Assembly (NCBI GenBank): GCA_020974905.1
Contig: CP087563.1
Coordinates: 5,456,001 to 5,520,000 of the forward strand
DNA from: Planctomycetes bacterium syqfu
GTDB lineage: Bacteria > Planctomycetota > Phycisphaerae > Phycisphaerales > Phycisphaeraceae
Length of the DNA stretch: 64,000 nt
Reading direction: 5' to 3'
Both the position numbers and the translations under genes were made by a program. The notes under the pieces are model-generated. The model ran no database searches. It saw only the letters and a list, made by a program, of their open reading frames with translations, and had not been told where the DNA came from. Shown one piece after another: positions 1 to 64,000 of this stretch (positions within the stretch are counted from its first letter, which is position 1; the number at the start of each line of letters is the position of its first letter).

Positions 1-98
1 TGCCTTGCTGTCTTTACAGAGACGATACTTACGTCACAAGAGACGCTGTCTTGATGTTTTGTGTCCGATTCCCCGCCATCATCACGACCCATACGTAC

Positions 99-947
99 TC
101 ACTGGGCATGCTCACCCAGAAAACGCAGCAACTGTTCATCACTGACCTGACCCGGGTTGGCAAGGTCGCGCCCACGCAACGCCGACGGAACCTGCGGCCG
201 GGCGTAACGCACATAATCAAACTCGGCATATAAGTCCGGTTGGCCGTTCTTGATCACCATTTTGTTATGTCTGGCTGGCGGGATGTCCTTGCAGTTGTCC
301 CAGTCGGTGTAGCAGGTCAGTCCCGCCTGCAAGGTCTGTGGGAAGTCGGCGCGACGGTAGCGTTGGTGAACCGACCATTGACCGTTAACTTTTTTGAGCG
401 TGATGACCGCCTGGCCGATTCGGGCAACTTGAATCACCGCGTGATCCACATTGGCGGGCTCGATCTGCAACTTGGAGTTGTTGTTGATGGTGGTCTTGAC
501 TTCAAACTGATACTGCCCGGGTTTGTTGGCTGCGCCGTGCGACAGAAAGATGTAATTCTGCGGCGCATTGGGGCCGGTCGGGTTTCGGAGCATGATCCCG
601 GCCAGCGAGAAACTCCGGCGTGGTGCTGCGTTTTTCGCACGGTTGGATGTTTTCAAAGACGTCGTGATCACAAAGTCGCCCGACACTTCTTTGTATGCCA
701 ACACACCACGGTATTGCTGATACCAGACACTGGCGTATGGGATCATCACCATGTGACCGGCCTTGGACTTGTTGATGTCAAAGGTTTGGAGTTGGTCCGG
801 TGCCTGATGGTCTTGGTGGATGCGTTGCCAATCCTTGAGCGAACTTGGCGTATCAAACTCGTCGCTGAGCTTGCTCAAATCATCAGCCGCAGTGGTCGGC
901 AAAACAAGACACAGTGACAGACACAGCGCGCTCAAAAGTTTAGACAT
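99..947 (-). CDS. Secreted beta-sandwich (DUF1349/laminin-G-like) protein
   Basis: Predicted exported protein of 282 residues. The N-terminus is a classic signal peptide: Lys3, a Leu-rich core, and an Ala-Asp cleavage region near residue 21. The rest is rich in beta-strand patterns with alternating hydrophobic residues (VWYQQYRGVLAY, GDFVITTSL, GIMLRNP), which resembles the concanavalin-like sandwich found in DUF1349 proteins and in sugar-binding modules beside glycosidases. No catalytic pair is evident, so a carbohydrate-binding or structural role is inferred. The start is supported by an AAAGGAA Shine-Dalgarno 7-8 bases upstream. It lies 98 bases downstream of the MFS gene on the same strand and could be co-transcribed with it. 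Confidence 0.72.
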   Translation of the reverse strand: MSKLLSALCLSLCLVLPTTAADDLSKLSDEFDTPSSLKDWQRIHQDHQAPDQLQTFDINKSKAGHMVMIPYASVWYQQYRGVLAYKEVSGDFVITTSLKTSNRAKNAAPRRSFSLAGIMLRNPTGPNAPQNYIFLSHGAANKPGQYQFEVKTTINNNSKLQIEPANVDHAVIQVARIGQAVITLKKVNGQWSVHQRYRRADFPQTLQAGLTCYTDWDNCKDIPPARHNKMVIKNGQPDLYAEFDYVRYARPQVPSALRGRDLANPGQVSDEQLLRFLGEHAQ

Positions 948-1045
948 GGCGGGTTCCTTTGAAAGGATCAGTGTGGGGCATGAGGGACTGCATTATACCG
1001 CAACGCTGACTTGTGCCAGTGATTTTTTTAGACATTGCTCCCGAT

Positions 1046-2347
1046 TCAGGGGTTGATGACAGTCGGTGAGTGTGACTGTGTTTGAGAGGAGTGAAGTGTC
1101 TTGATGACAGGAATAATGCCCATGCAGATCAGTACGGCAAGCAGCAGGTAAACACTGCGTAACGCGTCCCATTGGGCCAGGAATCCGCCGAGACTGACGC
1201 TGATGCTATAGAGGATGCATCGTCCTAAACTTTCCACGGAGAGCGTGGTGGCTCGCCATGGCTTGTGCATGAACTTGTCGAGTCCGACGACGAAAAGTGG
1301 CCGACGCAAATTCTGTAACCCGGCTAAAAACACCATGGCAATCAGTCCCGGCCACGCCCAGTTCATCCACAGGCTTGTCACCGCAACGATCATCACCACA
1401 CATGTTGCAACGTAAATCACCGCGTTGGCTTTGACCACACCTTGATACCGTTTTTTCAGACGCTTGCCCTGCGTTGCGCAGAGTCCAGCCAACGTGTCCT
1501 GCACCAGGAAATACAGGCCGATCCCAAGTCCGCCAACTCCGCCGACCACCGCGACATCGCTGCGATCAAACCCCAACGCCAGAAACGGTTGCAGGTACGC
1601 GATGGCAACTTTGATCTGACTTTCAAAGAGCATCGAACTGATGAGCATCGCCCCAAGTCCCGGCGTGCCGAGCATGCCCAGTTTTCTTAACCATGAGTTG
1701 GGTTTGGCTTCTTGCGGAGATTGCTCCGAGTTTGCCGGAACATCGAGCTGGGTGTCATCGGACTTTTCATTGAAACTGTGATCCAATGATTTCGGGTAGG
1801 AGGCGATGAGTCCGGCGCCCAGGATGCACACACCCGCCGAGATGTAAAACAGACTGGTGAACGAAGCGGTGAGCCAAAGCAGCATGCCACCGAGAATTGC
1901 CGAGATGCCTGCGGTGACTTTGGAAAACACGCGCGCCGTTGCCATCACTTCGTCGATGTCGTGTTCCCGATCATGAAGCTGCGCCCAGTGGAGCATCATC
2001 GCCTTGTGTGTGCCTGATCGGAGTGATTCGCCAAGCCCCATGATCGTCAAACCGACAAGCACCCAAGCAAGATGCCCCTGTGTCTGTTGGCAATAACCGA
2101 GCAACGCAAACGCAATGAGATTGAAAATGAAACTACCAATCAAGCCACTGCGTCTGCCGAAGCGATCGGTGATGATCCCGCCGGGAATTTCCAGGATTGC
2201 CCAGACCAGGCGTTGGTAACCCAGCAGCAAGCCGACATGCGCAATCGGATATTCCATCCCAAGCAGCAGGAACAAAACCATGAACGGCTCAAACAACCGC
2301 AGGTTCCGACAAATCGCATACACACAAAACCGCATCGGCATCGACAT
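1046..2347 (-). CDS. MFS family transporter
   Basis: A 433-residue integral membrane protein with about 12 hydrophobic segments. The MFS signature after the second helix is clear (GGIITDRFGRRSGL, about residues 57-70), and a hydrophilic loop at about 205-225 separates the two six-helix halves. MFS carriers move small solutes with proton or other ion coupling; the substrate is not readable, but the GH4 glycosidase 170 bases upstream on the same strand suggests a sugar or glycoside. A strong terminator sits between that gene and this one, so it probably has its own promoter. No good Shine-Dalgarno precedes the chosen ATG; another Met at residue 3 could serve. Confidence 0.85.
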   Translation of the reverse strand: MSMPMRFCVYAICRNLRLFEPFMVLFLLLGMEYPIAHVGLLLGYQRLVWAILEIPGGIITDRFGRRSGLIGSFIFNLIAFALLGYCQQTQGHLAWVLVGLTIMGLGESLRSGTHKAMMLHWAQLHDREHDIDEVMATARVFSKVTAGISAILGGMLLWLTASFTSLFYISAGVCILGAGLIASYPKSLDHSFNEKSDDTQLDVPANSEQSPQEAKPNSWLRKLGMLGTPGLGAMLISSMLFESQIKVAIAYLQPFLALGFDRSDVAVVGGVGGLGIGLYFLVQDTLAGLCATQGKRLKKRYQGVVKANAVIYVATCVVMIVAVTSLWMNWAWPGLIAMVFLAGLQNLRRPLFVVGLDKFMHKPWRATTLSVESLGRCILYSISVSLGGFLAQWDALRSVYLLLAVLICMGIIPVIKTLHSSQTQSHSPTVINP

Positions 2348-2410
2348 GGTATTGATTATAGATCACCGTCGTTTATCACATCGTCCGAATCTCTCAACAG
2401 CGCATCAAAC

Positions 2411-2445
2411 ATAAAAAATAAAGCCCGGGGGTTTTAACCCCCGGG
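2411..2445 (-). terminator. Intrinsic terminator of the GH4 gene
   Basis: A perfect 8-bp GC stem (CCCGGGGG / CCCCCGGG) with a 6-base loop at 2424-2445. Read on the minus strand it is followed by a U-rich tract (CUUUAUUUUUUAU). It lies about 70 bases past the stop of the GH4 gene and before the MFS start, so it ends GH4 transcription. Confidence 0.75.
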
Positions 2446-2514
2446 ACGTGGTGTGTACGTATTTTAAATGTCGTCAATCAATACACTGCAATGGTTGATT
2501 GGTTGATCGATCAC

Positions 2515-3867
2515 TCACCGTTTCCAATGTTCACCCACAACATCCAGTTCCTTTTCGATCAACTCATCCATGAGCAGTTCGGTATCGCCGATGGAGTTGG
2601 TCAACGGGTCGGTGAGGAAGGCACGACGCAGCAGGTTGCGGTCTTTGTCGTGGACAGCCTGTGCGGTGAGTTCATGGGTGTCGAGAATGGTTTCACACAT
2701 CCCGCGAATCCCGCGTGGCATCTCGCCGACCTTGTGGGGCTTGGGACCTTCCATGGATAGATCACAGTAGAGTTCAAGGAAGGCATCGTCGGACATGTTG
2801 GTGATCGCGCCGTTGTTGTCGGTGTTGATGAAGAAGCTTTTACCCATGTTGCCCCACATCGCTTCGATCATGTCCGTTGCCGGGTCCGGGCCGAACTCGG
2901 TATCGAACTCGGAGATAGCAACCTTGCCGGAGTTGTAATCGTCGACGCGCTGCCAGACTTCGTTGGTCCATTTCAGGCGGGTTGGCACGCTGAAGAGTTG
3001 CAGTGACGGGATGGTGTCCGTGCCGGTGACACCCAGTCCCTGGTAGAACCGGACATACTCTTTGGTGTGACCGATGACGGTGGGCAGGTAGCCCATGGTT
3101 TCATAGAGTTGCAAGCCGATGGCATGGTTGAACGCGCCCTTGGAACCAGCGTAGACATTGTCCTTCTTGGCTGCTTCGTCTTCTGCCAGGTCCTGCTTTT
3201 CCTTGACGAGTTGGGGGATGAGGTCTTTACCATCGTAGTCTGCTTTGAGCATCCAGGTAAAGTGATTGACACCTGCGGTGTGGACGGTGAGTTTGTCGTC
3301 GTTTTCAACCGAGCATGCCTTGGCAACGCTGTTGCGCAGGTTGTATTGGGCATCGCAGAGGGCAAAGGTTTTGAGTTTGGGGAAGAAGCGGCGAAGTCCG
3401 ATGCCATGCACGGAAGTGGGGTTGATGTAGTTGATCACCCACGCTTCAGGACACAGGTCTTGGATGTCCTTGGCAGCATCGAGAATCACGGGAAACTCGC
3501 GCATGGTGCGCATGATCCCGCCGGGACCGATGGTGTCACCCGAGCACATGCGAATGCCGTACTTGGCGGAGACATCGCAATCGATGCCACGGTTGATGGC
3601 ATTGTTGTAAGCAAAACTCAGAATCACAAAGTCCGCACCCTTGAGTACGTCACGACGATCAGTCGAGGCTTCGAGTTTCAGCGGTGAGTTATTGTGGGCG
3701 ATGACTTTTTTGGCAAGGTCTGCCATCTTGTTCAAACGTGTTTCGTCGATGTCGACCAAAGCGAGCGTGCCGTTTTGCAGGTGTTCGGAATGGACCATCT
3801 GCCAAATGGCTTTGCGACCGAAAAACAAACTCCCGGCACCAATGACGACGACTTTAGGTGAGGACAT
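2515..3867 (-). CDS. GH4 family glycosidase (alpha-galactosidase/alpha-glucuronidase-like)
   Basis: Cytoplasmic NAD- and Mn-dependent glycosidase of family GH4, 450 residues, a normal length. The N-terminal Rossmann motif VVVIGAGSLFFG (residues 5-16) binds NAD. INYINPTS (about 145-152) matches the family NxxNP segment. The metal-binding Cys is seen in FALCDAQYN and the metal-binding His in AGVNHFTWM. GH4 enzymes oxidise C3, eliminate the aglycone and re-reduce, and act on alpha-galactosides, alpha-glucuronides or phospho-sugars; the exact sugar is not decided by sequence. The start has a GGAG about 10 bases upstream. It is divergent from an AraC regulator, which is probably its controller, and ends in its own terminator. 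Confidence 0.9.
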   Translation of the reverse strand: MSSPKVVVIGAGSLFFGRKAIWQMVHSEHLQNGTLALVDIDETRLNKMADLAKKVIAHNNSPLKLEASTDRRDVLKGADFVILSFAYNNAINRGIDCDVSAKYGIRMCSGDTIGPGGIMRTMREFPVILDAAKDIQDLCPEAWVINYINPTSVHGIGLRRFFPKLKTFALCDAQYNLRNSVAKACSVENDDKLTVHTAGVNHFTWMLKADYDGKDLIPQLVKEKQDLAEDEAAKKDNVYAGSKGAFNHAIGLQLYETMGYLPTVIGHTKEYVRFYQGLGVTGTDTIPSLQLFSVPTRLKWTNEVWQRVDDYNSGKVAISEFDTEFGPDPATDMIEAMWGNMGKSFFINTDNNGAITNMSDDAFLELYCDLSMEGPKPHKVGEMPRGIRGMCETILDTHELTAQAVHDKDRNLLRRAFLTDPLTNSIGDTELLMDELIEKELDVVGEHWKR

Positions 3868-3889
3868 GATTGTGGACTCCGATAAAATG

Positions 3890-3993
3890 TTGATATCAAA
3901 AACAACCGTGTGTCACGGATTGATGAATATTATTCCATATTAAAAGCGTTATGCCATGGTCGATGTTGATATGAATATGTAAAATATTGATAT
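3890..3993. promoter_or_regulatory. Divergent GH4/AraC promoter region with repeated TTGATAT boxes
   Basis: The intergenic stretch holds three direct copies of TTGATAT, at 3890-3896, 3966-3972 and 3987-3993. Two are preceded by ATG and the last overlaps the first possible start of the AraC gene. Direct-repeat half-sites are typical for AraC-family dimers, so these are candidate operators for both genes. The region is AT-rich and no clear sigma-70 boxes stand out. Confidence 0.32.
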
Positions 3994-4861
3994 GGCTAAG
4001 GCAAGGTTCAAACCCCAACGTGCCCGCCCCAAGCAGTCGGTTCCGACCAGGATGGCTTATCGTCTGCGGACTTTCGGGTGGATTCGACATCAGCCGTACC
4101 ACTCGACGCATGGCACACACGGGGATGATGCGATGCTCACGGTCGTCCGATCCGGGCGTGGGTTTTATCTTCAGGATGCGCAGCGCATCGAGGTGACCGG
4201 GGGGATGGTCGGGCTGGTGTTACCCCAAAGTATCTCCGGCAAGGATGTCGGGGTGCTCATGGCAGACCCGGACGATCCCTATGACCACGACTACTGTCGC
4301 TTTGCCGGTCATCAGGCGATGGATGTGGTTCGTCGAATTCTCAAAGCCAATGACAACAAGCCGTTTTTTACCCCCAAACACCTGCCACAGATTTTTGATC
4401 TGATGCAGCAGATGCGCCGCTATCGCGAACGTCATTCGGATCTGTCACAGGATTCAGATGACCGGCCACCGACGCCGATGGAGGGCTTGCTTGCATGCGT
4501 GTTGGCCGTGTTGGAATTGCCCGAGTTTGAAAAGGAAGACGAAAGCAATCTCTCAGCAGGGCGGTTGCATCGGTACCTGCATGATCACATTGCTGCCCCC
4601 TTGAGTCTGGATCGGATGTCGGAGGATTTTGGTGTCAGTAAGGAGCATCTGTGTCGCGTTGCCAAGCAGGTGTTGGGTGTGACATTGGTGACGTTGGCGG
4701 AACAGATCAAGATGGATTGGGCGACCGTGCTGCTGCATCAACCGGCATTGAGTATCGCGGATGTCGCAAGGCGTGTTGGGTATGTTGACCCGCTGTATTT
4801 TTCCAAAGTGTTCCGCAAACACATGGGGGTGAGTCCCAGGCAGTGGCGCTCGACGTTGTGA
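3992..4861 (+). CDS. AraC family transcriptional regulator
   Basis: A 289-residue regulator. The C-terminal third carries two helix-turn-helix units: LSLDRMSEDFGVSKEHLCRV (about 199-218) and the highly typical second unit with IADVARRVGYVDPLYFSKVF then RKHMGVSPRQWR (about 247-280). The N-terminal half has the shape of a cupin effector domain (HGTHGDDAMLTVVRSGRGF), which in this family binds a sugar. It is divergent from the GH4 gene, so induction by the GH4 substrate is inferred. The start is uncertain: the first ATG has no Shine-Dalgarno, while Met21 at 4052 is preceded by CCAGG and may be the true start. Confidence 0.87.
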   Translation: MAKARFKPQRARPKQSVPTRMAYRLRTFGWIRHQPYHSTHGTHGDDAMLTVVRSGRGFYLQDAQRIEVTGGMVGLVLPQSISGKDVGVLMADPDDPYDHDYCRFAGHQAMDVVRRILKANDNKPFFTPKHLPQIFDLMQQMRRYRERHSDLSQDSDDRPPTPMEGLLACVLAVLELPEFEKEDESNLSAGRLHRYLHDHIAAPLSLDRMSEDFGVSKEHLCRVAKQVLGVTLVTLAEQIKMDWATVLLHQPALSIADVARRVGYVDPLYFSKVFRKHMGVSPRQWRSTL

Positions 4862-4963
4862 TGATTCGTTGGCTACACCGCTTGCGGTTTTGCGCTCCAT
4901 GAATCGAACGGACACCGTTGAATAATCGAATCTCGCCAGACGCGCTAAACCGCAATAGTTTCG

Positions 4964-5215
4964 TTGCCATTTTGTCATGTAGCACAAAAGACTGTAAAAC
5001 CAATACCTTATGGATATCCGCACGCACCTGAAACCTTTGGACAGCATCTCAAGAAGCGCCGAATGGATCTTGGCCTACGTCAAATCGATGTGGCTGCAAT
5101 GCTGGGGTGCGACAAGAAAAGCGTGGGATATTGGGAGGGAGGTAAGGGGAGACCGACTCAGAAGTACAGGGCTAAGGTGATGGAATTTCTCGGATATGAT
5201 CCTGGGTGTAAGTAG
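4964..5215 (+). CDS. Small XRE-type helix-turn-helix protein
   Basis: An 83-codon protein whose residues 24-72 form a Cro/C1-type HTH: TFGQHLKKRRMDLGLRQIDVA, then AAMLGCDKKSVGYWEGG. The Tyr-Trp-Glu-Gly ending is standard for helix 3-4 of this fold. It probably begins at TTG, because a degraded relative at 19960 has the same TTG followed by a near-identical stretch (CATTTTGT) and a similar N-terminus (KPxPYxxPxxPxTFG). It sits just upstream of the nine-gene Exb-linked operon. Role unknown: it could regulate that operon or mark the edge of an inserted block. It has no enzymatic domain. Confidence 0.68.
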   Translation: MPFCHVAQKTVKPIPYGYPHAPETFGQHLKKRRMDLGLRQIDVAAMLGCDKKSVGYWEGGKGRPTQKYRAKVMEFLGYDPGCK

Positions 5216-5511
5216 AGAGAAGATAGGATATTTTCTGTATCAGGATGTTTTCAGTTAAATTTTATCTTCCATTTTATCGGTGTCTTGTTAACATAGTCCT
5301 TGATAGTCTTCTTAGGTAAAACTGCAATGGTTGTTTCCGTACCTAAGCTGATTGGATGTAATTTAATGACGTAAAAGACCACTTAACTGTTGTGATGTGG
5401 ATTTATTGAAATTATTACGGATTTGGCAATTACATATCACCAATAAAGATATGAAATTGCGTCCAATAGTGCTTGTTGATTGGTGATGAATTATCACATA
5501 GAACGGGGTAT
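5216..5511 (+). other. AT-rich gap before the Exb-linked operon
   Basis: About 300 bases with no credible gene. The stretch is AT-rich and must contain the promoter of the nine-gene operon that follows; TTGAAA then ATTACA 17 bases later (about 5406-5434) is a possible but weak promoter pair. Nothing else recognisable. Confidence 0.35.
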
Positions 5512-7533
5512 ATGGTGGTTAAGGGGGCGTCGCAACGTTTTGGTGGATTGAAGTTTAGGTCAAAATATTGCTCGGTGCTTTGTGTGTTACCGGTAATTGC
5601 TATTTTATCAGTTTCAACGCTGGTTTTTGCAGCACCGGCCACAGAAAACACACTTGGTGATGTTGGTGCGGCCTCAAAACTCCTACGGGACGAGTCCACC
5701 ATCAAAGATGGAGTAGCGACACTCAATTATTTGATCAGGTCTGACAACAAAGCAGTGTCTTATGCTGCGCGTTCGACACTGGCAGCATACTCTCGTCAAC
5801 ACGGAGCATTGGATAAAGCTGAATCGCTAACCAAGGACTTTCAGCAAACAGCCGGTTATTCCGATATGCATCCAGCTGTTGCAGTTCAATATCTGCGATG
5901 TTTACTTGAAGCTGCTCATGTCTTGGTAATCCAGAAAAAGATAACTGAAGCATTACCTCTGCTGAATTGGGCGGAAACGCTACCACGTGATTACGACAGA
6001 GCTCTATCTTGTGTCAAATACGCTGAAATATTGGTTGGTATGCAAGAAGCAGATCGTGCTGAAGCCTATTGTCGAAAGGTCAAGGAAGCGAGTAACAAAC
6101 ATCTAACCGAAGAAAGAAAATCAGGAGCGTCTATAGGGCAAGGATCATCAAATTTAGATGTGTCATCAGTTTGGGGAGAGCTGCGATACCGCGTGGGGCT
6201 TGTAGAAGCGAAAGTCCAATCGCAACGGGCAACATTGCAATTTGGCAAGGAATATGGTTTGTATGTCATGATGCGTTTGTACGCGGATATGAAGCATTAT
6301 TCCAAAGCATCTGAGATTGCAAAGCAGATAATTCAAGAGTTTCCAGAAAGTATGTTTTCTGCTGCTGCGGGTTATTCGCTTGGGGTTTATATTCTCCATG
6401 ATAGAACAGAACCAGATGAAGTAAAACGAATAAAGAAGATGGTGCAATGGCTGCAACACTTCATAGAAGAATCGCCTGACGGCTTCTACCGTGGTGAAGC
6501 ATTGATGTTAATCGGAAAGATTGCATTGGAAAAGTTATGGAATGTCAAACAAGCGAAAAGATATTACGAGCGGGCTTTAGCATATTTTATAAAGGCTCGT
6601 GAGAATAGAAACGCATTGGATTTATACACAATCATTCCTGATGATTTGAGAACGTATTCTAAACCAACTGAATCCCTGACAAGATATGATAAGTGGCTAC
6701 GAACACATCGGTTAGAGCAGGACCCTGTAAAAGTATATAATTCATTCTCTGCGCCGCCATGGTATAGGAATGAGCAAGAAAAAGAATGTCGTTTAATGAT
6801 GGGATTCTTTTGCTTTATTGATTCAAATTACACAGAGGCTATGGCGCATTGGGAGTTGATAAAAAGTCTTGATCAAGGCATGGCTGCTATTCCTAACAAT
6901 GCGCCAACAGTACAAAAAAGGCTTTTAACAGCATGTGAACAGAAATATTTCATTTTCAGAAATCCAGATAAAGAAAATCTAAAAAATGATTCTTTTATAA
7001 AGATCATTTTTTATGCGGAATTTTTATACACCTTGGAAAGGTTTGATGAATCTGTCCAATATTTCAAAAAGATATATGAAAATTCAGATGTAATTGCTGA
7101 AAAAGCAATAGCCTGGCTGGGGATTGCCATGTGTTGCAACACGTTAGGCTTGGAAATGTCCGGCCTTGAATCCAAAAAAGAAGCAGAGAAATTTTACCAA
7201 AAAGTCCTTGACGAAAATGCAAAGGATGTTGGGTATTCTCTATATACATTGTGTGCGGTTGACTATGCAAATTGTATGATGGGCACATATTACGGGCAGG
7301 ATAAAGCTGCAGATTTGTATCAGAGTGTTTTGTCGTCGAAAAAATCCTATGAAACTCTGAGTTCAAGAAGCTTGAGTAGAATCGTGGTTGGTTATGGATA
7401 CTATTTGTACAAAAGAAAAAAAATAGATGAAATGAAATCCTTACTAGATTTTGTTTATAAGGATAAAGACAAGGATCGTTATTATCACAAAGTGTATGGC
7501 CTATTAGAAATATTGAATAAAGAGAGTAAATGA
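5512..7533 (+). CDS. Exported TPR-repeat protein
   Basis: About 673 residues from the ATG at 5512, chosen because GAACGGGG precedes it; an in-frame TTG lies 39 bases earlier. Residues 17-41 form a signal peptide or anchor (CVLPVIAILSVSTLVFAAPA). The mature part is nearly all helical with repeated TPR-like pairs (AEAYCRKV, AKRYYERALAYF, SVQYFKKIYENS, AADLYQSVLSSK), a fold used for protein binding. It is the first gene of the operon that ends in ExbB and two ExbD proteins, so a periplasmic scaffold role is inferred. Codon use becomes AT-rich towards the 3' end. It overlaps the next gene by four bases (ATGA). Confidence 0.75.
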   Translation: MVVKGASQRFGGLKFRSKYCSVLCVLPVIAILSVSTLVFAAPATENTLGDVGAASKLLRDESTIKDGVATLNYLIRSDNKAVSYAARSTLAAYSRQHGALDKAESLTKDFQQTAGYSDMHPAVAVQYLRCLLEAAHVLVIQKKITEALPLLNWAETLPRDYDRALSCVKYAEILVGMQEADRAEAYCRKVKEASNKHLTEERKSGASIGQGSSNLDVSSVWGELRYRVGLVEAKVQSQRATLQFGKEYGLYVMMRLYADMKHYSKASEIAKQIIQEFPESMFSAAAGYSLGVYILHDRTEPDEVKRIKKMVQWLQHFIEESPDGFYRGEALMLIGKIALEKLWNVKQAKRYYERALAYFIKARENRNALDLYTIIPDDLRTYSKPTESLTRYDKWLRTHRLEQDPVKVYNSFSAPPWYRNEQEKECRLMMGFFCFIDSNYTEAMAHWELIKSLDQGMAAIPNNAPTVQKRLLTACEQKYFIFRNPDKENLKNDSFIKIIFYAEFLYTLERFDESVQYFKKIYENSDVIAEKAIAWLGIAMCCNTLGLEMSGLESKKEAEKFYQKVLDENAKDVGYSLYTLCAVDYANCMMGTYYGQDKAADLYQSVLSSKKSYETLSSRSLSRIVVGYGYYLYKRKKIDEMKSLLDFVYKDKDKDRYYHKVYGLLEILNKESK

Positions 7534-9800
7534 TGGGGATCAAAAAAACTTATTGTGCTGGAAGTTTGCTTGTTGTTGCATTATTTTTCGGTGTTAATTT
7601 AAATGCAAAAGAGGCGGAGTTGGAGGCTGGCGGTGTCGCTGACAAATCACAATCGAGTGGAAGCTATTCTACAAATGATGGTGGGCTGTTTGATGTTTCT
7701 GTATCAGCAGGTCTTAAAAGTGGGTGGGAGATTATTAAAGAAGAATCGACGGTTTCAGGTGATGGCAACTTAGGAAGTTCCGGAGCATCTGCGAATTGGG
7801 TTGATCAAGGGTTCAGCTTTTCCTGTGTTCTTTCTGGTATGGCAAGGCCAGTGGGTGGTGGTAGTGGTGACGGTGGTCCTGTAACAAGACCTTGGTCTGT
7901 AACGGCTGGGCCTAAAGATTTTGATTATGCGATTGATCCATCAGAAGTGAGAATGCCAATAGGCGAATCTGCGAGTTTTACTAGCACGGCAGATGGTGAG
8001 GCGCATGAAAGTAATTGGTCAGTGAAAAAAAGAACAGATTTAGTGTGGGAAGAAAAAGGTTCTGGAAGTAGCTTTAGTATTACACCTGAAGATTATATAA
8101 CAGTTTTTGTTAAAGGAACTTCATCAGAAAATGAAACAAAATCTGCCACAGTAACAGCTCAAGCTATAGGCGTATTGTCCGTAGAAAGATATGCATATGG
8201 TGACGGGGATGGAGAGGTTAAAGAGTCAGAATATGGTTCTTATGTCAAAGTGGGCGATACAATAACCTTTAAAGCAGAGCCGATTAACGGCCCATTCCCT
8301 GAAGGATATCCAGTGTGGAGTGGTGAAGCTTCTGGTAATAGTGATACGGCCACAGTGACCTTCAGTAGCCCAAGCAGTAGTTCTCAAGATACTAAAACAG
8401 TGACAGCAAGTTGTGGTACTAGTAGTAAAAGTGAAACTGTTCTTGTTTTAAGTTTTTTGGCTGGGAATGAACCTGAAATTTCCAGTCTAAATGCACCGTT
8501 ACCTGACGAAAATAGGTCGTTTATCTATCCGGATGAAATAGTTATTGGTTCCTTTAATGGTAGTGATATTGACAAAGATAATATTGATAGGGAATACGAA
8601 GATGGATTATTGTATAACGTGTTATGCGATGGAGCAGGTGAAGTATCGTACAGTGGAGGAACTACATTTACATTCATGCCCCAAAAAAATACTTCAGGTA
8701 ATTATGGAGATGCAAATGTAAGTATATATATAAAAGACGACGGTAAATATTATTTGGATTTGGAGCAACTTACACAAAAACTATCTACTTCATTCACTAC
8801 AAAAGATTTTGGGGATGTAGATTATATTGAAGGCAATTTAGGATATGGCGAATCGTTTCCAGGCCCATTCATTGTTGTAAGTACGCCCGAGTCGTCAAAA
8901 TCAATTTCTTTTTCAGCAATTCCAACAGATAAATTTGAAACAAACTATCCCAAATGGTATGTAGATGGTGGATATGTAAGTGATGATGAGACTTTTGATT
9001 GCAGTTTTACTGGTACATCATCTGGAAAGTCATTTACTATTGGAGCAAAAGGAAAAGAAGATGGAAAAATGTGTTCGGTTAATGTTTTAGCGTACCACAC
9101 TAGTCCAAAGAAAGATACATCGATTAATCTTTCGGCTATAGGAAGTACGCTTGACTCAGTTTTTGGTGCAATGTGTAAAAAGAAAGATGGTCTGAATATC
9201 AAAACAGGTGGCACAATTGGTGTGAAATGGAACTATGAAGAATTGAAACCAAATTCAGCTGCTAAGGTTTGGACTGCATATTTCACATCAGAAACAAAAT
9301 TATTTGAAATTGGTGGTTCAGCACGGTTATGGGGGACTCCTCCGGGATTCGGAACTTTTTTTGGCATTGATGCTGGAATTGATATGACAGCTACTGGTTC
9401 TTTTGCAATGTCAGGAGAAATAGGAAATTTGATTAAGAAAAACACACCTGAGCCTAATGTTGACACGTTAATGTACCGAGGGGGAGTTTCAGCAAATCCA
9501 AAAATTGCTATTGGAATTAAAGCATCAGGAACTTTCCGTTCGCCATATGTTGATGCAGAGATATCTGGAGAACTTAGTACATCTTTGGATGCCAGCATTT
9601 ATGCAGGTGTAATAAGCGATGGTACTTTAGCATGGTATGCAGAATGTGTATGGAATCCTGTTACGCTTAAAGTAGGGGGAGCAGTTAAAAACGCGGCTGA
9701 TGAAGAAATGTGGACATATACTGAAGAGCACTCATTTTTTGATAAAGTTGTAATTTGGAGTTCTGAAGATAAGCACGGAATACCAGATCCTACGATGTAA
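7530..9800 (+). CDS. Exported Ig-like/beta-rich surface protein
   Basis: A 756-residue protein with a signal peptide (residues 1-25, ending LNAKEAE). After a Gly/Ser-rich stretch there are at least two Ig-like modules with the usual wording: GESASFTSTADG...NWSV and GDTITFKAEPING...WSG, each ending in valine-rich strands. Around residues 330-430 is a third unit (PEISSLN to IYIKDDGKYY). The last 200 residues are Gly-rich alternating strands (FEIGGSARLWG, GIDAGIDMTATGSFAMSG) that could be a beta-barrel or another sandwich. Likely a cell-surface protein exported by or partnering the Exb-linked machine; this is inference. Strongly AT-rich coding. Four-base overlap with the preceding gene. Confidence 0.65.
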   Translation: MMGIKKTYCAGSLLVVALFFGVNLNAKEAELEAGGVADKSQSSGSYSTNDGGLFDVSVSAGLKSGWEIIKEESTVSGDGNLGSSGASANWVDQGFSFSCVLSGMARPVGGGSGDGGPVTRPWSVTAGPKDFDYAIDPSEVRMPIGESASFTSTADGEAHESNWSVKKRTDLVWEEKGSGSSFSITPEDYITVFVKGTSSENETKSATVTAQAIGVLSVERYAYGDGDGEVKESEYGSYVKVGDTITFKAEPINGPFPEGYPVWSGEASGNSDTATVTFSSPSSSSQDTKTVTASCGTSSKSETVLVLSFLAGNEPEISSLNAPLPDENRSFIYPDEIVIGSFNGSDIDKDNIDREYEDGLLYNVLCDGAGEVSYSGGTTFTFMPQKNTSGNYGDANVSIYIKDDGKYYLDLEQLTQKLSTSFTTKDFGDVDYIEGNLGYGESFPGPFIVVSTPESSKSISFSAIPTDKFETNYPKWYVDGGYVSDDETFDCSFTGTSSGKSFTIGAKGKEDGKMCSVNVLAYHTSPKKDTSINLSAIGSTLDSVFGAMCKKKDGLNIKTGGTIGVKWNYEELKPNSAAKVWTAYFTSETKLFEIGGSARLWGTPPGFGTFFGIDAGIDMTATGSFAMSGEIGNLIKKNTPEPNVDTLMYRGGVSANPKIAIGIKASGTFRSPYVDAEISGELSTSLDASIYAGVISDGTLAWYAECVWNPVTLKVGGAVKNAADEEMWTYTEEHSFFDKVVIWSSEDKHGIPDPTM

Positions 9801-9827
9801 TAATTATAATTTACGAATGTTAAAGCT

Positions 9828-10538
9828 ATGAGCGTAAAAAAAATATTAATAACTATTGGAGTTTTTGTTATACTTTTGTCTGCTTTCATTTTGATACAGC
9901 AAATGGTAGGTGTGAAAAACATATCAAGTTCAGTTGAAGAGAACCGAGATGTGCTTAGATTGGTAGATGTGGCAAAAGACGCACATTATAAAATTAAATA
10001 CATGGATGATTCTGTCGAATGGAACGATGGAGAGGTTGTTCTGAATGGAAAAATTGTATCTAGTTTCCAGTATAAAGTGTATACCCCTCAATTATTAGTC
10101 GATTCGGTTGTTGATTTTAATTTTAATGACATGTCTCATCCTTTGATGAGCTGTTTAACGCGTCTGTCGTCATTGCAGTATCACAAAGATTTTAGTTTGT
10201 ACTTAAGTGGATTTTACAATCCTGATGAGCAGGAAGAATGGATTAAAAAAAATTACAAGAGTTTGAATTTAGAATTTTCACATTCTCTTTTCATAGAAAA
10301 AAATTTAACGAAAGAGCCGTGTGCAATTGTAGGCGAAGTAAAATGTGATGGTGTCTATTCATTAATTAAAGAACGATATGTTGAAGAGCTAGGACGATAT
10401 TTAATTTACCCGGAAGTTTACATTGAAAAGGATGGAAAGTTTTTTAGAGCAACGAATGGAATTAAGCGGTCTGAAACACTTAAGAGGATGTCGTCTAAAA
10501 ACTTTTCGCTTTTTAGTAAAGAAAAGAGATCAGAATAA
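9828..10538 (+). CDS. Single-pass membrane protein of unknown function
   Basis: A 236-residue protein with one N-terminal membrane helix (residues 5-24, ILITIGVFVILLSAFILI) and a soluble remainder, probably periplasmic. I do not recognise a family. It contains short charged and aromatic stretches and a possible LPYV-like beta region (YLIYPEVYIEKDGKFF) near the C-terminus. It is very AT-rich. Its stop shares a base with the next start (TAATG), which implies translational coupling within the operon. A structural or accessory subunit is the most that can be inferred. Confidence 0.6.
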   Translation: MSVKKILITIGVFVILLSAFILIQQMVGVKNISSSVEENRDVLRLVDVAKDAHYKIKYMDDSVEWNDGEVVLNGKIVSSFQYKVYTPQLLVDSVVDFNFNDMSHPLMSCLTRLSSLQYHKDFSLYLSGFYNPDEQEEWIKKNYKSLNLEFSHSLFIEKNLTKEPCAIVGEVKCDGVYSLIKERYVEELGRYLIYPEVYIEKDGKFFRATNGIKRSETLKRMSSKNFSLFSKEKRSE

Positions 10539-11473
10539 TGTTTTGGGTTTTGAAATACTTAATAAAAAAAACTTTTATTATCGTATTGTTTGCTTGTGTA
10601 AATATTACCCTTGCAGACACTGATGAAACTGTAAAATTTTTGAGTATACAAAAACAATTTTCCGAAACTAAGGACACCGACTATTTATTTAAAGAGCTGA
10701 ATAGCATCATTGATGCTACATTAGATGAAAGGCTCAAAATTCAAGCGGAATACGAAATATATAAATATTGTATTGCCAAGAATGATCCTCGAAAATGTTA
10801 TGATTACGTTTTCAATTGTGTTAAATCCTACAGAGGAGATAAGCAAAACTTCAATTATCTACTGTTCTTGTTAGAGAAAAGCCGTCTTGGTCTTTTGTTA
10901 AACTTTTGTGATAAGCCAGATGGTGTCGAAGAAGTTTTAAGTATTATAATTGATGGGGTACAGGCACCGCCAAGTTACAAAGAAGTTACGAACCAAAAAC
11001 TATATATTCTTAAGAAATTTATTATTGCGTCCGCTCTATTGCAAGAACTTGAATTTATTGAAAAACATTCTAAGGCAGATAATAGTTTGGAGAAGATTGT
11101 CCAGAATATGAAAAATAAGTATTCCGGACATCAGGATAAAAAAATTATATTTCAAATATTGGATCGAGGTTTGTCTGTTAAGTCAAAAACTGTTCCGGTC
11201 AAGAAGAGTATGCCTAAAGAACAGGGTAATAATGACGAAGAAATGACTGGTTTAGTTTCAGGAACAGTGAAAACACCTGACGTAATAAAAAAACCTGAGT
11301 GGACGCGCGTAGACTTGCAAATTAGAAATGTAAACGATAAGAGCATTGTTGTAAGCCAGAGTGATGCTGCGGGTACTGTCAGATACACGAAAAAGTTTAA
11401 TTATACAATTGTTGTCTTTTTTGTGGGGTTGCTATTAGGAGTTTCTTTGATTGTTATTGGGTATAAATTATAA
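10538..11473 (+). CDS. Exported membrane-anchored protein of unknown function
   Basis: 311 residues with hydrophobic segments at both ends: a signal-like segment at 10-26 (TFIIVLFACVNITLA) and a C-terminal helix at about 290-309 (IVVFFVGLLLGVSLIVIGYK) with only a Tyr-Lys-Leu tail. Between them is a mainly helical region (residues 30-210) that may hold degenerate TPR-like helices, then a low-complexity linker. This layout suggests a periplasmic domain tethered by its C-terminus. No family recognised. Coupled to the gene before it (shared base) and to the gene after it, which starts 1 base after its stop. Confidence 0.6.
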   Translation: MFWVLKYLIKKTFIIVLFACVNITLADTDETVKFLSIQKQFSETKDTDYLFKELNSIIDATLDERLKIQAEYEIYKYCIAKNDPRKCYDYVFNCVKSYRGDKQNFNYLLFLLEKSRLGLLLNFCDKPDGVEEVLSIIIDGVQAPPSYKEVTNQKLYILKKFIIASALLQELEFIEKHSKADNSLEKIVQNMKNKYSGHQDKKIIFQILDRGLSVKSKTVPVKKSMPKEQGNNDEEMTGLVSGTVKTPDVIKKPEWTRVDLQIRNVNDKSIVVSQSDAAGTVRYTKKFNYTIVVFFVGLLLGVSLIVIGYKL

Positions 11474-11474
11474 G

Positions 11475-14400
11475 TTGAGATATATTGGCGATATTTGTAA
11501 AAAAAACAAAGGTTCATTTTGGTTGCTTTTGTTATTAGTGCAAGTTGTGTATTGGTCCGCAATTATTTATGTTTTAATAAAAAATCCTAAATCTGAATTT
11601 ATTGAAAATGAAATAAATAAGCAAGTTAGAGTTGATATTTCTTTATACAAAGAATTGCATCATGAAAAAAACTTAAACAGGTTTGATGGCGGTGGTGCAA
11701 GTTTTAGTAGTCAGTCATTTGCTAAAAGTATTAATGATTTGCAATGTCTAATTAAAGAACAAAAATACGTTGAAATTTTTGATGTTAAAGAATATTTTAC
11801 TGATAGGACAGGTCGAATTTCGGTTTTGTCAGTGCAAGAATTAAATTTAGATGAATTGACAGGGCCAGTAATTACAGGATCAAAAGACACAAAAAGTAAC
11901 AGTGATATTTTGGGGCCTCCTGGTTATCAAAGAGGAAATTCATTAATTTCAAGAATTAGTGCTGTATATCGCCAGACAGCAGTCAAATCAAATGGCGGAA
12001 GTGATCAAACTGAGAAGGCTGTTCTCAAAGCCTTGCGGTATTTAGCTAAGAAACAAGCAAGTGATGGTTCATGGGGCGGCATCGCTTCACGCAATACTGG
12101 TGATGTTGTTGCTTTGTCGAGTCTATGTCTTTTAGCATTTCTTGGTCATGGCGAGCATTATCAATCAAAAGAATTTGGACCAACAGTTATCGAGGGGATT
12201 GATTATCTACTTTATGCTGCACAGATTCCTAGTGTTGAATATGTGGGACACGGTTTTGGGCATGCGATACTAACCTATACCTTGGCCGAAGCATACGCTG
12301 TAACTGGTGATTTGAAAATCAAGCCAGTACTGGAAGCCAGGGTTCATGCAATTGTTCAGCGTCAGAACTCACTTGGCAGCTTCAGTGTCGATTATAGCAA
12401 TGATCTTGTCGACGAAGCGCCTTCAGCCGATTCTCTGGAACACATGACGGATGAGCAGAGGGCCGTTGCAGTCCAGGTTATTGCGGGTGAACCAACCTGT
12501 GATCTTTCACTTTTAGGGTGGCATGTTCAGGCAATTACTGCGGCAAAGGTTGCAGGTATTACGGTTGATGGGCTTGATGAAGCCATTGAGAAAGCTAACT
12601 CTGCCCTCATCCAAGTACATCAAGCCAGAGATGGTGGTTTTTCCCAAGGCATCAATTCCAAACGTTTTCCAGCCAATCCGGTTTTAACGCCCGTGGGAAC
12701 GCTTTGCATGCAGTTGCTGGGGCTGGGCGATAGTACTGTGACCAAGAGAGCTGGTCCTATCATCGCTAGTGATGATGGTAATTTGCCAATGCCAAATTGG
12801 TCAGGTGGTATCAAGAGAGTAAAGGGAGAGAGCTTTACATCTGTCAAGAGTCCTGATCCTTTCCCGTTGTATCGATGGTATTATCTGACACAAACTGTTT
12901 TCCAAGCTACTGAAGGCAAGGGAAAAATATGGCAGCGTTGGAATGAAAATCTAAAGTTTGAGCTTGTTAAAAACCAGGAATCCGATGGGAGTTGGAAGGT
13001 AAAAAGTGATTCAGAGGATTTCCGTCTGAAAGATAAAAATGATCTGACGATCTATTCAACCAGCATGGCAACACTCATGCTCGAGGTCTATTACCGTTAC
13101 CTGCCAAGTTACTCGATTCGAGAAGCCCCCAAAAAGGAGATGGATGTGGCGGCAAGACTCGATGCTGCCAAACTTGGCTTATTGAGTCGCATGCGTGAAG
13201 GAATAGATCCTGATGCAGCTTTGTTACTTGGTGCAGGCATTCGCCAAATCAATCCGATTCAATTTGGCCAGTTTAATGGTAAGCCAACAGCCACGAGTGC
13301 ACCCTTGGTTACTGAAGAGTTTCAGACTTATACAACGCTGACTTCAACGATTGGTGTTCGGAAATCTGAGGATTTTCCACAAGTTGTACAACCTAATCAG
13401 CGCGTTGCATTGTTTCTGGACAATCTGTTGCCTGCTGGTTTTCAGTGGCACATGGTGATGTATTTAGCCATTCGCCATGATAATTTTCCGCCAGTGTCAA
13501 CTTACCAGCATCTAGAAGTGGTGATTAATGGTCAAACGATTCATAACGAATGTTTGGAACGAAAAAGGAACCTTGTCACGGTTTTAGTCCCTGCTGATCA
13601 ATTACGTAATTTTGGCAATGTGTTGGAGATTCGCAACAATGGCCCCAAGCCGATCTGTTTTGATGCAGTCCGTTTGACAACACCTGATTTGCCAGGAAAA
13701 AGACTGTTTATTGCAGCTGAAGATTGGGATACGTTGCCCAAAGACAGTCAATATTTATTCAATGCTGCTTTGATTCAGGTAGGCATTCAAGATGATAAAA
13801 GCTTTCCCGAAAAATCAGAAATTCTAGCTGTCAAAGTGTTAAAACCTGATGATTCAAGTTTGTGGTCAAGACGTAGTGCCTTGTGGATGTTAAGGCAAAA
13901 TATTGAAAAATTCACGAGTCTATCTCCTGCCAATAAGCAACTTTTAAAGGATTTATCACGCTCAATCAATCAAGTAATGCTCAAAAGAACTGAGCCCATT
14001 ATTCAACTGGATGGTGTTCTGAATCCAGATGCAGTTGAGTTAATTGCAGCAGCCTTTGGCCCATTTGTAGAATATTGGTCATTGAAAAATATGGCCTATG
14101 AATCGATGGAAAGCATCATTCGATTCCATTGCCCGTCAGCCACATTTATAACACCTCAATCCATTGGTGCAGGTTATGACCTTTTCGTCTATCAAGGTTT
14201 TGATGGTGTTCGTGAGCCCGCGAAGTTTTTAATGCGCCAAGAATCATACGATCCCACCAGATCATATTGGGGATATTGGCACGCATCCTCAGAGCAACGT
14301 CTTGGCGAAGAAATGCAAGTTCGTGAATTGCAGAGAAGTGGACGCGGAATCGTTGAATGGATCGGTGGCGGTGGTAGCAGTGTGATCTTGGGGAAGATCA

Positions 14401-15887
14401 AGACAGGCGGAGCATACTACGATGGGCTATACGGAACTGCGTTACCTGCTCTTACTTCTTTGCGCCAAGTGGGGCGTTTATTTGAAGGTGCTCCACAGTT
14501 GTTGCCAAGCGCTGTCTATCGATATGCCAGCGAGAGTCCGACAGTTAATACTTCGTGTGTAGCGGCATTGAATGCTCCGGGTATGGCGACTGTGGTCATA
14601 TCACGTGAGTTTTCAACTCTCAGAGAATATGAGGTTGTTGCATTGGTGCCGTGGAGTGGACCAACACAATTGGCAATCCAGACCGGATATTTTGATAAAA
14701 AATCACCTTATTATCACATGTCCGATCCACTGCAAAACAAGGTTGAAACCATTACGGTTAAAGACAATCTATTCCGCTGGCATGGTCTCTTGCCAGGCAT
14801 GTCAGTTCTTCGGTTGCTACAAGATGATTCGCGTCGTATTGAACAACCCAAACGACCATCAATTGTATGGGCGAAATCTTCCGGTCCAGTAGAAGCAGAT
14901 TCGTCCATAGCAAACTGCTCGTTCTCGTATCCATCTGAGGGGATGATTAGAGTCAAAGCTTGTGCTTTTAAGGATAATACATATACGACAGGTCAAGGTG
15001 TACGCTCGGAAATGGTTCCTGCAACTAAACCGAAAGGCAAAGAACATATCACGATGTTTCCCGTTGAACCAGAGAGTTTATTAATTACCTATACAACTGA
15101 TAGGGGTGATGATTTATCTCAAAGTGTGTATATCAATTACATACATGGATTGAATCTTGAAGCACAAATGAGCTTTATGGTTTATCCACGTCAGACAATG
15201 CAAAAAGATCATGTAGGAAGTAGTGATACGATCTTATTACGATTTTCTTTGTCTTCCAGTGAAAAGATTCTGCAAGTTCCACTTAGCTTAAATCAATGGA
15301 ACAGAGTTGAAATTCCAGTAAAGAAAATCAACACCAATTCCAGCTGCGTATTGCGAATCATTACGCCACCATTCGACAATGATCGTGTATCAGTTAGTTA
15401 TGAGATCAATGATTTTTCAGCATATGGTTTATCCCATCCCAAGTATGGCTCATCGGGTTTGGAGCATGCAATTGTTCAGCCTTTGAGCGATCACGGTCAG
15501 ATGCAGATTATTTTGTTTGGCAAACCCAATTCGTATGGTGAATACCGATACTATCCCAAGCCCGGTTGGAAAATAACGAAAGTGCAATTGAATGATGGTT
15601 CCGTGCCAGATCAGTTCAAGGATGTGATTCCGGCTGCGACCCTCACGACAGTTGATCAAAAGGAACCACCCAAAGAACAGGATGATGCAGAGCAAACGAA
15701 CATACAATTGAATTCTGTTTCCGGTGATCTGGCAGCTTTTTGTCATTTTGGTGATCCATTGTCGTATCAAAACCGGCAAGTGATCTTGCGGCAGCTGGTT
15801 GGTGAGCCATTAAAGGTGATGAAGGAAAATCCTGAGCTTGTACCAATGATCATTCGTTTGGAGCAGGAGTATCACGTTGAGCAGTAA
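11475..15887 (+). CDS. Large membrane protein with terpenoid-cyclase-like (squalene/prenyltransferase repeat) domain
   Basis: About 1470 residues. I chose TTG at 11475, directly after the upstream stop; earlier in-frame TTGs exist. A membrane helix at about 15-38 anchors it. Residues about 185-550 form an alpha/alpha barrel of the squalene-cyclase/prenyltransferase type, shown by repeated QW-like motifs (LAKKQASDGSWGG near the start, LVKNQESDGSWKV near the end) and by GGFSQG and LTPVGTLCMQLLGL. The catalytic DXDD of true cyclases was not found, so this is likely a binding domain, as in alpha-2-macroglobulin-type proteins. The rest is beta-rich with a Gly-rich loop (GIVEWIGGGGSS). It is followed by TPR, ExbB and ExbD genes, a neighbourhood seen in planctomycetes. 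The 5' end is AT-rich, the remainder more balanced. Confidence 0.75.
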   Translation: MRYIGDICKKNKGSFWLLLLLVQVVYWSAIIYVLIKNPKSEFIENEINKQVRVDISLYKELHHEKNLNRFDGGGASFSSQSFAKSINDLQCLIKEQKYVEIFDVKEYFTDRTGRISVLSVQELNLDELTGPVITGSKDTKSNSDILGPPGYQRGNSLISRISAVYRQTAVKSNGGSDQTEKAVLKALRYLAKKQASDGSWGGIASRNTGDVVALSSLCLLAFLGHGEHYQSKEFGPTVIEGIDYLLYAAQIPSVEYVGHGFGHAILTYTLAEAYAVTGDLKIKPVLEARVHAIVQRQNSLGSFSVDYSNDLVDEAPSADSLEHMTDEQRAVAVQVIAGEPTCDLSLLGWHVQAITAAKVAGITVDGLDEAIEKANSALIQVHQARDGGFSQGINSKRFPANPVLTPVGTLCMQLLGLGDSTVTKRAGPIIASDDGNLPMPNWSGGIKRVKGESFTSVKSPDPFPLYRWYYLTQTVFQATEGKGKIWQRWNENLKFELVKNQESDGSWKVKSDSEDFRLKDKNDLTIYSTSMATLMLEVYYRYLPSYSIREAPKKEMDVAARLDAAKLGLLSRMREGIDPDAALLLGAGIRQINPIQFGQFNGKPTATSAPLVTEEFQTYTTLTSTIGVRKSEDFPQVVQPNQRVALFLDNLLPAGFQWHMVMYLAIRHDNFPPVSTYQHLEVVINGQTIHNECLERKRNLVTVLVPADQLRNFGNVLEIRNNGPKPICFDAVRLTTPDLPGKRLFIAAEDWDTLPKDSQYLFNAALIQVGIQDDKSFPEKSEILAVKVLKPDDSSLWSRRSALWMLRQNIEKFTSLSPANKQLLKDLSRSINQVMLKRTEPIIQLDGVLNPDAVELIAAAFGPFVEYWSLKNMAYESMESIIRFHCPSATFITPQSIGAGYDLFVYQGFDGVREPAKFLMRQESYDPTRSYWGYWHASSEQRLGEEMQVRELQRSGRGIVEWIGGGGSSVILGKIKTGGAYYDGLYGTALPALTSLRQVGRLFEGAPQLLPSAVYRYASESPTVNTSCVAALNAPGMATVVISREFSTLREYEVVALVPWSGPTQLAIQTGYFDKKSPYYHMSDPLQNKVETITVKDNLFRWHGLLPGMSVLRLLQDDSRRIEQPKRPSIVWAKSSGPVEADSSIANCSFSYPSEGMIRVKACAFKDNTYTTGQGVRSEMVPATKPKGKEHITMFPVEPESLLITYTTDRGDDLSQSVYINYIHGLNLEAQMSFMVYPRQTMQKDHVGSSDTILLRFSLSSSEKILQVPLSLNQWNRVEIPVKKINTNSSCVLRIITPPFDNDRVSVSYEINDFSAYGLSHPKYGSSGLEHAIVQPLSDHGQMQIILFGKPNSYGEYRYYPKPGWKITKVQLNDGSVPDQFKDVIPAATLTTVDQKEPPKEQDDAEQTNIQLNSVSGDLAAFCHFGDPLSYQNRQVILRQLVGEPLKVMKENPELVPMIIRLEQEYHVEQ

Positions 15888-18288
15888 GTTGCTGACAACT
15901 TGTTTGCTGCTGTTGTTGACCATGATTGGCCGGGCTGAAGATGCTCCGCCTACACCATTAGCCAATCTATCATCCGAAGCATCGCAACAGATATTGGATT
16001 GGATTCGTAGCGAAGAGTTGCTGGACGATTTTGATAAGCTTCGAATGCAGGCTGAAAAGTTGTCGGAGTTGCTGAGTAAGACGGAGCAAACGCAGTCTGC
16101 GATGAGATTGATGTTAACCCGTGCTCGTTATCGCCAGGAACATCATCTGGTGGGTAGTCAGGCGTTTGCACGTGACGTGTTGAAATGTCTGCAACATGAG
16201 AGCCAAACGGATACCCCCGCCAAGGCGATTGCTTATGCGATTATGGTGGCTGAGGCACAGGACTTGAGCGGGGTGTCGGGGAAGGCTGCTCAAACGTTGG
16301 AGGACTGCCTGCAAGCGTATTTTCCTGAAATGCTGAAACATTCGGCATTGGTACGGCGAGAGTTGCCACCCGCTGCAAGAACCATGTTGATGCAGTTAAG
16401 TGATCTTTACTTGAGGCAGGCTGAAACCTCGCTTGATGTGAATGACAAGAGAAAATGGTATGGCCTGGCTGCGGGATGCTTGATTCGAATCGCGTCGTCA
16501 GAAAGTGGTAAAAATTTCGGTGACGGGAAGGTTGACAAAGCACTGTTACTGAAAATATCAACTTGTCAGGATGCGTTGGCATTAATGGGGAACAAGCTGA
16601 ATGTACCCACATTCCTGCGTGATCAATTAGGTGAGAGCAATGTGGGGTTGGTTCAGCAATTGATACGGAACCGAAAATACCATGCAGCACTCGAATTGAT
16701 TGGGCGTAGTGAACCTTCCCAATCGTTGGAGCTTTTTCGGTTGACATGCCAGTTGGAATTGGGACGTGTTGAAGATAGTTTGAAATGCGCTCAAATGTTG
16801 GCAAAAGAATATGGCAATGCGATTGAAGTCCACGAAGCTATTTTATCTGCTGCGGATCAATTGGAATCAATGAAGCACGCGGAGCAGGCAACACAGTTGT
16901 ATTTGCTGTTTGCAGATACGGCCCAAGACCACGCTAAAGCGCCTGATGCGTTACTCAAACGGGCGACCTATTGCAGAACACACAAACAACTGGAAGAAGC
17001 CGCAAAGCTTTTTGAGCGTGTTGCTGATCAGTATCCACAGCGAACGGAACTCACAGCTAAATGTTATTTCAGTGCAGCCCAGTGCTATCAGCAGATCCAA
17101 CAGTTCATGCAAGCCAAAGATTGTGCCGTGAAAGCTGAAGCCAAAGCGGATACGGAGTTTCGAAGCTTGGCAGGATTTCTGGCTGCGTACAGTGCCTTGC
17201 AGTATGCACTGCAAGAAAATACCGGCAGCGATGCGAAGCAACAAGAAGCGACTTGGGCCAAGGAGCATTTTGCCGTTGTATTAGCTGACAAAACAATTCA
17301 ACTTCTCATGCGCAGGCAAGCCAGCCAAGGTGCCCAGATTGCTGCTGAAACATCTGGGAATGTCGTTGATGCAGTACATTACCTTGAAGCCTATCTCAAA
17401 TGCCAAGGTGTTCAGCCGGGTCCGTCCGACACGCAAACTGCCAGACGCCTGATGGTGATGGCAGCCCAACAGAGGAATGTTAGGTGCATCCTGCAACTTT
17501 CAGATGTGATCCTTAAGCAGTCAATCCCAGAGAATATTCCATTGGCTATGGGTGCTATGGATGCGTTGATCAAACTCAATGCACAAGCCGACGCATTTAC
17601 CATCTGCAAGCAATTGCAGCTACTCGAATCAATTCCCGATACTCATCTGCTGCGTGTTGTCAAAATGCTAGACAGTCAGGATTTTGACAACCATCGTAAG
17701 CAGGCGGATCAAATGCAATTGTCATTGGCGACGCCACGATTGGATCATGTGTCCGAAGCGACGCGTGAAATCCTGCTCTATCAGCTTTCCGTCACGGCAT
17801 CACGATTGACAGATTTTGATCAGGCATTGGTATTGTTGAATCGACATTTGGGCAAGGATTATGCCTACAAATACCTTGAATCCAAAATGCTTCGTGCGTC
17901 CGTATTGGTTCATTTGAACCGACGTGAAGATGCCCGAAAGGATTACAAAGAAGTGTTATTGGCTAGTAGGGAACAGGCATTAACCATACAGACTTCGGCA
18001 TTGCTGGCACAAACCTATGTCCAAGACCAACAGTGGCAGCAAGCGTTGTCTTCAGCCTGCTTCTGTTTGCCGTTGTTGCAGAATCCGAACTTGCCATCAG
18101 ATCAACTTGAATCATTACGCCAATGCCTGGAAATTGTCTGCGATGCATACTTGCAGTTGGGACAACAAGAACCATTTAGAAAATATGTTGAGCAATATAT
18201 AAAAGTATTTCCTGAAGGTGCCAAAGTGGAGCAATACCAGAAAGCACTGGAAAAATTAAGTATGAATACCCAAGGTGAAAAACCATGA
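15877..18288 (+). CDS. Exported TPR-repeat protein
   Basis: 803 residues starting at a TTG that overlaps the upstream gene by 11 bases. Signal peptide at residues 1-21 (LLTTCLLLLLTMIGRAED). The mature protein is a long helical solenoid with many recognisable TPR units (AAKLFERVADQYPQRTELTAKC, AQCYQQIQQFMQAKDCAV, ALVLLNRHLGKDYAYKYLES, KMLRASVLVHLNRREDARKDYK in shorter parts). Such YbgF/CpoB-like periplasmic TPR proteins often stand beside TolQ/TolR genes and bridge the motor to its partners; that role is inferred here. The stop overlaps the ExbB start by four bases. Confidence 0.78.
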   Translation: MSSKLLTTCLLLLLTMIGRAEDAPPTPLANLSSEASQQILDWIRSEELLDDFDKLRMQAEKLSELLSKTEQTQSAMRLMLTRARYRQEHHLVGSQAFARDVLKCLQHESQTDTPAKAIAYAIMVAEAQDLSGVSGKAAQTLEDCLQAYFPEMLKHSALVRRELPPAARTMLMQLSDLYLRQAETSLDVNDKRKWYGLAAGCLIRIASSESGKNFGDGKVDKALLLKISTCQDALALMGNKLNVPTFLRDQLGESNVGLVQQLIRNRKYHAALELIGRSEPSQSLELFRLTCQLELGRVEDSLKCAQMLAKEYGNAIEVHEAILSAADQLESMKHAEQATQLYLLFADTAQDHAKAPDALLKRATYCRTHKQLEEAAKLFERVADQYPQRTELTAKCYFSAAQCYQQIQQFMQAKDCAVKAEAKADTEFRSLAGFLAAYSALQYALQENTGSDAKQQEATWAKEHFAVVLADKTIQLLMRRQASQGAQIAAETSGNVVDAVHYLEAYLKCQGVQPGPSDTQTARRLMVMAAQQRNVRCILQLSDVILKQSIPENIPLAMGAMDALIKLNAQADAFTICKQLQLLESIPDTHLLRVVKMLDSQDFDNHRKQADQMQLSLATPRLDHVSEATREILLYQLSVTASRLTDFDQALVLLNRHLGKDYAYKYLESKMLRASVLVHLNRREDARKDYKEVLLASREQALTIQTSALLAQTYVQDQQWQQALSSACFCLPLLQNPNLPSDQLESLRQCLEIVCDAYLQLGQQEPFRKYVEQYIKVFPEGAKVEQYQKALEKLSMNTQGEKP

Positions 18289-19043
18289 GACGAATCGGGA
18301 TAGATAAGGTTGTCTATATATTGGCAGTATTCTCAAGCGTGGGAGTTTGCTTTGGGCAGGATCAGGTAAACGCCACCGTGGAAAAAGGCCAAACATTACT
18401 TGACGTGATCATTGCAGGTGGGCTGATCAGTATTCTGATCTGGTCCATGCTGTTTGTTGTATCAGCAGCCGCTTTGCTCTTGGCCGTCTACTGCGTTCAC
18501 CTGATGAGTCGGCGGTATTTCAATCCCAGCGATTTGGTTGAAACCATCGGCGAATTGGTTAAGACGAAAAAATGGCGTGAAGCTGCTGAAACCTGCCAGG
18601 AGTTTGAATCAATTTTTTCAGAAGCCATGGAAGTGATTTTACTGAATGCTGCCAAAGGCGAAGAGGTTGCCTCAGAAGCTGCATCCAAAGCCATCACCCA
18701 GCGAACCAGAAGCATATCCCGTCAGATCGGCACCTTGCAGATGTGTGCAAACATCGCGCCCATGCTTGGCTTGCTGGGAACGGTCACCGGTATGGTCAGT
18801 GCTTTCATGGGATTGGGTACCGCAGTGGGCGCAGAGAAAGCATCCGTGTTGGCCATCTCTATTGCCCAGGCACTTTACACCACGACAGCAGGTTTGCTCA
18901 TTGCAGTCCCTGCCATCGCCGTTGCTCATTTCTGTCGGAATAAGCTGGAGCATCGCACAACGGAACTCGTGCAGGAAGTCGAAGAAACATCCGAACCGAT
19001 CTGGAAAACGATCCGGAAAAAGAAACATGCCGATCAGGATTGA
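18285..19043 (+). CDS. MotA/TolQ/ExbB family proton channel protein
   Basis: 252 residues. It has a signal-like first helix (10-24), a second helix at about 45-72 and the conserved paired helices of the family: QIGTLQMCANIAPMLGLLGT then VTGMVSAFMGLG (about 148-182) and SIAQALYTTTAGLLIAVPAI (about 193-212). The GLLGTVxGM and LYTTxxGLxxAxPA signatures are diagnostic. Together with ExbD/TolR it makes the proton-driven stator that powers envelope work such as outer-membrane transport. ATGA overlap with the TPR gene upstream and 17-base overlap with the ExbD gene downstream show a coupled operon. Confidence 0.93.
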   Translation: MRRIGIDKVVYILAVFSSVGVCFGQDQVNATVEKGQTLLDVIIAGGLISILIWSMLFVVSAAALLLAVYCVHLMSRRYFNPSDLVETIGELVKTKKWREAAETCQEFESIFSEAMEVILLNAAKGEEVASEAASKAITQRTRSISRQIGTLQMCANIAPMLGLLGTVTGMVSAFMGLGTAVGAEKASVLAISIAQALYTTTAGLLIAVPAIAVAHFCRNKLEHRTTELVQEVEETSEPIWKTIRKKKHADQD

Positions 19044-19479
19044 AGCAAATACTGAGGATGAAAATCTATCGGTCGCATCGCTCTCGTCGATGATTGATAT
19101 CATTTTCCTGCTGATTATCTTCTTCGTGGTTACCGCTTCATTTGATAATGCCCAGTTGGATCAAGCTGTGCTCTTACCGCACCTCGATGGCCAGACACCA
19201 ATCAAATCATTGCCACCCGAGCGATTGATCATCAATGTGCGGCAAGATGGTGAAGTGCGTGTCGGCTTCGTCAGCATTCCCCCGGATCAGATCACTCAAC
19301 AGTTGCCAACCGTTCTGAAGCAAAGTATTCACAGCAATGATACGCAAGTCATCCTCAATGGCGATGAACGTGCCAAACATAAATACATCGCACAAGTGAT
19401 GGAGGCCGTAGCCGCGATTGGGTACAGTAATCTGGAAATCAATGCCGCAGTCGGTGAACAGGATCAGAACGACTCATGA
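19027..19479 (+). CDS. ExbD/TolR family protein (first copy)
   Basis: 150 residues from the ATG at 19027; longer in-frame versions run antisense-free through the ExbB gene but lack homology. The single membrane helix has the family signature with its proton-relay Asp: SLSSMIDIIFLLIIFFVV (about 18-36), Asp at about 24. The periplasmic part has the usual beta-alpha pattern (RLIINVRQDGEVRVG; QVILNGDERAKHKYIAQVMEA in shorter parts). It partners ExbB. It is the first of two non-identical ExbD genes, a pattern common in planctomycetes. It overlaps the second copy by four bases. Confidence 0.9.
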   Translation: MPIRIEANTEDENLSVASLSSMIDIIFLLIIFFVVTASFDNAQLDQAVLLPHLDGQTPIKSLPPERLIINVRQDGEVRVGFVSIPPDQITQQLPTVLKQSIHSNDTQVILNGDERAKHKYIAQVMEAVAAIGYSNLEINAAVGEQDQNDS

Positions 19480-19910
19480 AGTTGAACGTCAACAGTTTGT
19501 CTGAGGAAGACACCTCGCAATCCATGTCCGCGATGACGGATGTGGTATTCCTGCTACTGATCTTTTTCGTGGTTACGACCGGCGCGTGGGTTAAAACCAC
19601 CTTGATCGACACCGCACTTCCACAGGACAGCGGCGGTGCAGGGCCAAACATGCTCAAGAGCATCCAGCTCGAAATATCAGCTTACGAAGAAAAACAACCC
19701 ACCATGCTCTACCGTGTCAATGGCATCCCGCACACCAAAGATCAACTAGCCCAAACCCTACAACAATTCGGCAGCTACTCCCGCGAAAGCGACATCATGA
19801 TCCAATGCGACAACGAATCCCGTCATGGTGAATTGGTGTACCTTTTGTCCTTGTTGCATGCCAATCACCTGGATAAGATTCAGATTTTAAAACCTATTGT
19901 CAAAGAATGA
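19476..19910 (+). CDS. ExbD/TolR family protein (second copy)
   Basis: 144 residues. Membrane helix with the relay Asp in SAMTDVVFLLLIFFVV (about 18-33). The periplasmic part is shorter of recognisable strands but ends in the family pattern of an exposed residue check (SRHGELVYLLSLLHANHL, about 115-132, matching the V...D...G..I arrangement). Only about the membrane segment resembles the first ExbD, so the pair probably forms a heteromeric stator. It is the last gene of the nine-gene operon; no clear intrinsic terminator follows. Confidence 0.88.
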   Translation: MKLNVNSLSEEDTSQSMSAMTDVVFLLLIFFVVTTGAWVKTTLIDTALPQDSGGAGPNMLKSIQLEISAYEEKQPTMLYRVNGIPHTKDQLAQTLQQFGSYSRESDIMIQCDNESRHGELVYLLSLLHANHLDKIQILKPIVKE

Positions 19911-19959
19911 ATGACTTTGGGATTCACTCTAATATTATCGAGGATTAATGTGCGTATTG

Positions 19960-20120
19960 TTGTCATTTTGTGATGTGACGCTTCGTTGTGAAAAACCAGT
20001 CCCTTACGATTGTCCTCAAGACCCCAAAACGTTTGGAGAGCATCTCAAGAAGCGTCGTCTTGATTCAGGCTTTTGCAACGGGAACTCGCTGAAATGCTCA
20101 ATGTGGGGTCTAAGAGTATG
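19960..20120 (+). pseudogene. Frameshifted relative of the XRE gene at 4964
   Basis: Translating from TTG at 19960 gives KPVPYDCPQDPKTFG then EHLKKRRLDSG, closely matching the intact XRE gene at 4964 (KPIPYGYPHAPETFG, QHLKKRRMDLG). After codon SG the match continues only in another frame (LLQRELAEMLNVGSKSM), so one base has been lost or gained near 20062. The recognition helix and the Trp-Glu ending are then missing. The nucleotide match includes CATCTCAAGAAGCG. The two copies bracket the nine-gene operon. Confidence 0.72.
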
Positions 20121-20124
20121 AGAT

Positions 20125-20464
20125 TCTCGCATAAATCCTTGACTAGGTGTGAGGGGGCGTGACAAGGTACCTTGTCTCACTGGGGATCGGATATATAGGC
20201 TTGGTTTTAAGGCTACCCTGAAATGAACATAGATAATTGTTTACCTATTAAAAGCATTGAACGAATTCGTCGTCTTCAATAGAATGGTTTTGCCGGGTTG
20301 CAGTTCTCATTTCAAACCGGGTGAATTTTTTTTAGCGTCTTCATATAGCAATTTGCTACTGGTTCATCACTCAGCCTCATAGGTTGAGATTTTGAGTTGG
20401 GAGAGAGTGCTGTTGTATTGCTTGTTGTCAGACCTATCTGAATATTTATTAATGGAGCTTCACC
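20125..20464. other. Non-coding gap with a 16-bp palindrome
   Basis: About 340 bases without a credible gene between the XRE pseudogene and the 440-residue protein. It holds the perfect palindrome at 20161-20176 and, just before 20465, a good ribosome-binding site (GGAG). AT-rich; presumably includes the promoter of the downstream two-gene unit. Confidence 0.4.
20161..20176. promoter_or_regulatory. Perfect 16-bp palindrome
   Basis: GACAAGGTACCTTGTC reads the same on both strands. Length and symmetry suit a dimeric repressor operator, for example an XRE-type protein like the one at 4964. It has no poly-T and no loop, so it is not a terminator. Confidence 0.3.
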
Positions 20465-21787
20465 ATGCCAGAAAGAACCTCCCCGAGTAGAAACGCCTCT
20501 CGAAGAAATCGATCACGTACGCATTCAAAAGCCATTGCATTTGGTTCGCGAACGCCACCCAATGTAGCTGGGAAACCGAAGCTGGATACGTCTGAAGCGA
20601 CAGATGTAATCGAAGGTGGTGTCGTCGTGCGGATTCAGCGAATTATCGTGCGAAGTTTATTGCAGTCTGAATTCGAAAGCAGAAAGAAACTGGCTGGCCC
20701 GCTGAGCCTAGTCATCAATGGCAGATCAACGGTGCTACGCTGGCGAATGAATTCCAAGGAAGGTTTTGATTGCACATTCGACCGTGGCAGAGTTCTGTAT
20801 GCAGGTGATCCCAAAGGATTACTGGATTTGGATTGCACGCTTATTGAATCCGATCAAGAGCACAAAAAGGCCATGGAGCGATTTGCTGACTTTCTTGGTT
20901 TTGCCGGTCAGATTGCAGGTGTGGTGCCTGCATTCGGCACCGTCGCAGCAAGCAGTTTGAGCTTGGCCCAGGCATTGGCCGGATTTGTGGCATCGCAGAT
21001 TTCTGATGATCTGGAACTGTGTTATGCCGGTTCGGTTGGAGGTCTATTAAATAGTACTGTCAAGGCCAACGTTCCCAAAGGTGTCATGAAAGTGTATCGA
21101 CCCAGAACCGATGGCAAGCCGCATGACATTGAAATCCACATGAAAGTGGACAAGTTAACCAGTTCTTCAGGAACGCTTGGGCCACACGATGAGGTTGTCG
21201 TTTTTGTAGAGGGGATCGAGCTCGATCCGAAGCAGTTTCAAATCGGTTCGAAGGATCGTCTGGTTCTTGAAGCATCCGTTTCTAAGGGGACAGATCAAGG
21301 CGGTTATAAACTCACTGTTGAAGGTTTGCCGAAAAAGGCTTCACTAAGTTCCGTGGTCGAAATCAAGAACAAACCGATTTACCGCGGGGTGTGGGGTGGC
21401 ATGTTGCCCGTCAGTTTATCACTGAGTGTGCTGCCACATAATGTGTTGGAAGATTTCGGCGGGGTAATGGAGAAGGCGGCAGCACTGACCAAGGCAGTTC
21501 GACCGGATGATGAAGAAGATGTTGATGTAGCATTGACCATTTCCCAGACAACCTCTGAACTCATCTCGAGCTTTATACCTGATACTAAGCAGGTTGCCGG
21601 TACGACGGATTTACTGCTCAAAGAGGGCAAGCATGAGATTCGTGCCAGTGCGACAGATGGTACGGAAGTTATTTTTAAGATCCGTGTAGTTCCGACGGGG
21701 CGAAGTTTGAAGCCTGAAGTGAAAAAGGTTCACGTGACAGCTTCTGAATCTGACCCCTTGCCGGTGCAAGTTGTTGATTCTGAATGA
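20465..21787 (+). CDS. Unknown protein with a central hydrophobic hairpin
   Basis: 440 residues; start supported by GGAG eight bases upstream. The first 40 residues are very basic and Ser/Arg-rich and lack a signal peptide. Residues about 138-178 form a long hydrophobic Gly/Ala-rich stretch (FAGQIAGVVPAFGTVAAS, then LAQALAGFVASQI) that could be a membrane-inserting hairpin. The flanks are beta-rich (HDEVVVFVEGIELD, KDRLVLEASVSKG), like Ig or C2-type modules. I do not recognise the family. It is 103 bases upstream of an alpha/beta hydrolase on the same strand, so the two probably work together, perhaps as a membrane-acting pair; that is speculation. Confidence 0.6.
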   Translation: MPERTSPSRNASRRNRSRTHSKAIAFGSRTPPNVAGKPKLDTSEATDVIEGGVVVRIQRIIVRSLLQSEFESRKKLAGPLSLVINGRSTVLRWRMNSKEGFDCTFDRGRVLYAGDPKGLLDLDCTLIESDQEHKKAMERFADFLGFAGQIAGVVPAFGTVAASSLSLAQALAGFVASQISDDLELCYAGSVGGLLNSTVKANVPKGVMKVYRPRTDGKPHDIEIHMKVDKLTSSSGTLGPHDEVVVFVEGIELDPKQFQIGSKDRLVLEASVSKGTDQGGYKLTVEGLPKKASLSSVVEIKNKPIYRGVWGGMLPVSLSLSVLPHNVLEDFGGVMEKAAALTKAVRPDDEEDVDVALTISQTTSELISSFIPDTKQVAGTTDLLLKEGKHEIRASATDGTEVIFKIRVVPTGRSLKPEVKKVHVTASESDPLPVQVVDSE

Positions 21788-21890
21788 TCTTATTAAGTGA
21801 TTCATCGCTGCTGCTTTGGTGCATCACATTCAACTGTAGTGCGATTTAGACTGAAACAGACTCAATTGCCATCTGACTGGAGGTTACACG

Positions 21891-22877
21891 ATGTCTCTGA
21901 CCACTGACACCAATATCATTTTCGTACACGGGCTCGCATCAAAGCCATCGAAAGATCGCTTGCTGTCCCTTTGGCGTCATGCGCTCATTGAAAATGTGCG
22001 TTGCGATAACAAGCCACTTGCTAATGCGATGGAAAACAATACGGATTTGTTTCAGATGGCATATTGGGCCAATGCTGTGCCGGATCACATTGAAGATACG
22101 ACGGCCTATTACACTAAGTTGTGCATTGCGGTCGATGATGTAATCAAAATCAGACGTGACAAAGGTACTGATTTGCATATCGGTGCAAAAGGTTGGATCA
22201 AGAGCAAAATTAAAATGTTTGGCCTAGATGTGCTAGATACCCTCGGAACAGCATTGACGATCAAGGACAACATTGTTGAGCAGACACAACGCGAGATTCG
22301 TCTCTATCATGGTGACCAATATATTGCCGACAAGATACGGGAGTCCATTGAAGCTGCGCTGCGCAATGCCTGGGATGCTGGTAAATATACCATTTTGATC
22401 ACCCATTCCATGGGCACCTTTGTCGCGTATGACGTATTGTGGCGTTTTTCACACCGTACAGAAGAACGGTACAGGAAGTATCGGAGCAATATGGTGGATC
22501 TGTTTATCACCATGGGTAGTCCGCTCGGTGATCCAGCGGTGAAATCCTACATGCTCATTGATCGCTGGAAGAACATGCCGACTAATGGTAAGAACCAAGC
22601 TGAGCGACAACGCTATTACCCCACGAACATCGGTGCCTGGGAAAACTATTCTGCCTACGGTGACATTGTTTCCCACGATACAACCCTAGAAGACGATTTT
22701 TTCAATGGCTTGCGTGAGCATGTGGGGGGATATCGTGGTGTGGACTTGCGAGATTACGTCAAGCTCTTCAATCCGTTTATCACGACTTCAAAGAAACGGA
22801 ACCCGCACAAAAGCTACGGCTATCTGATCCAACCCAAGCTCTCATACAACATGCAACGGTTCTTTGATGTGGAATGA
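21891..22877 (+). CDS. Alpha/beta-hydrolase (lipase/esterase-like)
   Basis: 328 residues with a strong Shine-Dalgarno (GGAGG). The oxyanion segment NIIFVHGLASKP (8-19) and the nucleophile elbow TILITHSMGTFVAYD (about 165-179, Ser in THSMG) are typical of alpha/beta-hydrolases that act on lipids or esters; a downstream ITMGSPLGDP segment (about 207-216) is often seen in cytosolic lipase-like members. The catalytic Asp and His cannot be fixed by eye, though HVGGYRGVDLRDY near the end contains a candidate His. No signal peptide. It follows the 440-residue unknown gene, and no terminator is evident. Confidence 0.8.
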   Translation: MSLTTDTNIIFVHGLASKPSKDRLLSLWRHALIENVRCDNKPLANAMENNTDLFQMAYWANAVPDHIEDTTAYYTKLCIAVDDVIKIRRDKGTDLHIGAKGWIKSKIKMFGLDVLDTLGTALTIKDNIVEQTQREIRLYHGDQYIADKIRESIEAALRNAWDAGKYTILITHSMGTFVAYDVLWRFSHRTEERYRKYRSNMVDLFITMGSPLGDPAVKSYMLIDRWKNMPTNGKNQAERQRYYPTNIGAWENYSAYGDIVSHDTTLEDDFFNGLREHVGGYRGVDLRDYVKLFNPFITTSKKRNPHKSYGYLIQPKLSYNMQRFFDVE

Positions 22878-23246
22878 GTTGGTTGTTTAGCAATTGAGAC
22901 CGCATTACTTGACGGTATATGTGCTGCCACGTTTGCTCTTGATGTTCTTGCGAGCAATCTGGCCTCATTTCACGTGTTTGGTCTGCCTTGTCGTTTCGGT
23001 TGTCTTTGCCCAATGCTGATTGACCTGTCGTATTGGATTAGTCGCACGACTCTGGTAAGCTCAGACTGTCTTGGGGAGCGTAAATGACTGTTGCCAGTCT
23101 TGTTTATAACGAGGAATCGACGCTATTCCAGCTTAACTTCACACGCTACAGGGGCGATGCCTAAAAGCAGAAAACATGGGACATGTGCAAGTATGAGCAT
23201 TATTTGAACATGAAGACATGTGGGAGGTAAAAGACGGTATCAATTG
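22878..23246. other. Non-coding gap before the IS1595-like remnant
   Basis: About 370 bases with no credible gene. Short open frames on both strands have no recognisable domain and no ribosome-binding site. Possibly decayed mobile-element DNA, given the remnant that follows. Confidence 0.4.
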
Positions 23247-23251
23247 GGGAA

Positions 23252-23276
23252 CCGTCCCAGATAACTAACTGAGGTT
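23252..23276 (+). repeat. Left terminal inverted repeat of the IS1595-like remnant
   Basis: 25 bases beginning CCGTCCCAGATAA and ending CTGAGGTT; pairs with 23555-23579 in inverted orientation with four mismatches in the middle. Confidence 0.65.
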
Positions 23277-23328
23277 ATAAAGGACAGTCAGGCGAAAGAG
23301 TCGGCTAAGTGAGGCGAATCAGTCTCGT

Positions 23329-23553
23329 TTGATCAAGCATTTTGTAGCAGGCAAGACGCCTGTATTCGGCATTTTGAAGCGTAAAAACAAGGTGTTTACG
23401 AAGATGATCTCCAACGCACAACCTAAAACCTTGATGCAGTCATCCGAAAGAATATCAATCCCGACAGTATCGTCTACAGGGATTCGCTTCCGTCGTACAA
23501 TATCATGGATGTATCCGAGTTCAAGCACGAACGCATCAACAACGGGTTTGTGA
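23329..23553 (+). pseudogene. IS1595 (ISXO2-like) transposase fragment
   Basis: Translation gives GKTPVFGILKRKNKVFTKM, the start of the DDE transposase core after its first Asp, then a frameshift near 23437-23442, after which the match continues in another frame (NPDSIVYRDSLPSYN, then DVSEFKHERINNG). The second catalytic Asp is the D of VYRD. The N-terminal zinc ribbon, the first Asp and the final HINGIENFW part with the Glu are missing. Not functional. Confidence 0.72.
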
Positions 23554-23554
23554 A

Positions 23555-23579
23555 AACCTCAGCTGTTTATCTGGGACGG
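23555..23579 (-). repeat. Right terminal inverted repeat of the IS1595-like remnant
   Basis: Reverse complement begins CCGTCCCAGATAA and ends CTGAGGTT, matching the left repeat at 23252-23276 at 21 of 25 positions. Confidence 0.65.
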
Positions 23580-23699
23580 CCCTTTTTAAATTAATTTAGG
23601 AACTTTTGTTATATTGCGAAAAGTTAAATAGTGATGATTATGATAATCATGCGAGATCTTGTCTGTTTCTGATGCGTTGATTTATAGGTTAAATTACTT

Positions 23700-24518
23700 A
23701 TGGATAAAAAAAAAGTTATTGACAATATCATGTGTCTCTTGTTTACACCAGTCCCCTCATATGTTGAAGCATTTGGTATTGGTGGTTCCTATGCAACAGG
23801 CTGTAATGATTCATTCTCGGATATTGATATTTTCGTATTGGTTAAGGAAAACGAGCTCGAAATCGCAATTGTTGACATGCCAGTAATTGCAAAAAAAATT
23901 TCATCCCCACTGCTTAGTAAGGGGCCTGTGAAATACTGGGGGTATGGTTTTGTTTTTACATATTTTTATTCCGATTTCCTAATCCAAATAATGTTGAATG
24001 ACCGTACTACGCTTGACAATTCACCCGCAAGAGCAAACACCGAAATCATATACGATCCTATTGGATTCTATTCGGAATATACGCAGAAAATGAAAGGTGT
24101 AGGATGGAATTACAAAGCTATTCTAGAACAGGCTTGCAATTATTTTGGCTTGAGGTTACTTAGTATTAGAAAATCTCTTTCCAGAAATAATATATGGATG
24201 TCGGTATCATATTTATGTGACCTAAGGAAAGAACTGTTTGTTATTGAACGAATAGTTCATAATTGCGATCCAGTCGATTTTCAGTTCCCGGAAAAAAATA
24301 TAGAAAAGGATTTGATCAATTTTGGTATTAATGATTACAGTTCGACTTATCCGGATTTTTGCGTTCAATCAATATACAACTGTACGCTCAGGTTGATTGA
24401 AAAGTTTGAAATTTTATCAGGTTACATCAAGAGTAATAAAGATATAGATGAGATTTTCAAGGGTGTTTTTGTTTCTATTTTTAAGTTCAAGACAAGTGAT
24501 TTAAATAAAAATGTGTAA
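23700..24518 (+). CDS. Nucleotidyltransferase (pol-beta superfamily, aminoglycoside/lincosamide-NTase-like)
   Basis: 272 residues. The catalytic pattern GGSYATGCNDSFSDIDIFVL (residues about 28-47) gives the GS and the Asp-x-Asp of the pol-beta nucleotidyltransferase fold; SDFLIQIML about 45 residues later may supply the third acidic residue. The helical C-terminal half resembles stand-alone NTases that adenylylate small molecules or proteins. It lacks the size and the layout of a CBASS CD-NTase, so second-messenger synthesis is not assumed. First gene of a very AT-rich five-gene operon with a class III cyclase; it overlaps the next gene by eight bases. Confidence 0.75.
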   Translation: MDKKKVIDNIMCLLFTPVPSYVEAFGIGGSYATGCNDSFSDIDIFVLVKENELEIAIVDMPVIAKKISSPLLSKGPVKYWGYGFVFTYFYSDFLIQIMLNDRTTLDNSPARANTEIIYDPIGFYSEYTQKMKGVGWNYKAILEQACNYFGLRLLSIRKSLSRNNIWMSVSYLCDLRKELFVIERIVHNCDPVDFQFPEKNIEKDLINFGINDYSSTYPDFCVQSIYNCTLRLIEKFEILSGYIKSNKDIDEIFKGVFVSIFKFKTSDLNKNV

Positions 24519-25044
24519 CTGCATTTCTGAAATAGAATACGATAAAGTTGTTAAGTTTTTATATGAAATCTATCCAGAGAGCGGGTTTAAAATCAATCTG
24601 GAGAAAGTTAATGTTGAGGATATAAGCCCATTGTCAGGTTATGCAGTTTTAAAAAGAATGCATTTTGTTAATAAGCTTTATGAGTTATATTGTATGTGTG
24701 GAGTTCAGATTTGGAGGCCATCTGCTTTTCCGTTTCAATCTGGTTACAAATTGATTTTGCCTCCGGTTGTTGAGAGTAGAGGAAGCAATTTGGTTGTTGT
24801 GGACGGAACGCACAGATTGTTTTACTGTTATAAACAAGACATATCCATGGCGTATGTGTTTATAGTTGATGGTGTTGTAGGTGATTTGCCTTGCGATCCT
24901 AAAAAGTGGCAAGATGTACAAGAAGTTTTGGTTACAAAAAAATTGAGAGATATTTTTCCTGAAGCTTCAAAGTTCAACTTTAGGCCTGTAGGAAAATATT
25001 TGAGCTCTCTGTCATTAATGGTTAAAAATTTGGAGGAATTATGA
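24511..25044 (+). CDS. ParB/sulfiredoxin-like protein
   Basis: 177 residues. The central part LPPVVESRGSNLVVVDGTHR (about 86-105) followed by LFYCYKQDISMAYVFIV is the ParB-like fold, where the DGxHR motif binds and hydrolyses a nucleotide (CTP in ParB, ATP in related kinases and sulfiredoxin). No DNA-binding HTH follows, so it is not a partition protein. In accessory clusters such single-domain forms act as kinases, nucleases or DNA-modifying partners. Coupled to the NTase upstream by overlap and to the next gene by ATGA. Confidence 0.62.
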   Translation: MCNCISEIEYDKVVKFLYEIYPESGFKINLEKVNVEDISPLSGYAVLKRMHFVNKLYELYCMCGVQIWRPSAFPFQSGYKLILPPVVESRGSNLVVVDGTHRLFYCYKQDISMAYVFIVDGVVGDLPCDPKKWQDVQEVLVTKKLRDIFPEASKFNFRPVGKYLSSLSLMVKNLEEL

Positions 25045-25679
25045 CTGACTCTATTCTAATTGGTTCGGAATCTGAAGGATTGGGAAACATTGTCCCTTGT
25101 GGAACTATCCCTCAAAGGGCGACTTTTTCGTCTGTGTTGCTTTTCCCAATACATACTGGTGAAGGTAGATCTATTGTTGTATATGATTATGATCCCCAAA
25201 ATTGGAAATTATGGTTTCCTCTATTTTCCAATGTCGAGTGGGATTTAGACATCGCTGGGGGGGCTGTAAAATATTCAGATTTAATCTCAAAGGTTGAACT
25301 ACAAGCTCTCTATGACGATGTTTCTCCTGTAGGAGTACTTGATCTGACATTAAAGGATATTGAAGATAAAACAGGTATTCGCGGCCTACAGTGTATAAAT
25401 GAAGTGTTTCGGCCTAGGGAGTTTTGGTTGAAGTATTCAAAGACGAGAAAAATATGGTCTTTTTATTCTTTTGATTATTGGGTTGTTGATAAATGTGATA
25501 CTGATATTTATAAGTATTCAGAGATGACTGGAGCTATTGAAATCATGCCGATAGAAGGTGGTAAATTTGAAAGTATAAAGAAAACAGGTAAATTTAAAGG
25601 TAAGGGGATTGCTGACAATTTATTGTCTATACTCAGAGATGAATCAGAGACAGACCGTTTGCTTACGATGTCGTCATGA
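25041..25679 (+). CDS. Unknown protein, possibly a degenerate Nudix fold
   Basis: 212 residues, AT-rich. The order of features recalls Nudix proteins: an opening strand (ATFSSVLLFPI), a strand plus turn (IVVYDYDPQNWKLWFPL), a helix with DIEDKTGIRGLQ where a Nudix box would end, then KTRKIWSFYSFDYWVV and a late EIMPI strand. The catalytic Glu pattern of a true Nudix box is absent, so a non-catalytic ligand-binding role is more likely. Overlaps the ParB-like gene by four bases and is followed 44 bases on by a nucleotide cyclase, so it may sense the cyclase product. That link is inference. Confidence 0.45.
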   Translation: MTDSILIGSESEGLGNIVPCGTIPQRATFSSVLLFPIHTGEGRSIVVYDYDPQNWKLWFPLFSNVEWDLDIAGGAVKYSDLISKVELQALYDDVSPVGVLDLTLKDIEDKTGIRGLQCINEVFRPREFWLKYSKTRKIWSFYSFDYWVVDKCDTDIYKYSEMTGAIEIMPIEGGKFESIKKTGKFKGKGIADNLLSILRDESETDRLLTMSS

Positions 25680-25723
25680 CTTAAAACGAAATTATAGCTT
25701 ATTCACTCAGATAGGTGTACTAA

Positions 25724-27139
25724 ATGGTAGGCCCATATTCTATTATAGACAAATTGCCCAGTTTTGAGAATCTTGTAAGTTCACCATCTGCGTTGTGGTT
25801 ATTACATGTCCTTGAGATATCAGTGAAGTGTAAAGATGTCTGTTCAATGTTGTTGGAGTTTCCAAGTTATCCGTTGATAGGCACAAAGAATCCAGCATCT
25901 ACTTGGACGCCACCTTTTATAGCTTATAATGTTCCATTAGGTATGAATATACCAACAACTGTTGGTGCCGTGATGCGGTCGTTTACTGATGCTGAGCGTT
26001 CTATAAATGTTAAAGATGGTATTATGAGGAAGTTGTATCATATGGGCATAACTGCTGCTGAATTAACTCCACGGGAAACATTTGTGGAATATAAGCAGTC
26101 GCCGCGAGAAAGGGAGAAAACTAAGTGTTATAAAATATGTCGATTTTCATGTAAAGTTGAAAAGGGTAGTGGTATACTCAATGTTGCCGATCCAGAGGGG
26201 CTTAAAGGTATATATTTTTTACCTTTAAGTAATATAAAAAATTATTTGCAGTCCTATGATCGAGGGCCTGATGGTCTGTGTGAACTATTTTTAGGACGAC
26301 CAATCGCATCGAATTTAAGTAAAGTTCTTTCTAGTGATGGCGAAGTTGAAAGGTTGATAGGAGATGCTGTAGATGTTGAAGAAAGTATTTTTAGATATTC
26401 TTTGCAAGGGGTCGTAGTTTTACTAGATATATCGGGATTTGGTGAGGCTTGTAAAATAATTCGTAGCCAAATGGGCACTTTTGAAGTTGAAGGAGAAGAT
26501 GTTGAGTCTTGGTTTGCTCAAATTTTGTCAAGACATTTTGGTGAGGAGCTAATAAAGTGTGGTATTGTTCAATTTAAAATAACCGGTGATGGATTCATGG
26601 CATCTGTTCCATGCGAAGATGCGACTGTTTTTAATACTCTTAAAAAGATACTCCGTTGCATAATAGGTATTAGAAAGATTGTAAAAAAATTTGATACTAA
26701 ACTTTCTGAGTACGGAGGCCAACTTGACCTTCGAGTTGCATTGCATTGGGGAAATTATAGGTATGGACGTATCGCTTCAAGTTTCAGTTTGCAGCCAGAT
26801 TTTGAAGGTAGAGTTTTTACAGAGTTGGCTAGAATTGAGGAGGGGATGAAAATGATAAATAAAGGTTTTATTAATTGTAAAATATACAGTGAAATTAAAA
26901 AAATTAAGAACTGTTGTAAAGACCGTAGTTCGGTAAAAAAAATTGAGAGGCTGCTTCTGAAATATGGGCCTGTTCAGAAAGGAAAGATGAAAAGTGCTAG
27001 AGTTGCAATTTCATCTACCTTGATGGAATTGTGTTCAGATAAATTAAAGATAATAGGTGATATAAATTATTGTGGAAGAAAAAAGTTGCAAGTTAAAGAA
27101 AAACAGTGTGACTTTGCTTTATTCGGGTTTGATGATTAA
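25724..27139 (+). CDS. Class III nucleotide cyclase with an N-terminal Nudix-like region
   Basis: 471 residues. The cyclase domain spans about 226-400. Seen: VVLLDISGFGEA with the first metal Asp at 235, KITGDGFMASV with the second metal Asp at 289, and LRVALHWGNYRYG with the transition-state-type Arg region near 337. These are the key residues of adenylate/guanylate and Pycsar-type pyrimidine cyclases, so an active enzyme making a cyclic mononucleotide is likely; the base cannot be told. Residues 60-200 (YHMGITAAELTPRETF, CYKICRFSCKV, GIYFLPLSNI) resemble the degenerate Nudix-like protein encoded just before. No membrane helix. Probably the signal-producing part of this AT-rich operon. Confidence 0.78.
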   Translation: MVGPYSIIDKLPSFENLVSSPSALWLLHVLEISVKCKDVCSMLLEFPSYPLIGTKNPASTWTPPFIAYNVPLGMNIPTTVGAVMRSFTDAERSINVKDGIMRKLYHMGITAAELTPRETFVEYKQSPREREKTKCYKICRFSCKVEKGSGILNVADPEGLKGIYFLPLSNIKNYLQSYDRGPDGLCELFLGRPIASNLSKVLSSDGEVERLIGDAVDVEESIFRYSLQGVVVLLDISGFGEACKIIRSQMGTFEVEGEDVESWFAQILSRHFGEELIKCGIVQFKITGDGFMASVPCEDATVFNTLKKILRCIIGIRKIVKKFDTKLSEYGGQLDLRVALHWGNYRYGRIASSFSLQPDFEGRVFTELARIEEGMKMINKGFINCKIYSEIKKIKNCCKDRSSVKKIERLLLKYGPVQKGKMKSARVAISSTLMELCSDKLKIIGDINYCGRKKLQVKEKQCDFALFGFDD

Positions 27140-27177
27140 ATTTACATTAAAGACATGTTTTTTTGTTATGTAATTGA

Positions 27178-27954
27178 TTGAAAACATACAATTTTAATCT
27201 TTTAGTTAGAAAATATGCAATGATATATAACTATACAAATTGCAAGAATGAATTATGTTTAATGTTGCAGCGTAATGGCTTGGTCTGCAATGAGGTTGTG
27301 TCAGATTTTTTTTCTGAATTTGTTGAAACTAATAACTTGATAAGTTTTTTGTGTGATATTTTAAATAGTGAAAAATTGGTCAGAAATATTGCAGATAAAT
27401 CGTATATGCATAGTAATGGATTTGATAAGATTGTCCTGGTAGATAATTTTAATGATGGGTGTAAATTGCGGTTGCATGTGTGGTGGCCGTATTCTGATGC
27501 AGGCGGTTATTTATCGCAAGAGTCTGATATTCATAATCACAGATGGGATTTTATGTCAAAAGTGATGTTGGGTACTCTGCACGTAAAGGAGTTTGTTGTT
27601 TCGTCATCAGGAGTCAATATGTCAGAATATCGGTATGTCTCTCCCGGAACAAAAAATAATATTGAACTGTCATATATTGGAAAGGCTAGGGTGAAAATGG
27701 TTGCGGCCTCCAAGCTGAAGGTTCCTGCGTTGTATTTGCAAAAGAATAATACACTGCATCAGGTTGTGGCAGATCGAAAAAAAATGGTCGCTACTCTTGT
27801 GGTTCAAGGACCTGTTTTGAAAAATTATACGAATGTTTATAAAAGTGCGACCTCTGATAGTTCATGTTGCAACTTTAATGTAATTAGAATGACGGAGCTA
27901 GACTTGTTTTTTAAATTAACCAAATTAATTCAGTATTTACAGAATAATAGATAA
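27178..27954 (+). CDS. Cupin-like protein
   Basis: 258 residues from a TTG; an ATG at 27220 (residue 15) is an alternative and neither has a strong ribosome-binding site. The middle has a double-stranded beta-helix signature: LRLHVWWP, then SDIHNHRWDFMSKVMLGTLH with the HxH metal pair, and LYLQKNNTLHQVVAD (later His). This is the metal-binding arrangement of cupins such as dioxygenases and sugar isomerases. Last gene of the AT-rich operon; it converges with the truncated ATPase on the other strand. Its job relative to the cyclase is unknown: enzyme or ligand sensor are both possible. Confidence 0.62.
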   Translation: MKTYNFNLLVRKYAMIYNYTNCKNELCLMLQRNGLVCNEVVSDFFSEFVETNNLISFLCDILNSEKLVRNIADKSYMHSNGFDKIVLVDNFNDGCKLRLHVWWPYSDAGGYLSQESDIHNHRWDFMSKVMLGTLHVKEFVVSSSGVNMSEYRYVSPGTKNNIELSYIGKARVKMVAASKLKVPALYLQKNNTLHQVVADRKKMVATLVVQGPVLKNYTNVYKSATSDSSCCNFNVIRMTELDLFFKLTKLIQYLQNNR

Positions 27955-27967
27955 TGTTTGGTGAGAT

Positions 27968-28790
27968 TTATGTTGTGTACTTGAAGTACTTTTTAATTCG
28001 TTTTGCTATTTTATTTATATTTGTTCCATATTTTACCCTAGACAGATGTGTAAGTTTATGTCTGCGGTTGTTTGGCAATGATAGTGGAGGAAATGGCTCT
28101 CCTTTAAAAGCGGGGATCTGTTCTCCATCTGAAAGCTTTTTGATATACACTTCGTGATTGCTCAGATCAGTGAAGTGTGACGGGCGAAATTCTTCTCCAA
28201 AATCTTGAGCAAGTAATTCAGCATCTTTCGAACTAACACGAAAAGCAATATGAGTTCCAACATTTCCATAAATTGCGTCGTGAATTTGTTGATCAACTTG
28301 GCCCGAATACTGATGGCTCAACACAAGTGATAGTTTGTACTTGCGAGCTTCAGAAAGTATAGATGCAAAAGAATCCGTAGTGAAGTTTGAAAACTCGTCA
28401 ATGTACAAGTAAAACACTTGACGCTCTGATTCTGGAATATTGGCCCGTCCCATTGCAGCGAGTTGAAACTGTGTCACCAGCAATGCCCCAAGAAGATTGG
28501 CTTTGTCCTGGCCAAGTTTTCCTTTCGCAAGACTGGCAATCAAAATACGTCTATCATCCATCATGAACCGGGGATTGAAACCGCTGCGAATTTGCCCGAA
28601 AATGTTTCGGAACGGAGCAGCCATAAGTAATTGGCCAACCTTATTTTGGATCGGTGCAACGGCTTCACGCATAAAACGTTCGTCGTATTTTTCAAACTCA
28701 TTAACCCAAAATGATCTGATACTGGGGTCTTTGACTTGCTTCACTACCCAAGAGCGGTATTGGGCGTCAGTGAGCATTCGTTGGATAATG
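27968..28790 (-). pseudogene. C-terminal half of a VirD4/HerA-like conjugation ATPase
   Basis: Reading leftwards from about 28790, the protein begins abruptly inside the family at RMLTDAQYRSWVVKQVKDP and continues through MMDDRRILIASLAKGKLGQD, Walker B FYLYIDEFSNFTT and the sensor strand LSLVLSHQYSGQV to the normal C-terminus. The half with the Walker A loop is absent. An open frame does extend upstream to 29281, but that part is the antisense of a recombinase fragment and has no homology. It is similar in kind to, but clearly diverged from, the intact ATPase at 36049. Base composition is less AT-rich than the operon to its left. Confidence 0.75.
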
Positions 28791-28792
28791 GA

Positions 28793-29363
28793 CCTGAGGA
28801 ATGAATCAAAGGAAATCGAGCAGAAGCTCATCAGGCTCAATGAGGGGTACATGGAAGGGTCCTTTACTATTACAGAGTATGCTGATTTGAAGAATCCACT
28901 GGTAATTAAACAGCATGAATTATCACGAGAAATGACTGAAATCAGTGAAAGGCCGTTGGGATGGCTCGAACTTGCTAGAACTTTTATTTTGTCCAGTAAG
29001 TTAGCCGGATTTCTGGCAAAGTCCGATGATTTAGACGAACAATGCAAATTTCTCAAAAACGTTGGCTCGAACCACATTATTCGTGACAAAAAGTTGGAAT
29101 ACAGTCCCTTTGGCGTTTGGAAAAGTGTTGTTTTATATGGTCCGAATCGATCCGAGGATGTTTTGCTCCCTCGCGTGAGCGACGAATTTTCAGAGGATTT
29201 ATTAAAAGGTGAGCTCCCCACCTGGCTATCCGAATCTGTCCTTAAAAAAACACCTGTTATGTCCGTTGGACAATCGGACATTGCCCCTCCAACTACCCCT
29301 CCAAACGAAGTAGCGTGTAAATCAGCAGAGAATGGCTCTGTTGTTGTCTCATCGGGGAATTGA
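28793..29363 (+). pseudogene. C-terminal part of a large serine recombinase
   Basis: From about 28793 the plus-strand frame encodes DLRNESKEIEQKLIRLNEGY and ADLKNPLVIKQHELSREM, the coiled-coil of large serine recombinases, then the usual end (LKNVGSNHIIRDKKLEYSPFGVW). The catalytic N-terminal domain, recombinase domain and zinc ribbon are all missing. Sequence before 28793 is the antisense of the ATPase fragment. Not functional as an integrase. Confidence 0.72.
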
Positions 29364-29387
29364 CCACCCCCGACATTATATGGTTTG

Positions 29388-29428
29388 CCCCGACTTCCTC
29401 ACGGAGTCGGGGGCGTCGTCACCGACGC
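29388..29428. repeat. Two adjacent GC-rich hairpins after the recombinase fragment
   Basis: CCCCGAC...GTCGGGG at 29388-29412 and GCGTCG...CGACGC at 29413-29428 are back-to-back inverted repeats just past the recombinase stop. They could be remains of an attachment site or RNA hairpins. There is no downstream poly-T on either side. Confidence 0.3.
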
Positions 29429-29503
29429 GAAAAAATGAAGAAAGAGAGGAGGGGGAGTCAAACAGTCAAAAGTACAAAATGTCTTTTACAAGATTGTGTC
29501 CTT

Positions 29504-29541
29504 AAAAAAACCAGCATTGTGTCGCATGACACAATGCCGGT
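29504..29541 (-). terminator. Terminator of the HAF-hydrolase unit
   Basis: A 13-bp stem (CCAGCATTGTGTC / GACACAATGCCGG, one G-T pair) with a GCAT loop at 29511-29540. On the minus strand it is followed by seven U. It lies about 65 bases beyond the stop of the minus-strand hydrolase gene and ends that transcript. Confidence 0.78.
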
Positions 29542-29604
29542 TTGAAAAATGAAGTCACCTGTCAATTCGCAACTAAAAATTTCAACAACGATCACCCAAA
29601 GGAT

Positions 29605-31587
29605 TCATCGCCTGAAGATGTTAAAAAGTTTGTCGAGAACTTGGTCTTCGATTGGCGATGATTGCTTTGATTCGCTTGGTGTCTGGGATGTTTGGTTTTC
29701 AACCTTACCAGTTCGTGTCATTTCACCTGAATGGGTTGGATGGTTGCCCAATACCACGGAGATATCCAAGCCATAGCCAGAACCTGTTGATTGCAGATAC
29801 CATTGATATGGCCATGCATGGTCACTGATGTATGTTTTCCATGGTAAGTTGAGAAGTGAATGATTGGGATTGGTTTTCGTGAGGTCTTTGTTGAAGCAAT
29901 AGTCTAGGCGACAACCTGTTTCGCCAATGTGGGTCTTTGCTTCAATCAGGTTGAAGTGACCATCATAATATTGCTCGGCAAAATCTGCGTATTGGCCTAA
30001 GTCGTCATTGCCAACACGATTCACTGGCACATACGCATCAAGGAATGTCACCAGTACAAAGCAATCCTTCGTATTGATCTTTCGGGCAATCTCGTTGATT
30101 TCCCATGACCCAGCACTATGTCCAATCAGGTGCACTTTGGCATAGTTTCGTTTGGAGTAGGCAGTGCCAAGGACAATGCCTGATTGTTTGGCCTGCTCAA
30201 CAACTGCAATGGTGCCCAGCGGGTCCAGTGCATCACGCTCAACAGGTTTTGATGCTTCCCGCCAATCATGGGCAATGATGTCCCAGCGTGACAGTTCGCC
30301 ACGTTTGGAAAGATCATTCTCAAAGTGTTGCTTAAGATCACTTACCCAACCATCTGCATTGCTGTTGAATCCATGCGTGATGAAAAGCAGATTGCGTCTA
30401 CTTGAGTCTTCTACCGGTGCAGATGGCAACTCAATACTGACCGTTGTTGGATCGTGGCCTTTGGGTGTAGCAATGATGCCAAGTACCACGGATTGTCTGG
30501 TCTTGGGATGGGTGAAAATTCCCGAGCCGACAATCTGGCCATACTGGTTGATGCCAGTTGGTGGCATGGTAAATGGGATATCCAAACTGTTTTCGGATTT
30601 GAGATGTTTGTTGAATATGGCCCGTGGTTCACCTGGCTTCCATATACACCCAACCTTGTCATTCATCAGACTACCCAAAACAATCCCTGAATCTGTAATT
30701 ACGGTGGCATGATCTGTTGTCTTGTGAAGCCCCTTGCCAAAGACGATATATGTACCATCTTTGAATATGCCTGCCCGATTTATATTCCCAACAATCTTTT
30801 GGACGACACCAACAGTCCCGGCGATATCCCCATGATTGTTGATGTCATACGCTTTGGCCATGAAGCTTCTATTGCCATTACTCTGAGTAATTGACGGTGG
30901 CACACTCATCGTTTTGTTTTCGTAGATAAATGCTGTACGCTTGTTGGCGTTATATGCAGTGCCGACAATTTGAAATTTGTCATTTACGGCACTTGCTTCG
31001 TAATTGAAATCTTTGCACCCGTGGAGCGTTCCTAAATTCGTCAATGTGCCGTTGTACAGCGAAAACGCACGCCTCCAGCGACCGTGTGTTTGCATTTCCC
31101 CCACAATACAACCTGCGTTGTTAATGTCGCATGCTGTACTTTCACCTCGACCAAGTTCGGTAAGTTCCCGCATCGTGCCGTTTTCCCAAAGAAAAGCACG
31201 CTTTATATTGCCATCCGTCATGGACTGGCCAACGATCTGGCCTTTGTCGTTAATGGCAGTTGCTTTGCTTGATCGATTGGGAAGTGTGCTGAGGTACACG
31301 TCATCGGTGTTTGTTATTGCATTTCGTAATGTACCGAGATACGTCATCTTGCCATCACGGTACAGAATGGCTTGTGTTTCTCCTTTCTTTCCATCTTTGG
31401 TTGTTCGCTTGCGAACGGTATACCCACACGCATGACCGAGATTATTGATACCTGTCAAAAATACATCTTGACCATCTGGTGTATCTATCAATTTGCATGT
31501 GTATTCATTATCTGCTGCTTGTGCGACACTGATGCTACAAACGGCAACAATCAAGAATGTGTTGATTTGTTGAAAAAGGTCAGTCAT
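29605..31587 (-). CDS. Exported HAF-repeat beta-propeller fused to an alpha/beta hydrolase
   Basis: 660 residues. The start at 31587 is set by a perfect AAGGAGG seven bases upstream; an in-frame ATG 33 bases earlier lacks one. A signal peptide (LIVAVCSISVAQAAD) ends near residue 26. Residues about 30-380 contain at least six repeats built on INxxGxIVGxxxxxGxxRAFLWENG-like units in shorter variants (INDKGQIVGQ, INNAGCIVGE, VNDKFQIVGT, INNHGDIAGT, INQYGQIVGS), the extracellular HAF repeat, which should fold as a propeller. Residues about 400-570 form an alpha/beta hydrolase with LLFITHGFNSN and the nucleophile elbow HLIGHSAGSWE. Fusion of the two is unusual. Last gene of a three-gene minus-strand unit. 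Confidence 0.8.
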   Translation of the reverse strand: MTDLFQQINTFLIVAVCSISVAQAADNEYTCKLIDTPDGQDVFLTGINNLGHACGYTVRKRTTKDGKKGETQAILYRDGKMTYLGTLRNAITNTDDVYLSTLPNRSSKATAINDKGQIVGQSMTDGNIKRAFLWENGTMRELTELGRGESTACDINNAGCIVGEMQTHGRWRRAFSLYNGTLTNLGTLHGCKDFNYEASAVNDKFQIVGTAYNANKRTAFIYENKTMSVPPSITQSNGNRSFMAKAYDINNHGDIAGTVGVVQKIVGNINRAGIFKDGTYIVFGKGLHKTTDHATVITDSGIVLGSLMNDKVGCIWKPGEPRAIFNKHLKSENSLDIPFTMPPTGINQYGQIVGSGIFTHPKTRQSVVLGIIATPKGHDPTTVSIELPSAPVEDSSRRNLLFITHGFNSNADGWVSDLKQHFENDLSKRGELSRWDIIAHDWREASKPVERDALDPLGTIAVVEQAKQSGIVLGTAYSKRNYAKVHLIGHSAGSWEINEIARKINTKDCFVLVTFLDAYVPVNRVGNDDLGQYADFAEQYYDGHFNLIEAKTHIGETGCRLDYCFNKDLTKTNPNHSLLNLPWKTYISDHAWPYQWYLQSTGSGYGLDISVVLGNHPTHSGEMTRTGKVENQTSQTPSESKQSSPIEDQVLDKLFNIFRR

Positions 31588-31622
31588 TGGTGTCCTCCTT
31601 GCCGCAGATACCCACGGCATGG

Positions 31623-31808
31623 TTATTCGTTATCTGTCGTACTCGGTATTGCATCTGCAACATCCTTGACGTCTTCGGCAGTCTTCTTGCCGGTGGTGAT
31701 GACATCACTGATGTCACGGAAGCCGTCGGTAACGGTTTGCAGTCCTTCACAGCCGGACAGGAACATGAACGCGACAAGGCAAACGGTAAAAATGATTCGA
31801 GATTTCAT
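31623..31808 (-). CDS. Small lipoprotein
   Basis: 61 residues from the ATG at 31808, preceded by AAAGGAA. It has a lipoprotein signal: a basic start (MKSR), a hydrophobic core and the lipobox LSGC with Cys near residue 19. The mature part is short, helical and acidic (DVITTGKKTAEDVKDVADAI), like an entericidin-type or spacer lipoprotein. Lies 35 bases upstream of the HAF-hydrolase gene and 58 bases after the small membrane protein, so they form one unit. Function unknown. Confidence 0.7.
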   Translation of the reverse strand: MKSRIIFTVCLVAFMFLSGCEGLQTVTDGFRDISDVITTGKKTAEDVKDVADAIPSTTDNE

Positions 31809-31866
31809 CGAAGTTTCCTTTGAAGATGATTGGTTTTGAAAGTGGATACAAGAAATTGTGAACGGT

Positions 31867-32145
31867 TCAGGACGGTACTTTTTCATCTGATTTGTATTCG
31901 TGCTGGGCTTCGGCAATCATTTCTGCCTGCTTCTTCATCATGCTTAGTCGGTACTCATGGATGATGCAGTAGAAAGCGTGATAGAAGCTGATGAGCCAAG
32001 GAATGATGCCGATGAAAAACCAGATCGTGCATAATGCGATGACATACAGGATTGAGTGAATGATGGCCGCAATCCATCTTTTCTTGATGAAGAAGTAGAG
32101 CGGTGAACAGAAGAACGCGAGACAGAGTGATGGAAGCATCCCCAT
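31867..32145 (-). CDS. Small two-helix membrane protein
   Basis: 92 residues. Two or three hydrophobic stretches (LCLAFFCSPLYFFI at 7-20; AAIIHSILYVIALCTIWFFI about 26-45 and IIPWLISFYHAFYCII to 62) resemble the YqaE/Pmp3 or superinfection-immunity small-protein families, followed by a charged helical tail (MMKKQAEMIAEAQHEYKSDE). The start has AAGAAAGG upstream. It is the first gene after the structured leader RNA and 29 bases past its poly-U, so its expression may depend on read-through of that leader. Function unknown. Confidence 0.65.
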   Translation of the reverse strand: MGMLPSLCLAFFCSPLYFFIKKRWIAAIIHSILYVIALCTIWFFIGIIPWLISFYHAFYCIIHEYRLSMMKKQAEMIAEAQHEYKSDEKVPS

Positions 32146-32173
32146 GGTTGAACCTTTCTTGCCCTGTGGGCAT

Positions 32174-32334
32174 AAAAAAACGGGGCCGAGTGTCCGACGG
32201 ACTCACCATTTGCCCGCGCTACCACAGCGCTCACACGTGGATATATCCGCCGGGCGCTTGACCCCGAACGGGGAGCACCCAGCAAACGCCTTATGTGTGA
32301 AGTCCCGAAAAATCGGGGTGGTAGTTTGGGCAAA
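32174..32334 (-). ncRNA. Structured leader RNA ending in a terminator (riboswitch-like or 6S-like)
   Basis: Minus-strand RNA of about 160 bases. The ends pair over a long distance: TTTGCCC with GGGCAAA (32328-32334 with 32209-32215) and CTACCAC with GTGGTAG. Inside are a hairpin CCCGATTTTTCGGG, a stem TCACAC/GTGTGA and a rod closed by CTGGG/CCCGG and CCCCG/CGGGG. An imperfect hairpin (GAGTCC.GGACACTC) and seven U at 32180-32174 complete it. A gene starts only 29 bases later, as in transcription-attenuating riboswitches; but an independent 6S-like rod-shaped RNA would also fit. A possible promoter is TTGAAT, 17 bases, CTATTT just upstream. No known class recognised. Confidence 0.5.
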
Positions 32335-32345
32335 TAGGCGATTAC

Positions 32346-32707
32346 ATTTGCAATATTCAAATTGTTGAAGAAACGGTGTTACGCTTCGGTGGTTTATCTC
32401 CCTAATTGCTTATGGGTTCAAAATGCGAGTATATCGTGATCATTTTCTTGGAACAAGACTGTGACTGATCCGCCTGCCAGATTGTCTTATCGGTCGTTGC
32501 CAATAACAATAAATGGCAGTCTGTCCTTTGAGAAGGCAGTCTGTGACATATTCTTAAGTTGTTTTAAGTAAAAGATTTGCTGACCAATAGTTGCTTCAGG
32601 CTTAATGGCATTCTGTTTGCCGTATGAAATGCCATGGCATATGACGTTTTCATGTCAGATCGTTAGGCGGCAGGTATTGTAGGGACTTATTGCTTGAAAG
32701 GCAAATC
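32346..32707. other. Non-coding gap between the leader RNA and the Pycsar-like operon
   Basis: About 360 bases with no gene. It must carry divergent promoters for the leader RNA (minus strand) and the cyclase operon (plus strand). The only structure seen is a pair of direct repeats at 32515-32544. A GAAAGG ribosome-binding site precedes the cyclase ATG. Confidence 0.4.
32515..32544. promoter_or_regulatory. Direct repeats GGCAGTCTGT spaced 20 bp
   Basis: Two identical 10-base copies of GGCAGTCTGT at 32515-32524 and 32535-32544, start to start 20 bases, which is two helix turns. Candidate operator for a regulator of the cyclase operon about 165 bases downstream. Confidence 0.35.
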
Positions 32708-34216
32708 ATGGATGATCGACGAACTGTAAGAAACTTATCTGGATTGCAGGATATTTTAGAAGCAACAATAAATCCAGGTGAAATTTTAACCAACCGAGGC
32801 TTGATTTCTCATATATACATTAAGCTTGATTTTGAATCCCAATTTGAAAATGCTACAAACGCTGATGATGCGAGAAGTTTTTTGCGTGCTGTTGCTAGGG
32901 GAGCAACGGTGGCCGAATCAATAGCCAGACGCCATAGCGGAAATGTTTTAGAAGTTCAAGGGTCAACTTTGCATGTTGCTCTTCCATCTGGAAATCCTGA
33001 TGCAACATTTGTTGTTGATTACGTGCAAGCTGTTCATCAGGCCTTTAAGGTTCTTTTTGCCAATCCTTCTATTATAAATGGTTGGCGTATGGCTTGTGAT
33101 ACGGGCTTTACTTTGGTTATTCATGATAGGGATGTTCACGACGACACGTCCTTTATTTCACTAGGTGACTCTGCCAATAATCCAGCCAAGTACTTATATA
33201 AAGAATTGAGTTTACCTGAGGATGAGAGAAAATTACAAAAATATCACTTGGCATTATGCTCACCTGCGGGTGTTTGGCTATCTCGTCCAATTGATGAACT
33301 GGCCTCTGGAATAGTCGAGGACTTTAGTGGTATCGGTGAAATTGCTCGAAAGCAAGACATGTTAGTAACTTTACGTAATGCAGGTTTTAAATCGACTTTA
33401 ATCACAGCAAGTGCGGCTCCGATTCAACCCGCTGGTATGCCAGGCTCACCAACAAGTGATCTCCCCGACACATACTTTGGATGGGTAATGAGGGCAGACT
33501 TAGATGGTTTTACCAAACGAGTGAAAGAATGTCAGGATGATGATAGTAAGCTTAATGAGCTCGCTGAGCAGTTTACTAAATTAATGTCTGCGGCAACCCA
33601 ATTTACTCATGAGCATTCAGAGACTTTGGCGCAGTTACCATGGGCCGGAGACAACTACACTGTTGCTGCTGTTTTTACCACTAGGGACGATTACGAGGAT
33701 GCGGCAGAGAAAAGACCAATAGAGCTGGCTCTTGACTTCTCGGAAGTGATGGATGATTTGGCCCAAAAAGTAGGTTTTGGGGGATGGGCGTACGGAATTG
33801 CAGGTGGTGAAGTTCATGGCAGTGCGAAAGCAAACATTTTTATTGGCGGAATTGAATTTCAAGGGCGAAGGATGTTGGTGGGTGCTGGTGAAGGGTTTGG
33901 TAGAAGTTTTCAAGCATTTGGTTCAGTTAACCCAGCTCAATCCCAAGTTGCATGTTTTGTGCCCGATGTAAGAAAATTACGTGATGAATACAAAAACACG
34001 TTTAAACCAGCACGTAATTATGACGGCCAGGTATCATCGCTTTATAGAATTGCGGAAATAAATGAGCTCGAAGAATCAAGAGATGAAATATATACTGCCC
34101 CAAGAAGTACGGTTGTCACATCCAGCAATGGTACGGCAAATACGATCCAAGTCAGGCAGCATTTCAGTCAGAAAGATAGCTCAATTTCGAAATCTGCTTT
34201 CGACTCATTTAAATGA
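32708..34216 (+). CDS. Pycsar-like class III nucleotide cyclase, tandem domains
   Basis: 502 residues from the ATG at 32708, which has GAAAGG upstream. Two cyclase folds in tandem. The first (about 35-190) keeps the shape (NVLEVQGSTLHVALPSG, INGWRMACDTG, ISLGDSANNPAKYLYKE) but has Ser where the second metal Asp should be, so it is probably inactive. The second (about 255-440) has RADLDGFTKRV with metal Asp 264 or 266, LPWAGDNYTVAAVF with metal Asp 315, and WAYGIAGGEVHG, and looks active. It would make a cyclic mononucleotide on phage infection if it is a Pycsar cyclase. The membrane effector gene two positions downstream supports that reading. The C-terminal 60 residues are low-complexity. 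The next gene overlaps its 3' end. Confidence 0.78.
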   Translation: MDDRRTVRNLSGLQDILEATINPGEILTNRGLISHIYIKLDFESQFENATNADDARSFLRAVARGATVAESIARRHSGNVLEVQGSTLHVALPSGNPDATFVVDYVQAVHQAFKVLFANPSIINGWRMACDTGFTLVIHDRDVHDDTSFISLGDSANNPAKYLYKELSLPEDERKLQKYHLALCSPAGVWLSRPIDELASGIVEDFSGIGEIARKQDMLVTLRNAGFKSTLITASAAPIQPAGMPGSPTSDLPDTYFGWVMRADLDGFTKRVKECQDDDSKLNELAEQFTKLMSAATQFTHEHSETLAQLPWAGDNYTVAAVFTTRDDYEDAAEKRPIELALDFSEVMDDLAQKVGFGGWAYGIAGGEVHGSAKANIFIGGIEFQGRRMLVGAGEGFGRSFQAFGSVNPAQSQVACFVPDVRKLRDEYKNTFKPARNYDGQVSSLYRIAEINELEESRDEIYTAPRSTVVTSSNGTANTIQVRQHFSQKDSSISKSAFDSFK

Positions 34217-34682
34217 TGAGTCGTTGAAAATTTTACCTTCTGGGTCGCACTGTCTCACTGGTGTTCTAAAGACGAATTCAGTCTTAGTCCCAGCAAAAAT
34301 AAGGGTTTATTATTCACATCGTTTTAGTTGGTTAAGGAAGAATCCGCCAGTTGTGTATTGTGATGAGCCGTGGATGAGGGATTGTGCAGATTGGCATAAT
34401 TCAAAAGAACATGGCATGTGTTGGGTTTTAAATAATGAATGGCGAGAATATCAAGGATGGAAGAACAAACCATCGAGTCTTGTAATTGAAGAGGGTGTTC
34501 ATTGGCTTATAGAATCAACGTCTTTGCTAATCAATAGGCATCATATTGGGAATAAACGTAATTACGAGAAGTGGCCTGAAAAATGGCTCGCATGGAAGCA
34601 TTATGAGGAAGGTGTGAGGCAGTATGAGCAAGAAAAGCGAAGAGGGAAACGAGCAAAAAAAGGAAGGTATCGGCAGACTTGA
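34062..34682 (+). CDS. E2-like (ubiquitin-conjugating fold) protein in the Pycsar-like operon
   Basis: Up to 206 residues. Starts at 34062, 34083 and 34128 are all possible and all lie inside the cyclase gene; the recognisable domain begins only near residue 35 (KIAQFRNLLSTHL), so 34128 would suffice. The pattern after it fits prokaryotic E2 proteins: LPSGSHCLTGVLKT, a strand AKIRVYYSH, PVVYCDEPW, then a His followed by GMCWVLNNEW with the candidate catalytic Cys 120, and a C-terminal helix WLIESTSLL...WLAWKHYEEG. No E1 or JAB partner is nearby, as in E2-only CBASS. It may modify the cyclase or the effector. Not a family I have seen named in Pycsar loci. Confidence 0.52.
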   Translation: MSSKNQEMKYILPQEVRLSHPAMVRQIRSKSGSISVRKIAQFRNLLSTHLNDESLKILPSGSHCLTGVLKTNSVLVPAKIRVYYSHRFSWLRKNPPVVYCDEPWMRDCADWHNSKEHGMCWVLNNEWREYQGWKNKPSSLVIEEGVHWLIESTSLLINRHHIGNKRNYEKWPEKWLAWKHYEEGVRQYEQEKRRGKRAKKGRYRQT

Positions 34683-35316
34683 TTTTTACGAAACTGTTGA
34701 GCACTTTCAAAAAGGATATGAAAATGCTCAGGCTACCACGCGGTTTATGGATACTAAAGCTTCGGCTGTCATTGCTGTTGTGCCAGTAATTATAGCTGCT
34801 CTTATTCAAAGTTTCGCATGGTTTAAAGGGTGGGTGTACTGGAGTCAAACTGTTGACGTTGTTGGTGCTTGGGTTCCGTCAATTATTTGGTTTTACATAT
34901 TGATATATGGGGTATGGATTGTTTTCTCTGTTTGGATGACACTTACTAACGCTTTTTGTGCATTATTGCCAAGAGATACAGGCGATTCTGGATCAAGTAT
35001 CCTTTTTCCTTTCAATCTCAACGTGTTTGTCAGATCGAAAAAAAATGTGAATGATATGGCCGCACGGATTAATCTGTTTGTAGAAGGAGCGACAAGAGCA
35101 GATGTACATTCGGATTATAAAAGGCAATTGTTAAGAATGTCGGATATTGTTGCAATTAAAATGTCTTGTGTGCAGCGTTCGGTCAGACATTTGCAGCTTC
35201 TATTGAAATTGTCGTTGATATTTGTTGTCTTGTTGGTCATTCAAGTTTTCTACAGTGTTGCAATTATTAACATTGCGGCGTGGCCTTCATTTGTCTTGAT
35301 TTTTTGGGCCAAGTAA
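34624..35316 (+). CDS. PycTM-like membrane effector (DUF5706 type)
   Basis: 230 residues; the start overlaps the E2-like gene by 59 bases and has GAGG upstream. The hallmark segment MDTKASAVIAVVPVIIAALI (about 38-57) is the DTKAS helix of Pycsar transmembrane effectors. A second helix follows (SIIWFYILIYGVWIVFSVW, about 86-104), then a soluble helical part (DYKRQLLRMSDIVAIKMSCV, about 160-180) and a closing hydrophobic pair from about 192. In known systems the cyclase product makes this protein damage the inner membrane and stops phage spread. Function here is inferred from the fold and from the cyclase two genes upstream. Confidence 0.72.
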   Translation: MSKKSEEGNEQKKEGIGRLDFYETVEHFQKGYENAQATTRFMDTKASAVIAVVPVIIAALIQSFAWFKGWVYWSQTVDVVGAWVPSIIWFYILIYGVWIVFSVWMTLTNAFCALLPRDTGDSGSSILFPFNLNVFVRSKKNVNDMAARINLFVEGATRADVHSDYKRQLLRMSDIVAIKMSCVQRSVRHLQLLLKLSLIFVVLLVIQVFYSVAIINIAAWPSFVLIFWAK

Positions 35317-35409
35317 TATCAGAATAATTGGTTTTGCTTGATAGACAAGTCTGGTAATGGCGTTATCCAGTTGCATTTCATTCAAGTAATTGTCATCACA
35401 CAAAAATCC

Positions 35410-35438
35410 TTGACATCATTCCACTTGCCGTTGACAAT
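35410..35438 (+). promoter_or_regulatory. Candidate sigma-70-type promoter of the mobile cassette
   Basis: TTGACA at 35410-35415, a 17-base spacer, then GACAAT at 35433-35438 (four of six match the consensus). It stands about 90 bases before the start of the 170-residue gene. A second TTGACA at 35431 has no good partner. Confidence 0.35.
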
Positions 35439-35534
35439 AAAATCCACGTTTGGGGTTCGGGCCGGGGCTGTTGGTTAGGCATTTTTTGCTCCGTAGTACA
35501 TCTACATTTCATTCCTTTTCTGGGAGGTTTTGTC

Positions 35535-36047
35535 ATGTCTGCACCTGTCAGGCGAGCAACGCCAAGTCATGTCTTTTCTCACTGGTTCAAGATGATCGAT
35601 GGGCTCAAATTCTCACCAACCGAGTTTTATTCCTCGGTTGAAACCCACCTTCAGAAACACGCAATACCAGACCTGAAAATCTTACAGGTGACCTGCAAAG
35701 AAGGAGGCGTCCTGTCAGCTAACCGTCTGTATCTACGGATCATACGTAAAGGCAAGATTTTCGACATCTGTGGAGCGCCATTTGGTTCAGGATTCTTTGT
35801 TTCGTGGTGGTTGGGGGATAAGCCACCGACTTCACTTCAGAAATTCCTCACATTACTCTCCTACATTCCATTTCTTGGAGCTATGTTTCAAAACGGTTCT
35901 GATTCCACGTATTACCAAATCGATACCATGCTGATGTTTCAACAGGCAGTACATTCCGCGGTTTCAGAGGCAGTTGATGAAGTTGTTGAGGCTCAAGGAT
36001 TACGGCCACTGACCGAACTGGAAAAACAACCCAACATGAATATCTGA
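35535..36047 (+). CDS. Conserved-looking small protein of the ATPase-recombinase cassette
   Basis: 170 residues with a strong GGGAGG ribosome-binding site. It has a mixed fold and one moderately hydrophobic stretch (LTLLSYIPFLGAMF, about 105-118), too short and loop-like to be sure of a membrane segment. No family recognised. Its stop is one base before the start of the large ATPase gene, so the two are almost certainly co-translated and may act together, for example as a substrate or membrane adaptor of the ATPase. No signal peptide. Confidence 0.62.
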   Translation: MSAPVRRATPSHVFSHWFKMIDGLKFSPTEFYSSVETHLQKHAIPDLKILQVTCKEGGVLSANRLYLRIIRKGKIFDICGAPFGSGFFVSWWLGDKPPTSLQKFLTLLSYIPFLGAMFQNGSDSTYYQIDTMLMFQQAVHSAVSEAVDEVVEAQGLRPLTELEKQPNMNI

Positions 36048-36048
36048 C

Positions 36049-39000
36049 ATGGCCGATCCGCTTGCACAGTATCTGACACAACGCTTCTATGACTGGGAAG
36101 TTCGAGGGCGTGGCTGGTGTTCATATGATGAGTCTGTGACACCTGAGCCACCGTTTATCCCGTTCTATGGGCATTTTGTAGATCAGTATGTGACGCCAGC
36201 AGATGATGGACGTAGAGAGACGCTACTTAGTCAACTTGCAAAGCGAGCATTGGCTTTATTCAAAACAAAGCAATCAGAACCCGAGCCAGAATCAATTCCT
36301 GAGATCAAAGAAAAAGTCAGATTTGATCGTGTACGTGGTCTTTCTCACATATCCATCGTTCTACCACAGGAGATCACATATCCCAAGGACATTACCGAGC
36401 AGTTCCTGCTCAATCTGTCACAGTGCCAGTACCCCGTATGCTTGGAATTGGTTGGTAGGTCAGGGGCAGTATCCGTTCACTTGACCGTTGATGTATCTGA
36501 CGAAATTCAAGCAACGACTGTTCTGCAAAGTCATTTTCCTGATGCCATCATTACCCCTGAGGATGATCCAATCCTAAAATACTGGCAGGATGAAGTTCCA
36601 ACGGGTGTGTTCAATTTCGGTCTTGCAGATGAATTCATGTTGCCACTCCGCTGTTATCGCTCATTTGCTCCTGATCCATTGACGGGTCTCATTGCAACGC
36701 TCGGAATGCTCCAGACAGGGGAAATGGCAGCTTTTCAGATACGGTTCGAACCAACACGATATCCATGGGCAGAAAGCATCAGACGATCAGTGTTGCTCCC
36801 CAGTGGCAAGCCTTTTTTCACCAATGCACCGGATTTTGCCAAACAAGCATTATCCAAGATTTCTTCTCCCCTCTATGGCGTCAACATTCGTGCGATTACA
36901 CAAGCTGCTGATATTGATCAGGTATGTGGGATCATTCAGCGTATATCTGCATCCCTTTCGACATTGGACAACCCACAAGGCAACAGTCTTAACTTGCTGC
37001 ACAACAGTAAATCTGATGTGGATGAATTGCCTATTGATGTGATAACAAGATGTTCAAAGCTCTCTGGCATGATCTTGTCATTGGATGAATTACTTTCGCT
37101 TGTGCATTTGCCTGGTGCAACCATTGCCACACCGACACTTGTCAGAAGTGCCATCAAGACCAAACCTGCACCTGAGATTGCCTGCAAGGGAAGTTTGATT
37201 CTTGGGGAAAACATTCATGCGGGTAAAGTCAAAACTGTTGGACAGACCAGAGAGCAACGGGTTCGCCATACCTATCTCATAGGTGCAAGCGGATCGGGTA
37301 AATCAACATTGCTCAGTTCCATGATCAAGCAGGATATTGAGCAAGGTAATGGCTTTGGGGTGCTTGACCCCCATGGCGATTTGATCGATGTGGTACTCAG
37401 TCATGTTCCGCCTGAAAGGTTTGATGATGTAGTTCTGCTTGATCTTGCCGACGAGGAATATCCGATTCCGTTCAATATCCTGTCTGCCCATACGGAACTG
37501 GAAAAGAATCTGCTTGCATCTGACCTTGCAGCCAGCTTTGAGCGTCTTGCGTCAAGCTGGGGTGACGTTATGACAGCCGTGTTATCCAATGCCATTCTGG
37601 CATTTCTCGAAAGTGACAAGGGAGGTACACTGGCAGATCTCCGACGTTTTCTGGTTGAAAAACAATTCCGAGCGAAGTTTCTCTCAACCGTTCGTGATCC
37701 TGAAGTCGCATATTACTGGCAGCATGAATTCCCATTGGTCTCAGGCAAACCTCAGGGATCGATTGTGACGCGATTAAACACATTCCTGCGTCCCAAGCCA
37801 ATCCGGTACATGGTCTCACATGGTGAAAATCACCTTGATGTCAGTGACATGATGAATACAGGCAAGATATTTCTGGCTCGTATTCCACAAGGTGCTATTG
37901 GCGAAGAAAATGCTTTTCTGCTTGGGACATTGCTGGTATCAGCATTCCATCGTTCAGCACTGTCTCGGCAAAGTGTCGATGCAACACAACGTAAGCCGTT
38001 CTACCTGTATATCGATGAATTCCATCATTTCGTGACGCCTTCGATGGCTCAAATTCTCTCAGGTGCTCGCAAATACGGTCTCGGCTTGATTCTGGCACAT
38101 CAGGAGTTGCGACAACTGGAAAGCCGAAATTCAGACGTTGCAAGTGCGGTGATATCCAATCCCGCAACGAGAATCTGCTTCAATCTTGGTGATCAAGATG
38201 CCAAGCGATTGGAGTCAGGTTTTGCATCATTCACTGCCAGTGATTTACAGAATCTCAGTGTCGGCAATGCCATCTGTCGGATGGAACGATCCGAGTTTGA
38301 TTTCAATCTGCGTGTTCCACTTCCCCCGAAAGTGAATAGCGATGATGCCAAGATGCGGGAGACGGAAATCCGCAAAAGGTCACGCAAGCGATATGCAGTA
38401 CAGCGGAGCGATGTTGAAAAGATTCTGGAACAATATCGAGCAGATATGCCAGTTGCCAAAAGGAAACACCCCAAGCCGAAAGTTGTCCAAGATATACCCC
38501 TTGAAAAACCACAGGAACAAGCTCCTGAAGTTGAACCTGTAACAAAGACCGAAACGATCCAGAAGCCAGCGTCAACACCAGGGCGTGGTGGGCAGAAACA
38601 CAAATCAATTCAACGTCTGATCAAACACTGGGCTGAAGGCATGGGATATCGTGCCCAGATTGAAAAGCCCATATTGGAAGGTAGAGGTGCTGTTGATGTG
38701 GCTTTGTACAAAGGTGATATTTCCATTGCTTGCGAGATATCAATTACCACACCCACTGATCATGAATGTGCCAATCTGATCAAATGTCTTGATGCAAAGT
38801 TTGATCATGTAGCCATGATTGCAGATGAGGAAGAACGTCTTGAAAAAGTAAGGAAAAAGTCAAAAACAACCCTTGAAAATACTACATACCAGCAGGTACA
38901 CTTCATGTTACCGCAACAGCTTTTCCGCTTCATTGAAGAGCTTGAACAATCTGCGGTCAACAGTTCTACGACTGTCCGGGGGTATCGTGTAAAAATCAAT

Positions 39001-39111
39001 CGTTCTCCGTTGGATGCAAATGAGCGTTCAGAGCGGATGAAGTCTATCAAGCGTACCATTGCTGGTGCTGCGATCCGTCGTGGCAGTCGAGGGAACAAAG
39101 ATGAATCGTAA
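36049..39111 (+). CDS. VirD4/HerA-like conjugation ATPase with C-terminal nuclease-like domain
   Basis: 1020 residues. The ATPase core has Walker A GASGSGKST (about 412-420) and Walker B FYLYIDEFHHF (Asp 656, Glu 657), with an LGLILAHQELRQLES sensor region after it; this is the type IV coupling-protein/HerA translocase family that pumps DNA. The first 380 residues are a less conserved domain with an alpha/beta look. After a charged, Pro-rich linker (about 790-855) is a third domain: AQIEKPILEGRGAVDVALY then ISIACEIS, where Asp 883 and Glu 896 match the PD-(D/E)xK pattern but the final Lys is Ser 898. It may be a nuclease or only a DNA-binding relic. Overlaps the recombinase gene by 11 bases. 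Confidence 0.83.
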   Translation: MADPLAQYLTQRFYDWEVRGRGWCSYDESVTPEPPFIPFYGHFVDQYVTPADDGRRETLLSQLAKRALALFKTKQSEPEPESIPEIKEKVRFDRVRGLSHISIVLPQEITYPKDITEQFLLNLSQCQYPVCLELVGRSGAVSVHLTVDVSDEIQATTVLQSHFPDAIITPEDDPILKYWQDEVPTGVFNFGLADEFMLPLRCYRSFAPDPLTGLIATLGMLQTGEMAAFQIRFEPTRYPWAESIRRSVLLPSGKPFFTNAPDFAKQALSKISSPLYGVNIRAITQAADIDQVCGIIQRISASLSTLDNPQGNSLNLLHNSKSDVDELPIDVITRCSKLSGMILSLDELLSLVHLPGATIATPTLVRSAIKTKPAPEIACKGSLILGENIHAGKVKTVGQTREQRVRHTYLIGASGSGKSTLLSSMIKQDIEQGNGFGVLDPHGDLIDVVLSHVPPERFDDVVLLDLADEEYPIPFNILSAHTELEKNLLASDLAASFERLASSWGDVMTAVLSNAILAFLESDKGGTLADLRRFLVEKQFRAKFLSTVRDPEVAYYWQHEFPLVSGKPQGSIVTRLNTFLRPKPIRYMVSHGENHLDVSDMMNTGKIFLARIPQGAIGEENAFLLGTLLVSAFHRSALSRQSVDATQRKPFYLYIDEFHHFVTPSMAQILSGARKYGLGLILAHQELRQLESRNSDVASAVISNPATRICFNLGDQDAKRLESGFASFTASDLQNLSVGNAICRMERSEFDFNLRVPLPPKVNSDDAKMRETEIRKRSRKRYAVQRSDVEKILEQYRADMPVAKRKHPKPKVVQDIPLEKPQEQAPEVEPVTKTETIQKPASTPGRGGQKHKSIQRLIKHWAEGMGYRAQIEKPILEGRGAVDVALYKGDISIACEISITTPTDHECANLIKCLDAKFDHVAMIADEEERLEKVRKKSKTTLENTTYQQVHFMLPQQLFRFIEELEQSAVNSSTTVRGYRVKINRSPLDANERSERMKSIKRTIAGAAIRRGSRGNKDES

Positions 39112-40597
39112 TCACCAAGTCAAGCGACCCGTCGGCATCTGGATTCGTGTTAGTACGGAAGACCAGGCGAAAGGTGACAGTCCAGAACATCACGAACACC
39201 GTGCCCGATGCTATGCCGAATCGAAAGATTGGGAAGTGGTTGAGGTTTACCACCTTGAAGGTGTCAGTGGTAAGAATGTGGGCGATCATGCTGAAACCAA
39301 GCGGATGCTCAAGGATATTGAATCAGGTCATATCACAGGACTGATTTTCTCCAAGCTGGCCCGTCTTGCCCGAAGCACTCGCCAGCTTCTGGACTTCGCA
39401 GATGTCTTTCGAGATGCCGGAGCAGACCTTGTATCCCTTCAGGAATCCATCGATACCTCAACGCCTGCCGGACGTCTGTTTTACACCATGATCGCAGCAA
39501 TGGCTCAATGGGAACGAGAGGAAATCGCGGATCGAGTTTCTGCCTCAGTTCCAATTCGTGCCAAACTTGGCAAGCCTTTAGGTGGACAGGCACCGTTTGG
39601 CTACCAGTGGAAAGACAAAAAGCTCATCCCTGATCCCAAAGAAGCACCAATCCGAAAACGTGTTCATGAACTCTTTCGGGAACATCGACGCAAGAAGACG
39701 GTCGCCCAACTTCTGAATCAGGCTGGGTACCGTACTCGAAACGGTAGCAGGTTCTCCGACACCACCGTTGCCCGTCTGCTGGACGATCCGATTGTTAAGG
39801 GGCTTCGGCGAGCCAATTACAGCCAGAAGCCCAATGGGGCAAACAAAGGGCTGTACAAGCCCGAAACAGACTGGGTGTACTCCAATGTGGAACCAATCAT
39901 CTCTGAGGAGTTGTGGGACGAATGCCACGCAATCATCGTGGGACAACGCAAGTCCCGCAAGAAGCCGTCTAAACGAGCAGTCAATCTGTTTGCAGGTCTC
40001 ATCTACTGCGAATGTGGCAAGCGAATGTATGTGCCTAGCAGAACCCAAAAATATGTCTGCTCAAAATGTCGGAATAAAATCCCCATCGACGACATGGAGC
40101 ACATCTTCATCGAACAACTCAAGGGATTTATGCTTTCGCCCAAAGAGGTTGAATCCTATCTGCAAGAGGCCAGTGTCACCATCAGCGAACGGCAGGCCAC
40201 ACTCAATCGCCTGATGACCCAGCTTGAGCAAGCCAAGCAGGAAATGGATGCGTTATTCAAGCTCTACCATGACGGTCAAATTCCCACCAAGGGGTTTGGT
40301 GAGCGTTATGCCCCCATTGAGAAACGCCAGAAAGAGCTAGAGTATCAGACTGCTGAAGCCCAAGCCCAACTTGACATCCTAAAGGTCGAAAATCTGTGCT
40401 GTGACCACATCCTGATGGAAGGTAGGGACCTTGCTGAACGCTGGCCCAAACTCAACCGTGACGAGAAACGCAGAATTGTAGAGGACTTAACGGAAGAGAT
40501 CATTATTGGAAAGGAGGAGGAGGTCACAATCAACCTCCTCTACTTTCCCTCTTTCAAAGACGTAGCAAAAGAGCAACGAACCGCAAGCGGTTTATGA
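39101..40597 (+). CDS. Large serine recombinase
   Basis: 498 residues from the ATG at 39101. Resolvase domain with catalytic Ser 18 in WIRVSTEDQAKGDS, plus LIFSKLARLARSTRQLL and the MIAAMAQWEREEIADR helix. A recombinase domain follows (APFGYQWKDKKLIP to NPSFRTRNG-like region), then a zinc ribbon about 302-324 (CECGKRM and CSKCRNK) and a coiled-coil (TLNRLMTQLEQAKQEMDALF, about 370-390). This domain order belongs to integrases that insert phage and integrative elements. It is translationally coupled to the ATPase gene, so this looks like the integration module of a mobile cassette, and it appears intact. Confidence 0.92.
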   Translation: MNRNHQVKRPVGIWIRVSTEDQAKGDSPEHHEHRARCYAESKDWEVVEVYHLEGVSGKNVGDHAETKRMLKDIESGHITGLIFSKLARLARSTRQLLDFADVFRDAGADLVSLQESIDTSTPAGRLFYTMIAAMAQWEREEIADRVSASVPIRAKLGKPLGGQAPFGYQWKDKKLIPDPKEAPIRKRVHELFREHRRKKTVAQLLNQAGYRTRNGSRFSDTTVARLLDDPIVKGLRRANYSQKPNGANKGLYKPETDWVYSNVEPIISEELWDECHAIIVGQRKSRKKPSKRAVNLFAGLIYCECGKRMYVPSRTQKYVCSKCRNKIPIDDMEHIFIEQLKGFMLSPKEVESYLQEASVTISERQATLNRLMTQLEQAKQEMDALFKLYHDGQIPTKGFGERYAPIEKRQKELEYQTAEAQAQLDILKVENLCCDHILMEGRDLAERWPKLNRDEKRRIVEDLTEEIIIGKEEEVTINLLYFPSFKDVAKEQRTASGL

Positions 40598-40604
40598 TTC
40601 GAAC

Positions 40605-40682
40605 GAAATCCGAAATCCGAAATCCGAAATCCGAAATCCGAAATCCGAAATCCGAAATCCGAAATCCGAAATCCGAAATCCG
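40605..40682. repeat. Eleven-copy GAAATCC heptamer tandem repeat
   Basis: About eleven perfect head-to-tail copies of the 7-base unit GAAATCC, without interruption, right after the recombinase gene. It has no spacers, so it is not a CRISPR. It lies at the right edge of the mobile cassette and is likely to vary in copy number between strains. Confidence 0.9.
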
Positions 40683-40805
40683 ACGCCGCAGGCGCGCGCA
40701 GCGCAATCCGCGAATCTCACACCGTAATCAAATTCCACGCTGAACAAACCAAAATTATTTTCCCAATCCCCTTGCCTTTGAATTGTGTGATGCTATTATA
40801 GCAAC

Positions 40806-41531
40806 ATGCTTCCAGCTCAACCCAACCAGTCTCTGATTGATGGTCTGTCCGTGCTTCAGGCGTTAGCCGGTTCGGGTAAGGCGATTGGGTCGCGTGAATT
40901 GGCGCGGCTATTGGATATGGAACCGACCAAGGCCAACCGACTGCTCAAGACGTTGGCGGCCATTGGTGTCGCCCAGCAGCAGCCGGATCGCAAGTATGTT
41001 CCCGGGCCGGGCATGCATGTGCTCTCGGCGCAGTCATTGCATGGTTCGGGGTTGATTCGTGATGTCGTGCCGCATCTTGAGAAACTGCTACAGCCCGGTC
41101 GCATCGCTGCCATGGGTGTGCTTTGGCGGGATCAGACCTGTTATCTGTATCACGCGAATCACGAAACGCCGACACCGATGGCCATGGGCGCTGCAGAGCT
41201 TTATCCGGCATCGCAATCTGGTATCGGCCGGGTCATGCTCGCATCGCTCAGTAACCAGCAGGTGCGCGATCTGTATCACAACCGTGAGATTGATGGCTTT
41301 GCATCGGTCAATGATTTGCTCAAGGAACTCAAGCAGATTCGCACGCAAGGCTATGCCATCGCCCGCCCGGAGAATCGGTTTACCACCGTGGCTGTGGGGT
41401 TGGGGAGCAATCCGACTTATGCAGCGATCGCGCTGTCCAGTAGCGAAATGACACAACAACAAATCGACACATCCGTCGAAGAATTGATTCAAGTGAAATC
41501 TCTCATTACATCCCAACGAGGAGAAGGATAA
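40806..41531 (+). CDS. IclR family transcriptional regulator
   Basis: 241 residues. N-terminal winged HTH (QSLIDGLSVLQALAGSGKAI then IGSRELARLLDMEPTKANRL, about 8-50, and the wing ending RKYVPGPG), then the IclR effector domain with YPASQSGIGRVMLA and VAVGLGSNPTYAAIALS, which in the family binds small acids or sugar breakdown products. No clear Shine-Dalgarno before the ATG. It ends one base before the next gene, whose ribosome-binding site lies inside its 3' end, so it probably regulates that gene in response to its substrate. Confidence 0.88.
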   Translation: MLPAQPNQSLIDGLSVLQALAGSGKAIGSRELARLLDMEPTKANRLLKTLAAIGVAQQQPDRKYVPGPGMHVLSAQSLHGSGLIRDVVPHLEKLLQPGRIAAMGVLWRDQTCYLYHANHETPTPMAMGAAELYPASQSGIGRVMLASLSNQQVRDLYHNREIDGFASVNDLLKELKQIRTQGYAIARPENRFTTVAVGLGSNPTYAAIALSSSEMTQQQIDTSVEELIQVKSLITSQRGEG

Positions 41532-41532
41532 A

Positions 41533-42951
41533 ATGTCCGTTAAAAGCAGCACGAAAACCCCAGATTGTGCCAAGCCCGGTGAAGCTGGCTACATCGAACC
41601 CAAGAGCTATTCAGGCGTCATTCCAAGCCTGGCGCAGGTTGCAGAACTCGGCCCGCCGAAATCCGAAATCGGTGTCGGTTGTTTGCAGCCCTGGAACGGC
41701 AAGCTCTACGTCGTCAACTACAACTCACACAAAGCGCGCTCCGGCGCTGGTGTGGGCATGCGTGTTATCGATGAAAATCTACAGATGATCAAGCATCCCG
41801 AAGCCGTGGATGGCACCTATGCCAACCGCTTCGTGCATCACAACACCAACCGCATGATCATCGGCCCGCACGTCGTTGATCCGGATCACAACGTGACCAC
41901 GATTGAGGAACTGGTTCCCTGTCGACTGTGTGGCGTTGCCAAGCATCTGACCGATCCGGAACTGGTTTACGTTTTGGCGATGGAAGGTGAAGTGTTCGAA
42001 CTCAACCCCCTCACCTTTGAGTGCAAGCAGATCATGGACCTCCAGGAAATCCTGGGCACTGAAGGAGAAGGTCGCGTCCACTTCAAGGACTGCTATTCCT
42101 GCTTTGGCAAGTTCATCGTTTGTTCCAACGAGTACAACGAAGACGACTGGAAACGTGAACGCGACCAGGGGCGCTTAGCTGAATGGGATGGCGAAAACTG
42201 GACCATTCTTGAGAAGAAACCTTTCGTCTGCACTGCCGGTCGTGAAGGTTTCGGGGGCACCACGTTCGCATCCGGTTGGGATCAGGCGTCCGCCATTCTC
42301 AAGGTTTACACCGATGCCGACAAGACATGGCGGACCTATCGCCTGCCCAAGAGTTCGCACTGTTTTGATCACAAGTGGCAGACCGAGTGGCCGCGTATCC
42401 GTGAAGTCGAACACGAACGTCTGCTCATGGATCACCATGGCATGTTCTACGAACTTTCCCCGTGGGCATACAACAATCGCATCTGGGGTGTGCGCCCGAT
42501 CAGCACACATCTTTGGGTCCACGGCGACTTCTGTACCTACCGTGGCATGCTTGTTCTCGGTGCGGATAACGCGTCCAACCCCGGCAGTGCCGAGCCACAA
42601 TCCGGACTCTGGTTCGGCAAGACCGATGATCTCTGGAAACTCGGCAAGCCCACCGGTTGGGGCGGTCCCTGGTGGGATGAAGCAGTCAAAGCAGGCCAGC
42701 CATCCGACCCCTATTTGATGACCGGCTTTGACAAGAAATGCATCCACATCAAGCACGATGCAGACAGCAATGCCACCTTCGACATTCAGGTCGACTTCAT
42801 GGGCTGTGGCGAATTCGTCACCTATGCGAAGATGGTTGCCCCGCCCAAGGGTTACGTGCAGCATACCTTCCCCGAAGGCTTCAGCGCCCACTGGGTCCGC
42901 GTCGTCCCCGACACCGATTGCACCGCGACCGCTCAGTTGTTCTATACCTGA
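41533..42951 (+). CDS. Cytoplasmic beta-propeller-like protein of unknown activity
   Basis: 472 residues, no signal peptide. Ribosome-binding site GAGGAGAAGG. Repeated short strand pairs ending in Trp or aromatic residues (LYVVNYNSHKARSG, GKFIVCSNEYNEDDW, RMLLVL-like GMLVLGADNASN) suggest a propeller of six or seven blades. Conserved-looking His and Asp clusters (RFVHHNTNRMIIGPH; LLMDHHGMFYEL) may be a metal or sugar site, as in sugar-acid lyases of this shape. The name of the family is not known to me. Co-transcribed with an IclR regulator, which points to catabolism of an acidic sugar; this is inference. A strong terminator follows. Confidence 0.62.
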   Translation: MSVKSSTKTPDCAKPGEAGYIEPKSYSGVIPSLAQVAELGPPKSEIGVGCLQPWNGKLYVVNYNSHKARSGAGVGMRVIDENLQMIKHPEAVDGTYANRFVHHNTNRMIIGPHVVDPDHNVTTIEELVPCRLCGVAKHLTDPELVYVLAMEGEVFELNPLTFECKQIMDLQEILGTEGEGRVHFKDCYSCFGKFIVCSNEYNEDDWKRERDQGRLAEWDGENWTILEKKPFVCTAGREGFGGTTFASGWDQASAILKVYTDADKTWRTYRLPKSSHCFDHKWQTEWPRIREVEHERLLMDHHGMFYELSPWAYNNRIWGVRPISTHLWVHGDFCTYRGMLVLGADNASNPGSAEPQSGLWFGKTDDLWKLGKPTGWGGPWWDEAVKAGQPSDPYLMTGFDKKCIHIKHDADSNATFDIQVDFMGCGEFVTYAKMVAPPKGYVQHTFPEGFSAHWVRVVPDTDCTATAQLFYT

Positions 42952-42983
42952 TTGATCTCGATTAAAATCCAAATAAACAAAGC

Positions 42984-43016
42984 CGCATGATGTGTGACGC
43001 ATCATGCGTTTTTTTT
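42984..43016 (+). terminator. Terminator after the propeller gene
   Basis: Nine-bp perfect stem CGCATGATG / CATCATGCG with a seven-base loop at 42984-43008, then eight T from 43009. It lies about 30 bases beyond the stop of the propeller gene and may also act weakly on the convergent minus-strand gene. Confidence 0.85.
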
Positions 43017-43034
43017 ATTTTGTGATGATTCCAA

Positions 43035-43391
43035 TCACGCGCCCGTTGGGCTGTTGCGGAAAATGAAATACACCGCGCCGCACAAACACAAAGCGGCCCA
43101 GACGAAGTCCATTCGGAATGATTGCTTCATGTAAAAAATCGCAAACGGTACGAACACACTCAACGTGATCACTTCCTGAATGATCTTAAGCTTGGGCAGG
43201 TCCATTGCGGTATAGCCAATCCGGTTGGCCGGAACCTGTAGCAGATACTCAAACAACGCAATTGACCAACTGATCAAGGCAGCAACATACCAGGGCTTGT
43301 TGTTCAGATCCTTGAGATGGGCATACCAGGCAAAGGTCATGAACACGTTGGACGCAATGAGCAGGCAAACCGTTTTGACAATAACGGGCAT
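43035..43391 (-). CDS. DUF486/DMT-type membrane protein
   Basis: About 118 residues from the ATG at 43391, which has AAAGGA upstream; an in-frame start 36 bases earlier lacks one. Four hydrophobic segments (VKTVCLLIASNVFMTFAWYA; WYVAALISWSIALFEYLLQV; ITLSVFVPFAIFYM; FVWAALCLCGAVYFIF) and the recognisable RIGY.AMDLPKLKIIQE block are typical of the DUF486 family, a short member of the drug/metabolite superfamily of unknown transport. Single gene on the minus strand, last of a run with BLUF, GNAT and CsaA genes. Confidence 0.82.
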   Translation of the reverse strand: MPVIVKTVCLLIASNVFMTFAWYAHLKDLNNKPWYVAALISWSIALFEYLLQVPANRIGYTAMDLPKLKIIQEVITLSVFVPFAIFYMKQSFRMDFVWAALCLCGAVYFIFRNSPTGA

Positions 43392-43503
43392 CGGAAAATC
43401 CTTTAAACCAACAACACCAACACGCACAACGACGGTTGCGTATGTTGGTGTGAAGCGAGATTTTCCTGTTACGATGAGTCTTTGGCAAGATGTTCAGGCA
43501 TTT

Positions 43504-43941
43504 TTACGCAGCCAATTCCCGGCTCCACAAACCATCTCGGAAATGCAGCAGGATTCGGCGGGACAGCCAGGCTTCCTTGCGCAGGTGAGACAGGGACGGT
43601 TCGCCCTCGAAGAAGTCTTCGTAGCCTGGTAGTGACATGAATTGGCCTCTGTTGATTTTGGCAAAGCCCATGGTCCATTGTTCAAAGTCACGCTTGGGGA
43701 TGGCGCGTTGGCTGATGGTGATGATGCGTTCGTGGCGATCATCTTTTTCAATTTTGCTGAACAGTTGTTTGATGGCATCATCCGGGCCTTCGATGATCTG
43801 CAGAAACGTGCCGTGGTCATAGAGCAGCATGCCGGTGATATCGGACGCCTTGTTGTTTTTGCGTGATTGAAACAGCAGGGCGTTTAAATCGTCTTCGGAG
43901 AATGCGACGGTGGCGGCACTGGTATAAATCAATTGCAACAT
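43504..43941 (-). CDS. BLUF-domain photoreceptor
   Basis: 145 residues from the ATG at 43941, preceded by AGGGCAGAG. The FAD-binding blue-light domain fills residues 1-95: LIYTSAATVAFSEDDL with the key Tyr 6, SRKNNKASDITGMLLY with the flavin-binding Asn, FLQIIEGP with the key Gln, and FEQWTMGFAK. All light-sensing residues are present. The last 50 residues (GEPSLSHLRKEAWLSRRILL) are a short helical tail, as in stand-alone BLUF proteins that pass the signal to a partner. The partner is not evident in the neighbourhood. The longer open frame upstream of the start has no homology. Confidence 0.9.
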   Translation of the reverse strand: MLQLIYTSAATVAFSEDDLNALLFQSRKNNKASDITGMLLYDHGTFLQIIEGPDDAIKQLFSKIEKDDRHERIITISQRAIPKRDFEQWTMGFAKINRGQFMSLPGYEDFFEGEPSLSHLRKEAWLSRRILLHFRDGLWSRELAA

Positions 43942-44126
43942 ACTCTGCCCTTTGTCCTGAGAAACGGAGCGTTGGCCTGGCAGGATCATTGCGACCCATG
44001 TCCAATCAAGGCCAGTGAACAGTTTGAATCTACAATTTGTTGAACGCCTAACGCCAGATTTTTTGCCGTGCAGGAACTGAAGACCGGGTGCCCGTGACGG
44101 TTTTGATAGTTGTAGGGATGATGCGA

Positions 44127-44540
44127 TCAACTGGGTTGGCTGGGGATCATCCAGCAGGAATCATGCTGCTGCATGCCGATGTGCGGATAATAGCTGCGGG
44201 CTTTGGGGGCTGCGATGAGCAGGAGCAGGGTGTGCCGACCTGCCTGCTCATGGGTGAATTCAATGAGCGCTTTGCCGATGCCTTGTTTCTGGAAGGCTTG
44301 ATCGACCGCCAGGTCCGCCAGATACGTGCAATGGGAAAAATCGGTCAGCGCCCGACTCACGCCCACGAGTAAGCCCGATGCGTCGCGCGCGGTAGCCATG
44401 ATGTCTGCCTGCTTGACCATGCCTTGCATGCGGTCGGGTTGATTCACCGGGCGACGCTCAGCCAGTGTGGAGCGTTTGAGAATGTCGATGAATTCGTCAA
44501 CAGACAGATCAGGTTCCAGGGCATAGGTCAGTTGGGGCAT
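44127..44540 (-). CDS. GNAT family N-acetyltransferase
   Basis: 137 residues. Acetyl-CoA binding motif A is clear: YLADLAVDQAFQKQGIGKAL (about 72-91), with Q-x-x-G-I-G-K/R. Motif B follows as LLLIAAPKARSYYPHIGM (about 105-122). These small GNATs acetylate amino groups of small molecules; target unknown. It lies 36 bases downstream of the CsaA gene and may be co-transcribed with it. Confidence 0.87.
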   Translation of the reverse strand: MPQLTYALEPDLSVDEFIDILKRSTLAERRPVNQPDRMQGMVKQADIMATARDASGLLVGVSRALTDFSHCTYLADLAVDQAFQKQGIGKALIEFTHEQAGRHTLLLLIAAPKARSYYPHIGMQQHDSCWMIPSQPS

Positions 44541-44576
44541 GGGATTTTCCGATAGTCAGGATGTTTGGCGTTGCGA

Positions 44577-44918
44577 TTACTGTACACGCGATCCGTTGGT
44601 GACACGATGGGTGGGCGCAAGCAGGACGGTGCCATCGTCATCGCTGACCGATGCGAGCACGAGCACTTCGGACTTCACACCCGCGACGCGCATGGCTGGG
44701 AAGTTGAGCACAGCAATGACCTGCCTGCCCACGAGGTCCGCCGGTTGATAGTGTTCGGTGATCTGAGCAGAGCTCTGCTTAACTCCCAGTGGCCCAAAGT
44801 CGATTTGCAGGACATACGCTGGTTTGCGTGCCTTGGGATTGGGTTCGCAGGTGAGCACGGTGCCCACGTGCATCTGGACATCCAAAAACTGTTGCATGGT
44901 CAGGGGGTGATCGGTCAT
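44577..44918 (-). CDS. csaA: CsaA-type tRNA-binding chaperone
   Basis: About 113 residues from the ATG at 44918 (an in-frame start 90 bases earlier adds no homology). It is a single tRNA-binding (EMAP-like) OB-fold: VQMHVGTVLTCEPNPKARKP, VLQIDFGPLGVKQSSAQIT and VIAVLNFPAMRVAGVKSEVL in the right order; the GVKSEVLVLA ending is diagnostic of CsaA. It binds nucleic acid and has chaperone activity in secretion. First gene of the minus-strand block. Confidence 0.9.
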   Translation of the reverse strand: MTDHPLTMQQFLDVQMHVGTVLTCEPNPKARKPAYVLQIDFGPLGVKQSSAQITEHYQPADLVGRQVIAVLNFPAMRVAGVKSEVLVLASVSDDDGTVLLAPTHRVTNGSRVQ

Positions 44919-45048
44919 GATGATGCATGATAACCTGTCGCGAATTGCTTGACTTGCTTTGGTTTTTGCGCTAATGTTGAGCAATTGTTGCTCTGTTCCC
45001 AAAAACATGCATGCCGAGATGATCGGTTAGTCAAAACAAGGTCTACAC

Positions 45049-48000
45049 ATGATTTACACTCGAAATTGGCGTCAATGGTTCGTTCTGAGTTGGCTGATGA
45101 TGTGCGGGATGTTGGCATTTGGCGCGCCGGTGACCCATGCCCAGACCGTCGAAAAAACGGCTGACAACTGCGACACCGTCTCCTGGCAGAAAAACCAGTG
45201 GAGTACCGCCTCGCTGGATGTTCAGCAGGTGCAAGCCTGCCCGGATGATAAACTCGGGACCTCCGAAAAGGCGCTCGAATTTAACGTCTCCTTCACCGGC
45301 AACGGCTTTGAGCACATGCTCGTCGAACCGGTCACCGAAATGATCATCCCCGGCAAGACCAAACGCATCAGCTTCTATGCACGGGTCGATCGCGGCACAA
45401 ACAACTACGGTTGGGCGCTGGCCTTAGTCGACGGATGGGGCATGGAAAAGGATGGCCGCAACCGCAAGTTCGAATTTCAACTCGGCAAGCAACTCAACGA
45501 ACAGTGGCAACTTTTCTCATTTGAAATCCCATCTGACTGGGTCCAGCCACTCAAACTCAAAGGCCTGCTCACCCACAACTATGGCTCACGCAACAAGCCC
45601 GGCAACATCAGTCTGAGCATCGACCAACTCACCATCGAAACCGACATCTCCGACGTGGATCCGGCTACCGGCAAACTCAAAGGCTGGGAGTCCGGCCCCG
45701 CGATCAAAGACGGTGAGTCAGCCGCTGAACCCATCACACCCTTACTCACCACGCATCTATCCACGTCTCAAAAACACAATGTCTTTGCAGGGCGCCAACC
45801 CACGCTCCAACTCAAAGCCCAGTCGTGGCTCCCCGGTTCGCGTGAAGGCACCTTCAACTGGACCATCACCGATAACGCGGGCAAAACCATCATGAGCAAA
45901 GCCATGCCCGTCCGCGTGGAAAGTCAGATGGCTCTCTCCGTGCCTTTGACATTACCGCGTTACGGACTTTACACCACGGACGCTGCCATGAAGTGGGAAG
46001 ATGGCAGCACCGTCAAGTCCACCATGAAATTGGCATACCTGCCCGAGCCGGCCAATCTCACCGAGCAGCAGAAAATCGAATCACCCTATGGCCTGAATGT
46101 CCACGGCGGTCGTCACCGCATGATCCAAACCTTCCGCGATGCAGGCATGGTCTGGTTCCGCGATTATGCCTTTAACTTCGACTGGATGGTTAAAGCCAAG
46201 GGCGATGACAAAAAGTATGGCGGTTGGCCCTGGTATCCACCATTGGTCAAGGAATACAATGATGCGGGCGCCATGCTCCTGGCTTGTCATGCTTCAGCGA
46301 TCACCAACTTCAAAGAGTCGGACGCCAAGACCGCCGAAGCCTTGAAGCCCGACCTGAACTGGACCCGCGAACTCGTGGACATGGTGCTCGCCTTCCCTTC
46401 CATCAAGTATCACGAACTGGATAACGAATACGACCTGCCTTCGCATGGCAACAGTCACATCGAAATTCCAACCGATTGGCAGAACTACAAAAACTTTCAC
46501 CGCAAGTTCGGCGATGTGATCAACGTCATCGGCGATGGTGAACTGGTTGCCGTGGAAAATGGTCGTGCGGGCATCTGGCCCAACCGACTCAAATCCGACA
46601 TTGAATCGGGCAGTTTTCGCAATATCGACGTGGTCAATACCCATCACTACTGCGGTGTTGATCCGCCCGAACTGAATATCAATAACAAGAACACCGATGG
46701 GGTGACTCAGAAAATCGCGCGCCTGTATTTCGATCAATTGCGCGATGTCGATCACATCAGTTCCATGGATGGTAAATCCCGCGAACACTGGGTCACCGAG
46801 TTCGGCTGGGACACCAAGGCCGGGCACATCGTCAGTCATTTGGAGCAGGCTGCCTATCTCCAACGCGGTTACATGATGCTCATGGCAACGGGGACCGAAA
46901 AAGCGTTCTGGTTTTTTGATCTGGACAGTCCCGATGCCAACAACTTTTTCGATGGCTGTGGTCTGGTGGATCACGAAGAGAAACCCAAACTCGCGCTGTG
47001 TTCCTTTGCGGCCATGGCACACTTGCTGCCGACCCCCAAATATGTTGGCATGATCAATGCCGGTGATGGCACGTGGGGTTATGTCTTTGACAATCAGGGT
47101 GAACTCACCGCAACGCTTTGGACCCTCACCGATTCGCAGGGTCCGACGGTGCGCTTTGCCGGTGCCGAGCTTTATGACTATCTGGCCAACCCCATTGCCG
47201 GCAATTCGGTTGCCCTGGGCATCGCTCCTGTCTTTGCCAAAGGCATTGAGCGTAACAGCAACTGGTTTGCCCAGACGGCATATCAGCTTAGCTCACCCTT
47301 GCTCGAGTCGGTGACCAGTGGCGACACGATCACCGCGGAGTTGGCAATCAACAATCAGCGTGATGCCTCCATTCGTGGCCAGGTTCAGGTTGAATTGCCC
47401 ACCGGTTGGAAAACCCCTGAAAAACAAGTCGTTTTTGCATGTGATCCGGGTAAGCAGTCTGTCGTGAAATTGCCCATCACCATTGCAGCCGATCAAGCCA
47501 ATGGTGAGTCGGTGGTGAAGCTGCATGTTACCGAAGGGGGCAAAGCCATCAAGACCGTGCCACTCCGTGTTCGCGTGCAAAAGCGGTTGTCGATTGTCGC
47601 CAGTTCACTTGTTGGCGAACCGGGCAAGAGCAGCACGCATGTCCAATTGGTCAATGCCTCCGCCTCGCAAGCTGTGGGTGGTAAACTTCACGTCAATCTC
47701 CCTGGCAGTTGGCAGACCCCCCAGCCGGTGATTGCGATTGATGCCATCGCGCCGCGTCAGACATTGGAGATGAATGTGCCGGTGACCTGGTCGCCAAGCT
47801 GGAAACCCAACGAGTCTGCAACCCTGTCATTCGTTGCTGCCAATGGTGAAACCGTTGAGACGAATTTGAACCCCGGGCAGATGACCTTGCGCAAAGCTTC
47901 GGGTATCAGCATTGATGGTCAACTTTCGGATTGGGATGCAGCGCATCAGGTGCCCGACTGGGTGTTGGGGACAACAGCACATCATGGCAATGCCCAACTC

Positions 48001-48486
48001 TACATGGCATGGACGTCGGAAGGTTTGCTGCTTGCAGGACAGGTTGAGGATTCGATCATACGCAACACCGATCCCAAGGCGTTCTGGTATTGTGATGTGT
48101 TTGAGTTGTTTGTCGACACCCAAGCCAACCATACCAGACGGAAGTTCGTCAAGGGCGATCACCAGTTCTGGTTGGTGCCGATGCCTGCGGAAAACCGCAT
48201 GTATGTCGGACAATGGAAACGCGGCGAGGAGTTGGACAAGACACAGTATGACATGTCCGGCATCCAGTCCGCCTGCCGCAAATCCGGCAATGGTTATGTC
48301 TTTGAAGTGTTGTTGCCCAAGGATAAGCTTGTTGGCTTTACCGCCCGTTCACAACAGAAGCTCGGCTTGAATCTGAATCTCTCGGTTCATGGCGAACTGG
48401 GGCCGCGCGAAGTCTATTGGCCGCAGTCCAAGAAGCGCAGCGATGTCTCCAACCCCGCGGGTTGGGGCACGGTGATATTGGAGTAA
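45049..48486 (+). CDS. Secreted clan GH-A glycosidase with C-terminal CBM9-like domain
   Basis: 1145 residues. A signal peptide (MMCGMLAFGAPVTHAQ) ends near 32. An N-terminal carbohydrate-binding sandwich (about 40-200) is followed by a TIM-barrel domain (about 340-660) with the acid/base Glu 460 in ELDNEYD and the nucleophile Glu 584 in WVTEFGWDT, which fits GH-A (GH39/GH5-like) retaining enzymes. Two small Ig-like modules follow (about 760-960), and the last part (SIDGQLSDWDAA, then FELFVDTQANHTRR) is CBM9-like. Acts outside the cell on a polysaccharide, substrate not fixed. Neighbour of the GH38 enzyme in opposite orientation; ends in a terminator. Confidence 0.82.
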   Translation: MIYTRNWRQWFVLSWLMMCGMLAFGAPVTHAQTVEKTADNCDTVSWQKNQWSTASLDVQQVQACPDDKLGTSEKALEFNVSFTGNGFEHMLVEPVTEMIIPGKTKRISFYARVDRGTNNYGWALALVDGWGMEKDGRNRKFEFQLGKQLNEQWQLFSFEIPSDWVQPLKLKGLLTHNYGSRNKPGNISLSIDQLTIETDISDVDPATGKLKGWESGPAIKDGESAAEPITPLLTTHLSTSQKHNVFAGRQPTLQLKAQSWLPGSREGTFNWTITDNAGKTIMSKAMPVRVESQMALSVPLTLPRYGLYTTDAAMKWEDGSTVKSTMKLAYLPEPANLTEQQKIESPYGLNVHGGRHRMIQTFRDAGMVWFRDYAFNFDWMVKAKGDDKKYGGWPWYPPLVKEYNDAGAMLLACHASAITNFKESDAKTAEALKPDLNWTRELVDMVLAFPSIKYHELDNEYDLPSHGNSHIEIPTDWQNYKNFHRKFGDVINVIGDGELVAVENGRAGIWPNRLKSDIESGSFRNIDVVNTHHYCGVDPPELNINNKNTDGVTQKIARLYFDQLRDVDHISSMDGKSREHWVTEFGWDTKAGHIVSHLEQAAYLQRGYMMLMATGTEKAFWFFDLDSPDANNFFDGCGLVDHEEKPKLALCSFAAMAHLLPTPKYVGMINAGDGTWGYVFDNQGELTATLWTLTDSQGPTVRFAGAELYDYLANPIAGNSVALGIAPVFAKGIERNSNWFAQTAYQLSSPLLESVTSGDTITAELAINNQRDASIRGQVQVELPTGWKTPEKQVVFACDPGKQSVVKLPITIAADQANGESVVKLHVTEGGKAIKTVPLRVRVQKRLSIVASSLVGEPGKSSTHVQLVNASASQAVGGKLHVNLPGSWQTPQPVIAIDAIAPRQTLEMNVPVTWSPSWKPNESATLSFVAANGETVETNLNPGQMTLRKASGISIDGQLSDWDAAHQVPDWVLGTTAHHGNAQLYMAWTSEGLLLAGQVEDSIIRNTDPKAFWYCDVFELFVDTQANHTRRKFVKGDHQFWLVPMPAENRMYVGQWKRGEELDKTQYDMSGIQSACRKSGNGYVFEVLLPKDKLVGFTARSQQKLGLNLNLSVHGELGPREVYWPQSKKRSDVSNPAGWGTVILE

Positions 48487-48512
48487 AAGCGATACAAGTT
48501 CAATACAAAATA

Positions 48513-48545
48513 AAAGCCGTGTCACTCCTGTGGCACGGCTTTTTC
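48513..48545. terminator. Bidirectional terminator
   Basis: AAAGCCGTG...CACGGCTTT stem with an internal mismatch, loop about TCCT, followed by TTTTT on the plus strand and preceded by an A-rich run on the other. It ends the GH-A gene and could also end the convergent GH38 gene. Confidence 0.75.
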
Positions 48546-48550
48546 ATCAC

Positions 48551-48635
48551 CGTCATTCCCGCGCAGGCGGGAATCCAGTGGCATTCTGTGTGTCTTTGCA
48601 CATATCACTGGACTCCCGCCTGCGCGGGAATGACG
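48551..48635. repeat. 30-bp inverted repeat (dispersed REP-like element)
   Basis: Left arm at 48551-48580 and right arm at 48606-48635 match at 29 of 30 bases in inverted orientation with 25 bases between. The core (TCATTCCCGCGCAGGCGGGA) resembles a very common small dispersed repeat of bacteria. The arms flank a short AT-rich loop. It lies between convergent genes and would fold into a very stable hairpin. Confidence 0.85.
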
Positions 48636-48723
48636 AGAATTGAAATGGCTCTGGGAAGAATCGATTGATTGTCACGCATCAACACCACCCGCAACGCAGG
48701 AGAGTTGCGGCTTTGGGTTGACA

Positions 48724-51700
48724 TCACTTGCTGATGCGAACCGTCGTGAGCATGTAGGGACGGTAATCCACACAGAGTTCTGCGCTGGCTTTGCCGGTCG
48801 GTTCGCCACGCAGGTCGGTCATCACCGCCTTGTAACCCTCCGCCAGTTTGAGTTGCATTTGCCCACGTTGGCCCAGTGTCTCATTCAGACGCAGCAGCAT
48901 TGAGCCATCATCCATGGGTTTGATCCATGTGGGGATAAGGCTCTGGCCACCTTCCATGCCGGTGATGGGGCTGGTGATCGGCTTGCCGGTGTAGGTGACG
49001 GTTTCACGGAAGCGCGTCTCAGCCAGCACCGCAGGGTTCATCTCACGCGGTGCATCGGCAGTGAAATGTCCGATGGCAAGGTTCACGTGATGCATCCCGA
49101 TATCCGAAACCTCCATGGACTTGTTGGCGCCAAAGCTGGTGGTGTCGGCATCGCCACGTGTCGGGGTGACCTTCGGGCTGCGGACCAGCGAGACATGCAT
49201 CATGCCCGACAGGCAACCAAAGCCGTAACGCGATTCGGTCATCACCATCAAACCATCACGCTGTGAGTCATCGCTGACAACCGCCCAACGTGAGCCGGGG
49301 ACTTCGAACATCGACTCGGTGGCAATCGGACCAGGATGCTGCGGGCGAAGTGTCGCGCCAAACGGAGCGCCGTAAATCGCATCCTTGCCTTGATAGTCCG
49401 TGGGGAAAGCGAGTTTGACGAGAATCTGCGGGTCCTGCAGATCAATGTCCGTTTCGATGTCGAGGATCGGACTGTCACCCTTGAGTACATATCGCACGGT
49501 GATCGTCGAAGTTTTTGCAAACTTGCGCGTGAAGCTGATCCAAGCGGTGGTATCACCATCGCCATTGACTTTGATGGTTGCGTCTTGCGTCAGATGCGTG
49601 CCGGTGCTGAAGGTGTGACGCTCCAGTTCCCATGCATCATAAATGTTGGGGACATCGTTGATGCTCCAGACTTCACCCAGCGGGCGATTGATCGCAATGG
49701 CTTTGCCGTCCATGATCAATTCGGTGATCTCGCCGCGACTGTTGAACGTTGCCGCCACGCGATTGCTTTGGAGTTTGGTTTCGGAGGCAAAGACTTTTTC
49801 GGTGACACGCGGTGCGTCATCAAGCTTGACACCTGACAACGCAGGAAGCTTGACCAACTCATCATTGACCGTTGCTGTGGTCGGCATCGGCAGGGGGTTA
49901 AAGATGCATTTGTCACCCTCAGCTTCGAGTGTCTTGCTGGTGTCACTTAACGCCTTGTCTGCAATCTCTCGCAGTTCGGGGATGGTTTCCTCATAGACAC
50001 GTTGGATGGACGAGCCGGGGATGTAGTCATGGAACTGGGCGAAGATCAATCGCTTCCAGGGCTCGATGTCAATGGCACCTTGACCGTGCAAAGCATGGGC
50101 TGCTTCGAGTGTCTGCAGGCTGCGTTCAGCGCGACGGAACTGATGCTTGAGATGGCTTTGGGAAGTCTGCACACCACGGTGGAATTCAAGGTAAATTTCA
50201 CCACGCCAGGTCGGCAGTTCATCACGGACTTCTGCCATGCGGTCAAAGAACTGGTCGATGCGTCCCCATTGCATTTGCGGGTAACCGGCAAGGTCTGCCA
50301 TGCGACGGGCGCGTTCGAGCATTTCCGCGCTAGCGCCACCACCGCCATCACCGTAACCGGTGGGCATGAGCGCTTCGTTGTGGACGCCAGCCTGTCGGTG
50401 TTGGTTGGCATAGAAGCGTGTCTCTTCGGGTAGTGCTGCCATGTTGTAGTGTCGCCATGAAACATGGGTGAGGACTTCCGTGCCGTCGTGTCCCAACCAT
50501 TTGAAGCTGGAGAACGGGAACTTGGTGCCTGATGACCAGTGTTGTTTGGTGGTGTAGAAATACTTGACCCCGAATCCTGCCATGAGTTGGGGGATGCATG
50601 CCGAGTAGCCGAAGACATCGGGAATCCAGAGGACGGACGTGTCGATGCCGAAGCGTTGCATGAGATTGTCCTGGCCGACTTCGAACGCGCGAAGCAGGTT
50701 TTCGCCGCAGGACAGTTGCGTGTCGGATTCGACATAAGTCGCGCCCGCGTGTTCGAACTTACCTGCCTTGACCTTTTCGGTGATCGCTTCCATGAGCTTG
50801 GGCGTGCGCTTGTCCAATGCGTCATAGCTTGCAGGTTGTGAGTAGCCAAAGAAAAATTCGGGATAGCGGTCCATCAGGTTCAGCGCGTTGGCAAAGCTGT
50901 GTGTCGCTTTGAACTCACCTGCATTCTCCGGCCACAGCCAGACCAGGTCGATGTGTGCATGACCGGTGAGAATGAGTTTGACCGTGTCATCACCTTTGCC
51001 ACGCAGTTCGGTCATCAGGTAGTTGACGATGCTTGCTGCCTGATCGAGATGGCCGCGTTCAAATGCTTCGCAGGCTTTATCGAGTTGGACGATGATTTTC
51101 TTGGCCAAGGGTTCAGCATCATCAAATGGTTTACGGAATCCGCCGCGCCCCAGGGGGGTGTCTGCAGGTGTGTCACGTTCGATGAGCATCACCGCCAGAT
51201 CAAGCAGGACTTTGAGGTCATGCGACATGTTCCAGGCGGTGTCGTTGCGGGTTGCCAGGAAGGCGCCTTCAAAGCGTGAGCCTTGCGCGGTGATACCTTG
51301 CGATTCGCCTGCGACCCAGATACCGGTGCGGGCGCAGATGGATTCAATGGTCAACTTTGTGACGTTTTTGGGTAACGGTTGGTACTTGTGGCCCGGATCA
51401 AAGCCAAAGAGGGGCATTTGGTCATCGTACGCGGTGGCTTCGCCCTGATCAGCCCAGAACAGGTACTTGCCCTGCGTGTCCACGCCTGAGAGATCCAGTT
51501 GCCAAAAGCACTGCTCGAACATCTTGCCCCAGTGATGCGGCGTGTGGGGCACCGGTGTGTAATCCAACTCCGCTGCCCGGGCAATGGTGAGATGCTCATG
51601 CAGGGCAGGACTCTGCGAGACTGGCAGCGATTGGGGGTCGATCTGCCAGATCAACTCGTTGAGTTCCTGTTGGACACGACCAATACGGGGAGCAAGAAAT

Positions 51701-51726
51701 TGGAGATAAGGTGTACGATTAAGCAT
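48724..51726 (-). CDS. GH38 family alpha-mannosidase
   Basis: 1000 residues, cytoplasmic-looking, no signal. The zinc site is in LTGHAHIDLVWLWP (about residues 254-267) and the nucleophile Asp at about 370 in WIPDVFGYSA; EHAGATYVESDTQL and KYFYTTKQHWSSG also match bacterial GH38. The C-terminal half is the beta-rich region that closes the active site (DIETDIDLQDPQILVKLAFP). Hydrolyses alpha-mannosides, probably released by extracellular enzymes. Divergent from a LacI-type regulator, with candidate operators between; it converges with the GH-A gene. Confidence 0.93.
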   Translation of the reverse strand: MLNRTPYLQFLAPRIGRVQQELNELIWQIDPQSLPVSQSPALHEHLTIARAAELDYTPVPHTPHHWGKMFEQCFWQLDLSGVDTQGKYLFWADQGEATAYDDQMPLFGFDPGHKYQPLPKNVTKLTIESICARTGIWVAGESQGITAQGSRFEGAFLATRNDTAWNMSHDLKVLLDLAVMLIERDTPADTPLGRGGFRKPFDDAEPLAKKIIVQLDKACEAFERGHLDQAASIVNYLMTELRGKGDDTVKLILTGHAHIDLVWLWPENAGEFKATHSFANALNLMDRYPEFFFGYSQPASYDALDKRTPKLMEAITEKVKAGKFEHAGATYVESDTQLSCGENLLRAFEVGQDNLMQRFGIDTSVLWIPDVFGYSACIPQLMAGFGVKYFYTTKQHWSSGTKFPFSSFKWLGHDGTEVLTHVSWRHYNMAALPEETRFYANQHRQAGVHNEALMPTGYGDGGGGASAEMLERARRMADLAGYPQMQWGRIDQFFDRMAEVRDELPTWRGEIYLEFHRGVQTSQSHLKHQFRRAERSLQTLEAAHALHGQGAIDIEPWKRLIFAQFHDYIPGSSIQRVYEETIPELREIADKALSDTSKTLEAEGDKCIFNPLPMPTTATVNDELVKLPALSGVKLDDAPRVTEKVFASETKLQSNRVAATFNSRGEITELIMDGKAIAINRPLGEVWSINDVPNIYDAWELERHTFSTGTHLTQDATIKVNGDGDTTAWISFTRKFAKTSTITVRYVLKGDSPILDIETDIDLQDPQILVKLAFPTDYQGKDAIYGAPFGATLRPQHPGPIATESMFEVPGSRWAVVSDDSQRDGLMVMTESRYGFGCLSGMMHVSLVRSPKVTPTRGDADTTSFGANKSMEVSDIGMHHVNLAIGHFTADAPREMNPAVLAETRFRETVTYTGKPITSPITGMEGGQSLIPTWIKPMDDGSMLLRLNETLGQRGQMQLKLAEGYKAVMTDLRGEPTGKASAELCVDYRPYMLTTVRISK

Positions 51727-51852
51727 GTGAATGGATCCGTTTAAGGCAAATTAGCGTACAAAACATCCCATGATACCCAAAAGAGCAACATGTCGCGTCA
51801 TAGAGGGATCACAGGTCGATTCGCAGGGGGCGATTGTGTTGGAATAGGATTT

Positions 51853-51888
51853 TTGCAATTGGGACTCTGATTTTGCAATCAATTGCTA
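51853..51888. promoter_or_regulatory. Candidate LacI-type operators between GH38 and the LacI gene
   Basis: TTGCAATCAATTGCTA at 51873-51888 is a near-perfect palindrome (one mismatch), and a second half TTGCAATT stands 20 bases before it at 51853-51860. The 320-base gap is AT-rich and contains no gene. The position suits repression of both divergent genes. Confidence 0.4.
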
Positions 51889-52045
51889 AAAAATGACAGA
51901 AGGGTCTTGTGGGGGAAATGGTAAAAGGATTGGTAATGATCTTAATTGATAGTTGTTTATAAATTTTTTTTGAAATTTCTTGAACTGTGATTTTTCGTGT
52001 CTAAGATTTAGCATACGTTTGCATTTTCTCGTGTGAGTAATCATT

Positions 52046-53047
52046 ATGGCTACATTATCAGATGTCGCTCGGCATGCGGGGGTCTCCGAATCGTCGGTCT
52101 CCCGTATCCTCAATGGGCAACGCAAAGCCAACCGGCCATCCAGTCGGAAGCAGGTGCAGCGCGTGTTGGCCATTGCCCAGGAGTTGGGGTATCAACCCAA
52201 CCTTGCTGCCCGAGCCATGCGCAGTGGTCGGACGCATCAGATTGGTGTGCTGTTCCCTGAACTATCCAATCCTGCTTCGGGGCAGACGGTCGAAGCCATT
52301 GAACGAGCGTTGCTCAAATCGGGCAATCGCATGGTCATTGGCTTATCTGAACGCAGCATTGATCGGGCTCGCGAATATCTGCAGGGCTTTGGTTCGGGCA
52401 TGGTCGATGGTCTGATCAACCTGGATCCGGTGATCAGTCAGGAGTGGTTGGAAAATCACTGTGGCAGTATTCCCGTGGTGACCTACAACCGTCTTGATGG
52501 CCAATCGCCTGCGGTGATGGATCATGCCGCGGGGATGCGTATGGCCTATGAACATCTGGTGGCATTGGGGCATCGCCAGATTGGTTTGCTTTCGGGGCCG
52601 CGCAGTGATCTGGGGGCGATGTCGCGTATTAACGGCTTTCTGTCATGTGCCTTGAGCATGCCGCATAACACGCCCACCGAGCCGGTGATTGATGGTGATT
52701 GGGAGATGGACTCCGGTGAAGCTGCTGCCAGCGAAGTGGTGGCCAAGGGGTTTACCGGCATGGTGTGTTCCAACGACCTGATGGCCATTGGCTTGATGCG
52801 TGGTTTGCGTCAACTGGGTAAACGCGTTCCCGAGGATTGTTCGATTGTTGGTTTTGACAACACCCTGTTATCCAAAGCCGGTGATCCGCCCATGACCACG
52901 CTGTCTCAGGCATTGGATGAGATTGCTCAACGCACGGTTGAAACCTTGATGGCCAAGATCGAAGGCAAAGACGAATTACCCGTCGAAGCATTCCCGCCGC
53001 ATTTGATTGTCCGTCAGTCGACCATGGCGATTAACGCGGCCCCATAA
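52046..53047 (+). CDS. LacI family transcriptional regulator
   Basis: 333 residues. N-terminal [23 protein letters not shown] with the hinge ([11 protein letters not shown]) is textbook LacI. The periplasmic-binding-like effector domain shows [29 protein letters not shown] and the [14 protein letters not shown] segment; SIVGFDNT is the usual C-terminal motif. It is divergent from the alpha-mannosidase gene and upstream of the first prepilin-glycosidase couplet, so it probably controls mannan- or glycan-related genes on both sides. Confidence 0.92.
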
Positions 53048-53088
53048 GCATTCGGAATCTCTACCGGGACTCAGGAAAGGGACGAAAC

Positions 53089-53835
53089 GTGAATTTTCAC
53101 ATGTTCGCAAAATCAGACTCGTACGCATCACAACGACAGTCAACCGCCTTCACGCTTATTGAGTTGCTGGTGGTCATCAGCATTATCGCTTTGCTGATTT
53201 CCATTCTTCTGCCTGCGTTGGCCAATGCTCGTAAAGCGGCTCAAGCGGCCTTGTGCATGAACAATCTCAAGCAGATGCATTTGGCGGTGACGTTGTATGC
53301 TGAAGATGATGGCAAGTTGCGTCGTCTGCCCAATGCCAACGGTGATGCCAATGTCACCCCGCAGCGTAATCACTGGTTTAATCTCATCTATCCACAACTG
53401 GCAGGTGGTGGTGGTCTGCGTAGTATTCCCGGTATCTGGAATACAACGATTGGACGTCAGCATCCAGCGCTTCATTGTCCCACTGCGGATGAGTCGGAAC
53501 AGTGGTGGTATGGTCAGCCGGCACAGGGTGTGGGGACCTATGCTTACAACGCAAATCTCGGCCCCGGCCACAACGGCAATATTCCCGCCGGACGTCGGTA
53601 CATCAGTATTGATCTGCTCGAAAAACCGTCCAAGACCTATGCATTCATGGATGATAAGGCCTCTCGGACCATTGGTAACCTCACGCAGATGCTCTCCTAT
53701 ACCAGCCTGCGGCATCCCGGCCAGACGTTCAATGAAGTTTACATGGATGGGCATGTCCGTCGGACGCCCTTTGATGAAGATGAAATCACAGCTAATGAAC
53801 ATTACTTTGACCCGATTGTCAGTGATGGTTATTGA
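53089..53835 (+). CDS. Prepilin-like protein (first)
   Basis: 248 residues. Prepilin motif at about 21-45: [20 protein letters not shown], with Glu at position 5 of the mature helix, followed by [16 protein letters not shown]1559-type globular part follows, with a late [16 protein letters not shown] segment (the H-x9-DG-like end). Type II secretion pseudopilin-like proteins of this shape occur in large numbers in planctomycetes; their role is unknown. Directly upstream of a CBM9/GH protein on the same strand. Confidence 0.85.
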
Positions 53836-53904
53836 GCCTTGATAAAAGTCACGTGCTCTGACGTGATGGATTTAACCGGAATTTCAGTTTAAAGAGACTA
53901 CGTT

Positions 53905-56900
53905 ATGTCGATTCGTTGTCTGACACTTATCTTGTGCCTTATTTGTGTGACAGTGGCCAATGCCAAGCCGCAGTACACCTGTTATCAGCTGGACCCACAA
54001 CGCAAGTTGGCCATTGATGGTGACCTGTCGGATTGGCCCAACGTGCCGATCATGCTTGTGGGCAAGCAGCATCAGGTGTGTAACGGGACATGGGCCGGTC
54101 CCAATGACTCACATGCCAAGGTGCGCATGACCTGGAACAAGGACACGTTCTACATGTCCGTCGAAGTCATTGATGATGTGGTGACACAGGACACCCCCCG
54201 TGACCGGGCACACACCATTTACCAGATGGATGCACTGCAATGGGCGGTCGATCTGAAAAATGACGGTGGCACAGGTTATAGCGATGACAATTACGAGTAC
54301 GGCTTTGGTGTCGCGGACAAGCTGCCGGTGGTTTACCGTTGGTACGCTTCCAAGGGTTGGCCACGCGGTATTGCCGAGCACGCCAGGCTTGCCATCAAGC
54401 CGCATCCTTTGGGCGGTGTGATTTACGAAGCAGCCATCGACTATTCCATGCTCACGCCGCTGCGTAATCCCACAGACGGACATCAGATTGGATTCTGCCT
54501 TGCGCTGCAGGATCAGGATGACAAGCAACACAAAACGTTGCAATGGGGCAGTGGGATTGCCGACGGTAAAAAGCCATGGGCGTTTGGCAAGATCACCTTC
54601 TCCCGCGCCACTCCCAGTAACGATGCAGGTGGTTTGATGGTCTCTGCCAACAAACTCGTGGGTAAGACTGGTCTGAATATCACCGTCATGTCCAGTACCG
54701 GCCAGACCATAACCAATGGCCCATTGTTTGCCCGACTCAATACGGATCAAGGCAAAGGCATCAAACGTTTTGCCATGACTGCCGTGGATGAAATCACGTC
54801 TACCTATCAGGTCACGATCCCGTCGGAGAATCTCAAACCTGCAGACTATCGCGTTTCCATTGAGTCCAGCAATGGTAAGCGTGTTGCAGGTCACAGCTTT
54901 ACCCGCAGCAATGTCGAAGTGCTCGATGGCATGATCGCTCGTAACAAACAGCAGGCAACCGAGCTTGAAAAACTCATCAAGCAAGCCCAGTCGCAAGGCA
55001 TTGCCGTGGACTATCCCAAGTCCGCTTTGGCGACCGCCCGTGTCTATGAGCCATTTGTGCTGGAAGATATCGAACTGCTCAACTATGAGTTGGCGCAGCA
55101 TAATGTCCACGTCATTGACAAGGCCTTGGGCACAGCGACCAAACAGCTTCAGGATTGGATGGCTTCCGGCTCAACCCCTGCCATGCTGCAACTTCCTGAC
55201 CTCGACTATTCGCAGACCAAAATCGCAGGCAAGCATCTGGTGGTCGACAATCAACCGGTCATGCTCATCGGGCCCGGCAGTTGGCTGTGGCAGATCAATA
55301 GCGACATTCAGAATATTTCCGATGTCGGCTACAACTATGCCAAGTTCGGTTGGATGGGACAGCATCACTTTGATGAACAAGGTCAAATGATCAAACCCAA
55401 GGACAAGCCTTACTGGGCATCGAATAAGATCTTCTCCACCGGCAAAGCCAACAAGATGGCGATCGGTATCTCCATGATGTGCCCGGACCAGATCTGGCGC
55501 GGTGCCGAGCGACGCGGCGAGTTGACGCTGGGTGAGTTCCACAAAATTTATGACACCTTCGCGGCACGTGAGATTCCCCGCATCAGCAAAGACAAAGCGT
55601 GGGATTACACCATTGAAGTCGAAAAACAGCGTTGCCCGGTGACCTACGAAGCCCAACATCATAAGCAGATGTGGACGGATTACCTGGCATCGCAGTACAA
55701 CACGATCGACAAACTCAACAGTCTTTATCACACGCAATATGCCAGCTTTGATGCGGTGCCGTTTCCCAAGTCCGAGCCGGACAATCCTGCTCAGCGTTAT
55801 GACTGGGTGCGTCTGCGCCAGATGATGATTGGCAATGAACTGACGCGAGCTGCCAATGTGATTCGCAGCATTGATCATGATGCGGTCATTCACGGTTATC
55901 CTTACGTGTGGACTTTCCGTGAACCGGCTGCTTACTACGGTGCTGCCATTGATCCTGAATTGGATACGGCTTCCTATGACATGGTTGGTTGTGATACTTC
56001 CGGCGCGTATCATTCGGACCGCTATGCGTTGGCGACCATTGGTTGGTTGGCTGGATACTATGATCTGATGCGCAGTATTGCAGCGGATCGCCCGTTGTCT
56101 GATGGTGAATATCACTATGTGAATCGTCGCAAGATTTATCCTGAAAACTGGTCGCGTGCGATTTACTTCCAGTCTTACATGCATGGTCTGAGTCATTCAA
56201 GCGCATGGGTCTGGAATCGTAACGGCCGTGTGGATTGCTCGTTGTTACTTGATGCTGCCGTCCTTCTGGGAAGTGGTCAGGCTGCGTTGGATCTCCAGCG
56301 TGTTGCGCCACAAATCGCAGCATTCCACAATCGCCCGGACGACGTGGTGATTCTCTATTCCAACGCCAGTAGCCCGCATTCGCGTCGCATGGATGATGGA
56401 ACGTCGCTGTCTCAAACCGTGCAGACCGATGCCGTTTATGAAGCGATGTACTTCCAGGGCATGCAGGTTGGTTATGTCACTGAAACCCATGTCAAACAGG
56501 GCAAACTTGCGGGTAAGAAGTTACTCATCGTTCCCAATAGTTCACATGTTGAACGTGCCACACGTGATGCCATTGAAGCCTTTGCCCGCCATGGTGGTCG
56601 CGTGATTCTAGTCGGTGACAGTCTGAAGTACACCCCGCAAGGCGAGCCGCAGCCGACGTTGGCCAAGCTGTCGAGTATCAAGCATTTCAAGGGCTTTTCA
56701 GATGTTGATCAGGCACGCACTGCACTGTTGCCACTACTTGAATCCGCCGGTGTCCTGCCGAATTGGGGTATCAAGGTGGATAACGGTCAGGCTTTTCCCA
56801 CAGTGGAATGGCGATCTGTCACTGATGCGTCTGGCAACGACATTTTGTATGTCATGAACCTGGGTAATGAATCTGCCACGGTCACTTTACCCAAGGCCTG

Positions 56901-56994
56901 GGATGATGCAGTGGACTTGCTTGATGCCCAGGCGATGAACGCGCAGTTTAAGCTTGAGAGTTTGCAGTTCCGACTCTTGAAGAAAAATCAATAA
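53905..56994 (+). CDS. Secreted CBM9-containing GH42-like glycosidase
   Basis: 1029 residues. Signal peptide LTLILCLICVTVANAKP ends near 21. The N-terminal domain (LAIDGDLSDWPNVP, about 34-47, to KITF near 232) is CBM9-like. A helical linker, then a barrel domain from about 430: VMLIGPGSWLWQINSDIQNI, VTYEAQHHKQMW (Glu 582 as a possible acid/base, aligned with the DNE of GH42) and PLSDGEYHYVN (Glu 735 as a possible nucleophile). The last part (VVILYSNASSP, KKLLIVPNSSHVERA) is like the GH42 trimerisation domain. Catalytic residues need modelling. Pairs with the prepilin-like gene upstream. Confidence 0.75.
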   Translation: MSIRCLTLILCLICVTVANAKPQYTCYQLDPQRKLAIDGDLSDWPNVPIMLVGKQHQVCNGTWAGPNDSHAKVRMTWNKDTFYMSVEVIDDVVTQDTPRDRAHTIYQMDALQWAVDLKNDGGTGYSDDNYEYGFGVADKLPVVYRWYASKGWPRGIAEHARLAIKPHPLGGVIYEAAIDYSMLTPLRNPTDGHQIGFCLALQDQDDKQHKTLQWGSGIADGKKPWAFGKITFSRATPSNDAGGLMVSANKLVGKTGLNITVMSSTGQTITNGPLFARLNTDQGKGIKRFAMTAVDEITSTYQVTIPSENLKPADYRVSIESSNGKRVAGHSFTRSNVEVLDGMIARNKQQATELEKLIKQAQSQGIAVDYPKSALATARVYEPFVLEDIELLNYELAQHNVHVIDKALGTATKQLQDWMASGSTPAMLQLPDLDYSQTKIAGKHLVVDNQPVMLIGPGSWLWQINSDIQNISDVGYNYAKFGWMGQHHFDEQGQMIKPKDKPYWASNKIFSTGKANKMAIGISMMCPDQIWRGAERRGELTLGEFHKIYDTFAAREIPRISKDKAWDYTIEVEKQRCPVTYEAQHHKQMWTDYLASQYNTIDKLNSLYHTQYASFDAVPFPKSEPDNPAQRYDWVRLRQMMIGNELTRAANVIRSIDHDAVIHGYPYVWTFREPAAYYGAAIDPELDTASYDMVGCDTSGAYHSDRYALATIGWLAGYYDLMRSIAADRPLSDGEYHYVNRRKIYPENWSRAIYFQSYMHGLSHSSAWVWNRNGRVDCSLLLDAAVLLGSGQAALDLQRVAPQIAAFHNRPDDVVILYSNASSPHSRRMDDGTSLSQTVQTDAVYEAMYFQGMQVGYVTETHVKQGKLAGKKLLIVPNSSHVERATRDAIEAFARHGGRVILVGDSLKYTPQGEPQPTLAKLSSIKHFKGFSDVDQARTALLPLLESAGVLPNWGIKVDNGQAFPTVEWRSVTDASGNDILYVMNLGNESATVTLPKAWDDAVDLLDAQAMNAQFKLESLQFRLLKKNQ

Positions 56995-57055
56995 CACGAT
57001 CTGCCGGGGCGGAGCAAGACAGCCAAAACCTTTGATTGGTTAAAGCGAGGAAAGC

Positions 57056-57823
57056 ATGAACCGCAGACATAAAAACACACGTCACATGCACCGTCATCTA
57101 TCAGTTGGCTTTACGTTGATTGAACTGCTGGTGGTGATCAGCATTATTTCACTACTCATCGCCATCCTGCTTCCGGCATTGGGCGCAGCACGCAAAGCAG
57201 CGCAACTCACAGCCTGCGCCAGCCAGGTTCGACAGATCGGCATGGCGCTGCACATGTATGCTCAGGACAATAAACGTCATTTGCCGGTGGTCGAACATGG
57301 TGGCGGGCAACCTTGGGCGAACATGAATATCTGGGTTGATTGGGCATCGAACTATAACGGTTATCGCAGTTTTGGGATCCTGTATGATCAGGATTACCTG
57401 GGCAGTTGGAATGCGCTGTACTGTCCGTCGCAGGTCGAATCGCGCTATATGGCATCGGATTATGTCAACTTCCCACAACGCAACAATGGGGCAAGTGCTT
57501 CTCGTTGCAGTTACAACATGATGGAATACTGGACTTCAGACAATGGCTGGCATATCCCATTGCTCGATGAGTACGACAAGCTGCCGGTCTTCTGGGATAT
57601 TTTCTCGGCAACTGAAATGAACGGTAACCTGGCGCACTATGACAAGTGGAATGTCTTTTACAGTGACGGCCATGTCAAGGTCTTTGGATCAGACATGTAT
57701 ACCCACACGGGTTTTGTCGGCGATATCAAAAACCGCAGTTTTCGTGATGTGATTCTCAACAGTGACAGTGATTCACATCCAGTTGCAACGCGCATGGCTC
57801 GCCGTATGGAACTCAATTATTAA
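57056..57823 (+). CDS. Prepilin-like protein (second)
   Basis: 255 residues. Prepilin signature [20 protein letters not shown] (about 18-37), followed by [13 protein letters not shown]. The globular part has a Trp/aromatic-rich core ([18 protein letters not shown]) and a late [15 protein letters not shown] segment. Same type as the genes at 53089 and 61587 but only the N-terminal helix is alike. It precedes a large secreted glycosidase by 59 bases. Confidence 0.85.
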
Positions 57824-57882
57824 CACCGACTGTCACTCTTATTTTAATTCATTTTTTGACAATATCTCTGGAGTGTTTTGCT

Positions 57883-60800
57883 ATGGCCTTACGCCAAAAA
57901 GCGATTGTTACATTATTCATGCTGCTCATGGCGTCGACCCTCAAAGCGCAGATTCAAGTCCAATCCGAGGAAATCAAGAGCAAGGGGAATCAGGTTTTCT
58001 ATGACTACTCACTTGCTGCGTCCGACATGATCGAAGGTAAGAAATTCCCCGCCGACGCCAAGCTGGTCGAAAACGCGGCATGCCATAAAGACCGTGGCAC
58101 TGTCTTCATCTCTGCTGACAGCGGCGCGAGTGAAGCGACCATTGTCTACGAGTTTGACTTCACGCAAACCCAATACCGCCCGACGTCCGTCGATTGGCAG
58201 TACGCACTGAATCTCTTTGGCAAGCCCGGTCCCAACCGCGCCAAGGTGATTGCAACCGTCGCGTGGAGTCTTGATGGCAAGATTTACAACACCATCACCC
58301 AGGAAAGTAATGATCCTGAATACATCCTGCCTCGCGGGATTAAAAGTGTCCCCAACGGCAAGACGATCAAGTTCGAACACACGCCCGACAAAGTTTACTA
58401 CCGTGTCCAATTCAAAACCGACAAACCCGAAGAAAAGTTCCAGGGCGCCCAGGCACAATGGAACCGATCCGGCACCAATGCCAAAATGTTTCACGCCCGG
58501 TTTAACCTGATGCCATTGGCTGATTCCGTCATCAAGGATCATGTCAGCCTGCAGGTGACCTACCCCGAGAAGGTCGCGCACATCTCCGGCACGCAGGTCT
58601 ATCCTGAGTACATCTTTAATATGGACTCGGCCAAGCACTGGAAATTTCTCGGTGCAACCCATGGCACGAAAGGCGGTGTCGAACTGGTTGACTCTCCCGG
58701 TCGCCCCGGCGAAAAAGCACTGCTTTTTTCCGTCAAAATCAACAAGAATAAAAACACACCCTCATGGATGTATTGGCAAGCTGTCCTCAAGCCCGAACTC
58801 TCCATCGTTGGAACCTACGAAACCGAGTTTGATCTTTATCCTGTCACCAAAATGCCGTTCCGGATCATGACCATGTATGGCAATCATCACGGCTTTGGCA
58901 TCATCCCAGCAACGTGGTCACCACTGGGCAATCACGAACCGGGCAAGTGGCATAAAATCAAAATCAATGTCGGCATCCAACGTCGTGATATTGATGTTAT
59001 CCGTTTCACCTTCCCGACACGTCCCGCAGAAGTCACCGATGGTGTTGAAGTCAAATTCATCATCGATAACATCCGCATGACCAAACTCGCGGACCCCATC
59101 GCCGTCCGCACCATCGACAAAATGAGTGTGCATTCAGGCATCGAAGCAGGCTTCATGCAAATGCTCAATCCCACTGAGTTGGTCGATGACGATCCCATGA
59201 AAATGGCGATGGAACTCAGTGTTCTGAAAGATCAGAAAGCAACCCTTACCATCGATGTGGTCAACAAAGAGACCAAACAGTCAACGCACAATGAATTGCC
59301 CGTCACCCTCAAGGCGCCCTTCACCGAATTGCAAGTCAGCCTGCTGCATCTGATGGCAGACACCGGCGCCGGCAATCATCAACTGACCTATGCCATTCAT
59401 GATGTCCACGGCAAAGTGCTTGCGACCAGTAGCAAACCGCATGACTTTATTTTCTACAGTGAAGCACACATGCATCAGCAGCGCAAACAATTGCTTGCTC
59501 GTCTGCGCCAACTCCAGGATCGTAAAGACCAACTCCAGGACAAAGGTATTGTGGTCGGCGAACCCAATGTCACCTTGACCGTCTGTGACTGGTTCCTCAA
59601 TGACGAAGGTAATGTCGTTGATGACTTTGTTCGCCAACGTGCTTGCGGGATCGCGTATGAACAGATGGATTATCTCAAGGGGTTGCTTGATGTCGCTGAG
59701 AAGCAATTGACGCTTCGCGAGCAGGGCACCGTCAAGGAAGCCAAAGTCGATGACTACCAGGTCGGCGTCCCCGTGCAGATTGCTGACGGTCGCTTCATCC
59801 AATCAGGTAAACCGATTTTTCTCATCGGCGCGCTGGGCAGTACCACACATGCTCATCTGCTCAAGGACATCGGTTTTAACTCCCAGTCCCGTGAAACCGG
59901 CATCAATCGCTGGATCGCTCAAACACAGGACAGAGGCGTTGAGCAACTCAAGGCTGTCTTTGACACTTCGCGTAAGTTTGGCATCTCTTCAACCATGCTC
60001 CTTTCGTCCCATTACAAGCCGACGATGTATGGCAAGTTTGAAGGGGCGGACTCTCCGCACACCGGGGCGAGCATGTTCCCCTGGGACGTGCTTCATCCGC
60101 ATGTCGATGAACTTTTTGATCTGTGGTATCAACGCATGATGCCTTACCTCAAGAACGAGCCGACACTCGTTTCGCTGGGGACTGCCAACGAACCGGGGTA
60201 CCAGGTCGACAAGGAGTCCAAAACCTTTGAAGCAGCCTTCCGAGTCTGGGCCAGGGAGCAGTACGGCACGATTGATGTTGCCAACCAACTCTGGGGCAGC
60301 AGCTTTGCTTCGTTTGACGATCTCAACTCGCCGGACTTCTTTGTGTATCGTGAAAAGTCACAGGCTGCCAACTACGATTGGCTTCGCTTTGTCGATGAAA
60401 AAATCTCCGCGTTCTTCCAGCGTCGCAAAGAATACTTACTCAAGGAAATGCCCGGCATGACCGTGTGGGTCAAACTTATGGGGAACCACAAACACATTGG
60501 TTTTGGGCATCTCAATGAAATCACCAACATCCTCAAAGGACAGAATGTTGCAGGGACCGATGGGCACATTCCGATCTGGCTTGACCTGATCAAGTCCATC
60601 AATCCTGATCTGCCGATTGTTAACAGTGAATGGCATTTTCTCGGTGGTTCGATCGACATGAACGATCAGCAACTCATCCAACGCCGCATGGTGGATGGCA
60701 TGACTCACGGTATCTGCAACGGGTTGATCTGGAAGTGGCACCGAAGCGAGTGGGACACCAAGTCCAACGGCGCAGAACAGACCCTCACCCGTTGGGCGCG

Positions 60801-61545
60801 CACGATTGATGTCGCAGGACGAACCGCGTTGAAGATGCGCGGCCTGGTCGAACCCATCTCTGAGATGGGCAATCTGGATGGTGGCAAAGTGCGTCTGCTG
60901 TATTCCATCTCATCCACCGTGAAGATGGGCAAGGACTATGCTCTGCAGATGCAGGACGTCTATGACAGCATCGGTCGCAATGCCTTGGGCACACGCTTGC
61001 TCATCTCCAATCACATGACGGCATCACAACTTGAGGGTGTGACTTTGATCGCAGCGGGGCCGACACCCAATGTGGAAACGTCGGCCTTGGCTATGATCGA
61101 ACAATGGGTCAAAAATGGGGGCACACTCTGGCTCACCGAACCGACCATGCAACGCGATCCATGGGACCGCCAGCACGCCGACCTGCCTGCTGCGTTTGTC
61201 TCTGCGATGAACACGCAAGGCAAACATGCGTATGGCAAAGGACAGATCGTTGTCAGTGAAGATGACGCAATCGTTGCATCGCATTGCACCGGTCCCTGGG
61301 CGGTCAATGATCAGGGCCAGTACAACAGGCAGATTGATATCCGTTATCTCAAGCCGCAAAACGGTCAGCCCGGATACCTGAGCATTCTCAATCGTGACAG
61401 CGAACCGACCACCATCAAGCTTGTTGATGACAAGGGGTCCTGGAACGCTGCATCCAAAGCCTATGACGTCTGGAACTACGAGGATGTTGATTTGAACCAG
61501 CCTTTGGAGCTACCAGCCAATGGTGTGATGATCATCAAAATGTAA
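57883..61545 (+). CDS. Large secreted clan GH-A glycosidase
   Basis: About 1220 residues from the ATG at 57883, which has TGGAGTG upstream; an in-frame TTG is 27 bases earlier. Signal peptide (VTLFMLLMASTLKAQ). The first 450 residues are beta-sandwich modules (FNMDSAKHWKFLGAT; EVKFIIDNIRMTKL). From about 640 there is a barrel with LIGALGSTTHAHLLKDIGF, acid/base Glu 770 in LGTANEPGYQ and nucleophile Glu 916 in PIVNSEWHFL, consistent with GH42/GH-A. A closing beta-rich part carries the beta-galactosidase-like trimerisation region (LLISNHMTASQLEGVTLIAA). Substrate not determined. Pairs with the prepilin-like gene before it. Confidence 0.8.
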   Translation: MALRQKAIVTLFMLLMASTLKAQIQVQSEEIKSKGNQVFYDYSLAASDMIEGKKFPADAKLVENAACHKDRGTVFISADSGASEATIVYEFDFTQTQYRPTSVDWQYALNLFGKPGPNRAKVIATVAWSLDGKIYNTITQESNDPEYILPRGIKSVPNGKTIKFEHTPDKVYYRVQFKTDKPEEKFQGAQAQWNRSGTNAKMFHARFNLMPLADSVIKDHVSLQVTYPEKVAHISGTQVYPEYIFNMDSAKHWKFLGATHGTKGGVELVDSPGRPGEKALLFSVKINKNKNTPSWMYWQAVLKPELSIVGTYETEFDLYPVTKMPFRIMTMYGNHHGFGIIPATWSPLGNHEPGKWHKIKINVGIQRRDIDVIRFTFPTRPAEVTDGVEVKFIIDNIRMTKLADPIAVRTIDKMSVHSGIEAGFMQMLNPTELVDDDPMKMAMELSVLKDQKATLTIDVVNKETKQSTHNELPVTLKAPFTELQVSLLHLMADTGAGNHQLTYAIHDVHGKVLATSSKPHDFIFYSEAHMHQQRKQLLARLRQLQDRKDQLQDKGIVVGEPNVTLTVCDWFLNDEGNVVDDFVRQRACGIAYEQMDYLKGLLDVAEKQLTLREQGTVKEAKVDDYQVGVPVQIADGRFIQSGKPIFLIGALGSTTHAHLLKDIGFNSQSRETGINRWIAQTQDRGVEQLKAVFDTSRKFGISSTMLLSSHYKPTMYGKFEGADSPHTGASMFPWDVLHPHVDELFDLWYQRMMPYLKNEPTLVSLGTANEPGYQVDKESKTFEAAFRVWAREQYGTIDVANQLWGSSFASFDDLNSPDFFVYREKSQAANYDWLRFVDEKISAFFQRRKEYLLKEMPGMTVWVKLMGNHKHIGFGHLNEITNILKGQNVAGTDGHIPIWLDLIKSINPDLPIVNSEWHFLGGSIDMNDQQLIQRRMVDGMTHGICNGLIWKWHRSEWDTKSNGAEQTLTRWARTIDVAGRTALKMRGLVEPISEMGNLDGGKVRLLYSISSTVKMGKDYALQMQDVYDSIGRNALGTRLLISNHMTASQLEGVTLIAAGPTPNVETSALAMIEQWVKNGGTLWLTEPTMQRDPWDRQHADLPAAFVSAMNTQGKHAYGKGQIVVSEDDAIVASHCTGPWAVNDQGQYNRQIDIRYLKPQNGQPGYLSILNRDSEPTTIKLVDDKGSWNAASKAYDVWNYEDVDLNQPLELPANGVMIIKM

Positions 61546-61586
61546 GACTTGATAACAGATCACAATGACAAGAAAGCGGGGAACTC

Positions 61587-62333
61587 ATGCTCCATCGACC
61601 AGAACGGAAAACGAAACTGAACATGACAAGTAGAGTTGGTTTTACGCTCATTGAGTTACTGGTGGTCATCAGCATCATTGCCTTATTGATCTCCATTTTG
61701 CTGCCGGCTTTGGGAGCGGCACGCCGCAATGCGATGATGATGAAATGTCTCAGCCAACAGAAGCAGATCGTCACTGCGATGTACGGCTACATGGGTGATC
61801 ACAAAGACTACATGCCACCGGCCTACTCGCGGGTCAACCGCCCCTATAACGAAATCATCGCGCTGTATCTCGGCGATGAATCCATCAATGCCAAGGGACG
61901 CGGTTGGGGTGGGCAGACGATTGTCTGTCCCTCGGACAGCATTGAACGCACGCCGTGGGCCGGTGAGTCCGATGTGCTCGATCCGCGCCGCAGCTACTCC
62001 ATCAACGGCAGTCTGCTCACCGCAGAGATTGGCAGTGGTGCGGCTCGCGCACGTTATGCCATCCGTATTTCAGAAGTCCCCGTACCCGCCAAGACGGTTT
62101 TTACCGGTGAATGGCATTACGTGGCGAATCGTGCCAACTCGCTGGATTGCGTGATCATTGGTGAGAACATTGCACTGTCGCCCAACCGTGAGAAATACAA
62201 CTACTGGCCTCACCCCGCATACACCACCTCGGGAGGCAACGGCCTGAACAATCTGAGTTTCCTTGATGGACATTGTCAATCCGTCAAGCCAGATGACAGT
62301 TATGCCAACCAATATTTCTCATTAAATAAGTGA
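61587..62333 (+). CDS. Prepilin-like protein (third)
   Basis: 248 residues. Prepilin signature [20 protein letters not shown] (about 17-36), then [13 protein letters not shown], and a DUF1559-like body ending in NLSFLDGHCQSVKPD, the H-x-DG-type end. 41 bases downstream of the large glycosidase gene and 52 bases upstream of the last, incomplete gene. Confidence 0.85.
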   Translation: MLHRPERKTKLNMTSRVGFTLIELLVVISIIALLISILLPALGAARRNAMMMKCLSQQKQIVTAMYGYMGDHKDYMPPAYSRVNRPYNEIIALYLGDESINAKGRGWGGQTIVCPSDSIERTPWAGESDVLDPRRSYSINGSLLTAEIGSGAARARYAIRISEVPVPAKTVFTGEWHYVANRANSLDCVIIGENIALSPNREKYNYWPHPAYTTSGGNGLNNLSFLDGHCQSVKPDDSYANQYFSLNK

Positions 62334-62385
62334 CATTGCAATTCGTGATCAAGCACAAACCTTAAAACCATCATTGGAAAAACAT

Positions 62386-64000
62386 ATGTCTTTCTCTAAA
62401 CGAATCCGATTCGTGCTGTTGTTCGTCACGAGTTTATTGATCAGTCCTTTGCAGGCTCAGGATACACAACCTGCCGAGAATCCGATTTGGGCAGACGCCT
62501 GTGATCAGATATCCCCCTGGCAGGTCAGCAAGCACATCACCGTTTCACTGGATAAGGATCAACTGACGCACACTGAGGGTGACGCTTCGCTGAAAGTGGT
62601 CTGTTCACGCAGACCGGGCATGCTCGATGAAAAAGACTTTAACGGCTGGTATCGCTTCTTTCGTGCGCTGCCCAAGGTGAAGGTCTCGGCGGATGATGTG
62701 TTGTGTTTTTCCTATCGTTATCAGGTGTATGAACCGTACTATCCCAAGTTGTACATGGTGCTGGTCGACACCGATGGCACGCGCGTGATGTTTGACTGGG
62801 GACCGCGTGATGCAAAGGAAAATCAGTGGTATGACGTCCGCCTTCCCCTGTCTTCTGGCAAGCAGCAATCACCGGGCAAAGTCGAAGGCCTTGGCAAAAT
62901 CCGTTTGATTGAAATCGCCTTTAACTATCGCTGGTTCCGACAGCACACCGACTACGTTCGCTGGATTGATAATCTCCGCTTTGAGCATCCGTCAACACAG
63001 GAACCATCACAGCCTCAGGCATCCAATGCCGCAGACACACCTGCTCAGCAAGGCAAGATCGGTAACCCCGGGCAAAAGCTTCCCGTTGACATCAAGCCCA
63101 TGGCAACGCAGCCGACCATCATTGTTGAGCATCAACCGACGCTCACACGCGACAATGCCATGTCGCTTTTGATGCAAAAGACACCGGATGTCACCACCAA
63201 CCAAACTGGCCAGGCACGTTTTGAGAGTTTTAAAAACTGGAATGGCCCGGGAGATTTTGCAGCCGACATCCGCATGTTCTGGAACGAGAAAGGGCTCTGG
63301 TTAGCCACACAGGTCAGTGATAATGATGTCGTCAGTCGTTCACTGAATCAGCATGACTTTGGTGATTGTGATTACTGGCGACTTTATTTTGACATGGGTT
63401 TGGAATCGGCAATCAATGGTGCCAACTACGATCAGAACGATTACATCTTTGCTGCAACGCCGACTTCTACGCGTAACAAACCCTTGATCAACTCCGTGAA
63501 TTACGGCGGTTTTGTGCATGCAATGTATGACGAGGGACGCATCTTTGATGTGCACACCATCGGCATCCAATCCAATCTCACCGATGCAGGCTATCAGATG
63601 ATGGTCCACATGCCTTCGGACTTGATGCGTGGTTTTGAGCCGCGTGTCGGCAAGCAGTTTGCCTTCACCTGCATCTGGGGGGACATCGATCAAACCGGTC
63701 GCGACTGTGAAACGGTTTGGCCGATTCCCGAGCGTGCTGACTATTGGCGTAACCTGGCAAATGGGCGCGACATTGTCCTCAGTGATGAACATGGTGGGGC
63801 AGCATGGCGATTGGCTGACAGCTACATCAATCGCGGTAAACCACTCACCGGCTATGTCACCGGCGTGTATCGCAATCTCTCGCAAAGCAACAAGCCGGTG
63901 CAGTTTAATCTCACCATCAAGGCGGTGGATCAGCGGGGAGTTGTCCAGGCGGTATGGGAAAAAGCCCTGCTACTCACCGCCAATCTCAACAGTTGGTCAC
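62386..64000 (+). CDS. Secreted CBM9-like protein, incomplete at the window end
   Basis: An open frame of 538 codons that runs off the window with no stop. The ATG at 62386 starts a signal peptide (IRFVLLFVTSLLISPLQAQ). Residues about 30-210 are a sandwich module (PWQVSKHITVSLDKDQLTHT to RWIDNLRFEHPS). A linker is followed by a CBM9-like domain from about 275 (RFESFKNWNGPGDFAADIRM, then GLWLATQVSDNDVVS). Probably a further glycosidase or binding protein of the same family as 45049 and 53905; the catalytic part, if any, lies outside the window. Follows the third prepilin-like gene. Confidence 0.75.
   Translation, partial: MSFSKRIRFVLLFVTSLLISPLQAQDTQPAENPIWADACDQISPWQVSKHITVSLDKDQLTHTEGDASLKVVCSRRPGMLDEKDFNGWYRFFRALPKVKVSADDVLCFSYRYQVYEPYYPKLYMVLVDTDGTRVMFDWGPRDAKENQWYDVRLPLSSGKQQSPGKVEGLGKIRLIEIAFNYRWFRQHTDYVRWIDNLRFEHPSTQEPSQPQASNAADTPAQQGKIGNPGQKLPVDIKPMATQPTIIVEHQPTLTRDNAMSLLMQKTPDVTTNQTGQARFESFKNWNGPGDFAADIRMFWNEKGLWLATQVSDNDVVSRSLNQHDFGDCDYWRLYFDMGLESAINGANYDQNDYIFAATPTSTRNKPLINSVNYGGFVHAMYDEGRIFDVHTIGIQSNLTDAGYQMMVHMPSDLMRGFEPRVGKQFAFTCIWGDIDQTGRDCETVWPIPERADYWRNLANGRDIVLSDEHGGAAWRLADSYINRGKPLTGYVTGVYRNLSQSNKPVQFNLTIKAVDQRGVVQAVWEKALLLTANLNSWS

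Follow-up and report, generated by a model that had tools for sequence, protein, structure and literature searches.

The window analyzed here, a 64,000-nt stretch of Planctomycetes bacterium syqfu (CP087563.1, positions 5,456,001-5,520,000, forward strand), carries at 23700-27954 a cassette of five intact open reading frames, all on the + strand. Four of the five encoded proteins belong to recognizable families: a nucleotidyltransferase (NTase), a ParB-fold protein, a class III nucleotide cyclase, and a cupin. Based on these families and on the genomic contexts of their relatives, we tentatively interpret the cassette, with somewhat less than even confidence, as an operon for nucleotide signalling that arrived by horizontal transfer and most likely acts against phages. 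The five-gene set was found once, and nowhere else within the reach of our searches.

Anatomy, composition, and surroundings of the cassette

The cassette and its flanking remnants are composed of the following features, in window positions:

23252..23579, strand not assigned: IS1595-family remnant of about 330 bp, with a broken transposase fragment and 25-nt inverted repeats (88%)
23700..24518, + strand: gene 1, Pol-beta-type NTase, 272 aa
24511..25044, + strand: gene 2, ParB-fold protein of the Parb-CE family (PF24392), 177 aa, motif V97-D-G-T-H-R102
25041..25679, + strand: gene 3, 212 aa, without family match
25724..27139, + strand: gene 4, divergent class III nucleotide cyclase recognized by profile alignment, 471 aa
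26411-26950, within gene 4: cyclase domain, about residues 230-409; the N-terminal region (residues 1-225) has no assigned fold
27178..27954, + strand: gene 5, cupin with an HxH...H pattern, 258 aa from a TTG start (possible ATG at 27220)
27968..28789, - strand: truncated TraG/HerA-like ATPase gene (TraG-D_C match)

The GC content of the individual genes is 34-37% (GC3 27-34%), as compared with 47-49% in two adjacent upstream genes; two genes from beyond the island have 52-55%. The longest open stretch runs to 471 codons, whereas Markov simulations of the region (n=500) reached 207 at most, and the five genes are therefore not chance open reading frames. Genes 1 and 2 overlap by 8 bp and genes 2 and 3 by 4 bp, whereas genes 4 and 5 each follow a gap, of 44 and 38 bp, respectively. 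An AT-rich run of five genes had been recognized in the sequence-only reading, which described them all as tightly overlapping; the description is true of genes 1-3 only. The two gaps allow for separate transcription of genes 4 and 5. Promoter and terminator scans gave no clear surplus over shuffled sequences.

Remnants of mobile elements are located on both sides of the cassette. The IS1595-type fragment lies upstream, and its match to DDE_Tnp_IS1595 is sub-threshold (E 0.069). The truncated TraG/HerA-like gene downstream is 33% identical (BLASTP E 6e-33) to an intact gene at 36049-39111. Together with the composition unlike that of the neighboring genes, the remnants make the previously proposed horizontal arrival of the cassette well supported. 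The + strand at 28790-29363 resembles by eye the C-terminus of a serine recombinase; a Pfam scan of the open reading frame gave no match. A large serine recombinase, possibly the integrase of the island, is encoded at 39059-40597. A partly AT-rich cluster at 5473-19910 contains genes of TPR proteins, MotA/ExbB, two ExbD-type genes, and large unassigned proteins, and had no PADLOC match among the proteins scanned.

A Pycsar-like locus (32690-35316), with matches to PycC (E 0.0015) and PycTM (E 1.4e-13), is positioned 5 kb downstream of the cassette. Its own cyclase is encoded at 32690-34216 and has no BLAST similarity to gene 4, which agrees with the earlier designation of gene 4 as a second, unrelated cyclase. 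The PycC-like protein is 508 aa long, and its end is overlapped by 155 bp by the gene of a 206-aa protein. The latter appears E2-like by eye, and matched neither Pfam nor PADLOC.

The five proteins and their relatives

The sequence-only reading called gene 1 an NTase, gene 2 ParB-like, gene 4 a class III cyclase, and gene 5 a cupin, and the comparisons described below bear these calls out. The NTase call for gene 1 is provided by a match to NTP_transf_2 (E 7.8e-7). The protein retains the GGS (G29, S30) and DxD (D41, D43) motifs. In an alignment with a single relative, from G077 (28% identity), Gln96 stands at the position of the third catalytic Asp, which makes the catalytic activity of gene 1 doubtful. 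Weak matches link gene 1 to PDC-S09 of PADLOC (E 0.00084) and to lincosamide and aminoglycoside NTases.

Gene 2 belongs to the Parb-CE family, though as a distant member. It passes the curated cut-off of the family (24.6 bits, cut-off 23, E 2.8e-5), with residues 20-135 aligned to positions 17-145 of the 147-position profile, as compared with 170 bits for its relative in locus L055. We take CE to stand for conflict effectors that are predicted to degrade nucleotides; Nicastro et al. reportedly described such conflict effectors and their predicted nucleotide degradation in 2023. We know of no description of a Parb-CE protein with a partner set like that of gene 2. Two later papers, PMC10853773 and PMC12839542, cite Nicastro et al. 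in connection with ParB proteins, or other domains, that act on pools of nucleotides.

Other relatives of gene 2 occur in loci L053 and L057. In L053, from genome G415, a patatin-iHKD protein with a gene-2-like C-terminus adjoins a gene matching an AEP-like primase of Pfam. In L057, on Kovacikia plasmid pA, a patatin-iHKD-ParB fusion adjoins a gene of a poly(A)-polymerase-like NTase (weak match, E 0.053), and MntA/HepT-type genes as well as cas6, cas4, and cas1 lie downstream of the fusion. The C-termini of the two fused proteins are directly similar to gene 2 (E 2e-6 and 1e-5), and fall short of the Parb-CE model. The two loci resemble the cassette in placing a ParB-type domain beside a nucleotide-polymerizing enzyme, but differ from it in the patatin and iHKD domains, which the cassette lacks. 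The fusion and the adjacent AEP-like or poly(A)-polymerase-like gene (L053 6356-9104; L057 4626-7417) possibly constitute a separate defence pair.

The protein encoded by gene 3 matched no family in Pfam, NCBIfam, or PADLOC, and nothing in the PDB convincingly. It had previously been called degenerate Nudix-like; hhalign comparison to three Nudix proteins gave a probability of 0.2, and the name was dropped. A motif in the C-terminal part of gene 3 resembles one in the N-terminal region of the cyclase. The Smith-Waterman score of gene 3 against cyclase residues 1-225 was reached by 5 of 2000 shuffles in what was one among several comparisons, and the weak similarity is a hint that the two regions may be related. 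Single-sequence AlphaFold2 models of gene 3 and of the cyclase had a mean pLDDT near 35 and were set aside.

The cyclase encoded by gene 4 is below Pfam detection and becomes visible by profile comparison only. Its profile match scores 20.6 bits, as compared with at most 7.2 among 2000 shuffles, and hhalign against 23 cyclases of the same phylum gives a probability of 90 over 165 columns. Read by eye, the alignment shows the metal-binding Asp pair (D235 and D289) and R370 retained, and the transition-state Asn replaced by T366. The match to PycC of PADLOC is weak (E 0.011). A match of gene 4 to Obg/CgtA was set aside as likely due to chance.

Gene 5 encodes a cupin with a predicted three-histidine metal site; no Pfam model matched the family. 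Residues H78, H100, H119, H121, and H194 are conserved in 42-45 of the 45 aligned sequences. The putative metal ligands of the HxH...H pattern are retained in relatives, H119 and H121 in all 45 sequences and H194 in 42. The 44 cupin relatives comprise 39 genome-scan loci and 5 plasmid loci, with one record common to both sets. Among 70 neighboring proteins scanned, some of which match two families, there are six OMP decarboxylases, six thymidylate kinases, five His phosphatases, three Nudix proteins, and three deoxynucleoside kinases. In Acinetobacter, the cupin adjoins a thymidylate-kinase-like gene, Cas_NE0113, and Card1. Other cupin loci have a biosynthetic look, with OMP decarboxylase, thymidylate kinase, HisG, SAICAR synthetase, and adenylation and carrier proteins. 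The partners vary among the lineages examined. Judged from these neighbors, what the cupin handles is probably a nucleotide or a related phosphorylated compound, either in defence or in biosynthesis.

Distribution of the gene set and its possible function

The sequence-only reading would count it as a refutation if homologs of the five genes were not found together elsewhere, and within the reach of our searches they were not. No phmmer match (E up to 10) to the NTase, ParB-fold protein, gene 3, or cyclase was present near any of the 44 cupin relatives, around which loci of up to 20.7 kb were covered (shorter at contig ends, so that the reach differs). The cyclase was sought in 391 further genomes of the phylum and found in none. 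A search of the phylum with the NTase, ParB-fold protein, and gene 3 pointed to G415 and G077 only, and a search of the order with all five genes to G077 only; gene 3 and the cyclase gave no more than marginal matches in the class (E 0.02-0.09). The samples of phylum, class, and order genomes overlap, and none of the genomes in them carries the five-gene set. Plasmid tblastn returned six matches for the cupin, one for the ParB-fold protein (Kovacikia), and none for the NTase, gene 3, or cyclase. Phage tblastn with the cupin and cyclase as queries found no match, and scans of viral contigs with the five proteins and the ParB protein of L055 found no relatives. The wider scan of genome contigs used the cupin alone as a query, placing cupin-less NTase-ParB-gene 3-cyclase loci of other phyla out of its reach. 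PADLOC had no system match for the five genes; the sequence-only reading had recognized no named defence or biosynthetic system with this set.

In the Clover system, the Pol-beta NTase CloB restrains the dNTPase effector CloA, providing a precedent for NTase-regulated nucleotide-degrading effectors (PMC12265719). The cassette likewise pairs a Pol-beta-type NTase with a protein whose effector class is predicted to degrade nucleotides. However, none of its five proteins matches an HD-domain dNTPase, the candidate effector has a ParB fold instead, and the cassette has a cyclase and a cupin besides. Whereas the Clover NTase has three catalytic carboxylates, gene 1 keeps D41 and D43 and has Q96 as the third in the one-relative alignment. 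The cassette is Clover-like in logic and not a member of Clover. Pycsar combines a class III pyrimidine cyclase with a PycTM or PycTIR effector. The cassette resembles it in that its class III cyclase keeps the metal Asp pair and is encoded within a defence island, but differs in the weakness of the PycC match, the lack of PycTM or PycTIR among the five genes, and the presence of further proteins.

We hypothesize that the five genes are co-regulated and that the cyclase makes a cyclic mononucleotide upon infection. The Parb-CE protein would be the effector that binds or degrades NTPs. The NTase, or a nucleotide bound to it, may tune or restrain the effector, as CloB restrains CloA, and the three-histidine cupin and gene 3 may sense or process the nucleotide. 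The proposal is favored by the Parb-CE cut-off passed by gene 2, the cyclase match with its retained catalytic residues, the contexts of the ParB and cupin relatives, the Pycsar-like neighbor, the overlaps between genes, and the shared low GC content. It is weakened by the absence of the set from the other loci and genomes searched, the lack of a PADLOC system, the missing third carboxylate of the NTase at the aligned position, and the gaps ahead of the last two genes. Nor does any of the five genes have a recognizable membrane, TIR, or nuclease effector as its product. The idea of a nucleotide signal with its sensors, put forward in the sequence-only reading, gains support, as does a defence-like role, from the family and relatives of the ParB-fold protein and from the neighbors of the cupin relatives, but loses the Nudix-like fold of gene 3. 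The more specific version is a new kind of immune operon: a signal from the cyclase would control the ParB-fold protein as a nucleotide-degrading effector, the NTase would act as a restraint, and the cupin would process or sense the signal. As a whole, this version is in our judgment improbable.

Since the set was found only once, two other explanations are retained. The genes may be chance cargo of a mobile island without joint function: an NTase-ParB-gene 3 unit, an independent cyclase with or without a partner, and a stray cupin. We consider this possible, though well short of probable. It would fit the single occurrence of the set, the gaps ahead of the cyclase and cupin genes, the mobile-element remnants on either side, and the differences in cupin partners between the lineages examined. 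The five genes are, however, intact, lie on one strand, and are similar in composition, including GC3, and all but gene 3 are tied to nucleotides by their family or by the contexts of relatives.

It is less likely, and in our view unlikely, that the genes form a small cassette for the biosynthesis or modification of a metabolite derived from nucleotides. The cupin would then oxidize or isomerize a phosphorylated intermediate, the NTase would activate it, the ParB-fold protein would be an SbnI-like small-molecule kinase, and the cyclase would have a regulatory role. The biosynthetic-looking clusters of cupin relatives and the weak matches of gene 1 to lincosamide and aminoglycoside NTases speak for such a cassette, but the five genes include no transporter, regulator, or resistance gene, the usual partners of the cupin are all missing, and neither a class III cyclase nor a Parb-CE protein would be expected.

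If the five genes do form one nucleotide-signalling system, it would use a ParB-fold protein to join two established branches of nucleotide-based immunity in bacteria, cyclic-mononucleotide signalling and NTase-restrained nucleotide-degrading effectors. As the ParB fold binds CTP, ATP, or GTP (PMC12704722), the idea of a ParB effector under the control of a signal can be tested directly. The system would also place in a functional setting, for a first time, a cupin family whose genes are repeatedly neighbors of nucleotide-metabolism genes. Cupins of this family are part of a conserved four-gene module in Acinetobacter and Bacteroidetes (L019, L033, and L034, about 9761-12265), which is composed of the cupin, a thymidylate/deoxynucleoside-kinase-like protein, a protein that is GreA-like by eye, and a small protein.
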